Source of the DNA: Xenococcus sp. MO_188.B8
Lineage (GTDB): Bacteria > Cyanobacteriota > Cyanobacteriia > Cyanobacteriales > Xenococcaceae
DNA: 41,530 nucleotides
Assembly: GCA_030065615.1 (NCBI GenBank)
Contig: JASJDR010000059.1
Span: 1-41,530 of the forward strand
Direction of reading: 5' to 3'
Part shown: positions 1 through 41,530 of the stretch, piece by piece
Position numbering within the stretch: the stretch's first letter is position 1
How the letters are laid out: each line of letters opens with the position of its first letter
Position numbers and translations under genes: made by a program
Notes under the pieces: generated by a model
Database searches by the model: none
What the model was told of the DNA's origin: nothing
Seen by the model: only the letters and a program-made list of their open reading frames with translations

Positions 1-248
1 CTTCACTCCTTTCTTTATTCTCGATTAACTCAACGATAGTTCCTAGGTTTTGAAAATTCTCAAAATTAATCTCACTGGTATCTAACTGAATCTCAAATGC
101 TTCTTGCAGTTTAGTTACCAGAATCATAGCATTAATCGAATCCAGCCCCATACTAAAAATATCACTGTCTTCTGACAGGTCTTCCAAGTTGACATCTGGT
201 AAGACTTCTAAAACCAAGTCTTTTAAATTCAGTAGATCGAAAAATCAT
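1..248 (-). CDS. Acyl/peptidyl carrier protein, C-terminal end beyond the window, start possibly frameshifted
   Basis: Reading the minus strand leftwards from about 238 gives a carrier protein. Helix I resembles LNLKDLVLEVLPDV, and it is followed by the phosphopantetheine site GLDSINAM (Ser in DSI) and a typical helix II-III region. The frame is open to the edge of the window. No ATG lies in this frame: a TGA sits at 245-247. An ATG at 246-248 is in the neighbouring frame, and losing one base from the five-A run at 240-244 would join it, giving MIFDLLNLKDLV. So either a one-base frameshift or a non-ATG start must be assumed. It probably carries an acyl or aminoacyl intermediate for the same pathway as the halogenase-AMP ligase fusion upstream on this strand. 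Family certain, integrity uncertain. Confidence 0.75.
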
Positions 249-330
249 TTTCAGGTAAGAGATCGCCAGCTTGAGGGAGGCAAGTTAAATAAGTTATAGT
301 TATATTACACTCACCCAAATGTTCAGGAAT

Positions 331-1150
331 TTATTCTAGAGGAATATAAACATCTTTTACTACCTGAAAAATTCGGTCAACGGCTTGAGTTAAGAAAGAA
401 AGCATCTGTCTTAAAGGAAATATTTCTCGATAAATCAATCTTCCTCCTCTGCGAGATTTACTAATTTTTCTCCACAATAAATTAACCCAAATATTTACTA
501 ATAAAAAGGAAATCCCAACAAATAATAATCTGAGATTGGGTTGCTTGGTGCGCGTGCGTTATGCCGTGCAACGGCATAACGGTCGCATCCGCTTTTACCT
601 TTTTTATATTTACAAATAATCCAGAGTTCAAAAGTTACAAAATCATCTTGGCTTCTGGACATAGTATAATTCGTTTTATAACTTGTTCTCCCTTGGAGAA
701 ACTGTTTGATTCCTCCCTTTTTCCCTCGCCGAATTGCTGGCATAGCTAAAGGTATAGCGCTACGCGCTATATATGGCTTTTCCAAATTATTCGGCTTGCC
801 ATAATAAGGTATTAAATTTAAGTCAATTGCTAAGACTAAACTTTTTTTCTTTAATCATGCACGGAATTTTATTTTTAAGAGCTAAGTTAAGTTGATTTTC
901 GAGCTTCTTCAAAGTCAGATATTTTGCCGAGATGATATCTGATATTGTTGCCGCAAGTCGCTTTTTTAAATTCTTGAGACGTATTTTCGATTGTATCTTG
1001 TTTACTAGCTGCCCTGACAAGAATTTTAAATAAACTTTGTGCATCTCCTGCTCCCTTGGAATTTATAGGAATATGTTTGGCTAGGCAATTTACAACTTCT
1101 GTTAAAGTTTCTTCGTCATTTAAAACAAGTTTTTCAACTGAATTGTCCAA
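331..1150 (-). pseudogene. Decayed ISH3/IS4-like DDE transposase
   Basis: Pieces of one transposase are read in order on the minus strand in different frames. The N-terminus starts at 1150 (MDNSVEKLVLND...). The frame changes near 900, continuing through a stretch ending IDLNLIPYYGKPNNLEKPYI near 770. A large internal deletion follows, then a block containing MPAIRRGKKGGIKQFLQ. The C-terminus (LRLLFVGISFLLVNIWVNLLW, ending at TAA 331) is in yet another frame. The central catalytic part is missing. A short palindrome (558-582) and other repeat sequence have entered the remaining copy. Non-functional. It separates the halogenase fusion gene from the carrier protein gene. The exact IS family is inferred from memory of similar cyanobacterial elements. 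Confidence 0.75.
558..582. repeat. Short palindrome inside the dead transposase
   Basis: TTATGCCGT followed by a short centre and AACGGCATAA reads the same on both strands. It resembles the small mobile palindromes found elsewhere in this window and lies inside the transposase pseudogene, where it breaks similarity to the intact protein. Confidence 0.5.
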
Positions 1151-1233
1151 AATTTTAAATAGTTTTAGATATGTTATAAGTTTTATTTATCTTACATCTA
1201 ATTGCGAACTTAATTTTGAAAAATTTTTATAGT

Positions 1234-1395
1234 TCAAATGAAGTATAAAAGCATCCTTGAATTTCTTTTTTGATCTACTGACGTTACTTCAAGTTCGGAC
1301 CAAGGAATCAATTTGGCCATAATAACCCAGCGGTTGTCTTTTGATAACTTTCCTTCTACAGGAAATTCAAAGTCTTCATGGTAAGTTTTCAGCAA
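1234..1395 (-). pseudogene. N-terminal fragment of an IS5/IS1182-like transposase
   Basis: The minus strand reads LKTYHEDFEFPVEGKLSKDN and then RWVIMAKLIPWSELE before losing similarity and stopping at 1234. This start (a weak TTG/CTG, then the FE.P..GKL...NRWV.MA.LIPW pattern) is typical of the N-terminus of DUF772-type transposases. Only about 40 recognisable residues remain and the catalytic core is absent. It abuts the 3' end of the halogenase fusion gene, so that gene's downstream flank has been rearranged. Confidence 0.55.
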
Positions 1396-1398
1396 ACC

Positions 1399-4300
1399 CT
1401 AAATTACTCCCTCAACATACTCATCATACATTTGTTCATTTAATTTTGTTAACTCCTGGGATGAGCAATGAGCTATATCCAGATAATTAGCTAAACCCTT
1501 AATAGTTGGTGTTTCAAAGAGAATCTGAATTGGTAAATCGATTTGGAATATTTTCCGAAATCGATTTACCAATTGAGCAACTAATATAGAATTCCCCCCT
1601 AATTCAAAGAAATTATCATTTATACTCACCGAGGAAATATTAAGAACTTCTTTCCAGATAGAAGCAATTTGAAGCTCTATTTCAGTTTGAGGTACAATTG
1701 ATTCTTTTTCTTGGAAGTTGTGAAATTCTATTTGAATAGATTGTGCAAATTTTGCAAATTTTTCTAGTATTCGGTCTAATTCTCCTGCTTCTAAACTACT
1801 TTTGAGTTTCGATCTTTGAATCTTGCCGATAGAGGTTTTAGGAATCGTTTCTGAAGAAAGGGGAATAATGTAATCAGGATTTACTCCAAAGCTCTTGACA
1901 ATTTTGGAGCGAATCGTCTTAATTTGCTTTAATATTTCAGCATCTTCAGTTAAGGAAGAACTGAAAAAGATCGCAAGATGATCTGTTTGACTACCTGGAG
2001 GACGAACAGCACAGGCAGCAGTATAAGAATTTTGTACTCCTGCTAATTCCTCAACATTAGCTTCTATTTCATGATTAGCATAGTTAAGTCCATTGATAAT
2101 AATGATTTCTTTCGCTCGCCCTGTTAGAGTAAGCCTTCCGTCTTGCAAAAATCCTAAATCTCCAGTGTTAAACCAACCATCGGAGGTAAATACTTCGGCG
2201 TTCATTTCAGGATTATTATAATAACCTACCATAACCATTGGGCCTTTAACTTGTACTCGACCAATCTGATTTTCTAGTAAAACTTGGTTATTCTCATCAG
2301 TAATTCTGAAAGAAACTTCAGGAATAGGCTTCCCTAGATCGACAAAGGTATTTTGGGCGGTTTTCGGGGTAAAACTATTAGCACAAACAACACCTGAAGC
2401 AATTTCTGTCATACCCCAATCAGGATACAAAGAAGTTGATGGTAGCTTATGAAAGCCTAATAAATCGAGAAAATTCTTTGCTGTTTTTCCATCTATTGCT
2501 TCTCCTCCATTAAAAATACACTGCATCGAAGATAAATCCCAATGACCATCACGAATTTTTTCAGCTTGCTCATTAACTAATCTGTAAGCAAAATTAGGTG
2601 CCCAAGTTACTGTTGCACGATAACGATCAATCCAATCTAGCCAGTTTAAAGGATTTTCTAGAACTAAGTGAGTTGGAGCATGAATTTGCTGACAACCTAA
2701 GTAAACATCCCTGAGATGGCACATTACTAGACTGGCAACATGATCCAAAGAAAACCAGTTTAAAGAAATATCTAGACTAGAAAAATCAAAATCTTTGGCT
2801 CGACCTTTGGCTCTACTTAAAATATTCTTATGACTTAATTGTACAGCTTTAGGCATTCCTGTGCTGCCAGAAGTCAATAACATTAATGTGACATCTTCAG
2901 GTTGGCTAGGATGATAGTTAACATCAGGTTCATTTTGACGTAGTTGATTAACATTAATAACTTGCCAATTTTCCAAGTTTAATTTTTGCGAGAGAGAATT
3001 AAGCTCATTAAACAAGCGTTCGCTACTTATAACAATCGGTTTTGACAGCATTTCCCAGGTATTTTTAAGCTTATTAACTGCACTATTAACTTCTTGATAA
3101 GTTGAGGATACAGCTAAAGAAACAGGAATAAATCCACCAAGAATACATCCCCAAAAAGTAGGAACAAAATCTTGATTAAGCTCAAGTTGGAGAATTACTT
3201 TATCTTGGGGTTTTAAACCTGATTTTCTTAATCCAGCTAGAATAACTTGTGCTTGTGCAAGCAAATCTGAATAACGTTGATCGATCTCTAAACCATTTGA
3301 TTGAAGATAAACAATCGTCTTTTCTGGATTTTGCTTAACAGTTTGTTGTAATGCTTCAATTAAAGTTTTAGGTGTATTCGGATCTTCCAGCAATGATTCA
3401 GCATGACTAATTGCTAGTTTTTGTTCAGATGGTAAGAATGGATCGAAATGGATAAATTGATCGAGTTGTTGTTTAATCTGATTTAAGTCACGGGGTTGAG
3501 ATGTAGGACGGAATAACCCGTCAGTATTCCACTTAGCCGGATCTAGACTAATTCCCCAAGCATTTAACCAAGGTGATTCAGGGAAATTTGCTAATTGTTC
3601 GGGCATAGTATCTTCTAGAGCTAATAAAAAGATAACTTGAGCCAGTTCTTCAAACATTTTTAAGCTGATAGCGTAATCTTGAATCAGTTCTGGTAAAGTT
3701 TTTCCTGATTGCAGATTTCGTGTTCTCAACTCTCGTACAAATTCTATTTTTAGGTAATCTATAAACTCGAAGCTTCCTCGCCTTTGAGAGCGAATTGACC
3801 AATCTCTGAATAGTTCCTGTATGCGGTGGTTGAGAAGAAAAAAGCGCCCTGAACTTTTAAGGACGTTAGAGTATTTTTGAGCATCAAGAAAAATTGGATT
3901 GAATATTAAGGGAGTATTGAAAGCCCAACCTATTAATGTATCCCAAATAACTTTTAGTGATAAGACCAATGGATTATCAAAGCATTCATAGACATTTTGA
4001 ATGTTTGCTGTTGCCCCCTCGTTGTAGACCAAGATGAAATTGTTGGCATAATCTACCATTTCTTGGGTTAATTTTCCTTGCAGATCCCTCTCAATCATCC
4101 AAGTTACGAAGGAATTGGTAAAACCGATTAAATCGGTTCCTGGTGAATAAAATGGATCAGGAAAAACACCTGCTTCTCCCACACAAGCCCAACGATTTAC
4201 CGAAAAAACTTGAGTCGAAGAATAACTATATTTAGGCATCTTCATAAATTTTTGAGGTTGGTAAGAGCGTAAGTGATCTGCCAATATAGGTTCGTATTGT

Positions 4301-5256
4301 TGTAACCAGTCGAAAGATTTTTCATAAGTATTGAGTTTGCTAAAAGAGTGAACATCTCCATCAAAGACGATTCCAATACTGGTATGGTTGGATGGTAACG
4401 GAATCAACCAAATCCAGTAACCTTTCCCACAAAGGTGATTGGTAGAGTAGTAGCGCTGATGAGAAGGAACGCGATCGTGCCACTCTTGGTTTGTAGCGGA
4501 AACAAAATTACTCACATCTATTCTTTTATTAATCCAAAACCACACAGCATTATATTTAGGATTATTAGGTTTAGCCAAATCTAATTGCTTTTGCAAGAAT
4601 CTACGGCGGCCTGTTGCATCAATAACCCATAAAGCTTGAATAATTCCGGTTTCTTTCGTTTTAACTTGAGTATAGACAATTTGGTGTAGTTTTTCTCTAT
4701 AGTCTGTCAGTTCAATACTTTTGATTTGGCAATTTTCTATGAGTCTAATTCCCGATTGAATATTAAACTCCCAAAGATCATTTTCTAGTTTACCCCTATC
4801 AATTTGGTAGGAGGAAATGGTCGGGAATTCTGATATTCCTAATTCTGGTCTTTCCTCGAAAGGTTTTTGAGCATCTCCTAAAAAATATCTTAGACCTAAC
4901 TTTGGCAAGTGGTACTGCTTGAAATAGTCAGCTAATTGGAGAGTTTCTGATAGGTAGTAAGCACCAAGTTCTACAGTTGACTCTCCTACCTTAATTGCAG
5001 ATTCCGGGAGAGGTCGTGAGAACCGATCAAGAACAACAATTGAAAGATTAGGAATATTTTGTTTTAATTGTCTGGCTAAGGTTAAACCTGCCAATCCACC
5101 TCCACATATAGCAACATCGTAAACTTTCTGTTGAGTTTTAGTAAAATCAAGTTTTGTATTTAATTCTAAATTCATTGCTTTTTTAGTACGCGAGGTTTTT
5201 CTTTTAATACATCTTAGTCCAAGGTTTAAAGGTTCGATTGCCGCTAAATCTGACAT
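1399..5256 (-). CDS. Halogenase - AMP ligase - carrier protein fusion enzyme
   Basis: A 1285-residue three-part enzyme. Residues 47-600 are a flavin-dependent halogenase: FAD motif GGGLAG (52-57), active-site Lys89 next to GEST (91-94), the halogenase signature WIWLIP (281-286) and a second FAD-contact stretch GEAGVFPDPFYSPGTD (360-375). Residues 620-1150 are an acyl- or aryl-adenylating AMP ligase with TSGSTG (795-800), a TGDLG motif and a lysine-containing IPKTSIGKIQR end. Residues 1160-1250 are a carrier domain with Ser1223 in LGGNS. The expected chemistry is activation of a carboxylic acid, loading onto the carrier arm, and halogenation in cis or of a tethered intermediate. Met28 (5175) is an alternative start closer to the FAD domain. 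The partner carrier protein is at 1-248. The substrate cannot be read from the sequence. Confidence 0.88.
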   Translation of the reverse strand: MSDLAAIEPLNLGLRCIKRKTSRTKKAMNLELNTKLDFTKTQQKVYDVAICGGGLAGLTLARQLKQNIPNLSIVVLDRFSRPLPESAIKVGESTVELGAYYLSETLQLADYFKQYHLPKLGLRYFLGDAQKPFEERPELGISEFPTISSYQIDRGKLENDLWEFNIQSGIRLIENCQIKSIELTDYREKLHQIVYTQVKTKETGIIQALWVIDATGRRRFLQKQLDLAKPNNPKYNAVWFWINKRIDVSNFVSATNQEWHDRVPSHQRYYSTNHLCGKGYWIWLIPLPSNHTSIGIVFDGDVHSFSKLNTYEKSFDWLQQYEPILADHLRSYQPQKFMKMPKYSYSSTQVFSVNRWACVGEAGVFPDPFYSPGTDLIGFTNSFVTWMIERDLQGKLTQEMVDYANNFILVYNEGATANIQNVYECFDNPLVLSLKVIWDTLIGWAFNTPLIFNPIFLDAQKYSNVLKSSGRFFLLNHRIQELFRDWSIRSQRRGSFEFIDYLKIEFVRELRTRNLQSGKTLPELIQDYAISLKMFEELAQVIFLLALEDTMPEQLANFPESPWLNAWGISLDPAKWNTDGLFRPTSQPRDLNQIKQQLDQFIHFDPFLPSEQKLAISHAESLLEDPNTPKTLIEALQQTVKQNPEKTIVYLQSNGLEIDQRYSDLLAQAQVILAGLRKSGLKPQDKVILQLELNQDFVPTFWGCILGGFIPVSLAVSSTYQEVNSAVNKLKNTWEMLSKPIVISSERLFNELNSLSQKLNLENWQVINVNQLRQNEPDVNYHPSQPEDVTLMLLTSGSTGMPKAVQLSHKNILSRAKGRAKDFDFSSLDISLNWFSLDHVASLVMCHLRDVYLGCQQIHAPTHLVLENPLNWLDWIDRYRATVTWAPNFAYRLVNEQAEKIRDGHWDLSSMQCIFNGGEAIDGKTAKNFLDLLGFHKLPSTSLYPDWGMTEIASGVVCANSFTPKTAQNTFVDLGKPIPEVSFRITDENNQVLLENQIGRVQVKGPMVMVGYYNNPEMNAEVFTSDGWFNTGDLGFLQDGRLTLTGRAKEIIIINGLNYANHEIEANVEELAGVQNSYTAACAVRPPGSQTDHLAIFFSSSLTEDAEILKQIKTIRSKIVKSFGVNPDYIIPLSSETIPKTSIGKIQRSKLKSSLEAGELDRILEKFAKFAQSIQIEFHNFQEKESIVPQTEIELQIASIWKEVLNISSVSINDNFFELGGNSILVAQLVNRFRKIFQIDLPIQILFETPTIKGLANYLDIAHCSSQELTKLNEQMYDEYVEGVI

Positions 5257-5568
5257 ATATCTATGCGTGTTTATAGAATGCGAGCGAGAATACCCTCACC
5301 CTTCAGGGTGAAGGGATGATAGCGAGCCGAGATTTTTTTGCTAAAGCAGGAAAATCTTCATCGAAAAAAACCCAGAGTATTGTATAATCATCTTGCCCTA
5401 CAAAAAGCGAAAACCAAGCGGTAGGCAATAGTACTTTGAAAACTGAAGATAGAGGGTTCTGTACAGAAGGGCTTGTACAGGTAAAATCTTCAAGCAGCAT
5501 GGTTAGAGACATTTTTTGGTTTCACGCCCTGGGTCGGGCTGACCCGAACGGGCTAGTTGCAAAACTAG
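5257..5568. other. Intergenic region upstream of the halogenase fusion
   Basis: No convincing gene. A 69-codon open frame on the minus strand (5303-5512) has no recognisable family and looks fortuitous. The stretch contains a small hairpin, CCCTTCAGGGTGAAGGG (about 5298-5314). It probably carries the promoter of the fusion gene, but no clear promoter elements stand out. Confidence 0.4.
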
Positions 5569-5667
5569 CGTAAAGCTTGTGGCTCGACCTCTGGCGGGGA
5601 TGTGTTTTCAGCATTGCTGTTCTCATCTAGTCAAGTCGGGTTGAAGCAAGAAGCTCTCATGCCATAA
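5569..5667 (+). pseudogene. C-terminal remnant of an IS605-type TnpB
   Basis: A short plus-strand frame reads RKACGSTSGGD and then SSSQVGLKQEALMP before TAA at 5665. The Cys-Gly-poor tail ending in a VGLKQE-type stretch directly before the element's right-end hairpin is how many TnpB genes of the IS605/IS1341 group end. Everything upstream of the tail is lost. Its value is as a boundary marker: just to the right begins the high-GC gene block. Confidence 0.45.
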
Positions 5668-5677
5668 GGGCTGAGAG
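5654..5677 (+). repeat. IS200/IS605 right-end hairpin
   Basis: CTCTCA, T, GCC, loop, GGC, TGAGAG forms a tidy stem. The flanks match the usual cyanobacterial IS605 right end: GAAGCAAGAAG before it and TATGTCAC after it. In intact elements this hairpin lies at the 3' end of tnpB and is part of the guide (omega) RNA. Here only the end of the element survives. Confidence 0.6.
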
Positions 5678-5689
5678 TATGTCACGGCA

Positions 5690-6847
5690 TCACCTCCCAT
5701 TGACTAATCTACGAACCTTAATGTTCTTCATGATCTCTTGATAGTTGATAGTCCCTAGTCCGAGGAGCGCAAGCGTGCGGTAGATATCATCAATTAGGAG
5801 GTCGATCAGGTGCGATGGACCGGCACTGCCGAAGGCTGCAACCGCGTAAAGAAACGGTCGTCCGAGAAGCACCAGGTCAGCACCAAGCGCAATTCCCTTA
5901 ACAACGTCCTCGCCTGACCTTATTCCGCCGTCAAGGAGAATTGAGAGTTTTTCTCCTACAGCAGATCTGATCTCGCCTATCACTTCAGCCGGTGCTGGCG
6001 CAGCGTCAAGTTGGCGACCACCATGATTGGAGACAATAATGCCATCGATTCCGAGCGAGACAGCGTGCTCAGCGTCGCGCGGATCGAGGATTCCTTTTAG
6101 GACAAAATGTCCAGGCCAACATTCCCGCAGCTGGGCAAGAAACGTCCAGTCCAATCGACCGCCCGTCTGTAGCGCCATTATTTTCGAGAAAGTCCGGATG
6201 TCTTGAGGTACATGAAGATGAGGTTCGAGATTCGCGAAGCGGGGGATCCCTCCTCGGACTAAGCCCCACAACCATCTCGGTCGAGTCACTAGATAGAGGA
6301 GCGAGGATGGATTCAATCGGAACGGTGGGCAAAACCCGTTTCGCAGATCACGTGGTCGCAGACCAGGCACTGGCATATCGAGCGTAACTACAAGTACGGG
6401 ACAGCCAGCCGCTCTTGCCCGCTTCACGAGCGAGTTAGTAATATCCTCGTCTGAGCTACTATAGAGCTGAAACCAGGGGAGATGTCCCGTGCCCTCAGCA
6501 ATGTCTTCAATCGTGGTCGTACTTGTTGTCCCGTTGATGTATGGAATGCCTGCGGTGCTAGCTGCTTTTGCGATAGCGAGATCTGCTCCTTGAGAGACGA
6601 GATTACAAAGTCCCATTGGTGCAACACCGAACGGTGCCTGATAATTAGTGCCGAAAAGCGAGACCCCGATATCCTTTGGCATCGCACCGGTGGCGACTCT
6701 CGGAATAAGTTGGATCGACCGAAACGAGGCGACATTTCTCTTAAGAGCAGTTTCTGTGCCCGCACCTCCATCTATGAAGTCGAAGACCATTTTCGGAATA
6801 CGCCGCATTGCTATAAGTCGCATTTCTTCGGTTGTAGCAGCTAGCAT
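5690..6847 (-). CDS. FMN-dependent alpha-hydroxy acid dehydrogenase/oxidase
   Basis: A 385-residue TIM-barrel flavoenzyme of the LldD, glycolate oxidase and mandelate dehydrogenase family, full length for the family. Visible residues include the catalytic His275 and Arg278 in SNHGGRQLD, Lys251 in LKGI, the phosphate-binding DGGIRSG (306-312), GADLVLLGRPF and Tyr129 in FQLYS. It should oxidise a 2-hydroxy acid to the 2-oxo acid, passing electrons to FMN. The substrate is unknown; lactate or a mandelate-like aromatic hydroxy acid are possible. Its GC content is clearly higher than the chromosomal genes around it, suggesting transfer. It is transcribed divergently from the VOC gene at 7119 and may share a pathway with it. 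The stop is 13 bases from the IS605 end. Confidence 0.88.
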   Translation of the reverse strand: MLAATTEEMRLIAMRRIPKMVFDFIDGGAGTETALKRNVASFRSIQLIPRVATGAMPKDIGVSLFGTNYQAPFGVAPMGLCNLVSQGADLAIAKAASTAGIPYINGTTSTTTIEDIAEGTGHLPWFQLYSSSDEDITNSLVKRARAAGCPVLVVTLDMPVPGLRPRDLRNGFCPPFRLNPSSLLYLVTRPRWLWGLVRGGIPRFANLEPHLHVPQDIRTFSKIMALQTGGRLDWTFLAQLRECWPGHFVLKGILDPRDAEHAVSLGIDGIIVSNHGGRQLDAAPAPAEVIGEIRSAVGEKLSILLDGGIRSGEDVVKGIALGADLVLLGRPFLYAVAAFGSAGPSHLIDLLIDDIYRTLALLGLGTINYQEIMKNIKVRRLVNGR

Positions 6848-7118
6848 TTTATACCCTCTAAGTTTGGACAGGACAAAAAACAGGGTGAGGGGTGCAAATG
6901 GTTACAGGAAAAAGATTTTATAGAAAGTTACCACACAATCCTTAAAACCCTATGAACCAGATTAACCTAAATACGACAAACTCTCAAACCCGAATGTCAT
7001 GAAGTTAATACCATTTTTCTTTGAATATGTCATCTTTGTTGAAAAATAGTATAAGATTGTCTCTAGCCTTCTTTTTTCTTAATTTTAATTCACCCACTTT
7101 GATAGATGTAGTAAGAAT
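6848..7118. promoter_or_regulatory. Divergent intergenic region between the dehydrogenase and VOC genes
   Basis: This 271-base AT-rich spacer must hold promoters for both divergent genes. The sequence before the VOC start (AATAGTATAAGATTG near 7046) contains a TATAAG hexamer that could serve as a -10 box. I see no certain operator. Confidence 0.35.
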
Positions 7119-7625
7119 ATGGAAAATCACCCAGAGGCTCTAGGCTACATTGAAGACCTAGTAGAGAACATCGATCACGTAGCAGTCGCAGTTGAAAATA
7201 TCGATGAGGCGATTAGATGGTACAGCGATGGTCTCGGCTTTAGGCTTGTCGAGCGTAGAATGACTCGGGGCGATTCTACGGCAATGGTCTCAGCGGTTAT
7301 GAGATCGAGAGGTGCGCTCGTCATTCTTGTTCAAGGACTGACACCGGAATCGCAAGTGAGCCGATTCATCGAACACTTCGGACCAGGAGTGCAACACATA
7401 GCCTTGGCTGTAACGGACATTGATAAGGCTGTGGCTCGGCTCCACGCTGCCGGTGGAGATACCGATGTGGAAATGATCGAAGAACCTGGTATTCGTCAGA
7501 GCTTTCTCCGCCGCGATTCTAGAACAGGTGTCCGTGTGGAGTTGATTGAGCGAAGCGGTGGTAGGTTCACCGACCGTTCGGTAGAGAGTTTATTTCGCGC
7601 TTTAGAAAGCCAGGACTTATATTGA
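7119..7625 (+). CDS. Single-domain VOC (glyoxalase/HPPD-like) metalloprotein
   Basis: A 168-residue vicinal-oxygen-chelate protein with two beta-alpha-beta-beta-beta modules. The first starts NIDHVAVAVENIDEAIRWYS and the second starts GPGVQHIALAVTDID. The metal triad His20, His93 and Glu141 is complete and matches the ligand pattern of methylmalonyl-CoA epimerases and of the C-terminal half of 4-hydroxyphenylpyruvate dioxygenase and hydroxymandelate synthase. It is half the length of those dioxygenases, so an epimerase, isomerase or small oxygenase role is likelier. It diverges from an alpha-hydroxy acid dehydrogenase, which recalls the hydroxymandelate synthase/oxidase pairing in 4-hydroxyphenylglycine biosynthesis, but that is only an analogy. 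GC is higher than in the flanking chromosome. Confidence 0.82.
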   Translation: MENHPEALGYIEDLVENIDHVAVAVENIDEAIRWYSDGLGFRLVERRMTRGDSTAMVSAVMRSRGALVILVQGLTPESQVSRFIEHFGPGVQHIALAVTDIDKAVARLHAAGGDTDVEMIEEPGIRQSFLRRDSRTGVRVELIERSGGRFTDRSVESLFRALESQDLY

Positions 7626-7981
7626 ATAGCCGATATATCGTACTAGTACTAACGGATTTTGTGGTCTGCAAAAATCTAAGCCGTTGCTTTTCGATAATAT
7701 GTGATTCAGACTGATTTCGTTATGCTTTATATGGTAGGGAAAACAGTTCTGTTGCAAAAAGTTGAGAGAAATATAGTAACCCTGCGGTCATCTAATTTTT
7801 TAGACAGCAATCCCAAAGAGAGACTCGATAGTAAGGATGAAAGCCGTAAGTGATATTAATAGAGTCTATTATGCTACACAATAACTCACATTTTTGGCGA
7901 CAGAACCGAAATATTGAGATCGGTGATTTTCATTTAATTTAGCGTAGATTTATACAAAGAATTGACATAGATTTCCCGTAG
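7626..7981. other. Intergenic region between VOC and the CDPS-like gene
   Basis: This gap separates convergent genes and holds no gene. Its right half is mostly a short element with IS6-like ends, listed separately. Confidence 0.5.
7744..7908. mobile_element. IS6-like miniature element (MITE)
   Basis: The left end AGTTCTGTTGCAAAAA (7745-7760) and the right end TTTTTGGCGACAGAACC (7891-7907) are imperfect inverted repeats with 13 of 16 positions matching. Both resemble the GGTTCTGTTGCAAA ends of IS6-family elements. The roughly 165 bases between them cannot encode a transposase. Either a non-autonomous element or the shrunken remnant of a full IS6 copy. Confidence 0.5.
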
Positions 7982-8731
7982 TTATTTCTGTCGTTGACTT
8001 CCAGTATCAAGATAGACCAGAGGGCACCCGACGCGAGCAAAAGCCGTCATTCGTGGGAGCTCTTCCTCAAAAAAGCCTTGCTCGATCATCCAGAAAACAT
8101 CGGCGTTCGGCCCCGGATATACATCTACAACTCCGTCCTTAAGATGGTAATAAGTGTGGATGATAACCGGTATTTCGCATAAAAAGAATCTTGCGTAGCG
8201 ATCCAGAGTAACTTTGTCTCGAGGCTTTTTTAAAACGGTAATATGCCTTCTTATTTCGGACCAGAAAGCTCCCTGTTGCTGATAACCCATGGCTACTTCC
8301 TCTTTCATCCAATCCGGAGTTGCGGCGGAGATTTTAGACCAGTTGATCAGGTTCACATTCTGGCTCTTGGTTCCTCGGATCACCTTTTCTGCTTTCCGTG
8401 TTACTTCCCTCGAGAGTTGGTGGATCTTTTCAGATTCATGAGCAGGTAACTCATCCATAGCTAGCTCTGCCATCCGGTTGTAAAGATATGGCTCGTCAAC
8501 TGCACAGATCAATCCCCGGTGACCACCCCCATCGCATATATTCACAAACCATTTGATATAATCCCGGGTAAACTTGCGATTTTTAATGCTGATGAAGAGG
8601 CAGAACAAGCGACCCTCGAATACCTCATGGTCCCAGCAGTTGGTCAGGGTACAGCTTAGTCCTCCGAACTCAAGGTTTTTCGCTAAGACAATGGGAGAAT
8701 CAGCTCGGCGGGGATCTCGACATTCTGGCAT
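7982..8731 (-). CDS. Divergent cyclodipeptide synthase (CDPS) homologue
   Basis: A 249-residue protein that follows the CDPS Rossmann-like layout from end to end. FISIKN carries the expected nucleophilic serine (Ser48, AlbC Ser37). Next come a strand and acidic turn (LICAVDEPYLYN), the long helices, RFFLCEIP (Glu186, equivalent to AlbC Glu182) and DVYPGP (Tyr205-Pro206, equivalent to AlbC Tyr202 and the Pro of the XYP subfamily). The AlbC Tyr178 position is Phe182 here, which is unusual. CDPSs take two aminoacyl-tRNAs to make a cyclic dipeptide, so tRNA-dependent amide formation is the expected chemistry. ATG with TAGGAG eight bases upstream. Third gene of a minus-strand operon after the racemase-like gene, 31 bases away. 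The family assignment rests on motif order; activity is inferred. Confidence 0.72.
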   Translation of the reverse strand: MPECRDPRRADSPIVLAKNLEFGGLSCTLTNCWDHEVFEGRLFCLFISIKNRKFTRDYIKWFVNICDGGGHRGLICAVDEPYLYNRMAELAMDELPAHESEKIHQLSREVTRKAEKVIRGTKSQNVNLINWSKISAATPDWMKEEVAMGYQQQGAFWSEIRRHITVLKKPRDKVTLDRYARFFLCEIPVIIHTYYHLKDGVVDVYPGPNADVFWMIEQGFFEEELPRMTAFARVGCPLVYLDTGSQRQK

Positions 8732-8762
8732 TAGACAACTCCTATTTTCTCTGTAGTTAGAA

Positions 8763-9506
8763 TTAAAGATGCGATAATAGTTGTTCTAGGCACTGGGGTT
8801 CTGGGGACTCACTTCCATGAATTCGACTTGGATATATATGACAATTTAAGCTTACGTCTGCGACATATTCTGCCCACTTAAATGGAATCAACAGCGGATC
8901 GACGACAGGAACACCTAAAGCGTCTTGAAGCCTTTCACTATACTTATCAGCTGCTGTACAACCCAAAACTATAACTTCTGCATTATCTTTTTCGATTGCT
9001 TTTTTTCCACCCCCAAGCATTTTCGAAAAGGATAATTCAACATTCTTTTCCATGTCTTCCACGCATAAATCAAGACTTTGGATCGATGCTAAACTACTTG
9101 ACATACCGTAACTTAAAATATTTTCTTTTATTCTCGGTATCCATTTGCTCCTTCCCACCAGTACTGAGTAATTATTTCCAAGCGTCAACGCCAAGGACAA
9201 ACTGGATTGGCATGGGCCTACTACATGCATATTGCCCGATACCTCTCTCGCGGCTCGAAGGCCTACGTCATAAAAGCAGCCGATAATGGCAGCACTGACG
9301 CCGTCCTCAGCAATCTCTTTGATTACTTTTACCAGATAAGGGACAGCAAAAGCTTCATAACTTGCGTATTCTAAGTTCCTAATTTGTAGTTCCTTCAACG
9401 AAATAATATCTATCACGGTTTCTGCTCGCTTGACGGAGCATAAACGTTGAAGAATCGAAGAGTCGTATTGATCGTCACCTACTGGGTTTATCCAAACTAT
9501 TTTCAT
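8763..9506 (-). CDS. Asp/Glu/hydantoin racemase-family protein
   Basis: A 247-residue member of the cofactor-independent two-cysteine racemase family. Both catalytic cysteines are present: Cys77 in AAIIGCFYDVGLRAAREV and Cys183 in VIVLGCTAAD, each in the duplicated half-domain expected for aspartate/glutamate/hydantoin racemases. It would invert the alpha-carbon of an amino acid, hydantoin or cyclic dipeptide-like imide by two-base proton transfer. Its ATG directly follows the TAG of the upstream PP-loop gene, with GGGGAGG a few bases upstream, so the two are translationally coupled. Between a PP-loop enzyme and a CDPS homologue it may set the stereochemistry of their product. Substrate unknown. 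Confidence 0.85.
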   Translation of the reverse strand: MKIVWINPVGDDQYDSSILQRLCSVKRAETVIDIISLKELQIRNLEYASYEAFAVPYLVKVIKEIAEDGVSAAIIGCFYDVGLRAAREVSGNMHVVGPCQSSLSLALTLGNNYSVLVGRSKWIPRIKENILSYGMSSSLASIQSLDLCVEDMEKNVELSFSKMLGGGKKAIEKDNAEVIVLGCTAADKYSERLQDALGVPVVDPLLIPFKWAEYVADVSLNCHIYPSRIHGSESPEPQCLEQLLSHL

Positions 9507-10742
9507 CTAAATACAACCTCCCCGGCGAGCAAGATTCTCATACGGCATCCTGTATTGGACTATCTCTGTCTCCTTCGCTTTGCGCAATTGGTATTGGAGT
9601 AAGACATGGTGAAGTGCATCCACGAGATCATCACGGCCCTGATCGGTAAGCAGAGGGATCAGGCTCTGAAAATATTGAAATAAATAATCGTGGCCATCCA
9701 GCATCTTCCATTGATCTATGGTAAGGACAAGATCGGCATCCACATAATCTCTCGGAAAGGCTTGACAACCTTTCAGCTTTCCCAAAGCAAGAAGCGCGGT
9801 CATGGTTTCGATACACTTTTCACAGGTGCCGCAGTTATTGGTTCCACTTGAATCGTTCTGGCAGACACGGATACTATGCAGGCCGGCTGGCCATTCCGCG
9901 ACCAGCGATGTCTTGCTGATGCGAGACATGAATAAACCTTGATGTACACAGTCAATGTAAGCGCTACTGAAATTCGGTTCAAGCTGGGGGTGAGATCCCC
10001 ACGCCCACGGTTCTGGCGGGCTAACACCGTATACTGAGGACGCTATGTAACCTTTGAGAAAATGCCGACTAAAGAACGTGGCGACGGAGCAAAGTACGGC
10101 ACCTTGCCACTTCTTGTCAAAGAAGTATCCGTCATCAACCAACCACCAAAGATTGGTTCGCACATTTACATGGTCAACCTCGGCGTCGTCGATAGCAGCC
10201 TGCACGGCAAGCCTCCTACCGCGGGTTTTCAAATCATACCGGGTAAGTGACATGACTTCGTCTTCGTCAAAGGCAATCGAGACAACCCCATGAATCGAAC
10301 CAGGGTGATCCGAAGGTATGTATAATTTGTTCCATCGTAGTATCGACAGTGAATCGATTCCGCCGGAGAACAAGGATAATGATTGCTGCCCGAAAGGTTT
10401 TAGCACTTCGAGTCCAAGTGACGGCTCAATCTGGGGTGGATCGCCAAATTCTTCTGGATTCCATGACTTAATCACACCAAATACGGTCTGGAGATTGTGC
10501 GCCAGAACAGGACAGATTGAACCCTCAATCCACACTCGCTGCTCTCCGAAGCGCCAGGCAGGCAACACACATACTATAAGGAAGGCGTTGGGGTCCGGCC
10601 ATAGCTTGTCAGCGTACCTTTCTTCGACATCAACAAACAGAGTTAATGGCAAGCGGTCTGCGTCTTCCCAATTGACTGTTGCGTGCACCCGCTTTATGCC
10701 GTTTTCATTGCGGATTCCTAGATTAGAGATTCTCATGCTCAT
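9507..10742 (-). CDS. QueC-like PP-loop ATP pyrophosphatase/adenylating enzyme
   Basis: 411 residues. The ATP-binding PP-loop SGGIDS is at 126-131, after an N-terminal region of about 115 residues that ordinary QueC lacks. A zinc-type cluster Cys294-x9-Cys304-x2-Cys307-x2-Cys310 closely matches the spacing in QueC (7-cyano-7-deazaguanine synthase). QueC-like proteins adenylate a carboxylate and convert it to an amide or nitrile, or ligate it to an amine. Nothing else of the queuosine pathway is nearby, so a biosynthetic or modification role is likelier than tRNA modification. First gene of the operon. The start ATG at 10742 overlaps the stop of an IS607 remnant as ATGA; Met3 at 10736 is an alternative. 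GC is higher than the chromosome. Confidence 0.75.
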   Translation of the reverse strand: MSMRISNLGIRNENGIKRVHATVNWEDADRLPLTLFVDVEERYADKLWPDPNAFLIVCVLPAWRFGEQRVWIEGSICPVLAHNLQTVFGVIKSWNPEEFGDPPQIEPSLGLEVLKPFGQQSLSLFSGGIDSLSILRWNKLYIPSDHPGSIHGVVSIAFDEDEVMSLTRYDLKTRGRRLAVQAAIDDAEVDHVNVRTNLWWLVDDGYFFDKKWQGAVLCSVATFFSRHFLKGYIASSVYGVSPPEPWAWGSHPQLEPNFSSAYIDCVHQGLFMSRISKTSLVAEWPAGLHSIRVCQNDSSGTNNCGTCEKCIETMTALLALGKLKGCQAFPRDYVDADLVLTIDQWKMLDGHDYLFQYFQSLIPLLTDQGRDDLVDALHHVLLQYQLRKAKETEIVQYRMPYENLARRGGCI

Positions 10743-10846
10743 CGTCCCGATGGAGCTCTTTTAGCTGGCAACTTTCCTGTTTCATCCCATCGATGAAGGG
10801 TTTTAACGCTGATTCCGACTCGTTTGGCAAATTCTTCTGGTCGCAT
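10739..10846 (-). pseudogene. Truncated IS607-type serine recombinase (TnpA), MerR-like HTH only
   Basis: A 35-codon frame reads MRPEEFAKRVGISVKTLHRW and then DETGKLPAKRAPSGR before TGA. This is the MerR-like DNA-binding head that starts IS607 TnpA resolvases, cut at SGR where intact proteins continue into RYY and the recombinase domain. The stop overlaps the start of the PP-loop gene (ATGA), so the cargo operon joins exactly at this point. The little HTH peptide could still be translated and could couple translation to the operon. Confidence 0.65.
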
Positions 10847-10859
10847 TTCCCTGTTTTCC

Positions 10860-10874
10860 TTGACATAATGTCAA
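10860..10874. promoter_or_regulatory. Perfect palindrome upstream of the operon (IS607 end)
   Basis: TTGACATAATGTCAA is a palindrome apart from its centre base. It lies 14 bases upstream of the truncated IS607 tnpA and is probably its terminal recombination/binding site. It now sits in the leader of the PP-loop operon and could act as an operator. Confidence 0.45.
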
Positions 10875-10953
10875 ACATTGTACAGCTTTGTTTATTAAAA
10901 TCTCTTTCACACAGCTTAATATAGTTTTTTAGATTTTGACTACATACTATATT

Positions 10954-10981
10954 TAGCGTAATAAATTTGAACTATACGCTA
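10954..10981 (-). promoter_or_regulatory. Inverted repeat between the leader-peptide gene and the operon
   Basis: TAGCGTA and TACGCTA form a perfect 7-base inverted repeat around an AT-rich loop, 33 bases after the stop of the precursor-like gene on the minus strand. No T-run follows, so it may be a weak attenuating hairpin or an operator rather than a strong terminator. Confidence 0.35.
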
Positions 10982-11013
10982 TAAGTGGATCTAAACAGAG
11001 ATAAATACACCAT

Positions 11014-11292
11014 CTATAGTGTTACCGGACCGGAGGAACTAGGGATTTCAACAGCAAACAATCGATTCAATCGATTCAATCTGCTCGCACTATTCGGATA
11101 TAATTCTTGAGCCCGCAATATTATATCTCGAATTTGATCCTCACGATTGCAGATATCTCCTCCTTGCTCACCGCAGAAATCTTCATTCAGAAATCTAATA
11201 AGATCTTCCGCACTCTGCCCTCCTTCTACTTTTTCTAGTTCAACCTCTGTTAAATCTTGTAGGTTCTCTAAATCTTGGATTTTAAGATTCAT
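11014..11292 (-). CDS. Putative RiPP/bacteriocin-type precursor with Gly-Gly leader
   Basis: 92 residues. The first 25, rich in Glu and Leu (LTEVELEKVEGG, Gly24-Gly25), form a classic double-glycine leader. A 67-residue tail follows with just two cysteines (Cys40 and Cys48 in FCGEQGGDIC), many Arg/Asn and a small-residue end (SSSGPVTL). AAGGAG lies about eight bases before the ATG. No family is recognised for the tail. It is on the same strand as, and 271 bases upstream of, the PP-loop/racemase/CDPS operon, so those enzymes could act on it or on its processed product. No C39-peptidase exporter is visible in the window. The leader is clear; the function is inferred. Confidence 0.65.
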   Translation of the reverse strand: MNLKIQDLENLQDLTEVELEKVEGGQSAEDLIRFLNEDFCGEQGGDICNREDQIRDIILRAQELYPNSASRLNRLNRLFAVEIPSSSGPVTL

Positions 11293-11916
11293 CTGGTTTG
11301 CTCCTTTTATATTTCAATACATTTGAAACACTCACTTTTTCACCATATCATCATTTATAAAATTAACTAATACATTAATCTTTATTAATTTTTGTGCATA
11401 CTAAAAGTTACACTTGTAAATCTAATTTAATATTTTATAATGTAATAAACTGTATGACTATGGATGCTAAACCTACTTGTAGTAATTTTGGAGTAAGTTT
11501 CATACTATAGGAAAAGCAAGCAGTCCCATGAAGGCACTGAATGACAGCATTAGGTCATTAACTTCAGCTTCGCTCTACTGACCAACTACTATAAATAATA
11601 TCCTTAGCAAGTTTAGCGATGCCAAGGATATCTCTAATCTTTATACCAGTAAGTATGTACTTATTGGCGGCAATTTCCTATCAACGAAATCTATATTTTG
11701 TGTAATCTATAAAGCAGAGATACCAGGTATCGAAAAACAGAAAATCCTATAAATAAGTTAATAACCCAATTAATAACATAAATTAACAGTAAGTTGAAAT
11801 CTTTAAGTGATAACCTTTTTTAGGGTTTTAGGGATTACTCTACTTTAAACGTCTATCATAACAATAAACTACACACTCCGTCAGTATCCTCTGTTACTAT
11901 CAGTCTTCACATTACA
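11293..11916. other. Intergenic region between the two leader-peptide genes
   Basis: No supportable gene in 624 AT-rich bases. It holds one good hairpin: ATATCCTT (11598-11605) pairs with AAGGATAT (11624-11631). Short open frames here lack ribosome binding sites. Promoters for the peptide gene at 11014 must lie in its left part. Confidence 0.4.
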
Positions 11917-12132
11917 TTAAAGATTCACTAGTTCTATTACTCCATCACCTGTCAAGTCAGAATCTAGCGCATCAAATACAGTAATACCAGAATCACCACA
12001 ATTAAGCCATTTGTGTCTACCTTTACCCCAACGTCTTCCTAAATCTCTGCCTCTACCTCTACCACCTACAACATGATTTAATTCATCAAGAGATAAAGCT
12101 TCCAACGTTTCAATGTCTTTTAGGTTACTCAT
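11917..12132 (-). CDS. Second Gly-Gly leader peptide, basic core with a calcium-loop-like tail
   Basis: 71 residues from the ATG at 12132, chosen because GAGGAGG lies just upstream; an in-frame start 13 codons earlier has no such site. The leader (MSNLKDIETLEALSLDELNH, then VVGG) ends in Gly-Gly. The mature part starts with a very basic run (RGRGRDLGRRWGKGRHKW), has a single Cys, and ends with DSDLTGDGVIELVN, which looks like a dockerin/EF-hand Ca-binding loop. Cyanobacteria often carry families of such GG-leader peptides, exported and cut by C39-peptidase ABC transporters. I do not recognise the core. The modifying enzyme is not evident. Confidence 0.65.
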   Translation of the reverse strand: MSNLKDIETLEALSLDELNHVVGGRGRGRDLGRRWGKGRHKWLNCGDSGITVFDALDSDLTGDGVIELVNL

Positions 12133-12224
12133 AGGAACCTCCTCAAAAACCAACAATACATTTGTATACAAATCATAAATCTAGATAGTAAATTCCTTTA
12201 TTAAATTTAGTAAAACCCATCAAA

Positions 12225-12347
12225 CTAGTGGACGTGGGCGTAAATATAACACCCATTCAAAAATATGAAAACCTTTGCGCTAAAAGACTTTTGACTTCCC
12301 CTCCTCGGAGGGGTTAGGGGTGGGTGACTTCAGCGCAGCGGCACTAG
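12225..12347. repeat. Dispersed MITE-like repeat, copy 1
   Basis: About 123 bases bounded by CTAGTG and GCACTAG. A long shared internal sequence includes AAAAGACTTTTGACTTCCCC followed by CTCCTCGGAGGGG. A second, longer copy lies at 33745-33905 inside the urease cluster. Terminal inverted repeats and two unrelated sites argue for a mobile miniature element. Confidence 0.6.
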
Positions 12348-12435
12348 TAATCTCACCATCCATAAAGTTAGATAGAGTGCCGCCATTATTCAGATGCTCA
12401 TGTAAGCGGTCTAGCTGTTCCACTATTTCAGGCAT
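12348..12435 (-). pseudogene. Possible gene fragment cut by the MITE
   Basis: From an ATG at 12435 the minus strand reads MPEIVEQLDRLHEHLNNGG and about 11 more residues of protein-like composition before entering the MITE, where the frame soon ends (12262). It looks like the start of a gene truncated by the insertion, but no family is recognised and a chance frame cannot be excluded. Confidence 0.25.
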
Positions 12436-12533
12436 TGATTGGCTTCCCAGACAGTTATATGATGGGCGATGTCGCTGCTCCTAATTTAATTGAAATATTT
12501 TTATACATCAGATGAAATCTTTTTTTCAGTAGC

Positions 12534-13445
12534 ATGAAACATTACTTTTACAAAATACTAGGTATCAGCATTCTGGGATCGATATTGCCTCTATGCTTAC
12601 AACTTCCCACTCAAGCAGAAACAACTATTGAACGCATTGAGCGCACAGGAGTTATGCGGGCTGGAGCATGGCAAGATGCTAAACCTTTCGGCTATATCAA
12701 TGAAAATGATGAATGGGTAGGCTATGGCATCGATATGCTAACGGTGATTCAAAGTCAACTGGAAAAAGCTTTAAAACAATCAATCAAACTGGAACTAGTA
12801 GAAGCTAATACCGAAAATCGCTTTGATCTGATAATGAATAATCAGGTAGATATTTCTTGTGGCCCTACCAGTTTTACTTGGAATCGAGAAAAATACATAG
12901 ATTTTTCCCTGAGCTATTTCGTTACTGGAACTCAATTTCTTGTCCCCAAGGGCAAAAAGCTAGATTCTCTGGAAGATTTACGTGGCTTAGGTATTGGCGT
13001 TGAAGCAAATACTACCAATGAGGCTATACTCAAAGCTTGGGATTCTCAACTTAATTTAATCCCAGTAGCAAATCGTAGCGATGGCATAGCCCAATTGCAA
13101 GCAGGGAAAATTGATATTTATGCCAGCGATGGGATTCTTTTAGAGGCACTAAAAGCAACTGCAAATAAACCTAATGCTTGGGAAATTATTCCCAAAGATG
13201 ATTTAATTAATCGCGAATCTTATGCCTGTTTGTTACCGGAAAATGACTCCCAATGGAGGGATTTTGTGAACTACAGTATTCTGCGAGCAATTCAAGGTTA
13301 TCTTATTGACGATCCTGAATTTAAACAGATGTATGACCAGTGGTTTGGTGAAGCTGGTGTTGTGCCCTATTCCCCAGAAGTATTAACAGAACACTTTCGA
13401 GGTATTGTTGATTCAGTAGAAAGGATACCGACAACAGCATTTTAA
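12534..13445 (+). CDS. grrP: GrrP: secreted solute-binding protein of a Grr peptide locus
   Basis: 303 residues with a Sec signal peptide (hydrophobic core about residues 6-22, cleavage near TQA-ET) followed by a full SBP_bac_3 (PBP type 2) fold. Recognisable segments include GYINENDEWVGYGIDML, RFDLIMNNQVDISCGPTS and REKYIDFSLSYF. Such proteins bind amino acids or similar small ligands in the periplasm. No permease or ATPase partner is present. Its gene instead overlaps the radical SAM maturase by one base (TAATG), the arrangement known for GrrP in Grr peptide systems. It may bind the modified peptide or sense a ligand; its role there is not established. Confidence 0.85.
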   Translation: MKHYFYKILGISILGSILPLCLQLPTQAETTIERIERTGVMRAGAWQDAKPFGYINENDEWVGYGIDMLTVIQSQLEKALKQSIKLELVEANTENRFDLIMNNQVDISCGPTSFTWNREKYIDFSLSYFVTGTQFLVPKGKKLDSLEDLRGLGIGVEANTTNEAILKAWDSQLNLIPVANRSDGIAQLQAGKIDIYASDGILLEALKATANKPNAWEIIPKDDLINRESYACLLPENDSQWRDFVNYSILRAIQGYLIDDPEFKQMYDQWFGEAGVVPYSPEVLTEHFRGIVDSVERIPTTAF

Positions 13446-14659
13446 TGATGGCACAACAATTAATTCCAGAGTCTTGTCATAATGACAAACTTACTGAACT
13501 CAACAAACTAAACCTACCAGATATTAATTCATTTGGGCCACTACGCTTAGTAATCATCCAAGCAACACCCTATTGTAATCTCGATTGTGACTACTGTTAT
13601 TTACCCGATCGCTCTAACAAAAAGCAATTATCTCTAAAACTAATAACCCCCATTTTCCACAGGCTCTTAACCAGTTCTTTTGCCAAGAATGCTTTCACTG
13701 TTTGCTGGCATGCTGGAGAACCGCTTACTGTTCCGTTGAGCTTTTATCAATCAGCTTTTGAGATCATTAAAAACTTAGAACTGAAAATTTCACCTCAAAA
13801 CCCTAAAATAACCTATTCTATTCAAACTAATGGGATATTAATCAATCAAGCATGGTGTGATTTATTCAGGCAATATCCCGTGAAAATTGGTGTCAGCTTA
13901 GATGGGCCAGCTTTTATCCACGATAGTCACCGTAAAACTAGAACTGGATTGGGCAGCCATGCAAGCACAATGAAAGGGATTAAGTTACTTCAACAAAATA
14001 AACTAGATTTTCAGATTATTGCAGTAGTAACAGCCAAATCTCTAGATTATCCCGATGAAATTTTTCAGTTTTTTCGTGACCATAATATTAATCGAGTAGC
14101 TTTTAATATTGAAGAAGTTGAAGGAATTAACCGTGATTCTTCCCTTAAACTCAATGACCATAGAAAGCGATTTCAGTCTTTTTTTCAAAGATTTTGGGAA
14201 TTAACAATAGCTACCCAAGGGGCTTTTCAAGTACGAGAGTTTGAACAAATTAGCTCCTTAATTCTTACAGGACAATCAAGAAGACAGAATCAGTTATCTC
14301 ATCCTTTCTCAATTATTAGTATTGATACCCAAGGAAATTTTGCTACTTTTTCACCAGAATTATTGGCAATGCCTAGTAAGGATTATGGTGATTTTATCTT
14401 AGGTAATTTGCAACAGGATTCTTTGGAATCTGTCTGTACAACCAAAAAATTTCAACAAATTTACCATGATATTTTTCAAGGAGTAACCCAATGTCAGAAT
14501 GATTGTGAATATTTTAGTTTATGTGGTGGAGGTGCTCCCAGTAATAAATATTGGGAGAATAATACTTTTGCCAGCACAGAAACCATGGCCTGTCAATATA
14601 ATAAGCAAATTATTGCTGATATTGTCTTACAAGGTATCGAATATTATTTAGGACTATAA
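13445..14659 (+). CDS. grrM: GrrM: radical SAM/SPASM cyclophane peptide maturase
   Basis: 404 residues. The radical SAM cluster Cys44-x3-Cys48-x2-Cys51 lies in TPYCNLDCDYCYLP, followed by the SAM-binding region (CWHAGEP, QTNG, GVSLDGP). The C-terminal SPASM-type cysteines are Cys350, Cys354, Cys360 and Cys383. Members of the GrrM/OscB group make carbon-carbon crosslinks between an aromatic residue and the residue two positions later (three-residue cyclophanes). The likely substrate is the gene directly downstream, which is full of Phe-X-Asp. The start overlaps grrP; the second ATG at 13448 is equally possible. Confident in class, and fairly confident in the Grr assignment because grrP and the repeat precursor flank it. 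Confidence 0.87.
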   Translation: MMAQQLIPESCHNDKLTELNKLNLPDINSFGPLRLVIIQATPYCNLDCDYCYLPDRSNKKQLSLKLITPIFHRLLTSSFAKNAFTVCWHAGEPLTVPLSFYQSAFEIIKNLELKISPQNPKITYSIQTNGILINQAWCDLFRQYPVKIGVSLDGPAFIHDSHRKTRTGLGSHASTMKGIKLLQQNKLDFQIIAVVTAKSLDYPDEIFQFFRDHNINRVAFNIEEVEGINRDSSLKLNDHRKRFQSFFQRFWELTIATQGAFQVREFEQISSLILTGQSRRQNQLSHPFSIISIDTQGNFATFSPELLAMPSKDYGDFILGNLQQDSLESVCTTKKFQQIYHDIFQGVTQCQNDCEYFSLCGGGAPSNKYWENNTFASTETMACQYNKQIIADIVLQGIEYYLGL

Positions 14660-14696
14660 ATTAGGACTATAAATATTTATAAAAAAGCAACTTAAC

Positions 14697-15026
14697 ATGA
14701 AAATAACTACTAAAATAGGCTATCTTGGATTATTAATTATTCTGGCATCTTTGGATACTACTGTGGCAGAAGCTAAAGTAGCTCAAACTCCTCAAACAAT
14801 CTCAGAACGTTTAACTAAAATTCAACAAAAACTTCAAGTCAACCGTCAAAAATTAGCAAATGTTAATCCAGAAAATATTGATGCTATTGACGCTGAATTA
14901 CTAACAATTTTTGGAGATTTTGCTGATTCTCCTCTCTTTGGAGACTTTGGTGATGCGCCTATAATCGCACCTTTCGGGGATTTTGCCGATTCACTTCCTT
15001 TTGGAGATTTTGCTGATGCATGGTAA
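14697..15026 (+). CDS. grrA: GrrA-like precursor with FGDF(A/G)D repeats
   Basis: 109 residues. A signal-peptide-like start (residues 7-26, GYLGLLIILASLDTTVAEA) is followed by a charged helical spacer (ISERLTKIQQKLQVNRQKL). The core tail carries four near-identical blocks: FGDFAD (72-77), FGDFGD (81-86), FGDFAD (93-98) and FGDFAD (102-107), ending in Ala-Trp. Each block holds two Phe-X-Asp tripeptides, giving eight possible three-residue cyclophanes. It lies 37 bases after grrM. Typical GrrA cores are glycine-rich with other X3 residues, so this acidic F-x-D version looks like a variant. Export by Sec after modification is inferred from the signal-like N-terminus. Confidence 0.82.
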   Translation: MKITTKIGYLGLLIILASLDTTVAEAKVAQTPQTISERLTKIQQKLQVNRQKLANVNPENIDAIDAELLTIFGDFADSPLFGDFGDAPIIAPFGDFADSLPFGDFADAW

Positions 15027-15373
15027 AGAAATTAACGAAACATAGTAATTTACTTTGAGTATAAGTTAGTCTGGTTGACTGACAATCAGAAAAGCTTTAG
15101 AAGAAAAATGCAGTGGCATAATCTGTTTGGATATACAACCAATGGGTACTTGCGTGACAAACTTGTTGTAAAAAAAAACTACAAGAGGTTGCTTATTTAT
15201 GAGATATAGGCGAAGCTAATGTCCAAAAAGTTCCGAGTTGTTAAACCTAAATTACTGATACTAGACTAAAATTTAAAAACTTTAACAAAATTACTATAAC
15301 TACTCAAACCTAAACTAAAAATCTTAATCTAGAATAAAACAACACTCCTAGAAGGGCTAATTAATCTACCATT
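15027..15373. other. Intergenic region before the ABC exporter
   Basis: 347 AT-rich bases. The only open frame of note, 32 codons starting near 15108, has no ribosome binding site and no family. No clear terminator follows grrA, so the exporter might be partly cotranscribed or have its own promoter in the AT-rich part at 15240-15340. Confidence 0.35.
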
Positions 15374-16996
15374 ATGAATTTATTTTATTTTCTTTTACGT
15401 TCTTCTTGGGGCATGGTAGCGATCGCTATTTGCACGGGATTCTTAAGTGGTGGCAGTAGTGCAGGTCTGATTGCTCTAATTAGCCGTGCTGCTGCTCGTG
15501 ACCCTGGTTCGTCTTTATCCACTACAGTTTGGGCTTTTATTGGACTAATCATCGTTGTGTTAATTACCAGTATTATTTCTCAAGTAATGCTGATTCGCCT
15601 CTCGCAGAATGCAGTCTTGCAATTACGGATGCGCTTAAGTCGTCAGATTCTCTCTTCTGAGTTGAGCCATCTTGAAGATTTAGGCAATCCTCGACTGTTG
15701 GCAACCCTGACAGAAGATGTTCAAGCAGTGGCTAATGGGGTTCATGAGATGCCGTTCCTCTTCATCAATCTAGCGATCATTTTGGGCTGTATGGCGTACA
15801 TCACATGGTTATCCTGGTTGGTAGTCGTGATGGTGATTGGTCTAGCAGTAGTGGCAATTGGCAGTTGTCAATGGCTGTTGAACAGAGGAACCAAAATGCT
15901 CGCTCTCGCCCGTGCAGATCAAGATACCTTGTATGGGCATTTGGGCTCGATCACTGGAGGAATCAAGGAACTCAAGCTGCACTACAGACGACGTCAAGTC
16001 TTCCTAGAAAACCAACTGCTGTCAACTGTTACGATGTTCCGTCGTCATAACGTTAACGGTTTGACACTTTTCGCTACAACTTCGAGTTGGGGTCAACTCA
16101 TATTCTTTTTCTCCCTGGGCTTTGTAATCTTCGTATTGCCCAATCTATTATCAATTTCTCCCCAAACTCTCTCGGGTTTTATTTTGACCTTTACCTATTT
16201 GATGTTGCCGATGGACAACATCATTAGTAAGCTACCTGTATTTAGTCGAGCTAGTATTGCCTTAGAAAAAATTGAATCTCTAGGTTTATCTCTAGCTAGT
16301 CGAGCAGAAACCTTAACTTTGCCTCCAGAACAAAACAAATCTTGGCAATACTTAAAACTTGACGGTGTAAACCATACTTACCGTACTGACGAACCAGAAA
16401 GCAACTTTAACTTAGGTCCGGTTAATATCAAATTTGCTCCTCAAGAGATCGTTTTTATTGTGGGCGGAAATGGTAGTGGTAAATCTACCCTTGCTAAACT
16501 CATTACGGGACTTTACATTCCTGAAGTAGGGGATATCATCTTTGATGGGGAGCCAATTACAGAACAAAATCGTGAATGGTATCGTCAACATTTTTCGGTG
16601 GTTTTTTCTGACTTCTACTTGTTTGAAGACCTGTTAGGATTAGAGGATAATAATTTAGATATTCAAGCCCAAAGATATCTCGAACTACTTCAGCTAGACC
16701 ATAAAGTGAAAGTAAAACATGGTAAACTTTCGACCACCTCACTTTCTCAGGGACAGCGTAAAAGGTTGGCTTTACTCACAGCTTATCTAGAAGACCGACC
16801 AATTTATCTATTTGATGAATGGGCAGCTGACCAAGATCCCATATTTAAGGAAATCTTCTACTGCAAATTGTTACCATTTCTGCGAGATCAGGGGAAAACT
16901 ATCTTGGTAATCAGCCATGATGACCATTATTTCCATGTAGCAGATCGGATGATTAAGCTCGACTATGGTCAGGTTGAATATGATAAAGATTTTTGA
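15374..16996 (+). CDS. Cyclic-peptide-export-type ABC transporter (SyrD/PvdE family)
   Basis: 540 residues with a fused membrane and ATPase half-transporter layout. Six transmembrane segments fall roughly at 12-36, 52-74, 128-147, 150-170, 238-256 and 265-281. The ATPase follows: Walker A GGNGSGKST (364-372), signature LSQGQ (457-461), Walker B IYLFDE (477-482) and switch His515. There is no N-terminal C39 peptidase, so it does not cut Gly-Gly leaders. The length and the short linker match the SyrD/PvdE group that exports siderophore precursors and nonribosomal peptides. Candidate cargo is the modified Grr peptide beside it or the product of the halogenase/CDPS region; the sequence does not decide. 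Confidence 0.85.
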   Translation: MNLFYFLLRSSWGMVAIAICTGFLSGGSSAGLIALISRAAARDPGSSLSTTVWAFIGLIIVVLITSIISQVMLIRLSQNAVLQLRMRLSRQILSSELSHLEDLGNPRLLATLTEDVQAVANGVHEMPFLFINLAIILGCMAYITWLSWLVVVMVIGLAVVAIGSCQWLLNRGTKMLALARADQDTLYGHLGSITGGIKELKLHYRRRQVFLENQLLSTVTMFRRHNVNGLTLFATTSSWGQLIFFFSLGFVIFVLPNLLSISPQTLSGFILTFTYLMLPMDNIISKLPVFSRASIALEKIESLGLSLASRAETLTLPPEQNKSWQYLKLDGVNHTYRTDEPESNFNLGPVNIKFAPQEIVFIVGGNGSGKSTLAKLITGLYIPEVGDIIFDGEPITEQNREWYRQHFSVVFSDFYLFEDLLGLEDNNLDIQAQRYLELLQLDHKVKVKHGKLSTTSLSQGQRKRLALLTAYLEDRPIYLFDEWAADQDPIFKEIFYCKLLPFLRDQGKTILVISHDDHYFHVADRMIKLDYGQVEYDKDF

Positions 16997-17037
16997 ACAA
17001 TGTCTTAAAATACTTTCATTATAGACTCTCTTTGACT

Positions 17038-17310
17038 ATGAAATTCGAGTTCGACCCTAACAAAAGTGCCAGCAATAAGATTAAGCATGGCATCGATTTT
17101 ATCGAGGCTCAAGCTCTGTGGCAGGATAAGAATGCTATCGAATTCGATATCAAGAACATCAAAGGAGAAGAACGAGTTCTCATAGTTGGTAAAATTGCTA
17201 ATAAGTTATGGACTGCCGTAGTTCATTACAGAGAAGGGCGTATCAGAATTATTTCGGTTCGCCGATCCAGAAAATTGGAGGAAAGATATTATGTCCAACA
17301 AGGTAATTAG
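17038..17310 (+). CDS. brnT: BrnT-family toxin
   Basis: 90 residues from the ATG at 17038; a longer frame from a TTG at 16993 would overlap the transporter and is not needed. The start MKFEFDPNKSASNKIKHGID, then FIEAQALW, is the BrnT signature, and the C-terminus RIRIISVRRSRKLEERYY holds the basic residues of this RelE-like ribonuclease fold. It is expected to cleave RNA and stop translation unless bound by its antitoxin, whose gene overlaps its 3' end by 20 bases. Pairs like this usually repress their own promoter. Confidence 0.9.
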   Translation: MKFEFDPNKSASNKIKHGIDFIEAQALWQDKNAIEFDIKNIKGEERVLIVGKIANKLWTAVVHYREGRIRIISVRRSRKLEERYYVQQGN

Positions 17311-17521
17311 CACTGAAGAATTTGATAAAAAATTCGATGACGGAGAAGATATTTCCGAATATATAGACTTTGATTCGGTACGTTCTCTTAATGCTGAACA
17401 AAAACAGATCAACCTTGAGCTGCCTTTGTGGATGGTTGAAGGTTTGGATAAAGAAGCTCAGCGCTTAGGAGTTACCAGACAATACGTCATCAAAACATGG
17501 CTCGCTGAAAAACTAGGATAA
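17291..17521 (+). CDS. brnA: BrnA-like antitoxin
   Basis: 76 residues overlapping the toxin gene. The acidic N-terminus (ISTEEFDKKFDDGEDISEYI) is the toxin-wrapping part seen in BrnA proteins. The C-terminal INLELPLWMVEGLDKEAQRL plus GVTRQYVIKTWLAEKL is a ribbon-helix-helix DNA-binding domain for autoregulation. Together with BrnT it forms a type II module, placed after the peptide export gene and possibly serving to stabilise this accessory segment. Confidence 0.88.
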   Translation: MSNKVISTEEFDKKFDDGEDISEYIDFDSVRSLNAEQKQINLELPLWMVEGLDKEAQRLGVTRQYVIKTWLAEKLG

Positions 17522-17574
17522 ATTCAACTTAATAAAGTAGGTGTTAAATGCCCTAGATAAGATGTACTTTCTTT

Positions 17575-18087
17575 ATGCTCGACTCTAACAAAATTCAATC
17601 TATTGCTGAATCTTATTCTGCCCAAGAACTTTTTGCAGCCCTAGTTTGGCAACGTAGGTTTAATTAATTTAACGGGGAAGAAGTAATTGTTGATCTCTCC
17701 AAGCATCCAGAATTATGGGCAAGTTTTATTTTTACTAAACCGATTTTTGCTCCAGATAAAGATGGATTAAGTTTTAGTGGCGTGATTGATGTTCTCCTCG
17801 CAATGGCTAACTATCGTATTATGGCAGAGCATAGAGATGTTAGTTCTTTTATCTATCATGCCGATACTCTATATCTCTTGACAGAAAACCAAGACACAAT
17901 TGTATCTCAGCTTATGGACTTGGGAAAAAAATGGCAAGCTGACTCAGTTGAGGTGACAGATGGCACTAATGCTGATTTTGGGTGGAAACTTCAGGGTCGA
18001 TTGAGAACGAGGTTAGAAGGCGCATTATTTGAGGAGCAGATTAAGCAGAGTCGCGATGCAATAGTTATTTCCTATTGGTGGAATTGA
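17575..18087 (+). pseudogene. Hypothetical protein gene with an in-frame TAA
   Basis: From ATG 17575 the frame encodes 30 residues (MLDSNKIQSIAESYSAQELF...), meets TAA at 17665-17667, and continues in the same frame to 18087 with protein-like sequence (FNGEEVIVDLSKHPELW..., ending in DAIVISYWWN). The continuity on both sides indicates one gene of about 170 codons broken by a single nonsense codon, unless the downstream part is restarted from GTG 17782. The family is not recognised. It follows the BrnTA pair. Confidence 0.55.
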
Positions 18088-18347
18088 TTCAGATAGGATG
18101 CACTCAACAAGATTTGGGACTCTTCCAGCAGAGATGGTCAAGCTCTGAAATTTTTGTAAAGCCAAACTTTTATTGATGTTAGTGTAAAATCCCTTATAGA
18201 CAACTTAGTTTATACTTAATTTGCGATCGCATATCTCAAGAGTGGGGATTCTGCATATCATAAAATTCAAGAAACCCTATCATACCAACCAGACTTCATA
18301 GTTTATAATTTATTGTTCTTACTTTTAATGATCTTGGCAAATTAGTA

Positions 18348-19346
18348 ATGCGTGTATTTGTTACTGGTGGTACTGGTTTTATCGGATCTAACCTAGTTAG
18401 ATTGCTCCTCAAACAAGGATATACAGTAAGAGCTTTGGTACGTCCTACTAGTAAGCTAGATAATCTGGACTCTTTAGATGTCGAAATTGTCACAGGCGAT
18501 CTCAATGATGAGAACTTAGGACAAAAGATGCAGGGATGTCAGGTGCTATTTCATGTCGCGGCTCATTATTCTCTTTGGCAAGCAGATCGCGAAGCTGTTT
18601 ATCGCACCAATGTGTTAGGCACTCGCAACGTATTGGCAGCAGCACGCCAAGCCGGGATCGAACGGACTGTCTATACTAGTTCAGTAGCAGCGATTGGCGT
18701 AGGAAAAGACGGCATCGCAGTTGACGAAACTCATCAAAGTCCTGTAGAAAAATTAGTCGGTCATTACAAAAAATCTAAATATTTTGCTGAACAAGAAGCC
18801 TTCAAAGCCTATCGAGCAGGTCAAGATCTAGTCATTGTCAATCCCAGTACCCCTATCGGTGCCTGGGATATCAAGCCCACCCCAACAGGGGAAATAATTT
18901 TACGGTTTCTGCAACGCAAAATGCCCTTTTATGTCGATACAGGTTTAAATTTAATCGATGTAGAAGATGTGGCTTGGGGACATCTCTTGGCATTAGAAAA
19001 GGGCCAAAGCGGCGATCGCTATATTTTAGGTAATCAAAATTTAACTCTCAAAGCAATACTAGATCACTTAGCTGAAATCACTAATTTAAAGGCACCACAA
19101 AACTCTCTACCTCACTTTGTACCTTATACTTTTGCCTGGATTGACGAGTTGATTTTAGGATCTTTGGGAAAAAAACCTTCTGTTTCTTTAGATGGAGTCA
19201 AAATGGCACGACAAAAAATGTATTATGATGCGACGAAAGCTGTCAGAGAATTAGGTTTACCTCAATCTCCGATCAAGCCTGCGTTGCAAAAAGCAGTAGC
19301 GTGGTTTAACGGCAATTCTCATTTTGACCAGAAAAAAGTACGGTAA
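18348..19346 (+). CDS. hpnA: Hopanoid-associated sugar epimerase HpnA
   Basis: 332-residue extended short-chain dehydrogenase. The NAD(P)-binding TGGTGFIG is at 6-13, the catalytic Tyr140-xxx-Lys144 lies in HYKKSK, and the catalytic-loop serines are in YTSSVAAIG. NPSTPIG and the C-terminal NAD-dependent epimerase features are complete. This length and the motif set fit HpnA, a dihydroflavonol-reductase-like epimerase linked to hopanoid metabolism in many bacteria. In cyanobacteria it often stands alone, as here. Exact substrate not certain. Confidence 0.87.
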   Translation: MRVFVTGGTGFIGSNLVRLLLKQGYTVRALVRPTSKLDNLDSLDVEIVTGDLNDENLGQKMQGCQVLFHVAAHYSLWQADREAVYRTNVLGTRNVLAAARQAGIERTVYTSSVAAIGVGKDGIAVDETHQSPVEKLVGHYKKSKYFAEQEAFKAYRAGQDLVIVNPSTPIGAWDIKPTPTGEIILRFLQRKMPFYVDTGLNLIDVEDVAWGHLLALEKGQSGDRYILGNQNLTLKAILDHLAEITNLKAPQNSLPHFVPYTFAWIDELILGSLGKKPSVSLDGVKMARQKMYYDATKAVRELGLPQSPIKPALQKAVAWFNGNSHFDQKKVR

Positions 19347-19987
19347 CTGCAGACTGCTTTCAAGTTTAAGACCTTTAAAGAAAAATATACACTTTAATGT
19401 AATATTGACGATAGCAATGATGAATATTTGTTGTATCCTTTGATCTTACCTAAATAAATAGATTTGTCGGTAAAAATTGAATAACCATTAGACAAGTCAC
19501 GACTGCTTTAAACATCTGTTTTTCTGTAAGCATTGATTTTCTTCAAACAAGCGATCTTTTCGAGATTCGTACAGCGGGGCGCAACATTTTGACCTCAACT
19601 TTTATCGTAGTATTGTTGTGAATATTACCAGCAATGATCTGAAAAAAATTTAAAGCTAATCTCAAAACAGTTGACAACTGCTATATTAATGGTAGGGACA
19701 CCAGCCACGTTCACAGCCATGACTCCTGCGAGCCCAGATAAATAAGATAAATAAAGTGTGATGGTGTCCTCTTCGGTTCCTACCATCTGGTTAAACCCTG
19801 TGCAGCTGCTTCGCTACCAAGATTTCATCTTTTAATTAGTAATAATATTTAAGCATTTAGCAGTCAGATTAAATTCTGTTGATATATGATGCTAATAAGT
19901 TTGGTAAGACAGAAGGATTTTGGTCTTATCAGGAAAAGTATGTTTTTAGAATAGGATTTAGTATCAGAAATTGTAATTTACAAAATA
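19347..19987. other. Long intergenic region upstream of the GT39-like gene
   Basis: 641 bases without a coding gene. The main content is a stable folded element at 19689-19835 (separate entry). The remainder is AT-rich and unremarkable. Confidence 0.5.
19689..19835 (+). ncRNA. Candidate structured RNA (unassigned)
   Basis: ATGGTAGG (19689-19696) pairs with CCTACCAT (19779-19786). The adjoining GACACCA (19697-19703) pairs with TGGTGTC (19762-19768). Inside these, TCACA (19711-19715) pairs with TGTGA (19757-19761). A 10-base bulge, CTCTTCGGTT, lies only on the 3' side. TATATT just upstream could be a -10 box. A short stem AAGAT-TTC-ATCTT followed by TTAATT (19819-19837) could terminate transcription. 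The strand is inferred from these signals. It could be a small RNA or a leader of the gene at 19988. I could not match it to a named family. Confidence 0.45.
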
Positions 19988-22525
19988 GTGAAACAAAAAC
20001 AAATTAATAACAAGCAAGGATTAATTATTCTGGCAATAATTTGGTTAAGTGGAGTTATCTGCGATCGCGTTTGGTTTTTTCTCGATAATTCTGTACCTGC
20101 TTGGGATCAAGCTGACTATCTTAATGGGGCTTTAAACTATTGGCATGCCTTACAAAATCCCCAATGGTTTGAGGGAGATTGGTGGCGTAGTTTTTGGTTA
20201 CTTTCTAATAAAATTCCGCCATTACATTATATTTTGACGACACCCTTTATAAATATTTGGGGAACTAGTGCTGATGCTGCTAGTTTGAGCATGATTTTTT
20301 ACAATGGTTTGTTATTGATTTCTGTCTATGGTTTAGGATTAATTTTATTTAACGTTAATGTCGGTTTATGGGCAGCAGGATTATGTCAAGTCTTGCCAGG
20401 ATTATATTATTATCGTTTAGAATTTTTACTAGACTATCCTTTAACCTCTATTGTTACTTTTAGTTTTTATTTGTTAACTGTGTGGCAAGTTAGCAAGAAA
20501 AAATCTTGGCTAATCGCGATCGCGTTTGGCTTAAGTTTAGGATTTGCCTTGTTACTTAAACAAACAGCATTATTCTTTTTATTGGTTCCAATTATTTGGG
20601 CATTTTGTGCCTGTCTTAAAGATCGTCAATGGTTGCGGGTTAGCCAACTAATTACTGCATTCTTTGCTAGTACAATAGTTTTTTATCCTTGGTATCGCAC
20701 CAACTGGTTATTAATTTTAACTTCAGGAAAAAGAGCAACTTTAGATTCTGCGATCGCAGAAGGAGATCCTGCACTTAATAGCCTTAATGCCTGGACGTAT
20801 TATCTAAAAATCTTACCTTATTTATTATCTTGGCATATTTTAATTATTCCTCTTGTGGGAATTTTACTCTATTTAATTTATAAATTAATTGGCAAAAATT
20901 TATTTTTCTCTCCATCTATCTCTCTCCAAAATCTGAAATGGCTAATAATTTACTTGATAGGAGGTTATTTATTATCGTCTTTCAATATTAATAAAGATGC
21001 CCGATATATTTTACCTCTACTACCTGTGCTGTCTTTAATAATCGCGATCGCTTTATTATCTTGGAAAGGAAGAGGGCAAAAAGTAATTTGTTGGGGGACG
21101 ATCAGCTTATCGATTATTTTGATGTTATTAAATATCTTTCCTTTAGGCTTCAACTTTATTCCCAATACCTTAAGTCCTCGCGTTCAACATTATCCTTATT
21201 TGGGAACTAAATATCCTAACGCAGAAGTTATCGAGGAAATTCTTAAAACATCTAGTTATTTGCGAACAACTCTAGGTGTTTTACCTTCTACCCCGACAAT
21301 TAATCAGCATAATTTTTCTTTTTATGGAGGACAAAATAACTTTCAAGTAGTAGGAAGACAAGTAGGAGTTAGACTCGAAGAGGTTCCCCAAGATGCTAAT
21401 TCCCTTGATTGGTTTCTGACCAAAACTGGCGATCAAGGTTCAATTCCTGAAGCCCAGCAAGCAATTACTAATTTAGTAGAAACAGGTGGAGATTTTAAGT
21501 TACAAAAAGATTGGCAACTACCTGATAATAGTACTTTAAGGTTATATCATCGCCTTCAACCACTAGTTATAGTTAAAAAATCAGAAAATTCTGTTATTAA
21601 ACAAGCAGCAAATAATATTAGAGAAAAAATCAAACTAAATAAACTTATTATTCCTGAGGTAGTTCCTCCAGGCATTCCTATTCCTGTTACTTATCAATGG
21701 CTAGGAACATGGGAACAGTTACAACAAGGGATAGTGTTATTAACTTGGCAGTTAGATAAAGATATTTCCTCACCTGCCACAGAAGAGAATCAAGTTCAAA
21801 ATTCTTCTTGGTTGCACGATCATGGAATTGGCATGGGCATGTTAGATAGCAGCAAAAATAATATTAAAGATATCAACCAAAACAGATTTCAAGTAATAGA
21901 AAATACGGCAATGCTAACTCCCCCAAATCTTATTTCAGGAAACTATAAATTAACAGCAACTTATCTCAATCGCCAAACCAAAGAAACTTATCCCATATCT
22001 ATTCCTAATCAAAAAATTACCATTGATCCCAATGCTCCAGAAATCCCCGCGCCAGAATTAGATTTAGTTACCCAATTACGCAACATTGCTCCCGATATGG
22101 AACAAGGAATATCAGGACTAGAACCGATATTTGCTCAAACTGCTCGCATTAATCAATATGATGGTAAACAGGACTATTTAAAACAAACAGAATTAGCATT
22201 ATCCTCTCGATTGAAACAAGATAATATTACTCAGCAACAAAGATTAGATTGGACTTACACAGTGGGTTTAGCTCAAGTATTGCAACAAGATGTTATAGGC
22301 GCGATCGCATCTTTTAAAAGTCTCACTCAACTAGATAGTAATAATCCCTATAATTATGCTTATCTAGCTTTTGTTTATCTCTACGATTGGAAACCAAAAT
22401 TAGCAGCAAAAGAATTAAATATTGCCTTGAAAATAAATTATAATATTCCCGAAATTAAAACTTTAAGTGGTGTAGCAGCAATCATGCAAGGAAATTTAGT
22501 TAAAGCCTGGAAATTGCTTAAATAG
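19988..22525 (+). CDS. GT39/ArnT-like membrane glycosyltransferase with TPR tail
   Basis: 845 residues from a GTG start. About eleven transmembrane helices fill residues 10-390. The first periplasmic loop has the acidic pattern of lipid-linked sugar transferases (WDQADYLNGALNYW). A soluble part follows with beta-rich sequence (about 400-700) and TPR-like helices at the end (780-845: YNYAYLAFVYLYDWKPKLAAKEL). Such proteins move a sugar from a polyprenyl-phosphate donor to a protein or lipid on the outer face of the membrane. Substrate unknown. The preceding 640 bases hold a folded RNA candidate. It converges with the TerB-family gene. Confidence 0.8.
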   Translation: MKQKQINNKQGLIILAIIWLSGVICDRVWFFLDNSVPAWDQADYLNGALNYWHALQNPQWFEGDWWRSFWLLSNKIPPLHYILTTPFINIWGTSADAASLSMIFYNGLLLISVYGLGLILFNVNVGLWAAGLCQVLPGLYYYRLEFLLDYPLTSIVTFSFYLLTVWQVSKKKSWLIAIAFGLSLGFALLLKQTALFFLLVPIIWAFCACLKDRQWLRVSQLITAFFASTIVFYPWYRTNWLLILTSGKRATLDSAIAEGDPALNSLNAWTYYLKILPYLLSWHILIIPLVGILLYLIYKLIGKNLFFSPSISLQNLKWLIIYLIGGYLLSSFNINKDARYILPLLPVLSLIIAIALLSWKGRGQKVICWGTISLSIILMLLNIFPLGFNFIPNTLSPRVQHYPYLGTKYPNAEVIEEILKTSSYLRTTLGVLPSTPTINQHNFSFYGGQNNFQVVGRQVGVRLEEVPQDANSLDWFLTKTGDQGSIPEAQQAITNLVETGGDFKLQKDWQLPDNSTLRLYHRLQPLVIVKKSENSVIKQAANNIREKIKLNKLIIPEVVPPGIPIPVTYQWLGTWEQLQQGIVLLTWQLDKDISSPATEENQVQNSSWLHDHGIGMGMLDSSKNNIKDINQNRFQVIENTAMLTPPNLISGNYKLTATYLNRQTKETYPISIPNQKITIDPNAPEIPAPELDLVTQLRNIAPDMEQGISGLEPIFAQTARINQYDGKQDYLKQTELALSSRLKQDNITQQQRLDWTYTVGLAQVLQQDVIGAIASFKSLTQLDSNNPYNYAYLAFVYLYDWKPKLAAKELNIALKINYNIPEIKTLSGVAAIMQGNLVKAWKLLK

Positions 22526-22541
22526 TTGCTAGTGAGTATTT

Positions 22542-23000
22542 TCAATAGCTACCAGTCTCTGGTTGACGCTCAATTTCCTCCTTATCCAATCCCAGAACAT
22601 CACAGAAAGTATCAACTACTTCATGTTCTGGCTGGCTGAAACTGCAATCTGCCTTGGCAATAACCAAACATATACGCAGTAGCAGAGATGCTAATTCTTG
22701 ATCTCCCGATAATTTACTAATTGCTTCTAATACATTGGCTTTCCCTAGCTGGGGATTGTTAGAGATGGTTTCGGCATAGACGCAAAAAATGTCAGCTGCT
22801 TCGTTAGGCTCAAAAACTTGGAGTTGTTTAACATGGTCGAGAATATAATCGCGAGCCATCAGTTCGGCAAAGCTAATCTCTCCATCCGCTAAAGCCAACA
22901 TAGCACTGGCTCCCATTGCCGCTTCAAGAAATTGCCGATCACGAACTTTTTGATCGTGCTTGGCTAATAAAGCTTTGATACCATTAAATATTCCCGTCAT
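22542..23000 (-). CDS. TerB-family (tellurite resistance-like) protein
   Basis: 152-residue all-helical acidic protein. AAMGASAMLALADGEISFAE and then CLVIAKADCSFSQPEHEVVD are the two metal-binding-type helical repeats of the TerB fold (acidic residues after each ALADG/AKADC turn). Cyanobacterial members of this kind are usually stand-alone and their role is not known; link to tellurite resistance is by name only. ATG at 23000 is preceded by AGGAGCAAGAAA. Convergent with the glycosyltransferase gene, 16 bases apart. Confidence 0.85.
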   Translation of the reverse strand: MTGIFNGIKALLAKHDQKVRDRQFLEAAMGASAMLALADGEISFAELMARDYILDHVKQLQVFEPNEAADIFCVYAETISNNPQLGKANVLEAISKLSGDQELASLLLRICLVIAKADCSFSQPEHEVVDTFCDVLGLDKEEIERQPETGSY

Positions 23001-24017
23001 TTTCTTGCTCCTAAAAAATTATTAAGCTATGTGGTGTTAATTTAATGCTGTTTAATTCTATTGTTTTTATGGTCTTAGAGTTGAGGAACAATAGAAGAAT
23101 TAAAATTTGAGATAACTTTATCATTTAAACTGCATCTACTTTGAAAATTGTAGTTTTTCTTATTCTGGATTAAGGTGTTTTTTGATCCATAAGCGAGCTC
23201 CCAAAGCGGAGCAATGCCAGATCGTGGACATTCAACCATGTAGCATATCGGTGTAGTATGCATCTGATGTTGGAAATCAGCCATAGTATCAATTAAAACT
23301 TATTCAGTTTGAAACCTGAAATTTTAAATATGAACGCAGCTTATATTGCAAATTAAGCAAGTTCTATCTACGAAGTTAATTTGTAACAAATATTAAAGTT
23401 TTTAACTTTTGATAACTAATGTTTGTTTTGTTTTTACTTCAGATTATCCTGATGATATATTCTTTCTTTAAGCAATCGATAAATTGAGAAAAAATCATCA
23501 ATTGATGACATTTTCTTAAACTAATATTAACTTTAAGATCAAGAATAAAAACTTTAAATAAAAACTCCCAAAAAGCCATGAAGAGCTATTTTGATATTTC
23601 TAGATATTTCCGTCCAAAGTTATCGAAATTAACCAGAAAATAAATTTCATTTTAATTAAGCGAATTTTGACTGGTTCCACGGCTATTTTGAATCTTAATT
23701 TTTTGTCAGAGAGACCCCGCCGTGAAACGACGGAGCTTCCTCTGACTTCGTCAATACTCTAATGTGGAGCTCCTTCGGGTAAAGCTGCCCCTTCGCGTCA
23801 GTATTACTTCTCTTGTTAAAGGGCTGTCTTTTGCGGTGGAGACCTCCGAGGGGTTTTGACTGCGAAGGGAGAAGGAGACTTTTATTGATTAATTAGTTAA
23901 TATCTTTATTTCATTCTACTTATATTGAAGCCTCCTTAGAGCGCTCTTCAATTTATTTTGCTCAACTAATTACTTAAAATTCAAGAAAATTTTTACTTGA
24001 TTCAAGTGAGAAACACC
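23001..24017. other. Long non-coding gap with IS200/IS605-type relics
   Basis: Just over 1 kb without a supportable gene. A minus-strand 69-codon frame at 23075-23284 has no family and looks accidental. At 23703-23750 is a 48-base cruciform also found at 30905-30952. It is followed by palindromic sequence (GGAGCTCC near 23766, CTTCGGGTAAAGCTGCCCCTTCG) of the same kind as other repeats in the window. Confidence 0.5.
23703..23750 (+). repeat. IS200/IS605-end-like cruciform, copy A
   Basis: The stem GTCAGAG/CTCTGAC encloses an inner stem CCGT/ACGG around GAAACG. 44 of 48 bases match the inverted copy at 30905-30952. Intact IS605-type elements carry this kind of structure at the end next to tnpB, so this is probably the relic of a lost element. 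Confidence 0.55.
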
Positions 24018-24278
24018 ATGGTCTTAAATAAAACAATTCGTCTAAGATTACCTTTCAAAGCACCTTGGATTAAACAGTCCCAACTATTATGGTGGTTAGA
24101 AATTAAGACAGCTCAACCCTTATGTACTTATTACTTTGGCCCTTTTGTTAGTCGCCAAGAAGCTATGGTTCATCAAGCTGATTATGTCGAAGACTTAGTT
24201 AATGAGCAAGCTAAGGGAATTACCATTAAGCTGAAACAATGCCAACCAAAGGAGTTAACTATTTGTAGCGATCCATAA
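24018..24278 (+). CDS. DUF1816 cyanobacterial small protein
   Basis: 86 residues from ATG 24018. The frame extends upstream to a TTG at 23997, but GTGAGAAACACC directly before the ATG supports the shorter form. LLWWLEIKTAQPLCTYYFGP and the following FVSRQEA....YVEDLVNEQAKGI pattern are those of the DUF1816 family, restricted to cyanobacteria and often distantly associated with phycobilisome-related genes. Function unknown. Confidence 0.8.
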   Translation: MVLNKTIRLRLPFKAPWIKQSQLLWWLEIKTAQPLCTYYFGPFVSRQEAMVHQADYVEDLVNEQAKGITIKLKQCQPKELTICSDP

Positions 24279-24470
24279 TTAGAGTGATATTGCCTTTCTG
24301 CTCGTCCATAAAACAAGGATTTGAAAGGGTTAGTCGCTTCTTAATGAAGTTTTTTAGGGGTGAGATCTCCAGATCGCACTTCATTTCTTCATAATTTAAA
24401 GATAATATTCGCTGCCCTGTCCTAAATGCCTCTTATATCATTTCAGGTAATTTCTGGTAAAGAATATCCC

Positions 24471-24500
24471 ATTGACGCTTGCGAAGCTCTACCCGAAGGG
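24471..24500 (+). repeat. Dispersed repeat, copy 1
   Basis: The 30 bases beginning ATTGACGCTTGCGAAGCTCT are identical, in inverted orientation, to 31141-31170. Related sequence is also seen near 23766-23800 and inside tnpB (27340-27435). Confidence 0.7.
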
Positions 24501-24548
24501 TCTCCGCAAGGGAACGCCGACCGAGCAAGGGAACGCGCGAGTTGCGAC

Positions 24549-24576
24549 GTAGGGGCGCATCGCGATGCGCCCCTAC
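24549..24576. repeat. Perfect 28-base palindrome
   Basis: GTAGGGGCGCATCG is followed directly by its exact reverse complement. GC-rich palindromes of this kind are common dispersed repeats in cyanobacterial intergenic regions. Confidence 0.75.
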
Positions 24577-24914
24577 AGGTGCCTGATAAATCTGATCAAA
24601 ACTTGGTAAAAATATTTCGAGAAATCACCTCAGTTTTTAAGTAAGACAGATTTTGTGTAGGGGAGATAGGATAGTGTGCGAAGACAAAAGAGAAAATGAG
24701 AAAACAAAAAACTTGACTCCCCACCCTTCCTTGTCTGACCCCTATCCCCACACCTCCGTTTCCCCACACACTTCCTTCTCCGTCTCAATCTGGTTTCTGC
24801 CATCTGCCGCCAAAAAAGATACGGGAAACCCTACCTATGGATATATAGCCATTTAAGGCAAGCAATTGTTACATTTATTTACATAGTGAAACGAAAAATG
24901 AGAGTTTAAAAATC

Positions 24915-25139
24915 ATGCTAACTATTCTTGTAAGTGTTTTCGTCGTTGGCTGGGTAGCTGCTTCAATTATTGGTACCCAAGCATATTTCAGAGGCGAACA
25001 AACTAAGCCTATTCACGAGCGTAATTTAAAATCTGACTCTTTTGAACAATTAGCACAAGTAGTTACAGGTCAAGAAACTAATCATGGAGAAAGAGTTTTG
25101 GCTTATGGTTTAGATTCCTATGGCAGTAACAATTTATAA
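24915..25139 (+). CDS. Psb35-like small membrane protein
   Basis: 74 residues. One N-terminal transmembrane helix (MLTILVSVFVVGWVAASIIG) is followed by the conserved TQAYFRGEQTKPIHERN and SDSFEQLAQVVTGQ. This resembles the cyanobacterial protein Psb35 (Synechocystis ssl2148 type), which stabilises the CP47 assembly module of photosystem II. The match is from memory of that family. The protein would sit in the thylakoid membrane with its tail in the cytosol or lumen. Single gene between DUF1816 and nadK. Confidence 0.6.
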   Translation: MLTILVSVFVVGWVAASIIGTQAYFRGEQTKPIHERNLKSDSFEQLAQVVTGQETNHGERVLAYGLDSYGSNNL

Positions 25140-25231
25140 AAATCAAAGATAGTTATAAACTTAGAAGATTTTTTCTAAATCGCCAGCTAGCATAATAATC
25201 ATATAGATCACAAATTTTACTTAATACGATA

Positions 25232-26161
25232 GTGGAATTAAAGCAGGTTATTATCGCTTACAAGGCAGGACACGATCGCAGTAAACAATGGGCGGAAAAA
25301 TGCGCCCAAGAGCTAGAAAATCTTCAATGTCATGTATTATTGGGACCAAGCGGGGTAAAGGACAATCCTTATCCCGTTTTTTTGGCTTCTGCTGCTACTA
25401 AAATCGATCTCGCTGTAGTGTTAGGAGGCGATGGTACAATCCTCGCAGCAGCTAGGCATCTTGCCCCAGAAGGCATTCCTATTCTTGCTGTCAATGTCGG
25501 CGGTCATCTAGGTTTTTTAACTGAACCCTTTGAATTATTTAAAGATACCCCAAAAGTTTGGCAGCGTTTAAAATCAGACATTTACGCAGTTCAAAAAAGA
25601 ATGATGCTAGAGGCGAGATTACATGAAGGTACCGATCTAGCGAATCTGCAAGCTGTGAGTGAAACTTTCTTTTGTCTTAATGAAATGTGTATTAAGCCTG
25701 GCAGTGAAGATCGGATGCCTACTTCAATTTTGGAAATGGAAGTAGATGGTCAAATAGTCGATCAATATAGTGGTGATGGTTTAATCGTAGCAACTCCTAC
25801 GGGATCTACAGGATATACGGTGTCAGCTAATGGTCCTATTTTACATGCTGGAATGGAAGCGATCGCAATTACCCCAATTTGTCCTCTCAGTCTTTCCAGT
25901 CGTTCTTTAATTCTTCCTCCTGCTAGTATTGTCAGTGTTTGGCCTTTAGGTGATTATGAAATCAATACTAAATTATGGACAGATGGAGCATTAGCTACCA
26001 AAGTTTGGCCTGGACAGAAAGTAATCGTGAGAATGGCAAATTTTCAGGCCAAATTTATCCTTTTAAGAGAAACTTATTCTTTTTATCAGACTTTAAGAGA
26101 TAAATTACAATGGGCCGGAACTAGGGTTCATTATGATGATAATGGCAGCCATAAAAGATAA
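25232..26161 (+). CDS. nadK: NAD kinase
   Basis: 309 residues from a GTG start. The NAD kinase signature GGDGT (65-69) in AVVLGGDGTILAAARHL, the NVGGHLGFLTE block, and the PTGSTGYTVSANGPI motif that binds NAD are all intact. It phosphorylates NAD to NADP using ATP. Cyanobacteria usually have two isozymes; the length and the N-terminal KAGHDRSKQWAEKCAQEL fit the second, longer kind. Cytosolic. Confidence 0.95.
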   Translation: MELKQVIIAYKAGHDRSKQWAEKCAQELENLQCHVLLGPSGVKDNPYPVFLASAATKIDLAVVLGGDGTILAAARHLAPEGIPILAVNVGGHLGFLTEPFELFKDTPKVWQRLKSDIYAVQKRMMLEARLHEGTDLANLQAVSETFFCLNEMCIKPGSEDRMPTSILEMEVDGQIVDQYSGDGLIVATPTGSTGYTVSANGPILHAGMEAIAITPICPLSLSSRSLILPPASIVSVWPLGDYEINTKLWTDGALATKVWPGQKVIVRMANFQAKFILLRETYSFYQTLRDKLQWAGTRVHYDDNGSHKR

Positions 26162-26370
26162 GGATAAGTACTTAGAGTTGTGTATAGAGTTAAAAACTGT
26201 TAAAAACTATAGGTTAAAGGGTGAGAAAATAGCCTTTTACTTTTTCCCTTTAACCAAGCCCAACTTGACTCTTGATGAAGTATCATTGAACTCACGTAGT
26301 TTTTATTAGTTCAACACCAGAAAAAGAAGGCAGAGGGCTGATTAGACTAATTCAATAATGCATTTCATCA

Positions 26371-26390
26371 ATTGATAAAAAACCGTCATA
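26371..26390 (-). other. Predicted target-matching guide region of TnpB omega RNA
   Basis: In IS605-type elements the omega RNA runs through the right end, and its guide is the flanking host sequence. The 20 bases directly outside the end (read on the minus strand from 26390 down) would form this guide. This is a positional prediction only. Confidence 0.4.
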
Positions 26391-26427
26391 TTGACACTCC
26401 CCATGTCTAAAGGCGAGGGGATTCTTG
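26391..26427 (-). mobile_element. IS605/IS1341 right end with hairpin (omega RNA scaffold)
   Basis: On the minus strand it reads AAGAATCCCCTCGCC, a loop, then ATGGGGAGTGTCAA, the standard right end of TnpB-bearing elements. It overlaps the 3' end of tnpB (which stops at 26407), as expected for the omega RNA. Confidence 0.75.
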
Positions 26428-27708
26428 GCTCAACGAGTCTCCGTTAGACGGCAGGCTTGCGCCAACTGCCCAAGAGGGAGTCTCTCCCCAAGCGTAGATT
26501 CCTGTATGCCCTACAGTATTTAATCCTCTTCGCAGGATATTGATAGCAGCATTAACATCTCTGTCCTCGAGATACCCACACTCGCAAACATGAGTTCTTG
26601 TAGAAAGAGATTTTTTGACTACAGCACCACAGTTAGAGCAAATTTGGCTGGTATGGTGCGCTGGTACTGCTACTGTCGCTTTCCCATACTTGTGTCCAAA
26701 ATATTCTAACCATTGCCTAAAGGTTGACCATCCTGCATCAGTTATCGACTTAGCTAATTTTCGATTTCTAACCATGCCTTTGACATTTAAGTCTTCATAG
26801 GCGACCAAATCGTTAGACTGGATTACGCAGTATGCTGCTCGTTTGCAATACTCTTGACGCTGCCTACTTACTCTTAAATGCTTCCGTGCATATTTATTTC
26901 TAGCTTTGTGATAATTAGAAGATTGCTTTTTACCTTTTTGATACTTTTTGGACTTTTTCCTATTAGCTCTACTTAGCTGCTTTTCCGCTTTCCTGTAAAA
27001 TTGAGGAATTGGCTCTAAATGTCCGTTTGAGTCGGCATAAAATTCTTTTAGCCCAACATCAATTCCTAAACATTTTTGAGTAACAGGAAAAGGTTTTACT
27101 GTATCTTTAGGGTCTAATTTTAAAACAAACTGAACATAGTATCCATCAGCACGCTTGATGATCCTACATCTTTTGAACTGCTCTAATTGAAAATAGTTTA
27201 AATCCCTGCTAACAATTAACTTGACTGTTCCGATCCCCTTTTTATCGGTAAAAGTTATACGTTTTCTATCCTCAGAAAGCTTCCATCCAGAAACTTTATA
27301 CTCGACAGAACGTGAGTGTTTCTTGAATTTAGGGTAACCCTGTCTTGGTGCGCTACCAGATGCGTCTTTCGCCGCCCTAACCCTAAAGGGTACCCCTTCG
27401 GATAAGGATACCGCTCCGCATAACGCGGGGTCTCGACGCTTCTGGCAATTATCAAAAAAGCGACTGATACTCGACAACGTTCTTTCAACAGCGCATTGTG
27501 TCGCATGAGAGTTTAAGTCTCTTACAAACTGATACTCTTTTCTGAGTTGAGTATTGTATTTGTAGATGTCGTATTTTCCTACACCACGATTATCCATCCA
27601 ATAACGAAGACATTTGTTTCGGACGAATTGTGCCGTTTTGATTGCCTCGTCTATAGCTAGACATTGATGGGGTTTTGGGTTACGAACTTTAAACTCTAAA
27701 ACAAACAT
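26407..27708 (-). CDS. tnpB: TnpB RNA-guided nuclease of a solo IS605/IS1341 element
   Basis: 433 residues. All catalytic parts are present: RuvC Asp217 (GIDVGLKEF), Glu305 (AYEDLNV), zinc finger Cys357/360/375/377 (CSNCG ... CECG) and Asp384 (DRDVNAA). The N-terminal wedge is recognisable. There is no tnpA next to it, so it moves only in trans if at all. Residues about 92-123 (RDPALCGAVSLSEGV... through SAPRQ) interrupt the usual CQKR-GYPKFKK junction. This 96-base insert is dispersed-repeat DNA that keeps the frame open. TnpB cuts DNA guided by the omega RNA from the element's right end, favouring its retention. It lies directly downstream of ureC. Confidence 0.92.
   Translation of the reverse strand: MFVLEFKVRNPKPHQCLAIDEAIKTAQFVRNKCLRYWMDNRGVGKYDIYKYNTQLRKEYQFVRDLNSHATQCAVERTLSSISRFFDNCQKRRDPALCGAVSLSEGVPFRVRAAKDASGSAPRQGYPKFKKHSRSVEYKVSGWKLSEDRKRITFTDKKGIGTVKLIVSRDLNYFQLEQFKRCRIIKRADGYYVQFVLKLDPKDTVKPFPVTQKCLGIDVGLKEFYADSNGHLEPIPQFYRKAEKQLSRANRKKSKKYQKGKKQSSNYHKARNKYARKHLRVSRQRQEYCKRAAYCVIQSNDLVAYEDLNVKGMVRNRKLAKSITDAGWSTFRQWLEYFGHKYGKATVAVPAHHTSQICSNCGAVVKKSLSTRTHVCECGYLEDRDVNAAINILRRGLNTVGHTGIYAWGETPSWAVGASLPSNGDSLSQESPRL
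27340..27435 (-). repeat. Palindromic repeat inserted in frame in tnpB
   Basis: 96 bases (32 codons) rich in CCTTCGG and CCGCTCC palindromes, related to the repeats at 24471 and 31090-31170 (shared CGCGGGGTC-type stretch). TnpB proteins usually go straight from CQK(K/R) to GYPKFKK here. Confidence 0.6.
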
Positions 27709-27848
27709 TGTGACGTTGGTATGTATAGCGTCATTGTAGCCTAAAAATCAAGACAGGTCGGGAATAGAATTCCCTTCGTTTACCCAGCTTCGTGTTCTGG
27801 GCTTACCCCATGCCTGAAGTCAGGGGCTTGCGCTCTGAGGTCTTTCGG
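27709..27848. mobile_element. Probable left part of the tnpB element / ureC downstream region
   Basis: Short palindromes (CCTGAAGTCAGG at 27813-27824) and a TACAAT hexamer in the direction of tnpB suggest the left end and tnpB promoter lie here. The exact left boundary was not determined. Confidence 0.4.
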
Positions 27849-29561
27849 TCAAAATAAGAAATAACGCTGTGCCATGGGTAAAACCTTGGCAGGTTCGCAG
27901 GTTAGTAGTTCCCCATCTGCTCTTACCTCATAGGTTTCGGGATTGACTTCTATATTGAATAAAGCATCATTTAATTTCATATCTGTTTTACTGATATTGC
28001 GAGTCTTACTAACAGCAACTGCAGGGGTTTTGAGCCCAATTTGTTCGGGGATTCCTGCCTCTAGTGACGCTTGGGAGACAAATGTTAAAGAGGTCGTGGA
28101 AGTTGCGCCACCAAAGCTACCAAACATGGGACGCATATACACTGGTTGGGGAGTTGGAATACTCGCATTGGGATCGCCCATTTGCGACCAGGCGATCGCG
28201 CCCCCTTTAATGACAATTTCTGGTTTGACCCCAAACATAGCTGGTTTCCAGAGGCAGATATCGGCTAGTTTGCCTGATTCAATGGAACCAACATAATCGG
28301 CAATACCATGCATAATAGCGGGATTAATGGTGTATTTGGCGATGTAGCGTTTAGCGCGGAAATTATCGGCTACTTCCTCTGTAGGAGCAGATAAAACGTC
28401 TCTTTGTACTTTCATTTTGTGAGCGGTTTGCCAAGTACGAATAATTACTTCTCCCACTCTACCCATGGCTTGAGAATCAGAGGCGATCGCGCTAAAGGCG
28501 CCCAAATCGTGTAAAATATCTTCGGCGGCAATTGTTTCTTTGCGGATTCTAGACTCGGCAAAGGCTACGTCTTCGGGAATGCTTTTATCGAGATGGTGAC
28601 ACACCATTAACATATCGAGATGTTCTTCTAAGGTGTTAACGGTAAAGGGACGAGTCGGGTTAGTCGAAGAAGGTAAAACGTTACTCAAGGCGCAGACCTT
28701 AATAATATCTGGTGCATGTCCCCCTCCTGCACCTTCGGTATGATAGGTATGAATTACTCGGTCTTTAAAAGCAGCGATCGTATTTTCCACAAAACCAGCT
28801 TCATTGAGGGTGTCGGTATGGATCGCTACCTGCACGTCATATCGATCGGCAACACTAAGACAAGTATCGATCGCAGCGGGAGTTGTTCCCCAATCTTCGT
28901 GCAGTTTTAAACCCATGGCCCCAGCTCGAATTTGTTCTGCTAATCCTTCTGGTTGGGCACTATTACCCTTGCCCAAAAAGCCTAAATTCATTGGAAAAGC
29001 CTCGGCAGCTTGTAGCATCATCCAGATATTCCACGCTCCAGGAGTACAGGTAGTAGCATTCGTACCCGTTGCTGGCCCGGTACCTCCGCCGAGCATGGTG
29101 GTAATCCCAGAAGCGATCGCCGTTTCGATTTGTTGGGGGCAAATAAAGTGAATATGGCTATCGATGCCTCCTGCCGTAACAATATGTCCTTCCCCGGCAA
29201 CCGCTTCGGTAGCGGGACCAATAATAATATCGACGTTATCTTGAATATAGGGATTACCCGCTTTGCCAATTTTATAGATCTTGCCGTCTTTAATCCCAAT
29301 ATCGGCTTTAACTATTCCCCACCAGTCGAGAATTAATGCGTTGGTAATCACCATATCTACCGCACCGTCTTCCCGGGATATGGGAGATTGTCCCATGCCA
29401 TCGCGGATTACTTTGCCCCCACCAAACTTAACCTCGTCACCGTAGCTAGTACAATCCCGTTCTACCTCGATAAATAATTCCGTATCTGCCAAACGAACGC
29501 GATCGCCTACTGTGGGTCCAAAGGTATCGGCATAGGCCCGTCGATCCATACGATAACTCAT
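27849..29561 (-). CDS. ureC: Urease alpha subunit
   Basis: 570 residues, full length. Nickel ligands and catalytic residues are all visible: His136 and His138 (SHIHF), the carbamylated Lys219 (GLKLHEDWG), His248, His274, the flap Cys321-His322 and Asp362. It hydrolyses urea to ammonia and carbamate in the cytosol once assembled with UreA and UreB and loaded with nickel. It is unusual in being last in the cluster, after ureF, and not next to ureB; a tnpB element sits 140 bases downstream. Confidence 0.97.
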
Positions 29562-29621
29562 AATTTTAATTCCTCTTGATCTTGTGATGTACTTTTGATG
29601 AAGGCTCAGAAGTAAGGCTGA

Positions 29622-30320
29622 TTAATTAGCAAACAACCTCTGAGGCAATTTTGGATGTTGCATTTGAGCGATATCGATCGAAGGAGTACCAGACCACATC
29701 TGCTCTAGCTTCATCGATGCCGCAGTTGACCAGACTGCCTCAATATCTGGTGCTAGCTGGTGTAAAACTTGCTGTGCTTGTATATGTCCCAAAACACTCA
29801 AACGAATAGCTGCGCCCAATATACTAGTAACCAAACCGTGTAAAAAAGCCAATACAGCATCTCGTTCGCTCAAACTGGCGATCGCAGCAACTACACCAAA
29901 AATAACTGGATGCAAACAGTGTATCTTTCCTTGAGCCGCCTCTCGATTGAGGATTTCTAATCGTTCATCTTGCCAAGTGGCACTAGCCACCATGAGCAAA
30001 GCCCGTCCACTTTGACGCTGGGTTGCTCGATTTTTCGCGATCGCAGTTTGGACAAATAGTTGTCTATCGGCTTGTCTTACTGCCTCTAGATTGGCTTTTT
30101 TACTACCTCGATGACCGTGAATTAATGCTACTACATCAGTCACTCCTACCTTGTTACGTAACAAGAGCTGCAAAAAAATTTGCAATTCTGGCACTGACTG
30201 AATTTTTCCTGTTTGAACTAAGGTTTCTAGCCCATGGGAGAGGGTAAAAGAACCAGTTGGAAAAAACGAATCAGATAACTGCATTAAGGCCAGTTGCTGG
30301 GGTATTGGAGACTGAATCAT
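29622..30320 (-). CDS. ureF: Urease accessory protein UreF
   Basis: 232 residues with the UreF start pattern [20 protein letters not shown] and GLETLVQ, and helical domain segments ([18 protein letters not shown]). UreF bridges UreD and UreG and gates GTPase-coupled nickel delivery to the apo-urease. Its ATG overlaps the UreE stop (ATGA), giving translational coupling. 60 bases before ureC. Confidence 0.94.
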
Positions 30321-30847
30321 GGGCTATGGTGGCGATGGGGGGAAAAATGGAGCTGTTGTTGGGGCGATCGCGATTCATAATCGATTCTCAAACCAGGAAT
30401 GTGAAAATCGCCAATAGTCTTTTCAACTATGGCGGCATCTACTATTAGCTGAAGATAAATTTTATTATTGCGGATAATTATGGGCCAGTGATGATTGCCC
30501 AAAACGTGACCTAGATGCACCAATTCGATAGCGCGACCTGCTACAGGTTCGGTAAAACTCAAGACCATCAATCTTTGCTCTTGCAGATGAATCAGGAGTA
30601 GATTACCAGATTCAGTGACCAAGACATCTTCTGGACGCAGCGACCAATCTCGACTTTTAATAATACCTATAGTGATACCAGAGGTAGATCGAGCCTGAAT
30701 TCTTCCTTTGCCGCTATCGGTTGGACTCAAATATACTTCTAAACAATGGTTTTGAGCCCTGGCTGATTTTACCCTTTGGGCTAGGCTAGTATCCTCTGTG
30801 AGATTGCCTAGATAATTTTGTGCTATTTCGATCTTCTCATTTATCAT
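30317..30847 (-). CDS. ureE: Urease accessory nickel chaperone UreE
   Basis: 176 residues. The N-terminal UreE domain is present (SKGRIQARS-like region, EDVLVTESG), as is the metal-binding C-terminal domain with the [10 protein letters not shown] histidines. A His-containing tail ([11 protein letters not shown]) adds metal affinity. UreE brings nickel to the UreDFG complex. It is the first gene of the ureE-ureF-ureC half of the cluster, which is separated from ureD by 1 kb of repeats, so it may need its own promoter. Confidence 0.93.
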
Positions 30848-30904
30848 CGTTCAATAAAAGGTCAAATTCCTTTGTTCAAATTCACAATTTAAGTTACTAC
30901 TTCA

Positions 30905-30952
30905 CGAAGTCAGAGGAAGCCCTGTCGTTTGACGGGGGGGTCTCTCTGACAA
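30905..30952 (-). repeat. IS200/IS605-end-like cruciform, copy B (inverted)
   Basis: Reverse complement of 23703-23750 with 44 of 48 bases identical; the outer stem GTCAGAG/CTCTGAC is intact. Confidence 0.55.
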
Positions 30953-31140
30953 TAAATTTAGGGCTATTGAAAGCTTTGCCCTTTAGGGCCTACCCTACCG
31001 TGTACACATAAGTCTCTTGTGTTTCATCTCTAAGATTTTTGCCCCCTTGTATCTTGAATTTAGTATCTAGAATCCTGATACTTTAAAAGAAGTAGTAGAC
31101 CGTCGGCGACGCGGGGTCGAGACCCTTCGGGTAGAACTGC

Positions 31141-31170
31141 CCCTTCGGGTAGAGCTTCGCAAGCGTCAAT
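31141..31170 (-). repeat. Dispersed repeat, copy 2 (inverted)
   Basis: Exact inverted copy of 24471-24500. The preceding bases (31098-31140) repeat the CCCTTCGGGTAGA unit once more. Confidence 0.7.
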
Positions 31171-31204
31171 TCTGGGGGACTTTGAAATTCTTGTTCCCCC
31201 AAGG

Positions 31205-31268
31205 GTGGTGCGTTCCAAAACATAGATCCGTGTTGCCAGCAAAGTTGTCTTAAGGAACGCACCCTACA
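31205..31268. repeat. Short inverted-repeat element
   Basis: GGTGCGTTCC on the left and GGAACGCACC on the right enclose about 45 bases. GGGTGCGTT/AACGCACC hairpins are frequent small mobile repeats in cyanobacteria. It truncates the DUF4157-like fragment beside it. Confidence 0.55.
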
Positions 31269-31449
31269 AGATCGCGATCGCGCTATCTAGAGCCTGCCAT
31301 TCATCCCTACTCACGCTATTGGGATCTTGTTGCGCTCTTTGCACCACATTCGATAAGGGTGCAAAACTTGAAGTTGGTGCCTGCTTCCCACTTACGCTTG
31401 TCCGATGGTTTAAGGGGGAAGTTTTGCGAGATATTCGCTGACGGTACAT
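31264..31449 (-). pseudogene. N-terminal fragment of a DUF4157-like (eCIS-associated) protein
   Basis: 61 codons: a basic start (MYRQRISRKTSPLNHR), then PLSNVVQRAQQDPNSVSRDE and WQALDSAI, before a HIP1 site and the short inverted-repeat element end the frame. Cyanobacterial proteins with a DUF4157 domain, often linked to extracellular contractile injection systems, begin with just such a disordered stretch followed by L(L)QRA..DP.S.....LQ..IG. Only the head remains. Recognition is by pattern and moderate. Confidence 0.35.
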
Positions 31450-31612
31450 AGGTCATCTCCTGCCAAGAGCTAATTATTGTTTTTCCCAGGCATATTAAAC
31501 TGTAATTCTGTTGTACTCAATTCTTTGTTGCTTTTCTTATTTTAGAATGATTGCCGTCCTTCGAGCGTACTTTTTTTTGTAGATTCTGTGCTTCTTGATA
31601 CAGCTTGTTCAA

Positions 31613-31640
31613 TTCAAAATTCAAAATTCAAAATTCAAAA
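31613..31640. repeat. Tandem repeat TTCAAAA x4
   Basis: Four perfect tandem copies of a 7-base unit, a common cyanobacterial intergenic microsatellite; in this gap it has no evident function. Confidence 0.85.
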
Positions 31641-31848
31641 TTAATCAATTGATTCATGCGGCGATCGCATTTTTTGAGGCAATCGAACTAATTGGCGATC
31701 GCAATAAAGATGTTTCAGAAAGACAATCGCTAAATCCCAGCTCGCGCGTTCCCTTGCACTTTTCGTCGCCCAAACTTGGGGGGCTAGATTCAGTATTTTG
31801 GAGTCGATCTGAAGATGTGTGTACACCTAGCCTTTAGGGCGGGGTAGT

Positions 31849-32688
31849 TTACTTGGGAATATAGGGTAAACTAGGGCGATCGCCAAAATAACGGACGCAG
31901 TTTAAGGCATATTTGAGGTACTTTTTGATTCCTAGAGTTTTACTAGCCAAAGCGCGAACCAGTAAACCTTTACTCTCCGGTAAGACGGAACTAGCTACGA
32001 TCAGATCGGGACAATTAGCTGCTTCGAGATTTTCGAGGTTTTTACCCAGTACCTCAAGATCTGTCTGTGGTTGAACTACAATTAAATTAGCCAGTACGGG
32101 CTTGGAGGCAAATAGCTCGCTATGTTTAAAAAGATTGTGCTTTCCTTCTAAATGGATAGCATCTCTAAACCATAGTTCTCCTGAGATCGAGGTAATTTCT
32201 AAGCGGTTGAAATAATGGTCGAATTCGTAGCACTCTCCCCTAGCCAATCTGCCTGGAAGAATAATCTCGCTCCAGAAAAGTTCTGCGTCAGAGTGAAGTT
32301 GAATCCGAGTAGTTTGCTCCAATGCCGCATCGGCAAACAAAATTATTGGCTCTGGTACAAACTCTAAACTCGCCCCCGTTCCCACCTCAATTTTTAAGTC
32401 AGTTATCGCTTTCGTACCCATTATGGGCATAGCGTGAACCTTAGTAGCAGCCTGGTCGGTAAGATAGAGACTAGCCCCCGCTTCTAGTTTTAAAGATAAA
32501 CCCAAGTTATCCCCAGCCAGTAACCCCGGCGATGTGTTTGTAATATAGAGATAAGCGCGGTGTGAGTCAGCAGCATCCAGACGAAATACCCCAGACAAAC
32601 GCAAAGGATGAGCCGTATACTGATGGGTAACTACAGTTTGGCCGGCGTGATCGCATTTTAGGGTCATCTCCAAATTATCTCTTCCCAT
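31849..32688 (-). CDS. ureD: Urease accessory protein UreD
   Basis: 279 residues with UreD hallmarks: VTHQYTAHPLRLSGVFRLD, YITNTSPGLLAGD, YLTDQAATKVH, and EFVPEPIILFADAALEQTT followed by ...WSEIILPGR. UreD (UreH) binds apo-urease and forms the nickel tunnel with UreF and UreG. The start at 32688 follows the ureG stop by seven bases. Last gene of the ureA-B-G-D half; downstream is the 1-kb repeat gap. Confidence 0.94.
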   Translation of the reverse strand: MGRDNLEMTLKCDHAGQTVVTHQYTAHPLRLSGVFRLDAADSHRAYLYITNTSPGLLAGDNLGLSLKLEAGASLYLTDQAATKVHAMPIMGTKAITDLKIEVGTGASLEFVPEPIILFADAALEQTTRIQLHSDAELFWSEIILPGRLARGECYEFDHYFNRLEITSISGELWFRDAIHLEGKHNLFKHSELFASKPVLANLIVVQPQTDLEVLGKNLENLEAANCPDLIVASSVLPESKGLLVRALASKTLGIKKYLKYALNCVRYFGDRPSLPYIPK

Positions 32689-32695
32689 CTTGCTA

Positions 32696-33334
32696 TCAGT
32701 TGGTAACAGTCATGACAGACGCTGGGCTGCGAAATAGAACCGTCTCTAGAATAAAAATAACTACCTCATCCAATCCCTCACCGGTTTTACAATTGGTATA
32801 AATAATTGGTTTGCCTCGGCGATGTACGGGGGCTTGCTGGCGAATTAAATTCAAGTCGGCACCTACATAAGGGGCAATATCGATTTTATTAATTACCACT
32901 AAGTCAGCTTGAACGAAACCCGGTCCATTTTTACGGGGAATATCATCTCCAGCCCCCACATCAATTACAAAAATGTAGGAATCGACCAAATCGTAGCTAA
33001 AGGTGGAGGCCAGATTATCGCCCCCACTCTCGATAAGGATTAAATCTAGGTCAGGATAGAGTATTTCTAAATCCTGCACTGCAAGAATATTCATGGTTGG
33101 GTCTTCTCTGATGGCTGTATGAGGACAGCTACCTGTTTCTACGCCGATAATGCGATCGCTTGGTAAAATTCCTCCGCTTTTGAGACGGTCTGCATCTTCT
33201 GTCGTGAGCAGGTCGTTGGTCACGACCGCCACTTCGATGCCTTGCTGCGTCAAGAGGGGAACAATACCCTCTAGTAAGGCAGTTTTGCCACTACCTACAG
33301 GCCCACCAATTCCCAGTCTGGCTGCTGTTGGCAT
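32696..33334 (-). CDS. ureG: Urease accessory GTPase UreG
   Basis: 212 residues. P-loop GPVGSGKT near residue 10, then the metal-invariant region ([16 protein letters not shown]), [12 protein letters not shown] and NKIDIAP (G4 motif). Full length. UreG hydrolyses GTP to drive nickel insertion through the UreDF complex. Closely followed by ureD, preceded by ureB 48 bases away. Confidence 0.96.
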
Positions 33335-33382
33335 AATTTAATCTCCCGATCTTAGTTTTCTTTGACTTTGACTGAAATTTTT

Positions 33383-33691
33383 TTAATCTAATTTTCCCTC
33401 GATTAAGGCGTTAAAACCGTAGATTTCCCGCCTACCTGCGATCGTCACCAACTCGACTTCTTTTTCATCCCCTGGTTCAAATCTCACCGCCGTCCCTGCC
33501 GGAATATTTAAACGCATCCCTTTAGTTGGTTCGCGCTCAAATTGCAAAGCTTGATTGACTTCATAAAAATGAAAATGAGAACCTACTTGAATCGGGCGAT
33601 CGCCTGTATTGGCTACCTGGATCTGAATTGTTTCTCGTCCGGCATTTAATTCGATTTCGCCTGCTTGAGTAATTATTTCCCCTGGAATCAT
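33383..33691 (-). CDS. ureB: Urease beta subunit
   Basis: 102 residues: [37 protein letters not shown], and [17 protein letters not shown] are the standard UreB sequence. Structural subunit of the urease trimer; no catalytic residues of its own. Separate from ureA by 260 bases containing a MITE-like repeat. Confidence 0.96.
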
Positions 33692-33744
33692 AATTTCGTT
33701 CTGAATTTAATATTTGAAGTTATGAATGTTACTGTTTGTAGCTG

Positions 33745-33905
33745 CTAGTGCAGGTAGGCGTAAATACAACACCTATTCAAAAAGCTTGAAATCTTTGCGG
33801 TAAAAGACTTTTGACTTCCCCTCCTGGTTCGGTTCCCCTCCTCGGAGGGGCTGGGGGTGGGTTGGGTTGGGTTGGGGGTGAGTGACTTCCGCGCAACGGC
33901 ATTAG
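33745..33905. repeat. Dispersed MITE-like repeat, copy 2, between ureB and ureA
   Basis: Bounded by CTAGTG and GCATTAG, and sharing most of its sequence with 12225-12347. It is longer owing to an added CTCCTGGTTCGGTTCC segment and a GGGTTG repeat run (GGGTTGGGTTGGGTTGGG). Confidence 0.65.
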
Positions 33906-33951
33906 CTATCAGCTATTAGCTCTTTATCGATAATTGTTCGCTTTTCCTAGT

Positions 33952-34254
33952 TCACTGGATTGGATTATGAACCGTCACTAACTTGGTACCATCAGGAAAG
34001 GTTGCTTCTACTTGCACTTCCTCAATCATTTCTGGTATTCCTTCCATAACCTCGTCCTGTTTTAAGAGAGTTTTGCCGTAACTCATCAATTCAGCTACCG
34101 CTTTTCCTTCTCTCGCACCTTCTAAAATATTCGCAGAAATATACGCCACTGCTTCAGGATAGTTTAGTTTAATCCCTTTTGCCTTTCGCCTTTCTGCGAC
34201 TAGAGCCGCAGTGAAAATCATTAGTTTATCTTTTTCTTGAGGAGATAGTTGCAT
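33952..34254 (-). CDS. ureA: Urease gamma subunit
   Basis: 100 residues. [20 protein letters not shown], then [29 protein letters not shown] and a [13 protein letters not shown] end: a full UreA. First gene of the cluster in transcription order. Upstream (34255-34330) TAAAAT in a reasonable position could be a -10 box. I see no convincing NtcA site (GTA-N8-TAC), which is the usual nitrogen control signal in cyanobacteria. Confidence 0.96.
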
Positions 34255-34529
34255 AGATCTTGTGTATTGAAGAGGCTATCATGATTTTAGCAGGGACAGG
34301 TCACTAAAAAAATCTTTTATTGTTATAAATAAAGCGATAAAAAGAAGTTACGGAATCATCGACTTAAGGAACGAGGAATGAAGAACGAGGAAGACATATA
34401 TCAGTAGCGGTTCGCGAATCTGTGAGATAAACTTTGCAGTGAATATTCCATTTACGTCGGCTAACGAGGTCAAGCACGCCAGTTTAACCAATTAGCAATT
34501 AGTCTAAGCTGTTATCAATTATTAACCAA

Positions 34530-35696
34530 ATGAAATACCTGAGATACTTAATTCCCTTTATCGATCCTCAAGTTCGTAATTGGACATGGGAAGCTCGCTT
34601 ACTGAATTGGTTGACTTGTATTTGGTTATTAGTGGGTTTAATCACCCTAATATCAGCTTCTTATCCAGAAGGAGTCGTAGAACATCAAGATGGATTTTAT
34701 ATTCTAAAACGACAATTAATTGGGATGATTGTTGGTCTAATTGGATTTAATATAGTAACTAATAGACCATTGAAAAAGACCTTAAAAATATCTCCTGTTA
34801 TGGTTATATTTTTATTATTTTTAATCTTTATGACTACTGTTCCTGGAATTGGTAAGACAGTTTATGGAGCCAGACGTTGGATTGCTTTAGGGCCTTTTTC
34901 TTTACAACCTTCAGAATTAATTAAGCCTTTCTTAGTCATGCAAGCTGCTTATTTATTTGCACGATGGAAAAACTTACCTTGGAATATTCGAGGAACTTGG
35001 TTAGCAATTTTTAGTCTTACCTTAGCAGGAATTTTAATTCAACCGAATTTAAGTACTACAGGTTTGTGTGGTATAAGTTTATGGTTAATTGCTGTCGCTG
35101 CGGAGTTACCTTGGACTCAACTACTATCAGTAAGTCTCGGTGGTTTAGCTGTTGCGGGATTAAGTTTATGGCATAATCCTTATCAATGGGATCGTATTGT
35201 TTTTTTTCTGGAACCTTGGGATGATCCTCAAGGGAAAGGCTATCAACTAATTCAAAGTTTAATCGCGATCGCGTCTGGTGGTTGGACTGGTTCTGGGTTA
35301 GGTTTATCACAACAAAAACTTTCCTATTTACCAATTCGCTCTACAGATTTTATTTTCTCAGTTTATAGTGAGGAATTTGGCTTTTTTGGTTGTTTATTAC
35401 TCTTAATTTTTATTATGATTTATGGAACAATTGCTTTACGAGTTGCTTTTAAATCTAAAAATAAAATTCAAAGGTTAATCGCGATCGGTGTCATGGTGTT
35501 CCTTGTCGGGCAATCTTTAATTAATATTGGAGTTGCCACTGGTTCTTTACCTACTACAGGTTTACCTTTTCCTTTCTTTAGCTATGGAATTAATTCTATT
35601 GTAGCTAGCTTATTATTAGCTGGTTTACTAATTCGAGTTGCCAGAGAAAGTTCTCAAGGTAAAATTATTAAATTAAAAATTGAAGAAAGAGTTTAA
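34530..35696 (+). CDS. ftsW: FtsW septal peptidoglycan glycosyltransferase
   Basis: 388-residue SEDS-family integral membrane protein with about ten transmembrane helices. Conserved pieces: YGARRWIALGPFSLQPSEL, QPNLSTTG, GKGYQLIQSLIAIASGGWTG, STDFIFSVYSEEFGF and the C-terminal LPTTGLPFPFFSYG. The Ser-Glu after LQP is the polymerase active region. It polymerises lipid II during division together with a class B penicillin-binding protein. The FtsW rather than RodA choice rests on general similarity and on cyanobacterial context. Confidence 0.9.
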   Translation: MKYLRYLIPFIDPQVRNWTWEARLLNWLTCIWLLVGLITLISASYPEGVVEHQDGFYILKRQLIGMIVGLIGFNIVTNRPLKKTLKISPVMVIFLLFLIFMTTVPGIGKTVYGARRWIALGPFSLQPSELIKPFLVMQAAYLFARWKNLPWNIRGTWLAIFSLTLAGILIQPNLSTTGLCGISLWLIAVAAELPWTQLLSVSLGGLAVAGLSLWHNPYQWDRIVFFLEPWDDPQGKGYQLIQSLIAIASGGWTGSGLGLSQQKLSYLPIRSTDFIFSVYSEEFGFFGCLLLLIFIMIYGTIALRVAFKSKNKIQRLIAIGVMVFLVGQSLINIGVATGSLPTTGLPFPFFSYGINSIVASLLLAGLLIRVARESSQGKIIKLKIEERV

Positions 35697-35744
35697 AAAT
35701 TAAAAATCTCAGTATTACTATATTGCAATTAATATCGTGAGATC

Positions 35745-36269
35745 ATGTTTGATGAAGAAGAAAAGCAGATTTTTTTGAAGTATAAAAAAGCATTAATTAC
35801 TGTGGGGGTAGATTTATCAGATGAGTTTGTAATTGACTATATAGAAGGTTGCAACCATGACCTGGAGAAAAGATTTCAGGCGATTATTTCTTATTGGTAT
35901 TGGCTGCAAACTCAAAAACGAGACATAGAAAATGCTAATCAATTGTTAATTCAAGCTTTTGAGCAAGAATGGGAACCTATTGAGTGGCAGGAAGAATTTC
36001 TCAACAACGATAAATTTAAAAGTCCCGCTGAAAAATGGTGGGAGCAAGCTCGTAAGGTAGATATTCTGAAAAACTTGATTGTAGATGTTAAAGATAATTT
36101 ATGGTCTGGAGGTAAAATTGTTTTTCAAAAGCCTAATGGAGAGCTTTGGAACATGGATTTAGAAATAGCCATGGATATGAGTTGGCAAGAAATCATTACA
36201 TATTATCAAAGAGTTACAGGAACAATTATTGATTCTCAGCCAGGATATTTCTTGTTTCGTGATGAGTGA
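35745..36269 (+). CDS. Hypothetical protein, Trp-rich
   Basis: 174 residues with no recognised family, acidic and rich in Trp (EWEPIEWQEEF, KWWEQARKVD). No signal peptide or membrane segment, so probably cytosolic. Its last eight bases overlap the preferred start of the glycosyltransferase gene, so the two form an operon. ATG at 35745 without a strong ribosome binding site. Confidence 0.65.
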   Translation: MFDEEEKQIFLKYKKALITVGVDLSDEFVIDYIEGCNHDLEKRFQAIISYWYWLQTQKRDIENANQLLIQAFEQEWEPIEWQEEFLNNDKFKSPAEKWWEQARKVDILKNLIVDVKDNLWSGGKIVFQKPNGELWNMDLEIAMDMSWQEIITYYQRVTGTIIDSQPGYFLFRDE

Positions 36270-37113
36270 GTTTAAGTCGAAAATCATGGTTAAATCTTTG
36301 ACGGTATTAATGAGTATTTATAACGGAGAAACATATTTAGCAACAGCAATAGAAAGTATCTTAAGCCAAACATTTACTAATTTTGATTTTTTAATCGTTG
36401 ATGATGCGTCTACTGATAAAAGTAGCATTATTTTAAAGAAATTTGCTCGGCAAGATTCACGGATTAAAATTATTACTAATAAACAAAATCAGGGTCTAGC
36501 TTATAGTTTAGCTCGGGGAGTAGAAGCTGCAACAACACCTTGGATTGCCAGAATGGATGCTGATGATATAGCAATACGCGATCGCCTAGCCAAACAGATG
36601 AAGTATCTTGAGGAAAATCCCGACATAGATATTCTAGGAAGCTATGCTTTAAATATTAACGATAGCGGGGAAATTTTAGGTGAAAGAAAAGTTCCTAGTG
36701 ATCATAAGAATATTTGTCGGTTGATTTGGACTAATCCACTGATTCATCCTACGGTAATATTTCGTCGTTCAGCAATTTTAAAAATTGGTTCATACTATTG
36801 TAAAACTCGCCAAAGAATCCCCGAAGATTATCAGCTGTGGTTTCGCGCTTGTGCTGCTGGTTTACAATTTACTAATTTACCTGAACCTTTAATTTATTAT
36901 CGTTTTTCTGAGAGAAATTTTGTCAGAAATAATCTAGAATTTTTATTGGCTCATGTGTTAATTGGTTGGCAAGGTTGTTGGTTAGTAAAGGCTTCTCCTC
37001 TAGCTTATTTAGGTATTACTAAACCTTTAGTACTGGGAATATTACCTCCAGGTTTAAGATATCTTGTTTATAATTGGCTCAAACAATTTGATCCGAGAAC
37101 TCAAGTTAGTTAA
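36262..37113 (+). CDS. Family 2 glycosyltransferase
   Basis: 283 residues from ATG 36262; alternatives are 36229 (long, unlikely) and 36286 (MVKSLTVLMSIYNG). GT-A fold: LTVLMSIYNGETYLATAIES, FDFLIVDDASTDKSS, the metal-binding MDADD and the acceptor region EDYQLWFRACAAGL. It transfers a sugar from a nucleotide donor, probably in cell-envelope or exopolysaccharide synthesis. C-terminal hydrophobic stretch (LLAHVLIGWQGCWL... ) suggests membrane association. Overlaps the upstream hypothetical gene (coupled). Confidence 0.87.
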   Translation: MSEFKSKIMVKSLTVLMSIYNGETYLATAIESILSQTFTNFDFLIVDDASTDKSSIILKKFARQDSRIKIITNKQNQGLAYSLARGVEAATTPWIARMDADDIAIRDRLAKQMKYLEENPDIDILGSYALNINDSGEILGERKVPSDHKNICRLIWTNPLIHPTVIFRRSAILKIGSYYCKTRQRIPEDYQLWFRACAAGLQFTNLPEPLIYYRFSERNFVRNNLEFLLAHVLIGWQGCWLVKASPLAYLGITKPLVLGILPPGLRYLVYNWLKQFDPRTQVS

Positions 37114-37152
37114 GAAATAAAGTTGTTGCTTCTAAGGATAAAAGAAACAAAA

Positions 37153-37368
37153 ATGATTGAATTACATCCTGAATTCATATTTAAAAATGGGAAAAAAGAA
37201 TTTGCAGTCCTTCCCTATGAAGAATTTTTAAAACTACAAGAAATACTAGAAGATTTAGAGGATTTAAGAGATTTAAGACTAGCCGAAGAAGAGGATCAAA
37301 ATAACCCCGATTATTCCTTGGATAAAGTCAGGGAAATGCTTGATATTAAAAATTTAAGTAGATCGTAG
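37153..37368 (+). CDS. Orphan type II antitoxin (Phd/YefM-like)
   Basis: 71 residues from ATG 37153. MIELHPEFIFKNGKKEFAVL and PYEEFLKLQEILEDLEDL give the strand-helix head and long acidic helix of cyanobacterial prevent-host-death type antitoxins, with a tail that usually wraps a RelE-type toxin. No toxin gene follows. It may neutralise a toxin encoded elsewhere or be a leftover. Confidence 0.65.
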   Translation: MIELHPEFIFKNGKKEFAVLPYEEFLKLQEILEDLEDLRDLRLAEEEDQNNPDYSLDKVREMLDIKNLSRS

Positions 37369-37431
37369 CATTAGATATATTGCAAGAAGGTCACGCTATA
37401 ATACTAGACCGAGATTTTTTGATCGAAATTT

Positions 37432-37608
37432 ATGTCAAACAAGACATTTGACCTTAAAGAATTACCAGCTAGTGTTACTAAATTACTATCCTTGATTCAA
37501 GATGGCCAAGAGATCGTAATTACCAATGATAATATTCCAGTTGCTAGATTAACTCTACTTAACCCTGTTGCTCAAAGTAGATCTAAATTAGAAATTGAGT
37601 GTGGTTAA
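37432..37608 (+). CDS. Second orphan antitoxin (Phd/YefM-like, 58 aa)
   Basis: 58 residues: MSNKTFDLKELPASVTKLLS, then LIQDGQEIVITNDNIPVARL, the Phd/YefM fold in short form. Partner toxins of this group are mostly PIN-domain RNases, but none follows (repeat sequence starts about 45 bases later). The two antitoxins in a row without toxins suggest deletion of partners. Confidence 0.7.
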   Translation: MSNKTFDLKELPASVTKLLSLIQDGQEIVITNDNIPVARLTLLNPVAQSRSKLEIECG

Positions 37609-37874
37609 TCTCTAGGAAATTCAAATTATACACCAGCTATGTAAACTAATATTAAATATTTAGCAGTAAGAAGTGTTTGATTCCTATTGACGCTCCCCAC
37701 CAAAAGCTACGCTTTTAATAGACCTCTTGCATAATTAATTAAGAGTATTTCTATTAAACTCTATAAAGCACTACTGATAACTGATGACTGACAACTGAAC
37801 AAGCCTATGTTTTCGTAGAGAAAGTACCAAAAATCAAGCTTGAAAAATTGCCTGAAGCCGTTATATTTTAATGG
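37609..37874. other. Intergenic region with IS-end-like sequence
   Basis: 266 bases without a gene. ATTGACGCTCCCCACC near 37697 resembles IS605-type end sequence, and AGACCTCTTGCATAA near 37720 resembles ends of IS5-family elements. Deletions mediated by such elements might explain the missing toxin genes. Confidence 0.35.
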
Positions 37875-39443
37875 TTACAGTTCGCAGCGCGAGAAAAAAA
37901 TGGTTCCCCCCTTATGTATATAGTTATCTTGGTAATTCGCGTACAACCTTGGGAGACCACCTTTTTTACTAGTTAATATATTATTATATGCATGCAAATC
38001 CTTCCGCAACCACGACGAGTATCCTAAATCTGATTCTATTCCTGACTCTTCTGTTTTCCATCCTAAATCAATATAGAACTGCCTCCAAATTTCCATTGGT
38101 GAATCGGCAGTAGGACTTCCATTATTTTGCCAGATTTCTTTTTGCACGCTCAAGCCGAATTTTCCCTGACTAGAATCTAGCCACAGTCGATCAATAATAC
38201 GTAGATCTTTACAGGACAATTTATTGAGATCTTCTTCCGTAAAAAAACCTGATTCCGCCCCAACAGATCTTAATATCATCCTTGATGTTTCTCGATCTGC
38301 CTCTTTCCACTTTCTCGCTGCCAGTAAGTCTCTTAGTTGAGTGTAATCAACACCTGTTGCCTTAGAGATCAGAATAGTTTCTGGCTCACTTGAATCAATT
38401 ATTGAAGGTGACGGTTGGGTTACTGTCGTCGTATTAGAATCAGTGCTAGTTTCTTCTGAGACGTTATCAGGTTTTGGCTTCAAAATAGCAGTTGTGGTAG
38501 AGTCAGCATTAGTTTGAGGTCTTAGTGTTACCTCGTCTGTTGACTTGAAGAAAAACGAACCAATTAATGACTCTCGATACCATGGCCTTTGTAGCTCATC
38601 AGTTTCGCGCAAAACTGCTGCTCGTACTTGTCGGAACATATCCGCAACTTCCAGGTTAGGAGTCTTTATATAATCCAACAGATTTGAGGTAAAGGGAGAA
38701 TTTCGCTGGTTCTGACCATCTTCAGCAAAGTCACCTGGTGCTGTCGAAAAGGCAATGATTGTTCCTTGTGGTGGCAAATCCACCGAGGATAAGCCCCGAA
38801 CAGCAGTAGAACCTCTTGTAGAACGCCATTGCCGATAAAAAGGGTTGTCCCGACAAGCATCAACGATCACAATATTTACTTCACTCTCCGCCTCTTCCAT
38901 AAATTTCAGAACATTGCTTAAAGAAATAGCCTCACGAATAACATGTCTCTCTCGCTTTAGTTGGGCATCTATAGGAATTAGATAGTTTTCTCCATCAACT
39001 TGAACTCCATGTCCAGCATAGTAAAACAATCCCACTGCGCCCTGGCTCAATTGTTTACTGAAATTTTCTATAGCTTCGTCCATTTCTTACCAATTTAAAT
39101 CTTTGAGCAAAATAACCTCAAAACCAAGTTCACGTAATGCCACAGCAATATCAGCAGCGTCATTGACAGGGTTTGCTAAAGGATCTTGATCTTCTTGGTA
39201 ATCTCCATTGCCAATCACGAGTGCTATCCGTTGTTGCCGTTGAGCTACTAACTTAGTTGTGCTCTTAATCTCTTGTTTCTGCTTTAATTGAGCAATCAGT
39301 TCTCTTTTCTCGGTTTCATTTTCATTGCTCAAGTTGGCATCTGAGATGGTAACAGTTTGGGCATCGTTAGCTGTTACGACAAAAGCTACAGATATTATGG
39401 CAGTAGCAATTTTGATTACACAAGGAAGATTAAACCGCAACAT
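37875..39443 (-). pseudogene. Caspase-GUN4 fusion gene split by an in-frame TAA
   Basis: Two consecutive frames belong to one gene. Upstream (39087-39443, 118 residues) has a signal-like N-terminus and the first strand of the caspase p20 fold (RIALVIGNGDYQ ... LGFEVILLKDLNW). A TAA at 39087-39089 follows, then Glu-Met and 402 residues in the same frame carrying the catalytic His (YYAGHG) and Cys (VDACRDNP), and a C-terminal GUN4 domain (about 240-402, TGVDYTQLRDLLAARKWKEA...). A CAA-to-TAA change (Gln in NWQEMDEA) would explain it. The intact product would be a secreted orthocaspase with a tetrapyrrole-binding GUN4 tail. The downstream part could restart at its ATG but would lack the first strand of the fold. 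Confidence 0.82.
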
Positions 39444-39591
39444 GATCGTATTTTTATGGTATTTTCTGCTAATTTCAATTTAGTAAGCTGATTAATTTCG
39501 AGTTTCTCAGAACGGTTCGAACTATATATAGGGATTGAGCGTCAGAATTATGCAAGTTAAATGTGAATTAGCCTAGTACCAACAGTAGTTC

Positions 39592-40164
39592 TCAATTTGC
39601 CGATCTCCTGGCTCCTACTATTCTAATAGTCATTTTTTCTGAAGACTCAAACAGAATTTTTTTGACCACATGAATTCTATCCGTCTGACCAGAAAGCTTC
39701 TCAAACTCTTCTCTACTCAAAACCGTTTCTAAGTTAATTGCTGCTTTACTAGGAGGATTACCCAAGTTTAAAGCCGAAACTGGAACTGCTTCTAAAGGGA
39801 TAGTTAAACCCCGAATAGGCACTCGCTTTCTAGTTCCACTTGTAGTTGTAATCCAGACATCTCCTTGGAATTCTATTTCCTTAATTTCCGATAAAACAAC
39901 TGTTTCCGAGAAGCTATTTGCTGAGATCACTAAATCTCTTGAATTAAAAGCGATCAACTCACCTGTGTAAGAGCCTCCTTGTTTTAGCCTGACAATGGCT
40001 GAAGATGGAATAGCGATCTCTAGTAATTGTTCATTAATCGCTATTTCCGAGCTTTGGGATATTTTTGATGAGTTCTCAACATTCGTCCTAGCTTCGCCTT
40101 TTATGCCAGTAACAGAAATGATTATGGCTAAAGCAAAAGTTAACCTCCAAAAAGCTTTTTTCAT
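39592..40164 (-). CDS. Secreted hypothetical protein
   Basis: 190 residues. A lipoprotein-free signal peptide (MKKAFWRLTFALAIIISVTG) precedes a beta-rich middle (IVRLKQGGSYTGELIAFNSRD, VVLSEIKEIEFQGDVWI) that recalls small Sm-like or SH3-like barrels; no family assigned. Upstream of the caspase-GUN4 gene on the same strand (148 bases before it), so the two may be cotranscribed. Exported role possible in the same process. Confidence 0.7.
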   Translation of the reverse strand: MKKAFWRLTFALAIIISVTGIKGEARTNVENSSKISQSSEIAINEQLLEIAIPSSAIVRLKQGGSYTGELIAFNSRDLVISANSFSETVVLSEIKEIEFQGDVWITTTSGTRKRVPIRGLTIPLEAVPVSALNLGNPPSKAAINLETVLSREEFEKLSGQTDRIHVVKKILFESSEKMTIRIVGARRSAN

Positions 40165-40220
40165 GATTTAGCTTCTACAATTAACGGCAAATTCAATTAT
40201 ACTTTTCCTCATACACAGGC

Positions 40221-41042
40221 ATGATTCAGAACGCCGTGACTTCATCCCCTCAGAACAATCAAGAACTCAATCCTCTTGGCAAGTTACTAAGTTTAGTTGC
40301 TCTATTAGCAGCAGCACTTTACTTCACTGGATGGATTTACCGCTGGGCTTACTTTGGCTTTTTTCAGGTAGGAGTCACTACGCTTAACTTGCCCGTAGAA
40401 TCATTTTATCTTGCTGCCTTTCGAGCCCTTGTCGGCAATCCCCTAATCATCTTGAAAACAACAATTACCTTCATGCTCACTGTGTTGGTGATTATTTTGA
40501 CTCTTCAAATCAGCCAAAAACTTCAGCGATTTTTTGTTAGATATCTGAGAAGAATCACATTAAACTTGACCTCTACTCAACTAGGTTCACTTAAATTTTT
40601 GTCATCTTTGATCGATGAACTTGTCATTGTTTTATGGATCTTAGTTGCCCTATTTTTCCTGGCTCAGTGGCAAGCTGATCGCGATTCCTTCAGAGATGCG
40701 GTTAACGAAACTTCCAGACTTCCAGTCGTTACTGCTATTATGCGAGAAGAAAATGCCCCACTGGGACGCAATTTGGATAATCCATTAGCCAATCCTTCTG
40801 GTTTTCGTGTGATCGGCGATCGCAAATTGTACGAGCAAATTCTGGGTAAAGAACTGACAGATACCAGCGATCCGAACCAATCTAGAGTTTGGCGCTTACT
40901 CATCGATCGAGATGGCTATTTCTATATTTTTCCAGCACTGCCCAATAAAGATCGAAATCTGAGCGTTCCCGTGCTGATCATCTATGAAAGTGGTAACGGT
41001 GATCAGATAACTATTCTCAGCCCTAAAGCCTCAGATAATTAA
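40221..41042 (+). CDS. Hypothetical membrane protein
   Basis: 273 residues. Three transmembrane segments (about 25-47, 76-97 and 134-147), then a soluble C-terminal half rich in charged and aromatic residues (VWRLLIDRDGYFYIFPAL). No family recognised. Divergent from the secreted protein gene, with only 56 bases between starts, hence a shared promoter region. Confidence 0.65.
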   Translation: MIQNAVTSSPQNNQELNPLGKLLSLVALLAAALYFTGWIYRWAYFGFFQVGVTTLNLPVESFYLAAFRALVGNPLIILKTTITFMLTVLVIILTLQISQKLQRFFVRYLRRITLNLTSTQLGSLKFLSSLIDELVIVLWILVALFFLAQWQADRDSFRDAVNETSRLPVVTAIMREENAPLGRNLDNPLANPSGFRVIGDRKLYEQILGKELTDTSDPNQSRVWRLLIDRDGYFYIFPALPNKDRNLSVPVLIIYESGNGDQITILSPKASDN

Positions 41043-41102
41043 TAAGTAGTAAGGCAAAATTAATTACACTAATAAAGAGAAAGCTAAGATTGAAATTTAC
41101 CA

Positions 41103-41530
41103 GTGCAATTAAGTCAGAAATTAAGCCAAGAAACGATAAAAATATTACGACGAGTATATCGTCAAAGTAAAAATCATCAAGTAAGACAAAGAGCACACTT
41201 CATCTTACTAATCAACTCAGAATACGAAATATCAGAATTAATCAAAATTTTTGGTGTCAGCCGTAAAACTATATATAACTGGAAGAATAATTGGGCAGAA
41301 AAAAAGTTGGTCGGCTTATATAATCGAGCAGGAAGAGGGCGAAAAGAAACCTTCAACCAAGAACAAAAAGAACTAATTAAAAAATGGACCAAACAAAATA
41401 GTAAAAATCTCAAAAAAGTCCTCGCACGAATTAAACAAGAATGGGGAATCACAACTAGTAAACACACTCTAAAAAGGGTCGTAAAAAGCTTAGGCATGAA
41501 ATGGAAAAGACTGAGAAGAGTTGTGGGAGG
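41103..41530 (+). CDS. IS630-family transposase, N-terminal part (truncated by window edge)
   Basis: 142 residues from a GTG start, with the IS630 paired helix-turn-helix DNA-binding head: LINSEYEISELIKIFGVSRK, TIYNWKNNW, then GRGRKETFNQEQKELIKKW, and ITTSKHTLKRVVKSLGMKWK. The frame stays open to the edge; the DDE catalytic domain is beyond. Probably an intact insertion sequence, but that cannot be judged here. Confidence 0.85.
   Translation, partial: MQLSQKLSQETIKILRRVYRQSKNHQVRQRAHFILLINSEYEISELIKIFGVSRKTIYNWKNNWAEKKLVGLYNRAGRGRKETFNQEQKELIKKWTKQNSKNLKKVLARIKQEWGITTSKHTLKRVVKSLGMKWKRLRRVVG

Follow-up and report, generated by a model that had tools for sequence, protein, structure and literature searches.

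A higher-GC island between two mobile elements

The window, by which we mean the whole 41,530-nucleotide stretch of DNA from Xenococcus sp. MO_188.B8 that was analyzed, contains a foreign-looking island of five genes. Three of these genes form a tightly coupled operon; the other two encode an FMN enzyme and a VOC protein. The initial annotation dealt with the operon and made no mention of the surrounding five-gene island. The gene order, protein families, catalytic residues, composition, and mobile-DNA edges are as follows.

5402 to 5652, no strand: dispersed repeat at one edge of the island, recurring complete or partial on seven further contigs of the genome
5653 to 10743, no strand: the higher-GC island, from coding GC versus the other window genes
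5690 to 6847, minus strand: FMN-dependent 2-hydroxyacid dehydrogenase/oxidase of the lactate oxidase, mandelate dehydrogenase, or 4-hydroxymandelate oxidase type
7119 to 7625, plus strand: single-domain VOC protein (168 aa), with H20, H93, and E141 in metal-ligand motifs
7982 to 8731, minus strand: remote cyclodipeptide synthase (CDPS) homologue (249 aa), with S48, F182, E186, and Y205-P206
8763 to 9506, minus strand: Asp/Glu/hydantoin racemase family protein (247 aa), with C77 and C183
9507 to 10742, minus strand: PP-loop ATP pyrophosphatase of predicted QatC/QueC fold (411 aa), with SGGIDS and a zinc-type Cys cluster
10744 to 10899, minus strand: IS607 left end, truncated and carrying a TnpA stub, at the opposite edge from the dispersed repeat; a fuller copy on contig C242 shares 94% identity with it

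Coding GC is 0.41 to 0.53 within the island, compared to 0.34 to 0.42 in 10 of the 11 other window genes measured; the exception is the gene for urease alpha (0.47). The third-position GC (GC3) of the racemase gene is 0.36, as against 0.47 to 0.52 for the other four island genes, and therefore parts of the island may differ in origin. All five frames are open, and catalytic residues are retained wherever they were checked. The three coupled reading frames and every motif named in the initial annotation were borne out by the ORF list and a motif check: the stop codon of the PP-loop gene directly abuts the ATG of the racemase gene, with 0 bases between them, and 31 bases separate the latter from the CDPS-like gene. 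The Shine-Dalgarno-like sequences GGAGG and AGGAG lie upstream of the racemase and CDPS-like genes, respectively. Promoter and terminator scans gave scores under the shuffle level, no RNA family reached its gathering score within the island, and the island has no ORF for an aminotransferase, a nonribosomal peptide synthetase (NRPS), a transporter, or a regulator.

The IS607 left end stops 1 base short of the PP-loop ORF. In the fuller copy, the TnpA ORF spans positions 2 to 141 of the 187 profile positions; the rest of that copy had no other match between 4801 and 11400. We rejected the idea that the whole island is a single IS607 element with its cargo, because only the left end was found.

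Proteins of the operon

The view that the 249-residue protein is a remote CDPS homologue held up at the protein level. TIGR04539 (NCBIfam) matched residues 35 to 194 with an E value of 5.7e-4 and 19.5 bits, which falls below its curated cut-off of 45 bits, and against a profile of ten CDPSs the protein outscored 5,000 of 5,000 shuffles of itself, a mild control. In hhalign, the comparison with CDPS gave a P value of 3.6e-4 and a probability of 37%. PF16715, the Pfam CDPS model, had no match to the protein at an E value of ≤10, and phmmer against the PDB returned no CDPS at the same threshold. A single-sequence AlphaFold2 model had a pLDDT of 30.5, too low to judge the HUP (class I aaRS-like) fold. 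Residues S48 and E186 align with the catalytic Ser (Ser37) and Glu (Glu182) of the CDPSs, the closest known enzymes (NYH/XYP; BtCDPS, AlbC), and N51 is present. Y205-P206 sits at nearly the right spacing for an XYP-type enzyme and was positioned by spacing only, the CDPS alignments ending at residue 193. Judged by these comparisons, the protein is a very remote CDPS homologue; it is not classed as a true CDPS because Phe182, four residues ahead of E186, occupies the position of Tyr178. It also differs from the CDPSs in scoring under their curated cut-offs and in that no close relatives of it were found.

Loss of Tyr178 had been read as a sign of a new activity. The replacement is real, but the Y178F change in AlbC "substantially impairs" activity, already at the first aminoacyl transfer (PMC5935735, in part), so that a weakened enzyme fits equally well.

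No relative of the 249-residue protein was found in 291 other cyanobacterial genomes, nor in pattern scans of GTDB and viral contigs (nine stretches each), which required exact eight-residue stretches and by our estimate miss relatives below about 60% identity. Six-frame scans with TIGR04539 gave one match above the cut-off among 292 cyanobacterial genomes, the window scoring 19.2 bits and one other genome 15.7; none above the cut-off and four weak partial matches (16.5 to 17.7 bits) among 349 genomes of the Alcanivorax phylum, in which PF16715 likewise gave one weak match; and one above the cut-off plus one weak match among 130 genomes of the Aquibacillus order. In 25 genomes with relatives of the PP-loop protein, TIGR04539 found none, and no control gave a signal either. 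Since weak partial matches reach similar scores, 17 to 19 bits in a six-frame scan is near noise, so the case for CDPS homology is built on hmmscan at the protein level together with the shuffle control.

The two-cysteine racemase was readily confirmed (PF01177, E value of 5.4e-27, 95.4 bits against a gathering score of 31), with C77 and C183 at positions like those of NozR (75 and 179), KpAllR (79 and 184), and OpaE (90 and 199). Among solved structures, it is closest to allantoin/hydantoin racemases and to OpaE, the second-best PDB match and an epimerase of nonribosomal peptide products. NozR, a diketopiperazine (DKP) D/L isomerase of the same Asp/Glu racemase family, epimerizes a CDPS product (PMC10156859, in part), so the pairing of racemase and CDPS, which the initial annotation had counted within an undescribed combination, is already known; the likeness to NozR is drawn from its published description. 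As described there, NozR is encoded apart from its CDPS genes, unlike the present racemase, whose gene lies 31 bases from the CDPS-like gene. The wider combination remains undescribed in the literature searched, where "cyclodipeptide synthase" and "QueC" were not found together in any paper.

The PP-loop protein carries SGGIDS at residue 126 and the cysteine motif C294-x9-C304-xx-C307-xx-C310, that is, C(x)9CxxCxxC compared to C(x)8CxxCxxC in QueC. The label "QueC-like" fared unevenly: Pfam QueC (PF06508) gave only an E value of 0.3 and 11 bits, short of its gathering score of 22, and all four family members tested fell under that cut-off, but the predicted fold supports the label. The predicted model matched QueC with a Z score of 11.9 and QatC (9y01_B) with a Z score of 14.2 (rmsd, 4.9; 300 residues aligned); the first and last aligned model residues are 1 and 380, and these figures describe the whole range rather than the N-terminal part alone. 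Foldseek alone found nothing for the model at an E value of ≤0.001. With QatC and QueC the protein shares the PP-loop Rossmann core, SGGxDS, and a Cys-rich zinc-type motif, and as in QatC the core appears to be that of QueC with N- and C-terminal extensions. Unlike QueC, it lacks YxQxHxxE, VPxRN, and YPDC; unlike QatC, it lacks D(x)4R(x)7WxR, P(x)4TK, and C(x)19CGxCxxRR (motifs from PMC13329287, in part); and its gene has different neighbors from either. The proposed ATP-using, carboxylate-activating chemistry is consistent with the predicted fold, which is one that activates a carboxylate in QueC; QueC and Cap9 couple the activated carboxylate either to NH3 or to an amine of a protein (PMC13279940, in part).

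A new activity had been suspected from the N-terminal 115 residues. In the alignment, the 19 closest relatives begin at the same place, Met3 of this protein, and the predicted QatC match covers residues 1 to 380; the region is probably not new. Within its family, the protein sits on a branch of exceptional length (1.96), and the placement of such a row is unsure. It retains 49 of 60 near-invariant positions (82%), the P-loop and cysteines included, which is fewer than in 18 of its 19 relatives. This pattern would suit an enzyme that was recruited and is still active, and it fits decay too. A phage link was rejected, as no phage record matched. Relatives of the PP-loop protein often adjoin cell-surface polysaccharide genes rather than genes of peptide chemistry, an observation that counts against a single pathway.

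The VOC and FMN enzymes

The FMN enzyme is near lactate oxidase, mandelate dehydrogenase, and 4-hydroxymandelate oxidase. The VOC protein is equally near models of 4-hydroxyphenylpyruvate dioxygenase (HPPD) and methylmalonyl-CoA epimerase, and the 4HPPD profile matched it over positions 156 to 260 of 353 only, at 60 bits (cut-off, 277). Residues H20, H93, and E141 are presumably 2-His-1-Glu metal ligands, a type of site that other VOC families share. Its best PDB match was 6bu2, labeled a glyoxalase (E value of 4.6e-15), followed by HPPD (4.6e-12) and 2r5v (6.9e-11); because the glyoxalase-labeled entry outranks HPPD, an arylglyoxylate step by the VOC and FMN enzymes is a weak proposal. Relatives of the VOC protein adjoin NRPS-type genes in five of six plasmid loci (rhizobia and Vibrio), three of the five also having a PLP-dependent aminotransferase and a fourth a class IV aminotransferase.

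The VOC protein is perhaps hydroxymandelate-synthase-like. The hydroxyphenylglycine pathway, with its hydroxymandelate synthase and 4-hydroxymandelate oxidase, offers the same His/His/Glu motifs, an FMN 2-hydroxyacid oxidase nearby, and, among the relatives, the adjoining NRPS-type and aminotransferase genes. In contrast, hydroxymandelate synthase and HPPD have two VOC domains in about 350 aa, compared to one in 168 aa here; the island has neither aminotransferase nor NRPS; and the likeness to methylmalonyl-CoA epimerase is equally close. The VOC gene lies on the opposite strand, which counts against one pathway.

Interpretations of the island

Our preferred reading, to which we give a probability of about 0.38, is that the five genes were acquired horizontally as a mini-cluster for a small amide, an epimerized and possibly acylated cyclodipeptide or an aminoacyl amide. 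We infer the membership of the five genes in one pathway, as well as every substrate and product. The CDPS-like protein would transfer an aminoacyl group from tRNA to Ser48 and, with Glu186 and Tyr205, form a dipeptide or cyclodipeptide, in a step that Phe182 in place of Tyr178 may render slow or alter in outcome. The racemase would invert a ring alpha-carbon, C77 and C183 shuttling protons as in NozR. The VOC and FMN enzymes could convert an arylpyruvate via a 2-hydroxyarylacetate to an arylglyoxylate, and the QatC-fold enzyme might adenylate a carboxylate, possibly the arylglyoxylate, and join it to the product amine or to ammonia. The most specific version, which we consider improbable, is a tRNA-dependent pathway of a new type, in which a Tyr178-less CDPS-derived enzyme, a racemase of the DKP type, and a ligase of QatC fold act one after another. 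The ligase would cap the epimerized (cyclo)dipeptide with arylglyoxylate from a single-domain hydroxymandelate synthase and the FMN oxidase, and it would be the first amide ligase of QueC/QatC fold in small-peptide biosynthesis.

The earlier proposal that the operon makes an amide-linked small molecule finds partial support, in the CDPS homology, the racemase, and the carboxylate-activating fold. Its companion expectation, a condition set beforehand that the three families co-occur elsewhere, did not hold as far as the search reached: tblastn found none of the other four island genes at any of 35 loci from GTDB that carry a PP-loop family member. Little weight attaches to this outcome, since the searches turned up no relative whatever of the CDPS-like protein. 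If the pathway works, about 2.8 kb would unite tRNA-dependent amide formation, cofactor-free epimerization, and carboxylate activation by a PP-loop enzyme, a length short enough for a test in a single heterologous host; the pathway would also reveal whether the CDPS fold functions without Tyr178.

A serious rival, doubtful but not far-fetched, is chance assembly: unrelated foreign genes, with no common product, caught between mobile elements. The PP-loop gene would have been stranded from a polysaccharide locus and joined to the IS607 stub, the racemase and CDPS-like genes arriving separately. The single base between IS607 and the PP-loop ORF, the dispersed repeat at the other edge, the polysaccharide neighbors of PP-loop relatives, the deviating GC3 of the racemase gene, and the lack of recurrence at the 35 loci all agree with such an origin. 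Random debris, however, would be expected to have broken frames, whereas none of the five frames is interrupted and the catalytic residues examined are intact, and the 0- and 31-base spacings with good ribosome-binding sites also speak against it.

It is rather unlikely that the 249-residue protein is instead a non-cyclizing user of aminoacyl-tRNA with the same fold, passing one aminoacyl group to an acceptor made by the PP-loop, VOC, and FMN enzymes and so yielding a linear aminoacyl amide. Phe182 and the profile scores far under the curated CDPS cut-offs would suit such an enzyme, but the putative cyclization residue Tyr205 and the XYP-type Pro are present, as judged by spacing, and the AlbC Y178F change is reported to impair even the first aminoacyl transfer (PMC5935735, in part).

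Very improbable is a QatC-type system with a defense role, in which the PP-loop protein modifies the N terminus of a partner protein, the role proposed for QatC toward QatB: QatC is the best fold match (model range 1 to 380) and both proteins have an HP motif, but most QatC signature motifs tested are missing, the family profile matched the QatC sequence with a nonsignificant E value of 0.64, relatives often adjoin polysaccharide genes, and PADLOC had no match for the three operon proteins, a result on which a defense system was rejected.

In the part of the 2026 PF06508 survey consulted (PMC13329287), no QatC-fold, polysaccharide-associated family was met, and the word "polysaccharide" occurs 0 times in the text of the survey. 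Apart from any pathway, the PP-loop protein exposes such a family, of predicted QatC fold and often encoded near polysaccharide genes.

An operon on a higher-GC island edged by mobile DNA

The window is one contig of an 8.26-Mb assembly with cyanobacterial relatives. Over about 5.4-10.8 kb its GC content is 0.41-0.54, up from approximately 0.35. This higher-GC island holds five genes, those for an FMN oxidase, a VOC protein and the three products of the operon.

Features of the island
10742-9507, minus strand: PP-loop ORF, operon gene one
9506-8763, minus strand: racemase ORF, operon gene two
8731-7982, minus strand: CDPS-like ORF, operon gene three
7119-7625, plus strand: VOC protein
5690-6847, minus strand: FMN 2-hydroxyacid oxidase
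5402-5652: dispersed repeat at one island edge, with whole or partial copies on seven further contigs of this genome

The racemase ATG immediately follows the PP-loop stop codon, 31 bases separate the racemase and CDPS-like ORFs, and GGAGG and AGGAG, respectively, lie upstream of these two genes. Third-position GC is 0.52 for the PP-loop gene, 0.36 for the racemase gene, 0.49 for the CDPS-like gene, 0.47 for the VOC gene and 0.49 for the FMN gene. The residues cited in the initial annotation are all present at the positions that it gave.

At the head of the operon, the 156 bases at 10744-10899 match, at 94% identity, the left end of an IS607 element carried by contig C242 of the same genome. 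That element retains a TnpA ORF (NF033518, 150.9 bits) and a TnpB ORF; given that the TnpA ORF covers positions 2-141 of 187, the C242 copy is perhaps itself cut. In the window, the identity ends one base short of the PP-loop ORF, so that only a stub of TnpA is left. The repeat at the other edge, whose copies mostly share a boundary at 5652, is possibly a mobile element of the non-autonomous kind. Because the stub abuts the PP-loop ORF, the native upstream region of the operon has probably been lost to replacement.

The CDPS-like protein and the racemase

The 249-residue protein is matched by TIGR04539 (tRNA-dependent cyclodipeptide synthase) over residues 35-194 (hmmscan; E = 5.7e-4, 19.5 bits) but not by the Pfam CDPS model, which gives the CDPS of cyanobacterial genome G213 42 bits. 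A profile was built from ten CDPSs: a Bacillales protein letter-identical to BtCDPS in the PDB, the G213 protein and eight from plasmid records, two of which are unannotated and contributed only the matched stretch; 14 of the 22 matching plasmid records, including all six from Staphylococcus and the Legionella record, were omitted. Against this profile the protein scored 7.7 bits with filters off (best of 5000 shuffles, 5.3), and hhalign gave P = 3.6e-4 and a probability of 37%; BLASTP against BtCDPS gave only a 35-residue piece at E = 0.16. The alignment places S48 at the catalytic Ser, E186 at the catalytic Glu and F182 at Tyr178 of CDPSs. Y205-P206 lies beyond the aligned part, with a spacing one residue shorter than in BtCDPS. 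In the excerpted text of PMC13062777, S37, Y178, E182 and Y202 are common to CDPSs and P203 marks the XYP enzymes. Based on these scores and on the aligned S48, E186 and F182, the protein is, as judged from sequence, distantly homologous to CDPSs and has one catalytic residue altered. No relative was found among 291 other cyanobacterial genomes, by pattern scans of GTDB and viral contigs for exact eight-residue stretches, or on plasmids, where one match reached E = 0.08. Cyanobacteria do have CDPSs, for example in all nine Roseofilum assemblies (PMC9967302, excerpt).

The racemase matches PF01177 (E = 5.4e-27), and among solved structures it is closest to 3qvj (putative hydantoin racemase, KpAllR; E = 3.1e-14) and then to OpaE, 9qbx (E = 3.5e-13), which works through Cys90 and Cys199 (PMC12661438, excerpt). 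A link between CDPS chemistry and this family has been described before, since the PF01177 member NozR inverts cyclo-(Trp-Trp), a CDPS product, using Cys75 and Cys179 (PMC10156859, excerpt); however, in the NozR organism the two genes occupy separate loci, whereas here they are 31 bases apart. Of three plasmid relatives of the racemase inspected, two lie near hydantoinase-type genes (Parageobacillus and Natrononativus) and one near a sugar transporter.

The PP-loop protein

The Pfam QueC model reaches this protein only at E = 0.3. An AlphaFold2 model built from 26 sequences (pLDDT, 86; pTM, 0.86) has QatC 9y01_B as its best structural match (Z = 14.2; rmsd, 4.9; 300 residues; model range, 1-380), followed by QueC 3bl5 (Z = 11.9; model range, 119-322) and then Cap9 and other PP-loop enzymes; by Foldseek scores alone, no match was significant. 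Because the predicted fold matches QatC over 1-380, the N-terminal region is most likely a QatC-type extension. The family profile reaches QatC only at E = 0.64, and the protein lacks both the QueC motifs YxQxHxxE, VPxRN and YPDC and the three QatC motifs described in the excerpted text of PMC13329287. Its branch is 1.96 changes per site long, and those of its 20 companions at the same fork span 0.05-0.88 (support, 91/87; the placement of so long a row is unsure). It keeps 49 of 60 near-invariant positions (82%); 19 leave-one-out controls keep 79-100%, and only L067, another locus of the family, falls below it.

Relatives were detected in 22 plasmid records by tblastn and, by scanning GTDB contigs with a profile, at 35 loci, cyanobacterial and other. 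A polysaccharide pyruvyl transferase gene adjoins, or lies within two genes of, the PP-loop gene at four of five plasmid loci inspected, and flippase, glycosyltransferase and O-antigen ligase genes surround the fifth. Among 56 of the 134 listed neighbor ORFs (one or two per locus, 32 loci; a few very short or long ORFs skipped), two polysaccharide flippase families were matched 10 times each (probably by much the same set of ORFs), and several glycosyltransferase families and Wzt_C three times each; four ORFs were ABC transporters, and others were unrelated enzymes.

Proteins of this family, approximately 400 residues long, turn up repeatedly in cyanobacteria, Desulfobacterota, Nitrospirota and Alphaproteobacteria (the window, L057-L089 and L002-L006), and their genes often neighbor those for cell-surface polysaccharides; four scanned members fall under the Pfam QueC cutoff, and the single predicted fold is QatC-like. 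A Priestia megaterium plasmid (L006, 7350-9963) carries two family genes in tandem, with a DUF6395 protein gene farther along.

Companion genes and standing of the operon

The VOC protein scores 60 bits on both the HPPD and methylmalonyl-CoA epimerase models, under each cutoff, and has H20, H93 and E141 in metal-ligand motifs. Its best PDB match is 6bu2 (labeled glyoxalase), followed by HPPD and 2r5v (labeled PCZA361.1), which we take to be hydroxymandelate synthase. The nearest relatives of the FMN enzyme are lactate oxidase, (S)-mandelate dehydrogenase and 4-hydroxymandelate oxidase. Together, these relatives suggest a route in which the two enzymes would convert arylpyruvate via arylmandelate to arylglyoxylate. 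VOC relatives at E ≤ 1e-15 occurred in 0 of 253 other cyanobacterial genomes. NRPS-type genes are present at five of six inspected plasmid loci of VOC relatives, three of them with a PLP-dependent aminotransferase and one with an aminotransferase class IV, chorismate mutase and prephenate dehydrogenase.

Short VOC relatives beside NRPS-type genes in Vibrio europaeus, rhizobia and Paraburkholderia (L048-L052; aminotransferase gene in 4/5) are candidates for single-domain hydroxymandelate synthase; at L050, the match falls inside an ORF annotated as chorismate mutase.

Within flanks no longer than 10 kb, several ended by contig ends, and at a sensitivity that excludes distant homologues, tblastn (E ≤ 0.01) of the five island proteins against 86 loci, the set of 91 minus five copies of the window, placed no relative of the CDPS-like, racemase, VOC or FMN proteins at any of the 35 GTDB PP-loop loci. 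No racemase is listed within the 1.5- to 6-kb flanks of the six annotated CDPS plasmid loci (of eight). A full-text search returned no paper with both "cyclodipeptide synthase" and "QueC"; "cyclodipeptide synthase" and "hydantoin racemase" occur together in one, where the excerpted text has racemases in clusters without a CDPS (PMC11055893).

The initial annotation had proposed a QueC-like/racemase/CDPS operon with a new activity: the observation stands, and the functional reading was borne out only in part. We tentatively favor a working mini-cluster, at a probability of roughly 0.4. A chance assembly of genes between mobile elements is nearly as probable. The operon is a single case, unusual and cheap to test.

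Elsewhere in the window, a 1285-residue protein (1399-5256, minus strand) combines a FAD/tryptophan-halogenase-like part, an acyl-AMP ligase and a phosphopantetheine carrier domain. At 12534-15026 (plus strand), a cyclophane radical SAM gene of the GrrM/OscB type is accompanied by a precursor-like ORF in which FGDFAD units are repeated and by a solute-binding protein gene; two more small ORFs (11014-11292 and 11917-12171, minus strand) have, by eye, double-glycine leader-like stretches. A TnpB family protein (26407-27708, minus strand) contains an odd in-frame stretch, RAAKDASG, also present on contig C258 of this genome (L043), in an ORF that the two pieces of the 5402-5652 repeat flank there. 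The gene for the urease alpha subunit (27849-29561) has the Rfam 5' ureB small RNA (29120-29406, plus strand; 126.8 bits) on its opposite strand.
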